Below, piece after piece: positions 1-64,000 of a DNA stretch of 64,000 bases. The notes below the pieces were generated by a model. The model saw only the letters and a program-made list of their open reading frames with translations, did no database searches and was not told the origin of the DNA. How positions within the stretch are numbered: the stretch's first letter is position 1; each line of letters starts with the position of its first letter. Location of the stretch: NCBI RefSeq assembly GCF_032118995.1, contig NC_092660.1:18834501-18898500 (forward strand), in the 5' to 3' direction. This DNA is from Asterias amurensis. Taxonomy: Eukaryota > Echinodermata > Asteroidea > Forcipulatida > Asteriidae. The position numbers and the translations under genes were made by a program.

Positions 1-20210
<20,210 letters not shown>

Positions 20211-20827
20211 TGCCTGATTGGTCCATCAACTACAAGACTCTTGAATGGTGAATCCAAGACATGTGACGTGGAAGGAGATACCTGATTGGTTAATCAAGAA
20301 AGAGATCCGTCTGCCACTCGTGGAAGCAGTGTTTCGATTGGGCAGGCTCAGGTTTGAGATTTTCCAATAGTGTCATAAAGCTTGGGCAGTGTGAAAATAC
20401 TGCTTCCAATTTGTGTTTGCTTGCAAGGAAAAGGTGCTAAGTAAAGACAAATCATGCTTACTGAAAACAGACGACCAGCCACAATGTCATACAAAGTAGG
20501 CCTATATTTCTGGTGGCTGGTCCCATATTATTTTCCGGTTTGCAAACACAACTATCAAGCAGTGTTCTTACTCGAGCAGCTTTCTGACCCTAGACATGTT
20601 TATTTTGATGTCTTCACGAAGTTAACGGTTTAACAAAACATATTGAAAGAGATAAGAATTAACTATACATACTAAAATAGTAAACTTGCTGGTACAACCA
20701 TGTATATAAGATCTGTTATGAGGGAGTGTCTCTGAAAAGAGACGGTGTAGTCTCGATGATTTGAAAAGTATACTTTGCTTGTCTTCAGGAGAAACGTGAA
20801 ACCATGCAACGCTTCAAACACCATTGA
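20211..20827 (+). other. Probable 3' UTR of the Tie gene
   Basis: No open frame of note. A canonical AATAAA occurs at about 21509-21514, beyond the MITE at 20828-21212. If used, that MITE would lie in the 3' UTR. This is inference; no transcript data are available. Confidence 0.4.
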
Positions 20828-21212
20828 CTAAAGGCAGTGGACACTATTGGTAATTTTTCAAAATAATTATTAGCATAAAAACTTACTTGATTACGAGTAA
20901 CGGGAATAGGTGGATAGTACATAGCATTGTGAGAAACAGCTCCCTCTGAAGTGACGTAGTTTTCGAGAATTAATTAATTTTTCACGAAATTGATTTTGAG
21001 ACCTCAGATTTAGAATTTGAGGTCTCAAAATCAAGCATCTGAAAGCACACAATTTCGTATTACAAGGCTTTGTTTTCCTTTCATTATTATTGCAACTTCA
21101 ACGACCAATTGATCTCAAATTTTCACAGGTTTGTTATTTTATGCATACGTTGAGATACACCAACTGTGAAGACTGGTCTTTGACAATTACCAATAGTGTC
21201 CACTGCCTTTAA
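20828..21212. mobile_element. TTAA-type MITE (AGGCAGTGGACACTATTGG family)
   Basis: Terminal inverted repeats AAGGCAGTGGACACTATTGG/CCAATAGTGTCCACTGCCTT, bounded by CTAA (left) and TTAA (right). Interior hairpin around CCTCAGATTTAGAATTTGAGG. Best relative: 29227-29612. Older relatives: 39474-39863 and 47900-48205; fragments near 6467-6640 and 26448-26598. TTAA targets suggest mobilisation by a piggyBac-like transposase, but none is encoded in the window. Confidence 0.85.
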
Positions 21213-21629
21213 AAGAGATGTTTCAAAGAGATTTTTGGTTATGGTGAGTTTGAAGTCATACGGGAAATGAAATGGTAATGTAAAGCATTATCCTTTAATT
21301 TACCACCTAACCTAGGAATTAAGCAGCAGCCATGGGATTACACCTAAGTTTATTAAACAACCCGAGAAGAGGCAGGCTAGGGGATTAACCAGATATTTGA
21401 AACTAAAATGTGAATGTTTTTTCTTTTTTGAGATTGCCTGGAACTGGTTGCCCGCAGGTTGCACCGTTTGACACGGCTTTTATCCCTAAGTTCTGCTCAT
21501 ATTGATGCAATAAAAAGATGCAATAACAATTTTTTTAAAACGCAGGATAACGTTTTGTGGAAGAAGTATAACTAGTTGACTAATTGGTGGGTAAGGACTT
21601 AAATGTGGGGCAAGCTAAAGTATCACCAA

Positions 21630-22130
21630 AATCGCAAGGTACCATACCACATTGTTATAACATGATGCATTATTACTTGGGGAAAGGTACTAATACGACT
21701 GCAGTAGTTTTAGGTACTAATGAGAAGGATTTGTACTACCAATGTCTTTAACGCTAGTTTAAAAGTACCACTGTGCTGCATTCTAGATAAGAATGAATTG
21801 AACAGGTGGAGTGTTTAAGCACTAGGTTAAGTTCTACTGCAGTAGTTCTAGGTACTAGTGAGAAGGAATTTTACCACCAAGGTCTTTAAACATTAGTTTA
21901 AAAGTACCACTGTGCTGCAGTAGTTTAAGTTCTAGATAAGCAACTGCGATAGTTTAAGTACTAATTTATAAAGAGCTGCTCTATCAAAGTGTTTCAAAAC
22001 ACTTATAGTTAAGTACTAATGCAGTATTTTAAGTACTATCAAATTTATAAGAAAATAATGGTACTGCTAGATAGTAAGTTAAAGTATGTGGTACTACCAG
22101 TGTGTTTAAACAACTAAATTTTGACAGTTC
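21630..22130. repeat. Degenerate tandem repeats with GGTACTAATGAGAAGGA motif
   Basis: Segments such as GCAGTAGTTTTAGGTACTA, AGTTTAAAAGTACCACTG and CTAGATAAG recur with a period of roughly 150 bases in 21690-21940, and more loosely on both sides. No coding signal seen. Confidence 0.6.
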
Positions 22131-22458
22131 ATACAAATATGTAATTCAAAGGTTAAAAAGTAAGGTTTTTCTCATCAGCAGTAAAGTACTAATAATAATA
22201 AACACGGCATAAGTTAATGCTGGCTTCTGTAGGCATATTTACAGCTGATTGGCTGATGTTCTTCTTTTTAGTGCCACATAAAGTAGTCATATAGGGTTGA
22301 CAGGGGACAAGACAAACGTGACAACAAGATAAAGGTACTAGAGTCATTTAGCTGTAGGTTCTAGTGTAATGAAAAGTGCTAAAATAGGTAGCTCTTCAGC
22401 TACCACTTCCGAAGAGATATTTAAGTGTACATTAAAGTTTAAATCTACAAAACCAGGA

Positions 22459-22603
22459 GGCGATTCCACAAAGAGTTAAGATTGATCTTAAAGGCGAATT
22501 AATCTGAACTGCTAAGCAAAGTGTGATGACACAAAACAAATCACTGTGGCAATCTAAGATAACTTATCTTAAGATGAATCTTAGTGCTATGTGAAATAGA
22601 GCC
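22459..22603. mobile_element. Small MITE, CACAAAGAGTTAAGA family
   Basis: Starts GGCGATTCCACAAAGAGTTAAG and ends with the diverged complement CTATGTGAAATAGAGCC. Same family as 19371-19489 and 24411-24558. Confidence 0.55.
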
Positions 22604-22856
22604 GAGTTGTTATAAACAAGATATAAAGAGACATGCATTATGACATTGCAATCACAACTTCTTGTTTTGTGCAATTCATAATTGTAGACGATAAATCAAA
22701 GTTCGTATGAGAGACTGGTTGTTGCCAGCTTTAGTGTTAATAGAGAGGTTTTGCAGGCATGCGGATACAGATACGGATATGATAACCGTATTTGTTCACG
22801 TCATCATGTTTGATTTTGTTTGCACCACACATGGATCTTATTGCAAATACTTGGTA

Positions 22857-22964
22857 CGCGCGCTGTAAGCATTGAATGAAGTGCATGCTGGTCTAGCTAG
22901 CACTCAATTTTGATCCCTAGCTAGACCAGCACGCATCTCATTCAACAGTTAGCGCTTGCGCAAA
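22857..22964. repeat. Inverted repeat able to form a long hairpin
   Basis: The arm TGCTGGTCTAGCTAG faces CTAGCTAGACCAGCA, extended by imperfect arms out to GCGCGC...GCGC at the edges. Probably a MITE; no relatives found in the window. Confidence 0.65.
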
Positions 22965-23525
22965 GTGTATTTTATGAAACAGTTTAAAATTTAAATTGAC
23001 CCTCTAAAATGGCGCCACCAAGAGTTGGTGTAGAGTGATGATATCAGGGGTGAGTTAGGTCAAAAGGTCAAAATAATGATTATGTGCGTTTATAGAAGAA
23101 GAACACTCGGTGGAAAAAGTAGGCCTGCGTTGCAATAGGGAAACATTTTAGTTTAGTGTTGGTATTAATGCTAAAGGTGAAGCTACATGATATATGCTTG
23201 CAATTTGCATATTGTATACATATGAGTCTTGTATTTGTGCAAAAATTATGTTTTTTTATTATTACTGGTTTTTTCTGTTTGTCGCAGCCCGAAGACTGAA
23301 TTATAATGCAGATTTACATTTTTTATATGAATAGTTCTAAAAGCACAGGAGAATGTTTATACACAAGAAACATTAAAAATTTAAAAGCGAAAGATAAAGG
23401 AGACATGAGAACTAAAATTCGATAAAACATAGACAATAAATTTTAACAAGCACACTTAACTTACCAGCATATAATGTTACCAGCCAAAATAGCAAAGTCA
23501 CTTGTACAACCTGTCACTGGTATCC

Positions 23526-23712
23526 TGGGCCCAATTTCATAGAGCCGCTTTGTCTAAGCAGACAAGTTTTTTGCTTACAAACTTTGTGCTTAGCAAAAAA
23601 TTTGCAGGATACCAGTCATAAATTGTGCATGCGATATAGTATTTTTTATTGTAACCAGATTCTGGTAAGCATGATTTGGTTGTGCTAAGCTACATATTGT
23701 GCTTAAGCAGTT
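23526..23712. mobile_element. MITE, GGGCCCAATTTCATAGAGC family, 3' end incomplete
   Basis: Begins GGGCCCAATTTCATAGAGC, as does the element after IgR6 (51332-51592). The interior has GCTTAGCA and TAAGCATGATT motifs. The right terminal repeat is missing or decayed after about 23712. Confidence 0.55.
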
Positions 23713-24410
23713 CTTAGGCTGCGCTCTTATTTGTATTGTAGGATATCGCTCATCTTGGTAATATTTTCTTGTTATAAAGATAGTGTTGCTATTATATAAA
23801 AGGAGCAGCATAATAAGAATTTAACCAATGTAAATATGATGTAAATATTTAAATGTTTTGACGAGGAGAAATGTCAAAGTAATTTTTCTCTTTTCACCAA
23901 GGAGAAGAATCGGGATTTTTTTTTTAAAAGGTTGGTGTAGAAATAAGCTTACAAAAATGTAATGGTGTACCATCCTTTTTATAATGATTTTGTTGGTGTT
24001 TTTTGTTTGGGTGGGAGGTTGTTTGATGTTGGGTTGCCCTTTTTTTTATTTTTTTTTTTTAAATCATGATTGTGATAATGGCACTTTCCCCACTAATGTA
24101 AAACTTAGCATTTTTTGTGAAATCAAATCTGCGGCTATCTGCTCCTTGGTTGTGTATATTTCTAGAGGGGCACTACAAATTCATTCCCTTCTTAGTCCCT
24201 TTCCTTTGTGGAAATTTAGAAAATGTGTGTGATATATTAAGTAAAGTTAGTAAACAAAATAGCATGAACCACTCTACTATTCACATTGCCCCTAACTTAG
24301 GATATAATATGAAACCTTGCCATTACAAAACCTGCAGGGAAAGTAATAATCTTAAGAAATATTTATTTGTAATTGTTTCATCTGCTCAAACTATTTCCTC
24401 CAGGAGTCCA

Positions 24411-24558
24411 GGGGTCAATTTCACAAAGAGTTTGGGACAAGTCCTAACTTAGGACTCTAGTCCTAAGAGAAAGTTAAACAGCAAAGCTGGTCTTAAAATA
24501 AGACGAGTAACTCCAACTCGAGATAAGACTAGTCTTAACTCTTTGTGAAATCCACCCC
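24411..24558. mobile_element. Small MITE, TTTCACAAAGAGTT family
   Basis: Ends GGGTCAATTTCACAAAGAGTT and AACTCTTTGTGAAATCCACCC are inverted complements. The interior has GTCCTAACTTAGGACT and AAGACTAGTCTTAA. Confidence 0.75.
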
Positions 24559-24779
24559 AGGTCATGTCCGAGCCTCTTGATATTTACTAAGCCTCTGCAG
24601 GTACACAATACAGTTGAATAAGTTCATAATTTATGATTGTGTGTGAGATAAAGTTACAGTAATTCATTATTTCATTTGGTTGACTAAAGTTTACCTTTAT
24701 GTACCCTTACACAATAATGGTTTTAAAATTAGTCTCTCAAGAACTATAATTTTCGTGAATCCATGCGAATGGCACTTCA

Positions 24780-25545
24780 GGCTTATAGTTATCAACTCTG
24801 GTTTTTTGGATTTAACTATAACACTGGTAACTGTAACTCTGGTTATTGGCCTTAACTAAAACTCTGGTTGCTGGTTTCAGCTTTATCTTTGGTTATTGGT
24901 TTTAACTAGTCTCCAGTTAGTGACGTTACCTATATCTCTAGGTATTGGCTTCAGTTAGAATTCTGGTTATTGGTTTTAACTAATCTCCGGTTAGTGGCGT
25001 TACCTATGGGTGCGTTCGTTAAGCTTCCCTGGGTCGACCCCGATGTGGCGTATTTTATTTTTTTTCCAGGACGAACGTGGGCACACAATTACCCCACGTT
25101 CGTCTTCGAACCAGGAAAAAACCCCAGACACGTCACCACGTGAGCCTTCCCGTGGTGACGTCAGTGCACCTCGGGCCAGCCCCAAGTGACCCAATCCACA
25201 AGTGGGACTCTTGGGGCTGGCCCGAGGTGCACTGACGTCACCACAGGAAGGCTCACGTGGTGACGTGTCTGGGGGGTTTTCCTGGTTCGAGGACGAACGT
25301 GGGGTAATTGTGTGCCCACTGGAAAAAAATATAATACGCAACATCGGGGTCGACCCAGGGAAGCTAAACGAACGCACCCAATATCTCTGGGTATTGGCTT
25401 CAGGTATAAACTTTGGTCATTGGCTTTAACTCTGGTGACTGGCTTTAACTATAACTCTGGTTACTGGCTTCATTTGTAACTCTGGTTATTGGTTTTAGCT
25501 ATTCTACGGTTACCGGTTTAAGTTATATTATGGTTACTGTCTTCA
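24780..25545. repeat. Degenerate minisatellite split by a palindromic element
   Basis: A unit of about 30 bases (TAACTCTGGTTATTGGCTT) repeats across 24780-25006 and resumes at 25381-25545. The intervening 25007-25380 is a separate palindrome inserted in the array. Confidence 0.75.
25007..25380. mobile_element. Large near-perfect palindromic MITE, about 374 bp
   Basis: Arms TGGGTGCGTTCGTTAAGCTTCC and the complement GGAAGCTAAACGAACGCACCCA meet at an axis near 25195. Both arms contain GGTCGACCC, CACGTGAGCCTTCC and GTGACGTCAGTGCACC. It is much more GC-rich than its surroundings. The arms differ at few positions, so the element is young. The flanking target duplication is unclear because it sits in a repeat. 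Confidence 0.85.
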
Positions 25546-28500
25546 GTAATGTTGCATTGATTAATCCATCGCCACATTCCACTATGGCTTCGATCCTCTT
25601 AAATGGCTTTCGATTGCAAAGCCGGTTTTGTCATTTCGCACTGGTATTTTATTGTTGAAATTCAAGAACAAAGGTGCCCGAAAATAACATCTATGTAATC
25701 AAGATAAATGTACATGGATCTGTACTTGGAAGCTTTATTTAAATTGTAATTAATATTATTTTAAACATTATTATATTTTGATACTAACGTGGACTCTGTA
25801 TAGAGGTAATACACAAATACATTTCTTTCTTTTTTTGGTGTTCTGGAAGGTGCTGAGTTTGGTAAAGAAAACCTGACGTATTGTTAAGTCTTGCCAACTG
25901 TAATTAACTTTGTTTCTCTAAATAATGAACTGTAAACAGATTTTTGTCAAAGATATATATTTTTAATCTGGACGGTAGTTGGTTCAAGTCATGCTCTAGT
26001 CATTTTTTTTTTAGTCAGTTTCCCTTGTGGTTTATCACTGTTGATAAGAAAAAACTGATAACTTAACAATGCTTTTTAGCTGAGCATGAAAACTGGCACA
26101 CGTTTATACTCTGTACCCAAATTAGCCAACCTCAACATTCAAAACCATTTCCTGTGACAGATAAAAAATAACATTAGAGCAATTATGGAATGAAAAATTA
26201 CAAAACTCACTGGTTCAAAGGCAAGAACTGTGAAAATACAAACAATAACAACAGAATTATGAGGGGTTTGTAAAAACAAAGTACAAGGAAAACCGAAGCT
26301 AAGTCCAAACTACTCGGGTTTTTTTCTTTCTCAAACCATCCAAAGACAAAACTAGCTCAGTGATAATGCACTCTGATAATCAGTGTAGATAGTTTAGTGG
26401 GCGTGGCTTACTGTGGGACAACGCACGTGTTCAGTTCTTCCTTTAAAGACACTTGACACGTTTGGTAATTGTCAAAGACCAGTATTCTCACTTGATGTAT
26501 CCCAACATAGGCATAAAATAACAAACCTGTGAATATTTGGGCTGAATTGGTCATCGAAGTTGCAATTAGAGTAATTGCCAATAGTGTCCAGTGCCTTAGT
26601 GCCAATTTAATGTAATATTATTGCTTCATTTATTAATAAACGGGAAAGTATACAAAGTGCTTGTATGACCTTGTACAGTCTTTCATCCATGATGTCAATA
26701 AACATTCATACACGCAGTTGAGTATCGTGAATAACGTCTAATATTTAATGTGTGGTCATGTGTGTTTAGCCTTTGTCAGCAATTTGCATATATTTAAATT
26801 ATAATTTGCTGTTCAGGAGGTCAAACGGCTAACTCGCCCATTTACACAGATTGAAAAATTTCCGATATATTCTGAATCCTCGATATTTGCTTCCCCATTC
26901 CAGCCCCCCTTGCTTCCCCACACCAGCCCAGCCCCTTCCCCTATTTGTGCCTTAAAATAGCATTGTTTTAAAATCGGACAACGTTCGGGGAAACGCCGTT
27001 GTGTAAAAACAAAATCTACAGTGACTGTTTCGTGCGCGCAATCTTAAACTCTCCGAACAGTCGTCGTAAACTCTGACCTATGACAAGTGAACTTGGAGTC
27101 AAAATTAATAGTGGTGGCAGATCAACGCACGTGGAGAACAAACTCCTTTCGTAGTTTGCGGTTTTATTTTTCAGTTTCCACCAAGTGCAAAAGTTTGTGT
27201 CAAGATAATCTTTCCGGATTATAGACAAGGATGTGCTGGACAAGTTTTACTGGAGTTGGTCGTTCAAGAGGAAGGATAGCGGTGAGTTTATTTCCCTTTT
27301 TGGTCGAAGTTACGGGACCCAACTGTCTGGCCCGTAGAAAGGTGGATATGTTGCGCTTTATATTCGAACGCAACGGGGGCAGACCGTGGTCGAACGCACC
27401 CATTATGTTCTTTATGCACGGAACAAATTCCTGACATGAGTTTTCAGAAGTTTTTTTTTATACAGCTAATTCGAATCTCTGCCAATTTGGTCAATGACAA
27501 AGCCCTCACAGACATTGTTGGCATTCTACACTTACTAGTGTTTTTGGACGGTTAGAACACTTATTTTAGTTCCTTTTACAATTGTTCTATTCTACAAATT
27601 TTAGTGAACATTCATTTGAATGTATATTTGGTTTGCGGTGTGTGTATCTACTTGCCAGGTAGAGTTTGTTCTTAGAGAACTGTCTTGCTTTATATTTGGT
27701 TTGCGGTAACACCATGTGTGTATCTACTTGCCAGGTAGAGTTTGTTCTTAGAGAACTGTCTTGCTTTATATTTGGTTTGCAGTAACACTATGAGTGTATC
27801 TACTTGCCAGGTAGAGTTTGTTTTTAGAGAACTGTCTCGTAGTAAAAAACCATTGACTGTTTGTGTTTACAAAAATATTTAGGCATTACAAAAATGTTTT
27901 TTGAAGTGACGTTACTATTATAGCAGGGTCCCACGGTAATGAGACTAGTTGGAGAGAACTCCAGGTAGCCTCGAATTGACTTACAGTATCAGACGGGGGT
28001 GATACTAAGATGGAGGACGATGATGAGATTGTCATTTTCACTATTGTGAACAAAATTATTATTTTATCTGAACGCTAAAACAATATAGGTGCAAATGTAA
28101 AGTGGCTGATGCATTAAGTTTCTTAAAGATTTGAAGAAGATTCTTTTCGATAAAATGCGATCGCTTTCATTCTAAAAGCTCACTCGACATCCAATAAAGT
28201 TCATACCAGTACCAACCCTCAGAGAACTATTTTCATTTTAAACTCTCTCAAAGATGATTATTTTCTTAATATTGGATTGCCACAGGCTTAATATTATTAA
28301 TCATACACGTGAACAAAATCCCTGACCCCCAAAAAATGACCTGTCCTTTGTTGAAAGAATCGCATTGTGAATGACTGACTTATAGACATGGTTGTTTTTT
28401 GTAAAGATTTAAAATTTAAAAAAATAAAAATAAAAAAAAATAAAAAAAATCAGATAATCTGTGGGATTTATGATGACATTTTTAATTCAAAACTCAAGAG

Positions 28501-29226
28501 AGAAATTACTTTTTTTTTTATAAAGCTTGAAATGTATTTTAATCAAGAAGTCTTAACATTCTGTGTAATTGTTCATTTACAGTAGTGAAGTAACTCCATA
28601 ATCTGCTAAATAAACACAAGCATCGAGGATGCTGAAAGGCTTGTTCAAACAGCGTCTATCAAATTGGAATGTTCAGAAGATTTTTATACACCAGTTTGAT
28701 TTATCAACAAATACAAATAGTTGTAAACGATCTTTATTGGATGAAGTTTGAACAGAGTCCAATTCGTGTCATCCCACCAGGCAATGGCATCAAACCTTAA
28801 CATTTATTTCTTGTATTTTGAGATTTCGTTGTTGCGTCACTTGAATGTTTTGATTGAATTCGCATGGAATGACACCTGCTTCGTTTTGCTTTAAGTCGAT
28901 AATTTGAAACACAGATATTTACAGATGATGCGAGTACGTAACATCACATGTTCTTATCCTTCGTATTAACCACCACCTATACTTGTAGTTTTAACTGCTA
29001 AGTGTTTGATTGAAACTTTTACATAATTATATACAATTTTGTTACAGAGATAAATTTGAGTCTTCCAGTACAAACATATTTTCATACTTGGTAGCCATTT
29101 TGAGTTTTAACTGCTCCACTAGGAATTTCTTTTATTCTTGAAAGGGGGGGGGGGGCTGTACAACGTAGAGCCAATCACGGCTAAACTAGTCTTGTTTCGT
29201 CCACGTTTTTGCCTTACCGTCACTCG
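25546..29226. other. Gene-free stretch before the receptor cluster
   Basis: No host gene recognised. It holds a SINE tail fragment (25970-26036), a fragment of the TTAA-type MITE (26448-26598), a tandem repeat (27621-27838), and from about 28490 to 29130 a diverged copy of the AT-rich spacer also present twice at 32020-33480, marking the left limit of the cluster duplications. Confidence 0.6.
27621..27838. repeat. Tandem repeat, about 72-75 bp x 3
   Basis: Units read ATATTTGGTTTGCGGT, then GTGTATCTACTTGCCAGG, then CTTAGAGAACTGTCTTGC. The first unit lacks the AACACCAT piece present in the others. Confidence 0.85.
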
Positions 29227-29612
29227 TTAAAGGCAGTGGACACTATTGGTAATGACTCAAAATAATTATTAGCATAAAACCTTTCTTGGTGACGAGTAAT
29301 GGGGAGAGGTTGATAGTATAAAACATTGTGAGAAACGGCTCCCTCTGAAGTGCCATAGTTTTCGAGAAAGAAGTAATTTTCCACGAATTTGATTTCGAGA
29401 CCTCAGATTTAGAACTTGAGGTCTCGAAATCAACCATCTAAACGCACACAACTTCGTGTGACAAGAGTGTTTTTTCTTTCATTATTATCTCGCAAGTTCG
29501 ATGACCAATGGAGCTCAAATTTTCACAGGTTTGTTATTTTATGCATATGTTGAGATACACCAACTGTGAAGGTTAGTCTTTGACAATTACCAATAGTGTC
29601 CACTGCCTTTAA
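29227..29612. mobile_element. TTAA-type MITE next to the 3' end of IgR1
   Basis: Flanked by TTAA on both sides, with terminal inverted repeats AGGCAGTGGACACTATTGG. Closest relative 20828-21212. It ends about 75 bases beyond the IgR1 stop codon, so it may lie in or near that gene's 3' UTR. Confidence 0.88.
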
Positions 29613-29687
29613 CAGTTATTTTAAAAAGTTTTCTAGGGTTTGTTGATTGCCTCTCGAAATCTTTTGAGAACATTGGAAATGTTGGTG

Positions 29688-30908
29688 CTATATCTTGGAG
29701 ACAACGTAGTCATCTTCTTGGCTTTCATTATCTTCTTCACTCGGTTCGAAGTATGTATGTTGAGTGTCAATTGCTCCTGATGAACTTGGGGTTGGGTCAA
29801 CGTGCAAAGTGACTTGGTGATTTATTTTTTGCTCCTTGGGATCATCAGGCTGGGCGTAGTCATCCTCTGGGCTTTCATTATCCACTTTATCTGGTTGGAA
29901 GTAGGTATGTTGAGTGTCAGTTTCTCCTGGTGAACTTGGGGTTGGGTCAACATGTCTTTGCTCCTTGGGATCATGTGGCCGTGGTCGAAGGTAGTCATCC
30001 TCTAGGCTTTCCTTATCTACTGTACCTGCTAGTTCGAAGTATGTATGTTGAATGTCAGTTGCTCTTGATGAACTTGGGGTTGGGTCAACATGCACACTGA
30101 CTTGGTGATTTCTTCTTTGCTCACTGTCCCTGATGAGATCATCAGGCTGTGCGTAGTCATCCTCTGGGCTTTCGTTCTCTACTTCAACTGGTTGGTAGTA
30201 GGTCTCTTGTGCGGGATTTGTCTCTTCAGTCGTAGTGGGTTCCATGTAGACGCGATTCCTGTCCTCCGTTGGCTGTAGCTCCATGTAGGGATCAGGCTTT
30301 ACAGTTTCTTTCTTAGGTCTGAGTCTTTTTATCAGACGTTTTTGTCTAACATCTCGAAGGACGAGAATGATGATGACGACGACGAAGAATGTAACAGCGA
30401 GGACTATAAAAACTACAGTCCATTGAGTTGAAGATGGGGCTGTCATTGTGCTTGTAATGTCATTGTTTTGTGGCGTCATGCTGGCGAGGTATAACACTGA
30501 AAGTGTGACACTAGATCTGGCTACGATGTCGTAGCCTCCGGTAGGTAATGGGTCATTGACAATACACACATATTGATCAGTATCGGACCTCTGCACATTG
30601 GTGATGGTAAAGTCTTGAACAACTGTTTGAGTAACTGTGTCTACCAATGTATCGAAGATGAACCGTCCATTGTTGTTAAAAACAGTGGCTCCACCCCATC
30701 TCAGGGTCCTTTCTGGGTTTTCAGTGCCCCAAACAACGATAGCGATACACCTCATTTCAACCTGCCCGCCCTCCTTACGATCGGCCTGTGGTGTTAAGAT
30801 CTCCGCATATACCGTTGGTTGAGCAGTGACAACCATCAGGAATCCGCCTGCATCAAGTGAACACCAAACACACACCAGCAAAACATACATCGAGATTCTT
30901 CCCTCCAT
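29688..30908 (-). CDS. IgR1: single-Ig membrane receptor with expanded phosphotyrosine tail
   Basis: Intronless, 406 residues, function unknown. Signal peptide 1-30 (ends VVTAQ). One V-like Ig domain, about 31-140, with Cys54 and Cys115 in DTDQYVC. The second Ig domain of its relatives is absent and only about 20 residues of stalk remain. Membrane helix about 163-185, then basic RDVRQKRLIKRL. The tail is about 220 residues, far longer than in most paralogues. It starts with the common PYMEL, VYMEP and TYYQP sites, then has about three repeats of some 50 residues carrying HVDPTPSS, QHTYF(E/Q)P and EDDY(A/L)xP. EDDYAQP and EDDYLRP fit the YxxP consensus bound by Crk/Nck-type SH2 domains. It lacks the ITSM-like and YQNI sites. 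Start chosen by alignment with the other family starts (MEGRISMYV/MDGRISMYV). Confidence 0.88.
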   Translation of the reverse strand: MEGRISMYVLLVCVWCSLDAGGFLMVVTAQPTVYAEILTPQADRKEGGQVEMRCIAIVVWGTENPERTLRWGGATVFNNNGRFIFDTLVDTVTQTVVQDFTITNVQRSDTDQYVCIVNDPLPTGGYDIVARSSVTLSVLYLASMTPQNNDITSTMTAPSSTQWTVVFIVLAVTFFVVVIIILVLRDVRQKRLIKRLRPKKETVKPDPYMELQPTEDRNRVYMEPTTTEETNPAQETYYQPVEVENESPEDDYAQPDDLIRDSEQRRNHQVSVHVDPTPSSSRATDIQHTYFELAGTVDKESLEDDYLRPRPHDPKEQRHVDPTPSSPGETDTQHTYFQPDKVDNESPEDDYAQPDDPKEQKINHQVTLHVDPTPSSSGAIDTQHTYFEPSEEDNESQEDDYVVSKI

Positions 30909-32000
30909 CGTATTGAATCGTAGTTTTAAGTTGCTATTAAATCATTCCTGGAGAAGGACAACGGATGGAAATGCATGGAGTAGAATGATCCCACGTTCAC
31001 ACACAGCTCAATGTAATAGTGATACAATGTATGTATGTATTAATTTTAACGATGAAGTCGACTTGGTTTGTACTTCCTCCTGCTATAACTACGCGCCAAT
31101 AAACTTCAACAATAACACAATTCATGAATTTCATTTTATCCAGACATGTTTGACAAGGAGAATTATAACGTCAAAGTTCAACTGATTCTAGAACAGTTAT
31201 TTGAGAACAACCATACCGCAACTTACCCGAATCATGAATACTGTACTACGTCACTACCACAAACCGACTGATTGCAACATTTGAAAGTTCCACCAAGGTC
31301 TAATTGTGGAAAGAAACAAACGAAGAGACAGAAACACAGTAAGACTATACTTTAGAAGAGTTTCATTGAAAAGGGATAAGAATATAACGTCACTGTTTAA
31401 TATTCATGAAACTTGTACCTATATGTTGATTAGAACTAGGTAGGGTTCGACACCAGAAGGCAGAACTGTTTACATATTCTCTTTCATTTCGGTCGTTGAC
31501 AATGTGCAACTTGAGTTTTGCAACAATATGAATTTTGGTTTTATAACTGTATACACCAATTTATACCCAGTAATTTTCTGGGTACTTTGTTTTGTTTCTT
31601 TCTATTTGTAAATACTAAATTGACAGTGCTTACACAAATCGGTGTATAAGTTTAAAACCAAAATTAATAACAACAATTAAAGAGATATTAAATATGGACT
31701 ACATGGAAAAGTAAATTTAATTTCGATCATTGCTTCGCCATTGAGTCACTTCGACTAAGTTATGAGACTATTTCCTTATCGTGGTTTGCTGCTGGTGCCA
31801 AATGCCACAACTCTGAAATTTCCTAGCAGTGTTATGGTATGGTACACATCGTAACAATGACATAGCGGCAGACTGCGCCCTCTATCCGATATCCATGTGT
31901 ATTGTGATCATTGTGTTCGTTTTGAACCACAGCTAAATTAATAACGCCCATAGTATATGGATGGAGTGGTAGGGTATAGCCACTAATATACTTCATTGAG
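30909..32000 (-). promoter_or_regulatory. 5' flank of IgR1
   Basis: The 50-300 bases upstream of the ATG are shared with the other members: TGATTTAATAGCAACTT close to the start, the TCATTCTACTCCATGCATTTCC segment, and ACATTGAGCTGTGTGTGAACGTGGGA. Further out it matches the reverse complement of 48230-49425 (5' flank of IgR6), including a CGCCCTCTATCCGATATCC stretch. A promoter function is inferred from conserved position only. No clear TATA box is proven. Confidence 0.5.
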
Positions 32001-32019
32001 CTTCCTTACAAATAAGGGC

Positions 32020-33480
32020 CGTAGACATTTTTAATTCAAAACTCAACAGAGAAGTGGTTTTTTTTAAGCTTGAAATGCATTTTAATTATGAAGTCACACA
32101 GCATTATGTACAATTATTAATTTGCAATAGTGATGTAACAGCTAACCAAACATAAGTATCGTTGATGCTGAAAGGTTTAGTCAAATAGCATCTAAATGAA
32201 AAGTAACGGGTCAGAAGATAAATTTGAAACTTTATCTAGGGATTTTTTACATCGAGTTTGATTATAAAAAATATAGTGAGTTGTGAATGATCTGTATTGT
32301 TGGATGGAGTTTGAACTGAGCCCAATTTGTTTTATTTCGCTGTGCAATGACACAAAACCTTTACATTTATTTCTTGGCTTTTGAGATGTCGTTGTTGAAT
32401 TCGCAAAAAAAAAGATTTTCGTTTTGGTTAAAGTCGTTATTTGAAACAAACATAATATTTACAGTTAGTGTGAGGACGTACCATCACATGTTGTTATCCT
32501 TAAACGTGTTCGTATACCATCACCATAGGTTACTTGTAGTTTTAACTGCAAGTATTAATAAATGACTTATTTACATAAATTATACACAATTTTGTTAACG
32601 GTGTAAACTTTAGTCCTCCAACACTTATTATTCATACTTCTTTGCCAGTGTGGGTTTTAACTGCTCCAGTAAAAAAAAAATTGTATTCAGCCTAGAATGT
32701 ATTTGTATTAAAAGATTGTTATCAAAACGCAGCTCTGACCAAAGTTAGAAACTGCAATGCATGGTCCGCGTGCTTGTCTAATACTAGTACCGTCACTCGT
32801 ACACAGTTAAATTTAAAGAAGTTTTCTTGATTTGGTTGAGTGGTATAAAGTCTCTTGAAATCCACTGAGAACAATGCAAATGGCTGTCCTTAAAAAATGG
32901 ATGATGTAATTGACGTTATATTGTAGATATTTGGAGGTGTTGTTATCAAAGTATTCTGTGTATATGTATGAGTTTGAACTGAGCCCAATTTGTTTTATTC
33001 CGCTGGGCAATGACACAAAACCTTTACAATTTAATTAATGGCTTTTGAGATGTCGTTGTTGCGTCATTGAATTCGCATAAAAAAAGGAACTTCGTTTTGG
33101 TTAACGTCGATATTTGAAACAAAAATAGTATTTACAATTGATGTGAGGACCTACCATCACATTTTGTTATCATTAAACGCGTTCGTATACCATCACCATA
33201 GGCTACTTGCAGTTTGAACTGCTAAGTATTAATATTTACATATTATACACAATTTTGTTAACGGTGTAAACTTACGTCCTCCGACACTTATTATTTATAC
33301 TCCTTAGCCAGTGTGAGTTTTAACTGCTCCAGTAAAAATATCGAATTCATCCTAAAATTTAATTGTATGAAAAGATTGTTATCAAAACGCAGCTCCAACC
33401 AAAGCTAGAAACTGCAATGCATGGTCCGCGTTCTTGCCTAATACTAGTACCGTCGCTCGCAAGTTTTCTCGATTTGGTTG
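32020..33480. repeat. Spacer sequence duplicated in tandem
   Basis: About 32230-32790 and 32965-33440 are copies of one another (TTTGAACTGAGCCCAATTTG, TTTGAGATGTCGTTGTTG, ACCATCACAT...GTTATC, TTTTAACTGCTCCAGTAAAA, GCAATGCATGGTCCGCGT). A third, more diverged copy lies at 28490-29130. No conserved open frame. Confidence 0.75.
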
Positions 33481-33912
33481 ACTGGTATATGTCTCTTGAA
33501 ATCCACTGAGAAGTGACTGCCCTTAAAAATGGATGATGTAATTGACGTTTCTATTGTATATTGGAAGTATTTTGTTCAAAGTATTCTGTGTATAATCCGC
33601 ACTCCATTGAGAGAGTGTCGCCTCGAATACTGCCACTATACCATTACAATGTATCCTGCATAAACTGGGGATTCAAAGTTGACACCAAGCGTGTTGTCTT
33701 ATGTAGATTCCCGAATAGAGAATCAAAGTAATCACAATAGGAGGTTAACACCAATTTAAATGTTTTCGCAGGAATTAGTGTTATTTAAACACCACATTGT
33801 GTATATATTCCTTTTTGTTTGTTTGTATCTTAATGTGACAACACCCATGGTGTAAATTTTAACACCCAGTTTTGCAATGTTTATGGTACTCATGTGTCTA
33901 ATTGTTAATGTT

Positions 33913-35196
33913 CTAATACTGCTTCTCAGCTGAACTCGGTGGCACTCTGACCACTTCATAGCTGGTGTTGGTGCTGCCCTCTGGACGAGCGAAGTCATAC
34001 TCTGGGCTGCCATTCTCTACTTCAACTGGTACTTGGTAGTACGTATGTTGTGCGGGATTTGTCTCTTGAGTCTCCGTGTAGACGCGATTCCTGTCCTCCG
34101 TTGGCTGCAGCTCCATGTTGGGATCAGGTTGGGTGACTCGAGGTTTTTTCTCAGAGGTGGGTCTTTTTATCAGACGTTTCTTTCTGACGTCACGAAGGAT
34201 GAGAATGATGATTATGACAAAGAATGTAACAGCGAGGATTAAGACAACAATGAAAGGTACAATCCATGGAGTTGAAGATGGGGCTGCACCAGAGCTTGGG
34301 CTAGACACTGTTGAAGAGGTTGAAGTAACCTCGTTCCCCGTAGTTGGTGTAGGATTTCCAATCGATGGTGTCGTTGATCCTGTTGTTGATGATGTTGACG
34401 TGGATGATGTTGTGGGTTCTGTCATGGGTATTGTCACGGTGTTCCTCACTGTAATTGGGCCGATGTGACATGTTCGTTGCATACCAGCGAAATACATTGA
34501 TGATATGAAGCATTCGAATGCAACACCATTATCAGCATCATCCACTGTCAAATCTAATGTCCTTAAGACTGTATCGCTATCATCGTTGATTACTGATGTC
34601 CAGTTGGTGTATCTAGAAGTCTGTATAGTGGGATTGATCGTTATTTTGACTGTTCCGTGACTGCTCTCAGATGAACATCTCATATCTAACTCTGTCCAAG
34701 CGTCTACTGTAATGGGTCCAGCAGGAGAGCACATAGGGAAGGACGCATTGGGGAAGTATAACACTGAAAGTGTTACACTGGATGTGGCTACGATGGTGTT
34801 GCCTCCACCCTGTATTGGGTAATTGACATTACACACATATTCATCAGTATCGGCCCTCTGCACATTGGTGATTGTAAAGTCTTGAACAACTGTTTGAGTA
34901 GCTGTATCTACCGATGTATCGAAGATGAACCGTCCATTGTTATTATTAAAGGTGGCTCCACCCCATCGCAGGGTCTCTATAGGGTCCTCAGTCCTCCACG
35001 CCACGATACGATCCGACCCGAGGTCTGTAGCGATACACCTCATATCAACCTGCCCGCCCTCCTTCCGATCGGCCTCTGGTGTTAAGATCTCTGCATACAC
35101 AGTTAATTGAGCACTGACAACCATCAGGAATCCGCCTGCATCAAGTGAACACCAAACACACACCAAAAAAACATACATCGAGATCCTTCCCTCCAT
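33913..35196 (-). CDS. IgR2: two-Ig membrane receptor with shortened tail
   Basis: Intronless, 427 residues. Signal peptide 1-30, V-like Ig 31-147, second Ig about 150-250 with NWT glycosylation site, Ser/Thr-rich stalk about 255-307, membrane helix about 309-332, then the tail. Function unknown; an immune or self-recognition receptor is inferred from architecture. Two tail sites are altered relative to paralogues: the first tyrosine motif PYMEL reads PNMEL, and the CAG codon after the last tyrosine is TAG, so the protein ends at KQY and lacks the Grb2-type YQNI present in IgR3, 4, 7 and 8. One YARP site reads FARP. The ITSM-like TSYEVV is kept. The usual Gly before TELDMRC is Trp. Signalling may be weakened although the frame is open. 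Confidence 0.88.
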   Translation of the reverse strand: MEGRISMYVFLVCVWCSLDAGGFLMVVSAQLTVYAEILTPEADRKEGGQVDMRCIATDLGSDRIVAWRTEDPIETLRWGGATFNNNNGRFIFDTSVDTATQTVVQDFTITNVQRADTDEYVCNVNYPIQGGGNTIVATSSVTLSVLYFPNASFPMCSPAGPITVDAWTELDMRCSSESSHGTVKITINPTIQTSRYTNWTSVINDDSDTVLRTLDLTVDDADNGVAFECFISSMYFAGMQRTCHIGPITVRNTVTIPMTEPTTSSTSTSSTTGSTTPSIGNPTPTTGNEVTSTSSTVSSPSSGAAPSSTPWIVPFIVVLILAVTFFVIIIILILRDVRKKRLIKRPTSEKKPRVTQPDPNMELQPTEDRNRVYTETQETNPAQHTYYQVPVEVENGSPEYDFARPEGSTNTSYEVVRVPPSSAEKQY

Positions 35197-36321
35197 CGTA
35201 TTGAATCTGAGTTTATTAAGTTGCTATTAAATCATTCCTGGAGAAGACGGATAAAGGATGGAAATGCATGAAGTAGAATGATCCCACGTTCACACACAGC
35301 TCAATGTAATAGTGATTTAATGTACGTTTAACGGTACATGGTTGTACTTTCTTATACTGAGCACGACACGCCAATGAACTTCAACAATAACACAATTCTG
35401 GGTTTCATTTTTACGGCAACAAGTTTAACAATAAGGGTCACAATGTCGCAGTTCAACTGATTCTAGAAAATACCCCAAACCAACAGAAAATATGACGTAT
35501 TTCTTGCCATTAATGTAATTTTCTTAATATTATTAGGATGGTTTGAAACAGAAGAATCAAGTCAAATAGTTTGACAAGATGGTTGCCCTTTTAAACCTTT
35601 ATGTTACGGTTTTTTAGTCGCTTTGATATGTGAGAATTGGTTTGCCAAAGAACTTATTTAAATTCTTACTGATGGCTCTCAATAAATGTGATCCGTATTT
35701 GGGAGGGACAAATATTTGTGACGTCATAGATTGCACGTAGCGCGAAACTGATTTTGGAAAGTTTTTGAACTTTCAGTTCTGTGTATAGATGTATCCAATC
35801 TACAACGCCACCAACGGTGCCAACGGGGTCCCAATGTCCTTAATTGTCTATTTTCAATACAGAATGCACAACTTGATCGAGGAAAACTGTTCATTTGGCC
35901 TCAACCAAAAGTTTAAAAGTCTGTTAAAATCTTTCAGTATTTTGGCAGAATGATTTACCTAGCTCATACAAAGTCCTCGATCTCGTTTCAGTATAACACA
36001 AAATATGAATGGATACATTCGTTTTGTAGGAGGAATAATAAGTATACGTGTTGAGGCAATGAGGTCCGTTCTTTCCCGATTGAGATGACGTTTAAAATAC
36101 ACTTGTCCCTAATTTATTCAAATCCAGCAGGTTCATTTATATAAACACAGTCTGATTGCAAACTGATAATCATTTAGGAATGCAAATTTATTCATATCAA
36201 GCAGGTTCATACATATTCATGTTTTCCGATTACATTTATCTGACTCAAAATCTTGGTGCTTTTTTAAATTTATCAATATAAACCACAAGGGAAACTGACT
36301 GGGTAAATTTTAAAATGATTT

Positions 36322-36436
36322 TTGGGGTTGAACAAAGAATTGACTAGAGTGGGATTCGAACCAACGACCTCTGGCACGTTAATCCGGAGGTCGTTGGTTC
36401 GAGTCCCACTCTAGTCAATTCTTTGTTCAACCCAAA
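36322..36436. mobile_element. Palindromic SINE-head hairpin
   Basis: TTGGGGTTGAACAAAGAATTG, then GACTAGAGTGGGATTCGAACC, is mirrored after a short centre (CTCTGGCACGTTAATCCGGAG) by its complement. The arms are a tRNA-derived SINE head in opposite orientations. An equivalent copy lies at 58598-58720, so it predates that duplication. Confidence 0.8.
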
Positions 36437-36635
36437 AGAATTATTTTTAATATAAAAATAATGTGTTATTTATTTACAGAAGTTTTAATTCGAAATGAAT
36501 ATTCACAAATCAGTTATCATAGCAAGCAGGTTTTTACAGTGTTGATGTAAGCTGACTACAAAGAAAAAAACATTTTTTTTTGTTCTGACTTTGTGTACTT
36601 TTATGATCAACCCTAAAACGTGACGTGAGAATATA

Positions 36636-36761
36636 TTAAAGGGGCTGTGTCGTCTTGCTCATAAAAGGCGTGTGGCTGTACATGGAACTCACACACAGTT
36701 CTGCACGTGCACACTCCCTCCGTATCATATCTATTTGGGCATAAAGACACAGCTCCTTTAA
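36636..36761. mobile_element. TTAA-flanked MITE, GGGGCTGTGTCGTC family
   Basis: Starts TTAAAGGGGCTGTGTCGTC and ends GACACAGCTCCTTTAA. The interior has GCTGTACATGGAACTCACAC and GTGCACACTCC. Relatives in the cluster: 43215-43347, 52605-52734 and 54957-55157, plus a decayed copy before 60813. Confidence 0.75.
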
Positions 36762-37500
36762 CCTTAACTTGCACCAATCACATTGAGTCCATGTTTAGCG
36801 ATTCTGTAAAAACATACAGTAACATGAACATAAGTTTGACAAATATAACTTTCATGGACAATACTTTTTTTAATAATCATAAATGCAATTGCAAATATTT
36901 TACAACGAGTGTACACGCCTTTGAATCGTGTGGAATAAAAAAAATTAATGAGTTTATTTTGTATATTTAATTTGGATACGTTTAATTACATAATCGAGGT
37001 GTACATGTATTTCAAAATAATATCAAAATCAATAACTATCGAATAGATCAATGATAGTTTATTATTGTTGTCAATAATTTATTCATATATATGAGGTTCA
37101 TTTATGAAATCCATAGAGGACAATAGAAATTGCCCTCTCTTCCAAAAATGGACGTTTGTATTGTAACTTTTAGGAGGTGTTGTGTACAAAGTACTCTGTA
37201 ATTATCTGAACCTTTTGAGTGAGTGTCGTCTTGACTATTGTACCGCTATGGTTTTTATGTACACTGCAACAACTGGGGTGTCAAATTGACACCAAGTGTT
37301 TAGTCACATAACGATACCAAATAGAGAATCAAAGTAATCACCATAGGAGGTTAACGCCAATGTAAATGTTTTCACAAAACTAAGTGTTTTTAAACACCAC
37401 ATTGTGTAAAATATTGATTTCTTTTTTCATCTTAACGTGACAACACCCATGGTGCACATTTTAACACCCAGTTTTTGCAATGTATATGGTACTCTTGTGT

Positions 37501-38805
37501 CTAATTGTTAATGTTCTGATACTGCTTCTCAGCTGAACTCTTTGGCACTCTTACCGCTTCATAGCTGGTGTTGGTGCTGCCCTCTGGACGAGCGTAGTCA
37601 TACTCTGGGCTACCATTCTCTAATTCAACTGGTTGGTAGTAGGTATCTTGTTTTTGAATTGTCTCTTCAGTCGTAGTGGGTTCCATGTAGACGCGATTCT
37701 TGTCCTCCGTTGGCTGCAGCTCCATGTAGGGATCAGCTTGGATGACTCGGGGTTCTTTTTCAGAGATGAGTCTTTTTATCAGACGGTTCTTTCTGACGTC
37801 ACGAAGGATGAGAATGATGATGACCACGAAGAATGTAACAGCGAGGACTACGACAACAATGAAAGCTACAATCAATGGAGTTGAAGATCGGGCTGGATTA
37901 GACGAGCCTGGGCTAGACACTGTTGAGGAGGTTGAAGAAGCCTCGTTCTCTGTAGTTGGAGTAGGATTTCCAATCGATGATCTCGTTGATGCTGCTGTAG
38001 ATGATGTTGACGTAGATGCTGTTGTGGGTTCTGTCATGGGTATTGTCACGGTGTTCCTCACTGTATATGGTCCGAATTGACATGTACGTTTCATACCAGC
38101 GAAATACATTGATGATATGAAGCATTCGAATGCAACACCATTATCAGCATCATCCACTGTCAAATCTAATGTCCTTAAGACTGTGTCGCTATCATCGTTG
38201 ACTACTGATGTCCAGTTGGTGAATCTAGAATTCTGTATTGTGGGATTAATCGTGATTGTGACTGTTCCGTGACTGCTCTCAGATGAACACCTCATATCTA
38301 ACTCTGTCCCAGCGTCTACTGTAATGGGTCCAGCAGGAGAGCACATAGGGAAGGACGCATTGGGGAAGTATAACACTAAAAGTGTTACACTGGATGTGGC
38401 TACGATGGTGGTGCCTCCGATCGATATTGGGTCATTGACATTACACACATATTCATCAGTATCGGCCCTCTGCACATTGGTGATGGTAAAGTCTTGAACA
38501 ACTGTTTGAGTATTCGCACCCGATGTATCGAAGATGAATCGTCCGTTTCTATTATGAACAGTGAATTCACCAAATCTCAGGGTCTGTATTGGGTCCTCAG
38601 TCCTCCACTCCACGATGTAATCCGACTCGAGGTTTGTAGCGGTACACCTCATATCAACCTGCCCGCCCTCCTTACGATCAGCCTCTGGTGTTAAGATCTC
38701 CGCATACGCTGTTGGTTGAGCAGTGACAACCATCAGGAGTCCGCCTGCATCAAGTGAACACCAAACACACACCAGCAAAACATACATCGAGATCCTTCCA
38801 TCCAT
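37501..38805 (-). CDS. IgR3: two-Ig membrane receptor, full tail
   Basis: Intronless, 434 residues; a good reference for the family. Signal peptide 1-30. V-like Ig with Cys54 and Cys121 (DTDEYVC). Second Ig with Cys173 and Cys228 plus an outer pair Cys155/Cys242, probably a second disulphide. NAS (149) and NWT (197) glycosylation sites. Ser/Thr/Pro-rich stalk about 258-308; membrane helix about 311-334; basic RDVRKNRLIKRL. Tail tyrosines: PYMEL (360), VYMEP (373), TYYQP (389/390), YDYARP (402/404), ITSM-like TSYEAV (415), QYQNI (429). The YQNI site fits the Grb2 SH2 consensus and YxxP fits Crk-type SH2 domains. Ligand and role unknown. The first-Ig loop segments are the most different from its neighbours. 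Confidence 0.9.
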   Translation of the reverse strand: MDGRISMYVLLVCVWCSLDAGGLLMVVTAQPTAYAEILTPEADRKEGGQVDMRCTATNLESDYIVEWRTEDPIQTLRFGEFTVHNRNGRFIFDTSGANTQTVVQDFTITNVQRADTDEYVCNVNDPISIGGTTIVATSSVTLLVLYFPNASFPMCSPAGPITVDAGTELDMRCSSESSHGTVTITINPTIQNSRFTNWTSVVNDDSDTVLRTLDLTVDDADNGVAFECFISSMYFAGMKRTCQFGPYTVRNTVTIPMTEPTTASTSTSSTAASTRSSIGNPTPTTENEASSTSSTVSSPGSSNPARSSTPLIVAFIVVVVLAVTFFVVIIILILRDVRKNRLIKRLISEKEPRVIQADPYMELQPTEDKNRVYMEPTTTEETIQKQDTYYQPVELENGSPEYDYARPEGSTNTSYEAVRVPKSSAEKQYQNINN

Positions 38806-39473
38806 CGTATTGAATCTAAGTTTATTAAGTTGCTATTAAATCATTCCTGGAGGAGACGGATAAAGGATGGAAATGCATGAAGTAGAATGATCCCACGTTC
38901 ACACACAGCTCAATGTAATAGTGATTTAATGTACGTTTAACGATACATGGTTGTACTTCCTTATACTGAGCACGACACGGCAATGAACTTCAACAATAAC
39001 ACCATTCTCGGTTTTCATTTTTACGGTAACAAGTTTAACAATAAGGGTCACAATGTCGCAGTTCAACTGATTCAAGAACATGCCCCAAACCAACAAAATA
39101 AATGACGTATTATTCAACATATTTTTTACATTCTCCTCATATTATAGTAGGATGGTTTAAAACAGAATAATCAAGTCAAATATAGTTTGACAAGTTTTTG
39201 CCACTTTAAACCGTTATAAAACAGGCATTCAGTCGCTTGTGCTATTTTTTTGTCAAACAACTTGTTTAAATTCTCACCGAGCGCTCTCAAAGAGTATTAT
39301 CCATGTTTGGACGAGGATCGTGGCGTCATAGATTTCCCAGGTCAGCACAAAACTGATTTGGAAAATGCCTGATAGATCAGTTCAGGGTATAGATGTAATC
39401 CATCAATAAATCACAAATACACCACCAACGGTGCCAATAGGGTCCTAAATCGTGTTTAATATTTGCCTTCTTT

Positions 39474-39863
39474 TTAAAGACACTGGGCCCTTTTGGTAAT
39501 TGTCAAAGACCAGTCTTCTCACGTGTATCTCAACATGCACAAATTAACAAACCTTCGAAAAAATTCGAACTCAAATGGTCGTCGAAGTTGCGAGATAATA
39601 ATGGAAGAAAAAACACCCTTGTCAGACGAAGTTGTGTGCCTTCAGATGCTTGATTTCGGTGACTCAAAATCCAATTCTGAGGTCTCGAAATCAAATTCAA
39701 ATATTTAGTGGAAAATTACTTCTTCTTCGAAAGGTAGATTATTAGAGGGAGCCGTTTCTCGCAATGTTGTATACTATCAACAGCTCTCCAATGCTTGTTA
39801 CCAAGTAAGTTTTTATGCTAACATTTATTTTGAGTAATTACCAATAGTGCCCAGTGCTTTTAA
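39474..39863. mobile_element. TTAA-type MITE, old copy
   Basis: TTAA at both ends; diverged terminal repeats (AAGACACTGGGCCC and CCCAGTGCTT); interior matching 29227-29612 in reverse (CTGAGGTCTCGAAATCAAATTC). The same insertion is present at 47900-48205 in the duplicated region, so it is older than that duplication. Confidence 0.75.
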
Positions 39864-39964
39864 TACAGAAACATATTTTAGTAAACATTCTGGAGAGCAG
39901 CACTGAGTGTTATTAATTTAACTGTCATTCAAAACGAATACAATGATCACACTAGACATACCGA

Positions 39965-40230
39965 TTATGTAACCACTGTATACTCAGTACTTTCCCGAGT
40001 TCTGTGAACAAAATCACAGGCATAGTACTCAGGTGGGATTCGAACCCACGACCTTTGCAATTCTAGATCAGTGTCATACCAACTAGACCACCGAGATTGC
40101 CCGGTAGCTAGAGACATGTAGTTCGAATCATAATGTGTTAAGCAGCGGGCACTCCATCGAATTAAGAGATGTTAAATTTGCATCGGGTATGAAGAAAATT
40201 AATTTTGGTTTCACCCATACACACACACCG
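39965..40230 (-). mobile_element. tRNA-derived SINE (same family as 3381-4455)
   Basis: Minus-strand tRNA-like head with GGTTCGAATCCCACC and a GGTCTAGTTGG A box, body ending GAAAATTAATTTTGG. Sister copy at 48685-48965 in the duplicated region. Confidence 0.7.
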
Positions 40231-40703
40231 AGAAAACATTATTATCCTTTTCGAATAAATCTCCTCTGTCGTATAATCTGTATTTGTGTCTCTTCAGTTG
40301 TTTCTTTCCGCCATTAGATTTATTTAACTTTAAGAAGTTGCAATCAGTCGGTTTGTGGTCGTGCTAAGTTTCTACAGTATTTCAATGCCATGATATTGGC
40401 GAGTTGCAGATCGTTGTTCATAAATAACTGCAGTTCTAGATTCAGTTGAACTGTGACATTATAATTCTCTTTGTCAAACATGTCTGGATAAAATGAAATT
40501 CATGAATTGTGTTATTGTTGAAGTTTATTGGCGCGTAGTGCTCAGTAAGAGAAAGTACAACCAAGTCGACTTATGTACATTAAATCACTGTTACATTGAG
40601 CTGTGTGTGAACGTGGGATCATTCTACTTCATGCATTTCCATCATTTATCCGTCTTCTCCAGGAATGATTTAATAGCAACTTAATAAACTTAGATTCAAT
40701 ACG

Positions 40704-42059
40704 ATGGATGGAAGGATCTCGATGTATGTTTTGCTGGTGTGTGTTTGGTGTTCACTTGATGCAGGCGGACTCCTGATGGTTGTCACTGCTCAACCAACAG
40801 CGTATGCGGAGATCTTAACACCAGAGGCTGATCGTAAGGAGGGCGGGCAGGTTGATATGAGGTGTACCGCTACAAACCTCGAGTCGGATCATATTGTTCA
40901 GTGGGCAACTGAAGATCCAGGACAGAACTTGAGATGGGGTGATTTAACTGTTTTTAACAACAATGGACGATTCATCTTCGATACATCGGTAGGTGTGAAT
41001 ACTCAAACAGTTGTTCAAGACTTTACCATCACCAATGTGCAGAGGGCCGATACTGATGAATATGTGTGTAATGTCAGAGACCCAATACCGACCGGAGGCA
41101 GCACCATCGTAGCCTCATCCAGTGTAACACTTTCAGTGTTATATTTCCCTAGTGCGTCCTTCCCTATGTGCTCTCCTGCTGGACCCATTACAGTAGACGC
41201 TGGGACAGAGTTAGATATGAGGTGTTCATCTGAGAGCAGTCACGGAACAGTCACAATGACGATCAATCCCACTATACAGACTTCTAGATACACCAACTGG
41301 ATATCAGTAATCAACGACGATAGCGATACAGTCGTAAGGACATTAGATTTGACAGTGGATGATGCTGACAATGGTGTTACATTCGAATGTCTCATATCAT
41401 CAATGTATTTCGCTGGTATGCAACGTACATGTCAAATCGGACCGATTACAGTGAGGAACACCGTGACAATACCCATGACAGAACCCACAACATCATCCAT
41501 AGCATTATCTACATTAGGATCAACAGAACCCTCGACTGGAAATCCTACTCCATCTACAGAGAACGAAAGTAATTCGATGTACTCTGCGACATCTACCATG
41601 ACAAAACCCATAACACCAGAACAGATAACAACTGAGTCTAGACTAAGGTCGTCTGATCAAGCCCCATCTTCAACTCCATGGATTGTAGCTTTCGTGATCC
41701 TCGCTGCTACATCCTTTGTGATCATCATCATTCTCATCCTTCGTGATGCCAGAAAGAACCGTCTGATAAAAAGTCTGAGAACTGAGAAAGAACCTCGAGT
41801 CACCAAACCTGATCCCTACATGGAGCTGCAGCCAACGGATGACAAGATCCGCGTCTACACGGAACCCACTACGACTGAAGAGACAATTCCAACAGAGAAG
41901 AGACAATTCCAAGATACCTACTACCAACCAGTTGAAGTAGAGAATGACAGCCCAGAGTACGACTACGCTCGTCCAGAGGGCAGCACCAACACCAGCTATG
42001 AAGTGGTCAAAGTACCACATAGTTCAGCTGAGGAGCAGTATCAGAACATTAACAATTAG
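40704..42059 (+). CDS. IgR4: two-Ig membrane receptor, longer stalk
   Basis: Intronless, 451 residues. Signal peptide 1-30; V-like Ig Cys54/Cys122; second Ig Cys174/Cys229 with the outer pair Cys156/Cys243; the usual NWT site reads NWI, so that glycan is absent. The stalk is longer than in IgR3, with an extra SATSTMTKPITPEQITTES segment shared in part with IgR8. Membrane helix about 327-348. Tail: PYMEL (372), VYTEP (385), TYYQP (406/407), YDYARP (419/421), ITSM-like TSYEVV (432), QYQNI (446). A short in-frame duplication near 41885-41910 (AGACAATTCCA twice) lengthens the tail before TYYQP. First of three plus-strand members. Its 3' flank matches that of IgR7 in inverted orientation. Confidence 0.9.
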   Translation: MDGRISMYVLLVCVWCSLDAGGLLMVVTAQPTAYAEILTPEADRKEGGQVDMRCTATNLESDHIVQWATEDPGQNLRWGDLTVFNNNGRFIFDTSVGVNTQTVVQDFTITNVQRADTDEYVCNVRDPIPTGGSTIVASSSVTLSVLYFPSASFPMCSPAGPITVDAGTELDMRCSSESSHGTVTMTINPTIQTSRYTNWISVINDDSDTVVRTLDLTVDDADNGVTFECLISSMYFAGMQRTCQIGPITVRNTVTIPMTEPTTSSIALSTLGSTEPSTGNPTPSTENESNSMYSATSTMTKPITPEQITTESRLRSSDQAPSSTPWIVAFVILAATSFVIIIILILRDARKNRLIKSLRTEKEPRVTKPDPYMELQPTDDKIRVYTEPTTTEETIPTEKRQFQDTYYQPVEVENDSPEYDYARPEGSTNTSYEVVKVPHSSAEEQYQNINN

Positions 42060-42521
42060 ACAGTCATGACAATGATGTAGAAGATGCACCATTCTAGAGA
42101 GACGAAATCACATACATTAATGGTGTATAACTTTTGCATATATAGGCTACTATTTTTTAATTTGGTTACTCTTGTCTCATACCAGAGAGTTTATATTATC
42201 GGTAACCATTTTGTTTGTCATATCATTTCTTTAACACACTTAAAGACAACCTTCTCATAAATAATCTTTTTTTACAATGTTCCGAAACAAAAAAATTCAA
42301 AAGTATTGTTCCTGTGTCTTGCTTTAAAAAAAAAATAGCCACAGAAGAACTGCAACGTTACTTGTAATAATTGGAGCTCTTTATAAGTACACGATTCTTG
42401 GATAAAACAACTATTGCAAAGCGGCACAAATTATTAAGAATAGGAACAAACTACTGCAGCATTTTATAATTCACCTTGCCAAATGGTGGTGTATGTATTC
42501 ATCTCTTAATACGCGCTACCA

Positions 42522-42612
42522 ATTGCAACACCCATTGACACACCCTTTGTCACACCCATCTCCACACCCACTACCACACCCGTTGCCACACCCACTGCCA
42601 TACCCATCTCCA
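42522..42612. repeat. Minisatellite, CCACACCCATTG-type units
   Basis: Imperfect 12-bp units (CACACCCAT/ACT + TGC/TCC). Equivalent arrays lie at 52155-52215 and, on the other strand, 55764-55930, each at the same place in a receptor 3' flank. Confidence 0.8.
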
Positions 42613-43214
42613 CATCATCGCCACTGGATGTTCTCAAACGGCGTCCTAGTTTTCCCTTCACTATCTCTCTAAATGTAACTTCCAAATAGCGTTGTGGTTG
42701 GAAACTTTGCTATTTTGGGGGATTGTTTCCCTCGAATAAAACCGTTTTCTACTGATTTTAAGATTTTGGAAAAACAAAACCTTGCTCATGTAAACGCATC
42801 TAATTTTAATACACAGAATAAACGCACATCGCAAAAGACAAATTATACGTTAGATTTAAAAGGCATAATCAATTGATGTAGGTTGTCAGCAAATGCATCT
42901 ACAATTATTCAGAAACAGTAAATATCCAAGCAACATATGTCAATGTTATGTTCAAACTTTTGAAGTTGTATTTTAAAAAACATGTTCACATTGTTTATGT
43001 AAACGCATCCAGTTTAAAAAGATACAGAATATAAACTAACGTCGTAAAAACACATAGGCCTAAAGTGTGTTCATTTATACTACCGTGAATTGTTTAAAAA
43101 TTCATAAGAATTTTATATCTAAGGACGTTACAGCTGTCAAAGTAACGTTCACTTGCATGTATGTTTTTACAGTAACGCTATATATTTAGTCAATTTGATT
43201 GGTGCATATTAATA

Positions 43215-43347
43215 TTAAAGGGACTGTGTCATAATGACTAAATAGGCATGATACGGAGGGAGGGCGCGCGTGCAGTAAACTGTGAGAGTTTATAATTCCA
43301 TGTACTGACACAGACCTGCTTTGATCATGACGACACAGCCCCTTTAA
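43215..43347. mobile_element. TTAA-flanked MITE, GGGGCTGTGTCGTC family
   Basis: Starts TTAAAGGGACTGTGTCATAATGA and ends TCATGACGACACAGCCCCTTTAA, good inverted complements. Same family as 36636-36761. Confidence 0.85.
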
Positions 43348-44559
43348 TCTATTGTCACATCACATTGTTAGGTTGTGATCATAAGTAGTCAACACGGTCA
43401 GAACAAAAACGAATATTCCTTTGTAATCAGATTACATCAACAATGTAAGAACCTGCTCGCTACCATGTATTTTTAGTGAACATTCATTTGGAATTAGAAC
43501 TAGAATATGATTATGTACAAACCTGCTTCTATATAAATTGCTTTAAAAAAATTCAGATTAAAAATATTGATAAGATTTTGAGTCAAATAAAATGTAATCG
43601 GAAAACATGAATATGTACATACCTGCTTGATATGAATACATTTGCACTTTTAAAAGTGTTTTCATTTGTAATCAGATTGTTTAAATAATATGTATGAACC
43701 TGCCTGATATGAATAAATTAGCATTTTTAAACGATTTCTGTTTGTAATCAAGTTGTATGAATATTTATGAGCCTGCTGGATTTGAATAAACTAATGACGA
43801 GTGACCGACATCAATACATGGTATCTTACACGTCCATCTCATTCAGGAAAGTAATTATAAGGACCTCACTGCCCCAACACTTATGGTTAACACTCCTCCT
43901 ACAAAAAGAATGATTCCTTTCATTTTGTTATTTTAAAATAATACCGAGGACTTTGTTTGAGCTAATAATGAACAATTTTTAACAATCTTCAAAAGTTTTG
44001 TTGAGGCCAAATGAACGGCATTTCTTTTTCATCAAACTGTTCATTCTGTAAGAAAAGAAAAACATTAATCAGGATTTAGGACCCTTTTTGGCACCGTTGG
44101 CGGCGTACGTGTTTGTGATGGGATACATGTACATGTACCCGGAACTGAACTCTTAGACTTTTTCCAAATCAGTTTTGTGCTATTCTGGGAAATCTATGAC
44201 GTCACAATACTCATCTAAATATGGATCACGCTCTTTGAGAGTGCTCAGTAAGAATATAAGTGAGTTCTTTACCCAAAAAATCGCACATATCAAAGCGACT
44301 GGAGGACTGTAAAATGACGGTTTAAAAGGGCAACATTTGTCAAACTATTTGACTTGATTCTTCGGTTTCAAACCATCCTACTAATATGAAGAAAATTACA
44401 TTAATGGCAAGAAATACGTCAATTATTTTGGTGTTTTGGGGCATGTTCTAGAATTAGTTGAACTCACTGTGACATTGTGACCCTTATTGTTAAACTTGTT
44501 GTCGTAAAAATGAAAACCCAGAGTTTAGGTATTGTTGAAGTTCATTGCCGTGTCGTGCT

Positions 44560-44676
44560 CAGTATAAGGAAGTACAACCATGTACCGTTAAACGTACATT
44601 AAATCACTATTACATTGAGCTGTGTGTGAATGTGGGAATGATTTAATAGCAACTTAATAAACTTAGATTCAATACG
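44560..44676 (+). promoter_or_regulatory. 5' flank of IgR5 with a 46-base deletion
   Basis: The conserved segment between GTGTGTGAA(C/T)GTGGGA and ATGATTTAATAGCAACTT, which holds ATTCTACTTCATGCATTTCC in other members, is missing here; the junction is at about 44636-44637 with GGA microhomology. If the segment is part of the core promoter, IgR5 expression would differ. Confidence 0.55.
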
Positions 44677-45981
44677 ATGGATGGAAGGATCTCGATGTAT
44701 GTTTTGCTGGTGTGTGTTTGGTGTTCACTTGATGCAGGCGGATTCCTGATGGTTGTCACTGCTCAACCAACAGCGTATGCGGAGATCTTAACACCAGAGG
44801 CTGATCGTAAGGAGGGCGGGCAGGTTGATATGAGGTGTACCGCTACAAACCTCGAGTCGGATTACATCGTGGAGTGGGCAACTGAACATCCAAAACAGAG
44901 CTTGAGATGGGGTGATGTCACTGTTTTTAACAGCGTTTGGCGATTCATCTTCGGTACATCGGGTGTGAATACTCAAACAGTTGTTCAAGACTTTACCATC
45001 ACCAATGTGCAGAGGGCCGATACTGATGAATATGTGTGTAATGTCAATTACCGAATACAGGGTGGAGGCTACACCATCGTAGCCTCATCCAGTGTAACAC
45101 TTTCAGTGTTATACTTCCCCAGTGCGTCCTTCCCTATGTGCTCTCCTGCTGGACCCATTACAGTAGACGCTGGGACAGAGTTAGATATGAGTTGTTCATC
45201 TGAGAGCAGTCACGGAACAGTCACAATGACGATTAATCCCACAATACAGAATTCTAGATACACCAACTGGGCATCAGTTATCAACGATGATAGCGATACA
45301 GTCGTAAGGACATCAGATTTGACAGTGGATGATGTTGATAATGGTGTTGCATTCGACTGCTTCATATCATCCATGTATTTCGCCGGTATGAAACGTACAT
45401 GTCAATTCGGACCAATTACAGTGAGGAACACCTTGACAATACCCTTGACAGAACCCACAACATCATCTACGTCAACATCATCTACAGCAGGATCAACGAG
45501 ACCATCGACTGGAAATCCTACTCCATCTACAGGGAACGAGGTTACTCCAACCTCCACAACTGTGTCTAGCCCAAGCTCATCTGATGCAGCCCCATCTTCA
45601 ACTCCATGGATTGTAGCTTTCATAGTTGTCTTAGTCCTCGCTGTTACATTCTTCGTGACCAACATTATTCTCATCCTTCGTGACGTCAAACAGAAACGTC
45701 TGATAAAAAGACTTAGATCTGAGAAAGAACCCCGAGACACCCAACCCGATCCCTACATGGAGCTGCAGCCAACGGAGGACAAGAATCGCGTCTACACGGA
45801 ACCCACTACGACTGAAGAGACAATTCGAACACAACATACCTACTACCAACCAGTTGAGGTAGAGAATGGCAGCCCAGAGTATGACTACGCTCGTCCAGAG
45901 GGCAGCACCAACACCAGCTATGAAGCGGTCAGAGTGCCACAGAGTTCAGCTGAGAAGCAGTATCAGAACACCAACAAATAG
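44677..45981 (+). CDS. IgR5: two-Ig membrane receptor
   Basis: Intronless, 434 residues. Same plan as IgR3: signal peptide, V-like Ig, second Ig with four cysteines, Ser/Thr stalk, membrane helix, tyrosine tail (PYMEL, VYTEP, TYYQP, YDYARP, TSYEAV, QYQNT). The last site is YQNT rather than YQNI but still has Asn at +2. Oddities: the framework NNNGRF of the first Ig is NSVWRF; the second-Ig glycosylation site reads NWA; the membrane helix contains Thr-Asn (FFVTNIILIL) where others have only aliphatic residues. A polar residue there can support pairing with a partner chain, but that is speculation. The 5' flank lacks about 46 bases present in the others. The 3' flank is of the IgR2/3/8 type. 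Confidence 0.89.
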   Translation: MDGRISMYVLLVCVWCSLDAGGFLMVVTAQPTAYAEILTPEADRKEGGQVDMRCTATNLESDYIVEWATEHPKQSLRWGDVTVFNSVWRFIFGTSGVNTQTVVQDFTITNVQRADTDEYVCNVNYRIQGGGYTIVASSSVTLSVLYFPSASFPMCSPAGPITVDAGTELDMSCSSESSHGTVTMTINPTIQNSRYTNWASVINDDSDTVVRTSDLTVDDVDNGVAFDCFISSMYFAGMKRTCQFGPITVRNTLTIPLTEPTTSSTSTSSTAGSTRPSTGNPTPSTGNEVTPTSTTVSSPSSSDAAPSSTPWIVAFIVVLVLAVTFFVTNIILILRDVKQKRLIKRLRSEKEPRDTQPDPYMELQPTEDKNRVYTEPTTTEETIRTQHTYYQPVEVENGSPEYDYARPEGSTNTSYEAVRVPQSSAEKQYQNTNK

Positions 45982-47344
45982 ACACATGAGTACCATCATC
46001 ATCAGGTTTACTGTAGAAACTGGAGTGTTCGAATGTACACCATGGGTAATGTCCCTTAAAGATAAAACATGGGGAAAATTACACAAAGTGGGGTTTAAAT
46101 AACACTTATTTCTGCGGAAACATTTACATTGGCGTTAACCTCTTTTGGTGATTACTTTGATGTGACGACACCCTTGGTGTCAATTTGACACCCCAGTTGT
46201 TGCAGTGTACATAAAAACCATAGTTGTACAATATTCGAGACGACACTCACTCAGAGGGTTCAGATAATTTACAGAGTACTTTGTTGACAACGTTTTCGAA
46301 AAGCTACAATAAAAACGTCCATTTTTGGAAGAGAGGACAATTTCTATTGTTCTCTATGGATTTCATAAACGAACCTCCTATATATAAATAAATAACTGAC
46401 AACAATAGTAAACTATCATTGATCTATTTGATAGATATTGATTTTGATACTATTTTGAAATACATGTACACCTTGATTTACCCAAATTTAAGATACAAAA
46501 ACTCATTAACAACAAATTATACAATACGATTCAAAGGCGTGTATACTCGTTGTAAAATGTTTGCAAATGCATTTATGATTATAAAAAAAGTATTGTTCAA
46601 GAAAGTTATTTGTCGAACTTATGTTCATGCTATTTTATGTATTTATAGTAACGCTAAACATTGAATCAATGTGATTCGTGCAAGTTAAGGTTAAGGAGCT
46701 GTGTGGCTTTATCATCAAATAAATATGATACGGATGGAGTGTGCACGTACAGTAACCGTGTGTGAGTTCCATGTACAGCTCAATGTACAAATGATTTAAT
46801 AAAGGAATCAATGTGTGGTGAAGAGGTTTTCAACTAGTGGTTTAGTCCCAACGAGGCCTGGTTCTTGATAATTTTACCGAGACGAAGTCGAGGTAATTTA
46901 TCAAGAACCAGGCCTCGGCGGGTTTAAACCACTAGTTGAAAACCGATTCAACACACTTTGATTCCCATTCATAAAAACCTTTTCGGTCAAAAAATATCAA
47001 CACTTTTGGTCAAAAAGTAAAATAAATGCACAAATTATAATTGTTCAATGATTTCTTTCAACACAACACCCCTCTAGCTATGAAATAGTAAGGCCCTCCG
47101 CCGCCCTCGGGTAAACAACTCCTTATAAGGGAATGCTGTGCGCGTCGCGCGTATCGTGTGATGTGGCACAACTGTCCCGGTCGTCGCTCTCGACCAATAG
47201 GAATGAAGAAACTGTCTTATAAGAACAGGTGCAAGCTCACGTGTCACGCCCATGTTTCAACACTTTTGACTGGTCACAAACAAAGGTTTATACACACCCA
47301 CGTGACGCGCTCTCCACCAATAGGAATAGCGAAACTGTCTGAGG
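45982..47344. other. 3' flank of IgR5 and unique DNA up to a relict receptor flank
   Basis: 45982-46800 matches, inverted, the 3' flank of IgR3 and IgR8 (GACACCCTTGGTGTCAATTTGACACC, CTCTATGGATTTCATAAACG). Then come a hairpin element (46806-46966) and about 380 bases of unique sequence with no gene recognised. Confidence 0.65.
46806..46966. mobile_element. Palindromic MITE
   Basis: Ends AATCAATGTGTGGTGAAGAGG and, on the far side, GATTCAACACACTTTGATT. The arm TTTTCAACTAGTGGTTTAG and inner GGCCTGGTTCTTGATAA pair with their complements. Single copy in the window. Confidence 0.8.
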
Positions 47345-47899
47345 TATTTATGAATGTACGTTTAACGATAAATGGTTGTACTTCCTTAATATTCTGAGCA
47401 CCACACGCAAATGAACTTCAACAATAAAACAACTCTGGGTTTTCATTTTTACGGTAACAAGTTTAACAATAAAGGTCGCATTGCCGCAGTTCAACTGATT
47501 CAAGAACATGCCCCAAACCAACAAAATTAATGACGTAGATTATTCAACATAATTGTTTCCATTTTCTTCGTATTAGTAAGATGGTTTAAACCAGAATAAT
47601 CAAGTCAAATATAATGTTTGACAATACTTGTCATTTTATACCGTTATGTAACAGGCTTTCAGTCGCTTGTGCTATTTTTTGTGGCAGGAACTTATTAAAA
47701 TTCTCACTGGGTGCTCTCAAAGAGTGTGATCCGAGGATTGTGACGTCATAGATTGCCCAGGGTAGCACAAAACTAGTTTTGAAAATGCCTGATAGATCAT
47801 TTCAGGGTATAGATGTTGATGTATCCCATCAATAAATCACAAACACGCCACCAACGGTCCCAACAGGGTCCTAAATCGTGATTAATATTTGCCTTCTTT

Positions 47900-48205
47900 T
47901 TAAAGACACTATGATGGACGCTTTTGGTAATATTGTCAAAAACCAGTCTTCACTCACTTGGTGTATCTCAACATGACCAAAAAAAACTTTGATTTTGGTA
48001 CTCAAAATCTAAATATGAGGTCTCGAAACCAAATTCAAATATTTTACTGGAATATTAGTTCTTTCTCGAAAACTACGTTTACTTCAGATGGAGCCGTTTC
48101 TCACAATGTTTTATACTATCAACAGCTCTCCATTGATTGTTACCAAATATGTTTTTATGCTAACAATGCTTTTGAGTAATTACCAATAGTGTCCAGTGCC
48201 TTTAA
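47900..48205. mobile_element. TTAA-type MITE, internally shortened, shared with 39474-39863
   Basis: TTAA at both ends. Same position relative to flanking spacer as 39474-39863. Shorter by about 85 bases owing to loss of interior sequence. Confidence 0.7.
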
Positions 48206-48684
48206 TACAAACAAAATATTTTAGTAAACATTCTTCAGAGCAGTATGAGTGTTATTAATTTAACTGTCATTCAAAACGAACACAATGATCACATACACTA
48301 GACAGGAATATTGGATAGAGGGCGCACTCTGCCGCTGTGTCAACGTAACGATAAATTGGGGAGGGGAATTTTGCATCAGAAGCACACCACGACAATGCCA
48401 CAATCTCACGATTCGGTCGAATTGACTCGATGGCGAATCAATTATCTAAATGACATTATTGGTTGTACATAGTGTAATTAAAGACATAAACAATACCTTG
48501 TTTGCTTGAGGGCCTACTGTTGGAAAACGTTCACGTTGCACACTTCCATTAACTGAAATGAGGGGAAAAGGTAACAGTTTTTCTTTCTGCTGGCGAACTA
48601 CATAGTTCTAATCTGCGTGTGTACAACTTTCTTTGCTGATTGAAGTAAATACCATTCGTTTTGGTATTACCCATAATATACACA

Positions 48685-48965
48685 GATTATGTAACCACTG
48701 AATACTCAGTACTTTCCCGGGTTCTGTGAACAAAATCACAGGCATAGTACTCAGGTGGGATTCAAACCCACGACCTTTCCAATTCTAGAGTCAGTGTCAT
48801 TCCAACTAGACCACCGAGATTGCCCGGTAGCTAGAGGACATGCAGTTCGAATCATATGTGGTAGCAGCGGGCACTCCAACGAATTTATAGATGTTAAATT
48901 TGCATCGGGTATGAAGAAAATTAATTTTGGTCTCACCCATACACACCGAGAAAATATTATTAATT
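48685..48965 (-). mobile_element. tRNA-derived SINE, sister of 39965-40230
   Basis: Same head and body as 39965-40230, with GGTGGGATTCAAACCCACGACC in place of the intact B box, showing decay after duplication. Confidence 0.65.
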
Positions 48966-49425
48966 TTTTCCAATAAATCTCCTCTCTCGTATAATCTTAC
49001 TGTGTTGGCATCTCTTCAAATGTTTCTTTCAACCATTATTTGTTTGGAACTTTAAGAAGTTGCAATCAGTCGGTTTGTGGTCGTGCAGTATTTCAATGTC
49101 ATGATATGGGCGAGTTGCGGTATGGTTGTTCATAAATAACTGTTCTAGATTCAGTTGAACTGTGACGTTATAATCCTTTTTGTCAAACATGTCTGGATAA
49201 AATGAAATTCATGAATTGTGTTATTGTTGAAGTTCATTGGCGCGTAGTTATAGCAGGAGGAAGTACAAACCAAGTCGACTTCATCGTTAAATACATGTAC
49301 ATTAAATCACTGTTACATTGAGCTGTATGTGAACGTGGGATCATTCTACTCCATGCATTTCCATCCTTTACCCGTCGTCTCCAGGAATGATTTAATAGCA
49401 ACTTAATAAACTCAGATTCAATACG

Positions 49426-51270
49426 ATGGATGGAAGGATCTCGATGTATGTTTTGCTGGTGTGTGTTTGGTGTTCACTTGATGCAGGCGGATTCCTGATG
49501 GTTGTCACTGCTCAACCAACAGTGTCTGCGGTGATCTTAACACCAGAGGCTGATCGTAAGGACGGCGGGCAGGTTAAAATGAGATGTACCGCTACAAACC
49601 TCGTCTCGGATCATATCGTGGAGTGGAGGACTGAAGATCCAAAACAGACACTGAGATGGGGTGAAAGTACTGTTTTTAGCAACAATGGACGATTCATCTT
49701 CGATACATCGGTAGGTGTGAATACTCAAACAGTTGTTCAAGACTTTACCATCACCAATGTGCAGAGGTCCGATACTGATCAATATGTGTGTAATGTCAAT
49801 GACCCAATGCAGGGTGGAGGCAACAACATCGTAGCCACATCCAATGTAACACTTTCAGTGTTATACTTCCCCAATGCGTCCTTCCCTATGTGCTCTCCTG
49901 CTGAACCCATTACAGTAGACGCTGGGACAGAGTTAGATATGAGGTGTTCATCTGAGAGCAGTCACGGAACAGTCACAATGACGATCAATCCCACTATACA
50001 GACTTCTAGATACACCAACTGGACATCAGTAATCAACGATGATAACGATACAGTCGTAAGGACATTATATTTGAAAGTGGATGATGCTGACAATGGTGTT
50101 GCATTCGAATGCTTCATATCATCAATGTATTTCGCGGGTATGCAACGTACATGTAAAGTCGGACCAATTACAGTGAGGAACACCGTGACAATAAAAATAA
50201 CAGAACCAACAACAACGTCCAAGACTTCGTCCAGTCCTGCCGCCATTGCCGGAGTAGTCGCTGGGGGAGTCGCTGCATTTCTTCTCCTCGTAATCCTGAT
50301 CCTTTTTATTTACTGTAAACGACGCTCCGGCAACCCGGATCCCAAATCGGAACAGTTCAATGCAGACATCAACCAAACAAGTACTGACTTGACACTAGAT
50401 AGACTTGAGCAGTCTCAGGTCAGTTTCAACGAGTATGGAGATCTTGACTCAATACAGCATGGATTACAGGATAACATCATATATGTCCCATCCCCGAGCC
50501 CAATATCCGGACCAGGTGAGTCTTATGCTGGCACTTTGCCGGTACAAACAGCTGAGACGATTGATCCAAGTCTAATTTATGCAAAACCAATCCGTACCAA
50601 AACTCAAAAGACTGCACGTGAATTGAAGAGGCAACTGTCAGACCCCAACGATAACCCTACAACTGATCAGAGTTACAACAATCCTGCATTTGATTGTAAT
50701 GTCTCTGGTGGAACAACAACGCCCTATTGGGACGACTCACCCACTCCCACACCGGCGGCATCGGTTAGACCAACTCGACCTATTAAACCCACACCATATA
50801 AACCCAACCCGTCACAGCGTAACACATTGGGTAGGCCTAACAATGACAATCCTGTAATTGAGTCAAGTGTCTCTGATGGAACAACAACGCCCTCTGGAGT
50901 CGACTTATCCACATCAACCAAACCGATTGCATTAGTCAGACCAACTCGACCTAGTAAGCCCAGACCCTATAAGCCCAAGCCAGCAGAGCGTATGAGTGAC
51001 GCCCCGAGTACCCACAACGACCGGATGCCACCCTCTCCCCCACCCCTGACAAGCGTCAATGACGGTACCCCTATGGAAAACACCGACGATTCTCCTTATG
51101 CCCAAGACTCCGTACCCATGAGACAGCAGAGTAGTCATGGCAACCCAGCATCTGAGGATCACATTGTCTATGCTGATTTGGATCTGCAATCAGATGAGAT
51201 TCAAGATGGCGGACACCACCCTCACCCAGCATCTGAAGCAGTGCTGTACTCGAGTGTAATGATGAACTAA
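49426..51270 (+). CDS. IgR6: two-Ig membrane receptor with ITIM tail
   Basis: Intronless, 614 residues. Residues 1-263 match the family (signal peptide, V-like Ig Cys54/Cys122, second Ig Cys174/Cys229 plus outer pair, NWT site). After RNTVTI the sequence changes completely: a short stalk; a different membrane helix about 272-296 (AGVVAGGVAAFLLLVILILF); then a 318-residue tail. The tail has YGDL, IIYVPS, LIYAKP and SYNNP sites; two related segments of about 60 residues each with a TTTP run and RPTRPxKPxPYKP (SH3-ligand type); and at the end two canonical ITIMs, IVYADL (Tyr582) and VLYSSV (Tyr608), 26 residues apart as in SHP-1/2-recruiting receptors. An inhibitory role is inferred. The usual YMEL, ITSM-like and YQNI sites are absent. 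Homology to the family flank resumes near 52.1 kb. Confidence 0.9.
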   Translation: MDGRISMYVLLVCVWCSLDAGGFLMVVTAQPTVSAVILTPEADRKDGGQVKMRCTATNLVSDHIVEWRTEDPKQTLRWGESTVFSNNGRFIFDTSVGVNTQTVVQDFTITNVQRSDTDQYVCNVNDPMQGGGNNIVATSNVTLSVLYFPNASFPMCSPAEPITVDAGTELDMRCSSESSHGTVTMTINPTIQTSRYTNWTSVINDDNDTVVRTLYLKVDDADNGVAFECFISSMYFAGMQRTCKVGPITVRNTVTIKITEPTTTSKTSSSPAAIAGVVAGGVAAFLLLVILILFIYCKRRSGNPDPKSEQFNADINQTSTDLTLDRLEQSQVSFNEYGDLDSIQHGLQDNIIYVPSPSPISGPGESYAGTLPVQTAETIDPSLIYAKPIRTKTQKTARELKRQLSDPNDNPTTDQSYNNPAFDCNVSGGTTTPYWDDSPTPTPAASVRPTRPIKPTPYKPNPSQRNTLGRPNNDNPVIESSVSDGTTTPSGVDLSTSTKPIALVRPTRPSKPRPYKPKPAERMSDAPSTHNDRMPPSPPPLTSVNDGTPMENTDDSPYAQDSVPMRQQSSHGNPASEDHIVYADLDLQSDEIQDGGHHPHPASEAVLYSSVMMN

Positions 51271-51331
51271 CATTGATATATTTGATATGTATCGTAGAAT
51301 GAGAAAGACTCTGCCCTTCTCCTTGTCACCT

Positions 51332-51592
51332 CGGCCCAATTTCATAGAGCTGCTAAGAACAACAAAATTGCTTAGCATGAAATTTCTTCCTTGATTAAAA
51401 CAGGACTACCAACCAAATTTCTACCTGTTGCATATTGCTTGTTACTGGTATGGCGCAGCTGTTGTTTGCTTATCCTGAAAAACACATGGAAATTTGGTTG
51501 ATAATCCTGTTTTTATCAACGAAGACATTTTATGCTTTGTAAATTTGTGTGCTTAGCAGCTCTATGAAATTGTGCCCAGGTCCGGTATTCTC
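51332..51592. mobile_element. MITE, GGCCCAATTTCATAGAGC family
   Basis: Ends CGGCCCAATTTCATAGAGCTGC and GCAGCTCTATGAAATTGTGCCC are inverted complements. The interior has inverted TTTGGTTG(A/G)T and AAACAGGA segments. It lies about 60 bases after the IgR6 stop, inside the segment unique to IgR6. Confidence 0.8.
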
Positions 51593-52154
51593 TCCCAATC
51601 TCCTCGTACCTTCTCCTATGGCTTGTCAGCTCCTATTTATCCCTTGATTAATCTTCAAATAATTGTGTTCTACATTTCAAAGTTGGCCTCGTTGCTTTTT
51701 AAATGAACATGCATCAATGTTAGAAACTTGAGTTTTCAATCCTTAAATGTAAACATTTTTTTAGAGATATTATTTGGTAATCGTGATGTTATACTACCAC
51801 GGTCTTGAGATCCTATCTGTTAGCAAAGACATTTTCCTGCACACACTTATATAAAGACTAATTTTCATATTAAACATGTACTTGGTTTTATATTGTACCG
51901 ATAACAAAAAATCATAAACTTGTGGTTCTTTTTATAAAACCTTGCCTTGCTGAAAAAGGGGAACCACAACAAAAACTGCAACCTAAGACAATAAAATTTA
52001 ACCCCGTCTCAGGTAAATTGTACTCATTTTTAATACGCTTCTTCGGTAAAAAAAAATATATTAGAAGCGTCAAAAGTTGTCATGATGAACAATACAAATA
52101 TAACTGCATTGGCTTTTATTTCTCAAAATCAAGTGTTTGTATCCCCCGTAACAC

Positions 52155-52215
52155 GCACCTAGCACCACACCCATTGCCACACCCATTGCCACGCTCACTG
52201 CCACACCCCTCTCGA
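52155..52215. repeat. Minisatellite, CCACACCCATTG-type units
   Basis: About five imperfect 12-bp units (CACACCCATTGC). Same array as 42522-42612 and 55764-55930. Confidence 0.75.
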
Positions 52216-52604
52216 TACCATCGCCAAAGGGTGTTCGTCCATGTCCTTTAAGTTTTCCCTCCACAATGTCTGCCTAAATTTCCAAACAGAGTCGTGGTTG
52301 GAAACTTTGCTATTTTGTAGTCACAAAAATTTCACACATGTTGGATTATTTCAATTAAATGAAACTGTACTGTACTGTGGGTTTTAAGGTTTTAAGATTT
52401 TGAAAAACATGTACACTTTGCTTGTATAACCGCATCTAATTCAGAAAAAAATTGATGTTGTAAAAAATAAATACGTTTACACTTTGTGTGAATTGATTGC
52501 AAATGCATCCGTAATTATTCAGAAGAGAAAAGTTACATGTCAAAGTTATGTTTTATGAATAATATATTTTTTACATTAACGCTAAGTCGGTGTGATCGGT
52601 GTTT

Positions 52605-52734
52605 GCTAAAGGAACCGTGTCGTCATGACTAATGTTACGGAGTAGGGAAGGCGCGCCTGCAGTAACTGGTTGATAGATCATAGTTCCATGTACAGCAATG
52701 GCCTGCTTTGACCATGACGACACAGCCCCTTTAA
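52605..52734. mobile_element. MITE, GGGGCTGTGTCGTC family
   Basis: Left end CTAAAGGAACCGTGTCGTCATGA, right end CATGACGACACAGCCCCTTTAA. Positionally equivalent to 43215-43347. Confidence 0.7.
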
Positions 52735-53169
52735 TCTATTGTCACGTCACACTTTTAGGTTTTGATAAAAATAAACAAAAAAGTCAGAACACAAAAAGAA
52801 TAATTTTTTTTGTACTCAGATTGCATCAACAGTGTACGAACCTGCTCGATATGATGTATTTTGTAGTGAATATTCATTTGGAATTATGATAAATGATTAT
52901 GTCTGAACCTGCTTAAGTAAATGAATTACTTAAACATCATTTCAGATTAAAAATAACAAGATTTTGATTAAGATAAATGTAATTGGAAAACATGAATATG
53001 TACGTATATACCTGCTTGATATTAATAAATTTTGCATTTAAAAAATTTGGTATATTGAAATTCTGCTACAGAATTATTGTATAATTTATTTATTTTTTCA
53101 TTAAAATACAATCGAGGACTTTGTATGAGCTAGAACACAAAATACTCTGCCAAAATACTGAACCATTTT

Positions 53170-53600
53170 TTAACAGACTAGATGGTGGTTGAGGACAATG
53201 AACGGCACTTGATCAAGTTTTTTCATTATGTATTTAAAAGGATTAACAATCAGGATTTGTGACCCTGTTGGCACCGTTGGTGGCGTGTTTGTGATTTATT
53301 GATGGGATACATCTATACCCTGAACTGAACTATCTGACATTTTCCAAACTAGTTTTGTGCTACCCTGGGCAATCTATAACGTCACAATCCTCATTCAAAT
53401 ATGGGTCACACTCTGTGAGAGCGCTCAGTGAAATTTTGAATAAATTCTTTAACAAGCAATATCTCACCTACCTGTAATTCTCAAAGCAACTAAAGGGCTG
53501 TAAAAGAGAAACATTTGTAAAACTAATATTTGATTTGATTCTCCAATTTCGAACAATCCTCCTAGTTATATAATGATATATATGCATATCCAGCATATTA
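53170..53600 (+). other. Relict distal 5' flank of a plus-strand receptor
   Basis: Matches 44030-44400 in order and orientation (CCCTGTTGGCACCGTTGGTGGCG, GATGGGATACAT, AGTTTTGTGCTACCCTGGGCAATCTATAACGTCACAA). In IgR4-IgR5 this flank leads to a receptor start about 280-650 bases further on. Here it stops near 53.6 kb and no receptor follows. A lost or rearranged gene is inferred. Confidence 0.6.
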
Positions 53601-53677
53601 TTCTGAGGCTGGATTTGTTGACCGTCCTGTTGTATTTCTCTCAGTAACAGCTTTGTGTACAACACTCCCATAGGCTG

Positions 53678-53826
53678 CAATAGGAGACTTTTGGGACGCT
53701 TGGTGGCAGCAGACTTACCAGGTAAATTTCATTGTTCTCGGTAATGTGCGCGTGCTCAGAGCTACGTAAACAATGGAAATTTACCTGGTAAGTCCTGCCA
53801 CCTAGCGCCTCAAAGTCTCCCATTGA
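53678..53826. mobile_element. Palindromic MITE
   Basis: GGAGACTTTTGGGACGC...GGTGGCAG...ACTTACCAGGTAAATTT is mirrored by AAATTTACCTGGTAAGT...CTGCCACC...GCGCCTCAAAGTCTCC. The flanks CAAT(A)GG and CCATTG also pair. Single copy in the window. Confidence 0.8.
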
Positions 53827-54956
53827 GGGAGTCTTTGGAGTATGCAGACCTTCTCTGAAGACGGTTGGAACTCAGCCCTAAACGACTCACAAGACTCCCC
53901 ACTTTACTCGGACTCGGTCTCGAGGATTGAGGTCTCGAATACAAGACTTGTGTACTAGGCTATAGGTAATTTGCTTGTCACAATAAACTTGTTTGCGCCA
54001 TTTATTGCAGGGGATTCCCTTCTTGTTGTACATAGGCAACGCGGCGTTTACATGCTGACAAGTTATGACTACAGCTGAACATGTTTCTATACTGTTTTTG
54101 ATGTGTTCGGGAACACCCGAGCAGATATTGTTAGGTGTTCAGACTTCAGCCGAACACTTGTTTTTGTTGGAGTTTTCTTGTTTAGATGTTCGACCAGCGA
54201 TGCGTGTTTGGCAATGGTGCCTTATTTTCACGATCGAGAGATGGACGTTAAAGATACCACGTGGTTATATCAATCAGTCGTCATTAATTTATTCAAGCCA
54301 GCTGGTTCATATACATTCACTCAATCTGATTAGAAAACGATAACTATTTAAAAATGCTAATTTATTCATATTTTAAGCAGGTTCATACATATTCATACAT
54401 CTGATTACAAGAGAACAAACATTTAAAAATGCAAATTTAATCATATCAAGCAAGTTCATACTAAATAATGATTTCCGATTACAAATTTTTTATGACTCAA
54501 AATCCTGCTATTTTTTCTATTCTATAAAAACGATGTTAGCATAGAAGCAGGTTCATACATAATCATATATATTCTTATTCGAAATGAATATTCACTTAAA
54601 ATATACAACAGCGAGCAGGTTCTAATTGATGTAATCTGAGTACAAAAGAATATTCCTTTTTTGTTCTGAGTGTGTGTACTTTTATGATCAAAAACCTAAA
54701 AACGTGACGTGAAATTAGATTAAATGGGCTGTGTCGTCTTGGTCAAAGCTGGTCTGTGGCTGTACATTAATCATGAACTCTCAACCAGTTACTGCACATA
54801 ATCATACTAGTCTAATTCCAAATGAACATTCACAAAAAAAATCACAGCGAGCAGGTTCTTACACTGTTGATTTAGTCTGAGTACAACGAAATATTCATTC
54901 TATTATTTTGACTTGTTTGCCGTTTCAAAACCTAAAATGGTTGATATGAGAATAGA

Positions 54957-55157
54957 TTGAAGGGCTGTGTCATAATAATCAAAGCAGGTCTGTGGCTGTA
55001 CATGGAACTATGAACTCTCAACCAGTTACTGCACATGCGCACTCACCCTCCGTATCATATCTAAGGCGGGAGAGCGCATGCGCGTGTGCAGTAACTGGGT
55101 GAGAGTTCATAACTCCTTGTCCAGTCTGCTTCGGTCATGACGACACAGCCCCTTTAA
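54957..55157. mobile_element. MITE, GGGGCTGTGTCGTC family, with inner palindrome
   Basis: Left TTGAAGGGCTGTGTCATAAT, right TCATGACGACACAGCCCCTTTAA. The inner arms AACTCTCAACCAGTTACTGCAC and GTGCAGTAACTGGGTGAGAGTT pair. The most complete palindrome of this family here. Confidence 0.8.
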
Positions 55158-55763
55158 CGTGCACCAATCACGTTAGCGTTACTGTAAAAACATCAATTTA
55201 AGTTAACAAAGCTTTGACAAATATAACTTCCTTTGATATTTTTTTTCTGAATATGTATTGATGCATTATTAAAAAAAAAATCATTGAGTATATGTACACA
55301 CCTTGTGCTTTTTGGCAACGTTAGTTTATGTTCTGTATATTTTAAGTTTGATGCGTTAACATAAACAAGAGTGAACATGTACTTCAAAATAAATCTTCAA
55401 AAATCTGAACATAACATTGACAGATATTGCTTGGATGTTTATTGTTTCTGAATAATTATAGATGCATTTTGCTGACAATTTACATCAATTGTTCGTGCCT
55501 TTTTAATAGTCGGATAATTTGTCTTTTGCGATTGGCGTTTATTCTGTATATTAAAATTAGATGCGTTTACATCAGCAAAGTGTACACGTTTGTCAAAATC
55601 TTAAAACCTTGAAACCCTCAATAGAAAACGGTTTTATTCGAGGGAAACAATTCCCCAAAATAGCAAATTTTTCAACCACAACGCTGTTCGGAAGTTGCAT
55701 TTAGAGAGATAGAGAATGAAAAACTAGGACGACGTTGGAGAACACACATTGGCGATGAAGTGG

Positions 55764-55930
55764 AGATGAGTGTTGCAGTGGGTGTGGCAGTGGGTGTGGC
55801 AATGGATGGGGCAAAGGTTGTGGTAGTGGGTGTGCCAAAGGGTGTAACAATGTGTGTGGCTGTGGGTGTGGCATGGGTGTGGCGGTGGGTGTGGCAGTGG
55901 GTGTGGCAATGGGTGTTGCAAATGGTGGCA
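55764..55930. repeat. Minisatellite, GTGGGTGTGGCA units
   Basis: Imperfect 12-bp units (GTGGGTGTGGCA/AATGGGTGTTGCA). Longest of the three arrays in receptor 3' flanks. Open frames through it on both strands are artefacts of the 12-bp period. Confidence 0.9.
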
Positions 55931-56246
55931 TGTGTTAAGAGATGCATGTATACACAATCATTTGGTATGGAGATAAAAAATGCTGCAGTAATTTGATCCT
56001 ATTTCTCAATAATTTGTGACGCTTTTGCAATAGTTGTTTTATCCATGAATCGTGTTTTATAAAGAGCTTCAATGTTATAACGTGTTTTAGGTCTCATATG
56101 TATGTGGTACAAAATTAACCCAATTAAAAAATAATATAGCTGCAATAGTTAAACACCCTCAATCACTCCATTGATTCGAGTAATTTCGTCTGTCTAGAAT
56201 CTTGCATCTTCTACACCATTATGTTGTGCAGGTATATCATGGATGT

Positions 56247-57542
56247 CTAATTGTTAATGTTCTGATACTGCTTCTCAGCTGAACTCTGTGGCACTCTGAC
56301 CGCCTCATAGCTGGTGTTGGTGCTACCCTCTGGACGAGCGTAGTCATACTCTGGGCTGTCATTCTCTACTTCAACTTGTTGGTAGTAGGTATCTTGTTTT
56401 TGAATAGTCTCTTCAGTCGTAGTGGGTTCCATGTAGACGCGATTATTGTCCACCGTTGGCTGCAGCTCCATATAGGGATCAGGATGGGTGACTCGAGGTT
56501 CTTTCTCAGAGATGAGTCTTTTTATCAGACGTTTCTGTCTGACGTCACGAAGGATGAGAATGATGATGATGACAAAGAATGTCACAGCAAGGACAACGAT
56601 AACTATGAAAGCTACAATCAATGGAGTTGAAGATAAGGCTGCATCAGATGATCTTGGGCTAGACTCAGTTGAAGAGGTTGAAGTAACTTCATTCTCTGTA
56701 GGTGGAGTAAGATTTCCAGTCGATGGTCTCGTTGATCCTGCTGTAGATGATGTTGACATGGATGATGTTGTGGGTTCTGTCGTGGGTATTGTCACGGTGT
56801 TCCTCAATGTAATTGGTCCGATTTGACATGCACCATGCATACCAGCGAAATACATTGATGATATGAGACATTCGAATGCAACACCATTATCAGCATCATC
56901 CACTTTCAAATTTAATGTCCTTAAGACTGTATCGTTATCATCGTTGATTACTGATGCCCAGTTGGTGTATCTAGAAGTCTGTATAGTGGGATTGATCGTC
57001 ATTGTGACTGTTCCGTGACTGCTCTCAGATGTACATCTCATATCTAACACTGTCCCAGCGTCTACCGTAATGGATCCAGCAGGAGAGCACATAGGGAAGG
57101 ACGCATTGGGGAAGTATAACACTGAAAGTGTAACACTGGATGTGGCTACGATGGTGTGGCCTCCGGTCGGTATTGGGTCATTGACATTACATTCATATTG
57201 ATCAGTATCGGCCCTCTGCACATTGGTGATGGTGAAGTCTTGAACAACTGTTTGAGTATTCACACCCGATGTACCGAAGATGAATCGTCCATTGTTATTA
57301 TTAACGGTGGTTCCACCCCATCTCAGGGTAAACTGAGTTTTCCACTCCACGATGTAATCCGACCTGAGGTTTGTAGCGATACACCTCATATCAACCTGCC
57401 CGCCCTCCTTACGATCAGCCTCTGGTGTTAAAATCACCACATTCACTGTTGGTTGAGCAGTGACAACCATCAGGAATCCGCCTGCATCAAGTGAACACCA
57501 AACATACACCAGCAAAACATACATCGAGATCCTTCCATCCAT
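56247..57542 (-). CDS. IgR7: two-Ig membrane receptor
   Basis: Intronless, 431 residues, family plan as IgR3. The first Ig is a few residues shorter: the segment after the core Trp reads WKTQFTLRWGG where others have W-T-E-D-P. The second Ig has NWA instead of NWT, and HGACQIG instead of QRTCQIG, keeping all four cysteines. Ser/Thr stalk, membrane helix (LIVAFIVIVVLAVTFFVIIIILIL). Tail with PYMEL, VYMEP, TYYQQ, YDYARP, ITSM-like TSYEAV and QYQNI. The first YYQP site has lost its Pro. Minus strand; its 3' flank is the IgR4 type, whereas its 5' spacer is collinear with that of IgR2, so this copy is mosaic. Confidence 0.89.
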   Translation of the reverse strand: MDGRISMYVLLVYVWCSLDAGGFLMVVTAQPTVNVVILTPEADRKEGGQVDMRCIATNLRSDYIVEWKTQFTLRWGGTTVNNNNGRFIFGTSGVNTQTVVQDFTITNVQRADTDQYECNVNDPIPTGGHTIVATSSVTLSVLYFPNASFPMCSPAGSITVDAGTVLDMRCTSESSHGTVTMTINPTIQTSRYTNWASVINDDNDTVLRTLNLKVDDADNGVAFECLISSMYFAGMHGACQIGPITLRNTVTIPTTEPTTSSMSTSSTAGSTRPSTGNLTPPTENEVTSTSSTESSPRSSDAALSSTPLIVAFIVIVVLAVTFFVIIIILILRDVRQKRLIKRLISEKEPRVTHPDPYMELQPTVDNNRVYMEPTTTEETIQKQDTYYQQVEVENDSPEYDYARPEGSTNTSYEAVRVPQSSAEKQYQNINN

Positions 57543-58858
57543 CGTATTGAATCTGAGTTTATTAAGTTGCTATTAAATCATTCCTGAGAAGACGGAAAAA
57601 GGATGGAAATGCATGAAGTAGAATGGTCCCACGTTCACACACATCAGCTCAATGTAATAGTGATTTAATGTACGTTTAACGATACACGGTTGTACTTCCT
57701 TATGCTGAGCACCACACGCCAATGAACTTCGACAATAATACAACCCTTGGTTTTCATTTTACGGCAACAAGTTTAACAATAAGGGTCACAATGTCGCAGT
57801 TCAACTGATTCTAGATAATACCCCAAAAGAAGAAGAATCAAGTCAAATAGTTTGACAAAAAAAATGTTGTCCTTTTAAACCGTCATTTTACGGTCTTTCA
57901 GTCGCTTGGATATATGTGAGAATTGGTTTGCCAAAGAAGTTATTTCAATTCTTGCTGATCGCTCTCAAAGAATGTGATCCGTATTTGGGCAAAAAAGATT
58001 GTGATGTCATAGATTTCCCAGGGTAGCACGAAACTGATTTTGGAAACTAACTGATTGTTCAGTTCTTGGTATAGATGTATCTCAACGACACCAACGGTGC
58101 CAGCAGGGGTCTGGTGTCCTTTATTGTCTATTTTCAATACAGCATGCACAACTTGATCGAGGAAAACCGTTCATTTGGCCTCAACCAAAAGTTTAAGTCT
58201 GTTAAAATCTTTCAGTATTTTGGCAGAATAATCTTCCTAGCTCATACAAAGTCCTCGATCTCGTTTTAGTATAACAAAAAATATGAATGGATACATTCGT
58301 TTTGTAGGAGGAATAATAAGTATACGTGTTGATGCAATGAGGTCCGTTCTTTCCCGATTGAGATGACGTTTAAAATACACTTGTCATTAATTTATTCAAA
58401 TCCAGCAGGTTCATTTATATAAACACAGTCTGATTGCAAACTGATAATCATTTAGGAAGGCAAATTTATTCATATCAAGCAGGTTCATACATATTCATGT
58501 TTTCCGATTACATTTATCTGACTCAAAATCTTGTTGCTTTTTTTAATTTATCATTATAAACCACAAGGGAAACTGACTGGGTAAATTTTAAAATGATTTT
58601 TGGGGTTGAACAAAGAATTGACTAGAGTGGGATTCGAACCAACGACCTCTGGCACGTTAATCCGGAGGTCGTTGGTTCGAATCCCACTCTAGTCAATTCT
58701 TTGTTCAACCCCCAAAAAATATTTTTAATATAAAAACAATGTGTTATTTATTTACAGAAGTTTTAATTCAAAATGAATATTCACAAATCAGTAATCATAG
58801 CAAGCAGGTTTTTACAGTGTTGATGTAATCTGACTTTGTTCTGACTTTGTGTACTTTT
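57543..58858. other. Spacer 5' of IgR7, up to the LINE
   Basis: Collinear with 35197-36602: family 5' flank first, then GTATAGATGTAT...CACCAACGGTGCC, a block with TTTGGCCTCAACCAAAAGTTT, and the SINE hairpin 58598-58720. It ends in GTGTACTTTT, the left copy of the LINE target duplication. Confidence 0.75.
58598..58720. mobile_element. Palindromic SINE-head hairpin, sister of 36322-36436
   Basis: Same inverted tRNA-like heads and centre as 36322-36436, with few differences. Confidence 0.8.
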
Positions 58859-60661
58859 CATCATCATCATCCGTCGTCCTTAGACGGAATAGCAGAAGCA
58901 GCTTTGATGAAGTGGTGCCAGGTTGCTTTGTCCCTCATGAGTTGTTGAGTCTCGTTTTGATTGAGATTTGTGTCTCGGGTGATGGTGTCAGAGTAGCTCA
59001 TTTTCCTCCTGCCGCGATTTGGATGTCCGCCAGGGGGATTCCAGAAGACCAGATGCGATATAGGTTGATCCGCTGTTCGCAAACAGTGGCCAGCAAACTG
59101 GAGACGTCTCTGCATTATGGTCTCGGAAAGTGGTGGTAGATTGCCATAAACCTCCCTGTTTGTAGTATGGTCCCGCCAGTGGATGTTGAGAACTCTACGC
59201 AGCAGTTGAGTGTAGCAACCGTTGATGCGATCATTCATTTTTTGTGTTGTTGTCCATGTTTCGGCTCCATATAGCAAGATGCTTTCAACACAGGCCCCGA
59301 AGAACTTGATTTTGATAGCTCTGTCAAGATCAGATTTCCAGATCTTATCTAATTGGTTACATGCTGACCATGCTTGCGCTTTCCTGCATTTGAAATCTTG
59401 GAATGAGTCAGGTAGTGACGAACCGAGGTATTTGAAATCTGAAACAGTTTTAAGTTTCGTACCATCAAGAGTCTGTATACTGGATGTTGGAGGAATATTC
59501 ACGAGGAGAGTCTTCGTTTTTCCTGTGTTTAGATGAAGCCCGACACAATTGGAAGCCTCCTCAATACTGTGAAGTAATGATTCTGCAGTGTCAATTGATG
59601 TTGACAAGAGTGCTACATCATCAGCAAAGTCCAGATCATGGAGACGGATCTCTGGATAACGACTGCTCTTTCTTTCTTTAAGCACAATTCCTGTTTCCTG
59701 CTGAATACCTCGTAAAGCGTGCCTCATTATATAATCCAGCACAACCACGAAGAGGAAAGGTGCTAAAGTGTCGCCCTGGAGTACGCCAGCATGGGTCTTG
59801 AAGGATTCCGTTTCACCATCTGGTGTGATTACTGCTGCAGAGGAGTCGTCATATATTAGCTTAATGGCTTCAATTATACTTGTTGGAATACCATATGCTT
59901 GTAAGATGTTGAACATTCGTTCTCTGTGGATGGAGTCGAAGGCCTTTGAATAGTCTACGAACACAAGAGCCAATGGCAGGTTCTTTGACTTCATGCCCTC
60001 GATGATTCGTCTGAGTGCCAGAATTTGGGAGACAGTTGACCTCTTTTGTCTAAAGCCATTTTGATTCCATCGCAGTAGAGGGTCCACATGAGGTCTGATT
60101 CTGTTCAGCAGCATCCGGTTGAAAATTTTGGCTCCGATGCTAGTAAGAGTGATACCCCGGAAGTTGGACGGCTGCGACAGGTCTCCTTTCTTCGGTATGG
60201 GTATAATACCCCCCTTTGACCACTGCTTCGGTTTTTCATGTTGCAGTAGCAGTTGATTACAGTAGTGTAGAAGGTGGGGTTTATAAATGTTAGACTTCCA
60301 TAGCTCAAGGGGGATGTTGTCCAATCCCACAGCGCTGCCAGTTTTGGTTTGTGCAAGTGCTTGGTTCACTTCCTCTTCAGTAAACTCAGTGGTGATTATG
60401 GGTAGATTTCCATCATAGATTCGAGTGATGGTAAAGTCACTGTCAGGGATGGAAGGTGGTTTCCCAAGTAAGTTTGAGAAGTTCTGCACCCATGCTTCCT
60501 TTCTTTCTTGCGGTGTTCCATTAAGATGTGCAGGTTTGGATTCCTTTCTACCACAAATGTCATTTATGATTTTCCAAGCCACGCTGTGTCTGCTAGAGAG
60601 GGAGGCTTGATGGATTTGCTCAACATGCATCACAAGCAAAGCCTTTTCTTCTGACATGAAC
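58859..60661 (-). mobile_element. 5'-truncated non-LTR retrotransposon (LINE, RTE-like)
   Basis: Inserted with a 10-base target duplication GTGTACTTTT (58849-58858 and 60662-60671); the empty site is at 36593-36602. On the minus strand it ends in a (TGA)4 tail, typical of RTE-type LINEs with microsatellite tails and almost no 3' UTR. The endonuclease half is missing, as expected for 5' truncation. The length, intact frame and clean duplication point to a recent insertion. Confidence 0.88.
58867..60657 (-). CDS. LINE reverse transcriptase, 5' partial
   Basis: An uninterrupted frame of 596 codons. Reverse-transcriptase landmarks: SAVGLDNIPLELWK (about 108-121), IPIPKKGD and FRGITLTSIGAK (about 151-176), LVFVDYSKAFDSIHRERM (about 231-248), GVLQGDTLAPFLF (291-303), catalytic DFADDVALLS (343-352). 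The C-terminal part has LLYGAETWTTTQ, RRVLNIHWRDH and RRLQFAGHCLR, found in RTE/CR1-like LINEs. No apurinic endonuclease domain precedes it because the element is cut 5'. The first Met is only the first in the remaining frame, not a true start. The stop lies in the TGA-repeat tail. Clade is not certain without a tree. Confidence 0.9.
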   Translation of the reverse strand: MSEEKALLVMHVEQIHQASLSSRHSVAWKIINDICGRKESKPAHLNGTPQERKEAWVQNFSNLLGKPPSIPDSDFTITRIYDGNLPIITTEFTEEEVNQALAQTKTGSAVGLDNIPLELWKSNIYKPHLLHYCNQLLLQHEKPKQWSKGGIIPIPKKGDLSQPSNFRGITLTSIGAKIFNRMLLNRIRPHVDPLLRWNQNGFRQKRSTVSQILALRRIIEGMKSKNLPLALVFVDYSKAFDSIHRERMFNILQAYGIPTSIIEAIKLIYDDSSAAVITPDGETESFKTHAGVLQGDTLAPFLFVVVLDYIMRHALRGIQQETGIVLKERKSSRYPEIRLHDLDFADDVALLSTSIDTAESLLHSIEEASNCVGLHLNTGKTKTLLVNIPPTSSIQTLDGTKLKTVSDFKYLGSSLPDSFQDFKCRKAQAWSACNQLDKIWKSDLDRAIKIKFFGACVESILLYGAETWTTTQKMNDRINGCYTQLLRRVLNIHWRDHTTNREVYGNLPPLSETIMQRRLQFAGHCLRTADQPISHLVFWNPPGGHPNRGRRKMSYSDTITRDTNLNQNETQQLMRDKATWHHFIKAASAIPSKDDG

Positions 60662-60812
60662 GTGTACTTTTATGATCAACCCTAAAAACGTGACGTGAGA
60701 ATATATTCATAAAAGGCGTGTGGCTGTACATGGAACTCACACACGGTTACTGCACGTGCACACTCCGTCTGTAACATATTTATTTGGGCATAAAGACACA
60801 GCTCCTTTAACC

Positions 60813-61202
60813 TTAAAGGAACACGTTGCCTTGGAACGGACGAGTTGGTCAAAACAAAAGCGTTTGTAACCGTTTTTTATATAATGCATATGGTTGGAAA
60901 GATGTTTTAAAAGTAGAATACAATGATCCACACACGTTTGCCTCGAAATTGCGTGGTTTTTCTTCTACTGTGCGAACTAACACGGTCAGCCATTTATGGG
61001 AGTCAAAATGTTGACCCCCATAAATGGCCGACGTGTTAGTCGTCGAGGTAAAAGGAAAACCACGCAATTTCAAGGCATGTTTGTGTGGATCATTGTATTC
61101 TACTTTTACAACATCTTTCTACCCATATGCATTTTATAAAAAACGGTTACAAACGCTTTTCAAAGACCAACTCGACCGATCCAAGGCAATGTGTCCCTTT
61201 AA
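60813..61202. mobile_element. TTAA-type MITE, AGGAACACGTTGCCTTGG family
   Basis: Flanked by TTAA at 60813-60816 and 61199-61202; the empty site with one TTAA is at 36764-36767. Terminal repeats AGGAACACGTTGCCTTGGA and TCCAAGGCAATGTGTCCCT. The arms extend almost to the centre (CCATTTATGGG...CCCATAAATGG), so the whole element is a palindrome of about 380 bp. No coding capacity. Absent from the equivalent spacer, so a recent insertion. Confidence 0.9.
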
Positions 61203-61918
61203 CTTGCACCAATCACATTGATTCCATGTTAAGCGTTACTGTAAAAACATACAATAACATGAACATAAATTTGACAAATATAACTTTTATGGACAATACT
61301 TTTTTTAATAATCATGAATGCATTTGCAAATATTTTACAACGAGTGTACACGCCTTTGAATCGTGTGGAATAAGAAAAATTAATGAGTTTATTTTGTATG
61401 TTTAATTTGGATACGTTTATTTTCATAATCAAGGTGTACATGTTTTTCAAAGTAATATCAAAACTAATATCTATCAAGTAGATCAATGATATTATGTTGT
61501 CAGTTATTTTGTTCATTTATGTAATCCATAGAGGACAATGGAAAATTGCCCTCTCTTCTAAAAATGGACGTTTGTATTGTAGCATTTTAGGAGAAGTTGT
61601 GTACAAAGTACTCTGTAATTATCTGAACCTTTTGAGTGAGTGTCGTCTTGAATATTGTACCACTATGGTTTTTATGTACACTGCAACAACTGGGGTGTCA
61701 AATTGACACCAAGTGTTTAGTCACATAACGATACCAAATAGAGAATCAAAGTAATTACCATAGGAGGTTAACGCCAATGTAAATGTTTTCACAGAAATAA
61801 GTGTTTTTAAACACCACATTGTGTAAAATATTGACTTCTTTTTTTCATCTTAACGTGACAACATCCATGGTGCACATTTTAACACCCAGTTTTTGCAATG
61901 TATATGGTACTCTTGTGT
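61203..61918. other. 3' flank of IgR8
   Basis: Collinear with 36768-37500 (AATCATGAATGCATTTGCAAATATTTTACAACG, CCTCTCTTC, GGGTGTCAAATTGACACC). No gene. Confidence 0.75.
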
Positions 61919-63259
61919 CTAATTTTTAATGTTCTGATACTGCTTCTCAGCTGAACTCTTTGGCACTCTGACCGCTTCATAGCTGGTGTTGGTGCTGCCC
62001 TCTGGACGAGCGTAGTCATACTCTGGGCTGCCATTCTCTACTTCAGCTGGTTGGTAGTAGGTGTGTTGTGCGGGATTTGTCTCTTCAGTCGTAGTGGGTT
62101 CCATGTAGACGCGATTCTTGTCCTCCGTTGGCTGCAGCTCCATGTAGGGATCGGGTTGGGTGTCTCGGGGTTCTTTCTCAGAGGTTAGTCTTCTTATCAG
62201 ACGTTTCTGTCTGATATCACGAAGGATGAGAATGATAATGGAGACCAAGAATATAGCAGCGAGGACTATGAACGCTACAATCCATGGAGTTGAAGATGGG
62301 GCTGAAGCAGACGAACTTAGGCTAGACTCGGTTGTTTTCTGCTCTGGTGTTGTTGGTTTTGTCATGGTAGATGTCGCAGAGGACGTTGAAGTAACCTCGT
62401 TCTCTGTAGTTGGAGAAGGATTTCCAGTCGATGGTCTAGTTCCTGCTGTAGATGATGTTGACGTGGATGATGTTGTGGGTTCTGTCATGAGTATTGTCAC
62501 GGTTTTCCTCACTGTAATTGGTCCGATTTGACATGTACGTTGCATACCAGCAAAATACATTGATGATATGAAGCATTCGAATACAACACCATTATCATCA
62601 TCATCCACTGTCAAATCTGATGTTCTTAGGACTGTATCGTTATCATCGTTGATTACTGATATCCAGTTGGTGTATCTAGAAGTCTGTATAGTGGCATTGA
62701 TCGTCATTGTGACTGTTCCGTGACTGCTCTCAGATGAACACCTCATATCTAACTCTGTCCCAGCGTCTACTGTAATGGGTCCAGCAGGAGAGCACATAGG
62801 GAAGGACGCATTGGGGTAGTATAACACTGAAAGTGTTACACTGGATGTGGCTACGATGGTGTTGCCTACGATCGATAATGGGTCATTGACATTACACACA
62901 TATTCATCAGTATCGGCCCTCTGCACATTGGTGATGGTAAAGTCTTGGAGAACTGTTTGAGTATTAACACCTACCGATGTACCGAAGATGATCCGTCCAT
63001 TGTTGTTAAAAACAGTGATTTCACCCCATCTCAAGGTCTTTTTTGGATCTTCAGTTGCCCACTCTACGACATTATCCGACTCGAGGTTTGTAGCGGTACA
63101 CCTCATATCAACCTGCCCGCCCTCCTTACGATCAGCCTCTGGTGTTAAGATCTCCGCATACGCTGTTGGTTGAGCAGTGATAACCATCAGGAGTCCGCCT
63201 GCATCAAGTGAACACCAAACACACACCAACAAAACATACATCGAGATCTTTCCATCCAT
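61919..63259 (-). CDS. IgR8: two-Ig membrane receptor, longer stalk
   Basis: Intronless, 446 residues when started at MDGKISMYV (63257-63259). An in-frame Met lies 12 codons further upstream, but it falls in the conserved 5' flank and is not shared by paralogues, so it is rejected. Signal peptide, V-like Ig, second Ig (NWI instead of NWT; all four cysteines kept), stalk with the extra SATSTMTKPTTPEQKTTES segment also seen in IgR4, membrane helix (TPWIVAFIVLAAIFLVSIIIL), basic RDIRQKRLIRRL. Tail: PYMEL, VYMEP, TYYQP, YDYARP, ITSM-like TSYEAV, QYQNI. The shared stalk segment with IgR4 suggests exchange between members. Position and spacer match IgR3. Confidence 0.9.
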   Translation of the reverse strand: MDGKISMYVLLVCVWCSLDAGGLLMVITAQPTAYAEILTPEADRKEGGQVDMRCTATNLESDNVVEWATEDPKKTLRWGEITVFNNNGRIIFGTSVGVNTQTVLQDFTITNVQRADTDEYVCNVNDPLSIVGNTIVATSSVTLSVLYYPNASFPMCSPAGPITVDAGTELDMRCSSESSHGTVTMTINATIQTSRYTNWISVINDDNDTVLRTSDLTVDDDDNGVVFECFISSMYFAGMQRTCQIGPITVRKTVTILMTEPTTSSTSTSSTAGTRPSTGNPSPTTENEVTSTSSATSTMTKPTTPEQKTTESSLSSSASAPSSTPWIVAFIVLAAIFLVSIIILILRDIRQKRLIRRLTSEKEPRDTQPDPYMELQPTEDKNRVYMEPTTTEETNPAQHTYYQPAEVENGSPEYDYARPEGSTNTSYEAVRVPKSSAEKQYQNIKN

Positions 63260-64000
63260 CGTATTGAATCTTAGTTTTAAGTTGCTATTAATCATTTCTG
63301 GAGAAGACGGATAAAGGATGGAAATGCATGAAGTTGAATGATCCCACGTTCACACACAGCTCAATGTAAGAGGGATTTAATGTACGTTTAACGATGAATG
63401 GCTGACTTCCTTATACTGAGCACGACACGCCAATGAACTTCAACAATAACACAACTCTTGGTTTTCATTTTACGGCAACAAGTTTAACAATAAGGGTCAC
63501 AAGGTCGCAGTTCAACTGATTTTTGATAATACCTAAAAAGAAGAAGAATCAAATCAAATAGTTTGACAAATGTTGCCCTTTAAACTGTCATTTTACAGTC
63601 TTTCAGTCGCTTGGATATATGAGAATTGGTTTGCCAAAGAAGTTATTTCAATTCTTGCTGATCGCTCTCAAAGAATGTGATCCGTATTTGGGCAAAGAAG
63701 ATTGTGATGTCATAGATTTCCCAGGGTAGCACAAAACTGATTTTGGAAATTAACTGATTGTTCAGTTCTGGGTATAGATGTATCTCAACGACACCAACGG
63801 TGCCAGCAGGGGTCTGATGTCCTTTATTGTCTATTTTCAATACAGCATGCACAACTTGATCGAGGGAAACCGTTCATTTGGCCTCAACCAAAAGTTTAAA
63901 AGTCTGTTAAAATCTTTCAGTATTTTGGCAGAATAATTTTCCTAACCCATACAAAGTCCTCGATCTCGTTTTAGTATAACAAAAAATATGAATGGATACA
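63260..64000. other. 5' flank of IgR8 and start of another spacer copy
   Basis: Matches 57543-58290 and 35197-36010 to the window end (CATACAAAGTCCTCGATCTCGTTTTAG). Since this spacer leads to another receptor in the other two copies, the array probably continues to the right. Confidence 0.65.

Follow-up and report, generated by a model that had tools for sequence, protein, structure and literature searches.

A family-type Ig head joined to an unrelated, ITIM-bearing tail in a receptor gene cluster of Asterias amurensis

The window, i.e., the whole stretch of DNA that was analyzed, comprises 64,000 nucleotides of the Asterias amurensis genome (GCF_032118995.1, contig NC_092660.1, positions 18,834,501 to 18,898,500 of the forward strand), and all positions given here refer to it. 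Between 29.7 and 63.3 kb, in a span of less than 34 kb, eight Ig-receptor ORFs are located, which were named R1 to R8 from left to right (Table 1). Each of them is coded by one unbroken ORF from the ATG to the stop codon, containing no intron. R2–R5, R7, and R8 consist of a leader, two Ig domains, a Ser/Thr-rich stalk, a membrane helix, and 95–105 residues past the helix core. A family tail is found in all relatives of R6, whose number is seven and not six as originally predicted, R1 being the relative with a reduced ectodomain and an expanded family-type tail. The expansion of the R1 tail is made up of repeats of a TYF/EDDY-type tyrosine unit.

Table 1. Receptor genes of the cluster and features of the R6 locus (positions within the window).
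Feature	Position	Strand	Remarks
R1	29688-30908	-	relative; Ig domain 2 and the greater part of the stalk missing; family-type tail, expanded
R2	33913-35196	-	relative, family tail
R3	37501-38805	-	relative, family tail
R4	40704-42059	+	closest to R6 in the 5′ flank; tail with TYYQPV and TSYEVV 25 residues apart, plus YQN
R5	44677-45981	+	relative, family tail
R6 (IgR6)	49426-51270	+	614 aa, single ORF, putatively exchanged tail
R7	56247-57542	-	relative, family tail; near 3′ flank resembling those of R4 and R6
R8	61919-63259	-	relative, family tail; listed ORF has a further-upstream ATG at 63295
5′ flank common to R4 and R6 (to R1 too from ~48954)	48682-49425	+	BLASTN; distance to R4 similar to that of the head
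Putative 3′ splice site of a 5′-UTR intron	49360-49384	+	pyrimidine-rich stretch ending in CAG; inferred from the sequence by eye
Head of R6	49426-50191	+	leader, V-type Ig domain 1 (~49525-49863), Ig domain 2 (~49864-50191)
Diverged stalk stub	50192-50224	+	older homology between the head and the unrelated part
R6-specific stalk, membrane helix, and tail	50225-51267	+	helix core residues 274-294 (50245-50307); 318-residue tail from 50314
In-frame duplication of a proline-rich segment	50678-50821 and 50846-50992	+	BLASTN, 78%
ITIM 1, IVYADL	51163-51180	+	residues 580-585, tyrosine 582
ITIM 2, VLYSSV	51241-51258	+	residues 606-611, tyrosine 608
3′ side without a match in the relatives	51271-52155	+	BLASTN; includes the foldback element 51328-51581
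Resumed family-type 3′ flank	52156-53043	+	BLASTN

As the putative 3′ splice site of R6 lies upstream of the ATG, the whole coding region would be one exon. A pyrimidine-rich stretch with a CAG was recognized by eye before the ATG region of seven of the eight genes. Both are absent from R5 (44587-44676), for which reason the splice site may have been lost there. Relatives were also searched for in Viral_contigs, where the scan with the R4 protein gave two pattern matches, none of which was confirmed, and the scan with the R6 tail gave none, as is expected of an animal gene.

The genes were scanned for Ig domains with Pfam, the scan covering seven of the eight (all except R3). For R6, PF00047 was found with 23.6 bits (cut-off 21.8), the V-set PF07686 was detected above the cut-off in R4 and R8, and Ig domain 2 gave a C2-set_2 match below the cut-off only. 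The whole R6 protein matched mainly antibody chains over Ig domain 1 in the PDB (among the best 60 of 94 matches), which indicates an Ig domain and nothing more. A structure model of the head, based on seven sequences, reached a mean pLDDT of 34 and was not used.

In the exposed segments of Ig domain 1, R6 differs from each of the six relatives compared and is identical to none of them in these segments, its QGGG stretch being common to R2 and R5. Across seven copies, residues 121-144, including the expected FG loop, have a pN/pS of 2.19 (a value given without a significance test), and the highest synonymous divergence is found in residues 49-96, with a pS of ~0.24-0.25 compared to 0.03-0.14 in the leader and Ig domain 2. 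Residues 49-96 look as if a diversified block had resisted homogenization, and loop variants are spread among the copies in a mosaic-like manner. Judged by the sequences, a ligand class common to R6 and its relatives is plausible; due to the differing segments of Ig domain 1, the same ligand can be called plausible only.

The region 48501-53500 was searched against the window using BLASTN (E 1e-5). R6 matches R4 with 90.1% identity over 48682-50221 (R4 side from 39960 on), and the matches to R2, R3, R5, R7, and R8 have a DNA identity of 84-89% and end at 50214-50221. On the protein level, the two-Ig ectodomain of R6 is 82-86% identical to those of the six full-length relatives, with an aligned range reaching slightly past 50191. 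For 50222-52155, no match was found in the window at the same threshold except for the internal duplication of the tail and the foldback element, and a TBLASTN search revealed no second copy of the R6 tail in the window (best off-target E 0.05). The family 3′ flank is back from 52156, with ~77% identity to R4 42553-42717 and more pieces matching R4 43164-43655 and R7; its near part matches R4 and R7, and farther out R3, R5, and R8 match as well. The chimeric structure of the original prediction, a family ectodomain joined to a different helix and tail, is borne out by these searches, as are the unrelated 1.9 kb that follow and the return of the family flank near 52.1 kb, though the similarity of this flank clearly falls short of that of the head.

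The foldback element just past the R6 stop codon is self-complementary to ~74%, and no other copy of it could be detected in the window (E 1e-5).

The switch from head to tail takes place in two steps: near-identity extends to ~50191, followed by a 33-base stub that is homologous but far more diverged, after which the homology ends. Bases private to R6 in comparison with the six others amount to 20 of 763 in the head, 9 of 33 in the stub, and 21 of 38 in 50225-50262; in each of the six other copies, 0-1 of 31-33 stub bases are private. A change-point scan of 49426-50224 placed the change at 50194, which was reached by none of 1000 permutations. This agrees with the end of the match predicted at RNTVTI (~50190), beyond which a residual homology extends to ~50224. 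In the stub, 24 of 33 bases match the family, whereas the best of 27967 control positions (1-28000) has 21 and the best of 1010 tail positions 19; the excess over the controls points to a short stretch of more diverged homology that separates the similar head from the unrelated tail. The alignment of the breakpoints, proposed as a check of the tail swap, thus gave edges at ~50191, ~50224, and 52156. The reading frame of R6 stays open across the junction, and its ORF lies far beyond the background of the window, in which the longest stop-free run outside the named ORFs has 155 codons (n = 5861).

The helix core of R6 has a GRAVY of 2.90 and carries no charge. For the tail, counted from the helix end, no Pfam match above the cut-off was obtained, and a PDB sequence search with helix and tail gave no convincing relative, the two matches being syndecan-2 in the helix (E 0.55) and an unrelated bacterial protein (E 6). 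ITIM, ITSM, Grb2-type, and SH3-type motifs are used here in their general definitions and meanings, with a Src-type kinase as the presumed phosphorylator of the tyrosines. The two canonical ITIMs in which the tail had been predicted to end are both present, and their tyrosines are located 26 residues apart and near the C-terminus. Among shuffled R6 tails (n = 20000), at least two ITIMs occur in 1.5% by the strict and in 4.8% by the wider definition, and two ITIMs 20-33 residues apart with the second near the C-terminus occur in 0.05%, a criterion that was set after the motifs had been seen. The copies of the proline-rich duplication differ with a Ka of 0.23 and a Ks of 0.42 over 46 codons, and each contains an SH3-type motif of the form PxxPx[RK], namely PTRPIK (residue 449) and PTRPSK (residue 506); at least two such motifs are found in 9.3% of the shuffled tails.

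In the relatives, ITSM-like and Grb2-type sites had been predicted. ITSM-type sites (TxYxx[VI]) are present in all six full-length relatives, with two sites 25 residues apart in R3, R4, R5, and R7, but the Grb2-type YxN occurs in only five of the six (all except R2), and R6 itself has one (residue 417). R1 contains one ITSM-type site and no YxN. Single YxxL cores are found in R1, R3, R4, R5, R7, and R8. The ITAM pattern was detected in none of the eight tails searched and a charge in the 21-residue helix core in none of the eight genes, and the shortest stretch past the core has 95 residues.

In paired receptors, the activating partner is described as short-tailed, with a membrane helix that carries a positively charged residue (PMC3533184). 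As R1–R8 have neither a charged core nor an ITAM, an activating partner of this classical type, as characterized in that source, is absent from the window; one could lie outside it. The tandem phosphorylated ITSMs of CD244 are reported to bind the tandem SH2 domains of SHP-2 with tenfold higher affinity, in competition with SAP and EAT-2 (PMC3958483), and the ITSM is described as the indispensable inhibitory site of PD-1 (PMC7078208). Four of the six relatives have their two ITSM-type sites 25 residues apart, an arrangement similar to the tandem ITSMs of CD244 (PMC3958483) and, in its spacing, to Y223/Y248 of PD-1 (PMC7078208); the likeness concerns motifs, and no homology is claimed. Since ITSM-type sites are, according to both sources, a platform for SHP-2 as well as for SAP/EAT-2, the relatives could inhibit, activate, or switch. 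Doubly phosphorylated ITIM peptides of PD-1 are reported not to activate SHP-2, which was activated by ITSM peptides (PMC7078208); by this account an ITIM match alone is no proof of inhibition by R6.

The hallmark of paired receptors, a similar ligand-binding part with opposite signaling, was part of the original prediction. It is borne out by half, as conserved extracellular domains are found in a small cluster (82-86%, eight ORFs within 34 kb) together with a member that is of the inhibitory type on the sequence level, namely the ITIM-tailed R6, whereas the window contains no activating member with a short tail and a charged helix. Heads that are more alike than the remaining sequence, described for Siglec-11/16 (PMC5701461) and not defining for every paired family, are seen in the distances between R4 and R6 given below. 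Classical pairing, in which R6 would be inhibitory, the relatives activating, and one ligand common to both, would account for the clustered similar ectodomains, for the ITIM tail of R6 as opposed to the other tail of the relatives, and for a head more alike than the 3′ flank, and the YxxL cores leave room for a hemITAM-like activating signal. However, ITAM patterns and charged helix cores are lacking in the relatives, the ITSM-type sites found in all six full-length ones can recruit SHP-2, and segments of Ig domain 1 vary from copy to copy, which makes this explanation rather unlikely. R6 is best read as a putative inhibitory-type receptor with an exchanged tail that is analogous to paired receptors.

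In vertebrates, the paired Ig receptors KIR, LILR/PIR, SIRP, Siglec-11/16, and CEACAM are likewise clustered type I Ig receptors with similar heads, different tails, and an ITIM member, as far as described in PMC3533184, and the heads of Siglec-11/16 are reported to be kept alike by gene conversion while the tails differ (PMC5701461). R1–R8 differ from them by the absence of a partner with a charged helix or an ITAM in the window, by the ITSM-type sites of the relatives, and by coding regions of one unbroken ORF each, and the likeness is stated without a claim of orthology. Among invertebrates, the Botryllus FcoR are clustered Ig receptors with tails carrying ITIM, hemITAM, or core tyrosine motifs and with alleles differing in motif (PMC12065747). 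Compared by their description in that source, they consist of a V-Ig, sushi, and two C2-Ig domains in contrast to the two Ig domains found here, and no sushi domain was matched by Pfam at E up to 1 in the seven genes scanned. The Hydractinia Alr, also compared by description, are a clustered invertebrate IgSF family of 41 members (PMC11999971), in which such tail motifs are reported (PMC12065747). Among the literature titles listed, which cover the field in part and leave absence unproven, no intronless Ig/ITIM or ITSM family and no echinoderm ITIM receptors were found.

JC distances between R4 and R6 were calculated with each of four alignment methods. They amount to 0.067-0.080 in the 5′ flank (48682-49425) and 0.071-0.075 in the head, compared to 0.173-0.281 in 52382-53043 and 0.152-0.213 in 52568-53043 for the 3′ flank, where the size of the distance depends on aligner and range. 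The intervals do not overlap by any aligner, the highest upper bound for 5′ flank and head being 0.102 and the lowest lower bound for the 3′ flank 0.116, and for the stub a distance of 0.388 (interval 0.208-0.699) was obtained. R4 has the longest 5′ flank in common with R6. With one local aligner, the 3′ flank of R6 has distances of 0.181 to R7, 0.212 to R3, 0.241 to R8, and 0.268 to R5, and that of R4 has a distance of 0.150 to R7. The reverse pattern was found for R3 and R8, with 0.053 in the 3′ flank (below 37500 and 61918) versus 0.136 in the 5′ flank, which suggests that exchange hit different parts in different copies and that ages vary along the cluster in both directions. Averaged over every pair among the seven copies, Ks is 0.04 in the leader, 0.16 in Ig domain 1, and 0.09 in Ig domain 2; the average for the six family tails, taken pairwise, is 0.18.

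The close 5′ flank and head of R4 and R6 against a diverged 3′ flank, together with the two-step boundary and a mean Ks that is lower in the leader and Ig domain 2 than in the family tails, make the exchange of the tail look old and the homogenization of the head later. An old exchange of the 3′ half of R6, followed by a homogenization of head and 5′ flank, is the simplest reading of the distances and a likely one. The stub comprises just 33 bases, so that fast evolution of the stalk could mimic age, and rates in flank and coding sequence may differ. Further points against this reading are the lesser homogenization of Ig domain 1 compared with the leader and Ig domain 2, the reverse pattern of R3 and R8, and the 18 of 167 bases just upstream of the gene (49246-49425) that R6 has in common with none of the other copies, a proportion above that of the head, which counts against a full equality of 5′ flank and head.

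As one alternative, R6 could be the young copy of an R4-like gene that lost its 3′ half to a single recent tail swap at ~50.2 kb. The high identity of R4 and R6 in 5′ flank and head is in line with this, but past the replaced block the 3′ flank is ~2-4 times as diverged and the stub has an intermediate homology, a pattern that does not fit and renders a single recent swap improbable. Alternatively, the R6 tail could be ancestral and the family tail could have spread to the other copies by gene conversion; the divergence varies strongly along the copies, as conversion would give, and the polarity of the exchange is not directly readable. However, the family tail is found in all seven relatives regardless of their 5′ or near 3′ flank, so that one change in R6 is simpler and an ancestral R6 tail has a low probability. 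An assembly error or a fusion of two unrelated pieces, to which the sharp edges on both sides could be ascribed, is very improbable, as the frame runs on through the junction with an intact helix and intact C-terminal motifs, and neither the in-register homology of the stub nor the family-type flank on the far side is expected for a misjoin.

A simple insertion by retroposition or template switching was rejected as source of the tail, due to the family-type flank beyond the block and the family tail not being left behind it; the older event may have taken other routes.

The account of an old tail exchange, a later homogenization of the head, and an ITIM-based inhibitory output of R6 is, as a whole, reasonably probable. 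As one member of the cluster of eight, R6 would act at the cell surface as a type I receptor, and an old event in its gene would have exchanged 50225-52155 (stalk, helix, tail, and proximal 3′ side) for an unrelated module, with the stub on one side and the 3′ flank on the other left as homologous sequence. The head and the 5′ flank up to ~50191 would have been re-homogenized afterwards, by gene conversion or by unequal crossing-over between R6 and an R4-like neighbor. Ig domain 1 of R6 would recognize a ligand like those of the family, a Src-type kinase would phosphorylate the tyrosines, and the two C-terminal ITIMs would recruit an SHP-type tandem-SH2 phosphatase, resulting in an inhibitory output. 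The proline-rich repeats would bind SH3 proteins, and the relatives would signal via their ITSM/Grb2-type sites instead.

More tentatively, this animal lineage may have evolved its own paired-receptor-like system in genes of one coding exon each, in which conversion copies the recognition half from the ITSM/Grb2-type neighbors into the ITIM receptor and stops in the stalk, so that recognition is matched and the outputs differ. If true, the cluster would be a compact natural case of a receptor family keeping its recognition matched with a changed output, apparently outside the families in which this has been worked out, and the two-step boundary would make the order of events readable from one locus.

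Beside the Ig cluster, pieces of a Tie-like receptor tyrosine kinase are located at 1847-19780, where Ig, fibronectin-type, and helix pieces were recognized by eye from the ORF translations; the best match of the kinase piece at 14226-14525 is the angiopoietin-1 receptor Tie-2 (E 6e-14). Repeats resembling tRNA-Ser are found in 3380-4450, with three tRNA-Ser calls at 3.4-4.3 kb, and are possibly a SINE family. A tRNA-family match also lies in the 5′ flank of R4 (40026-40097), with a related stretch in the 5′ flank of R6 (48659-48944). Furthermore, there is a tandem array with 71-base spacing at 5150-5575, and an ORF of 596 aa between R7 and R8 (58867-60657) was named reverse-transcriptase-like by eye.
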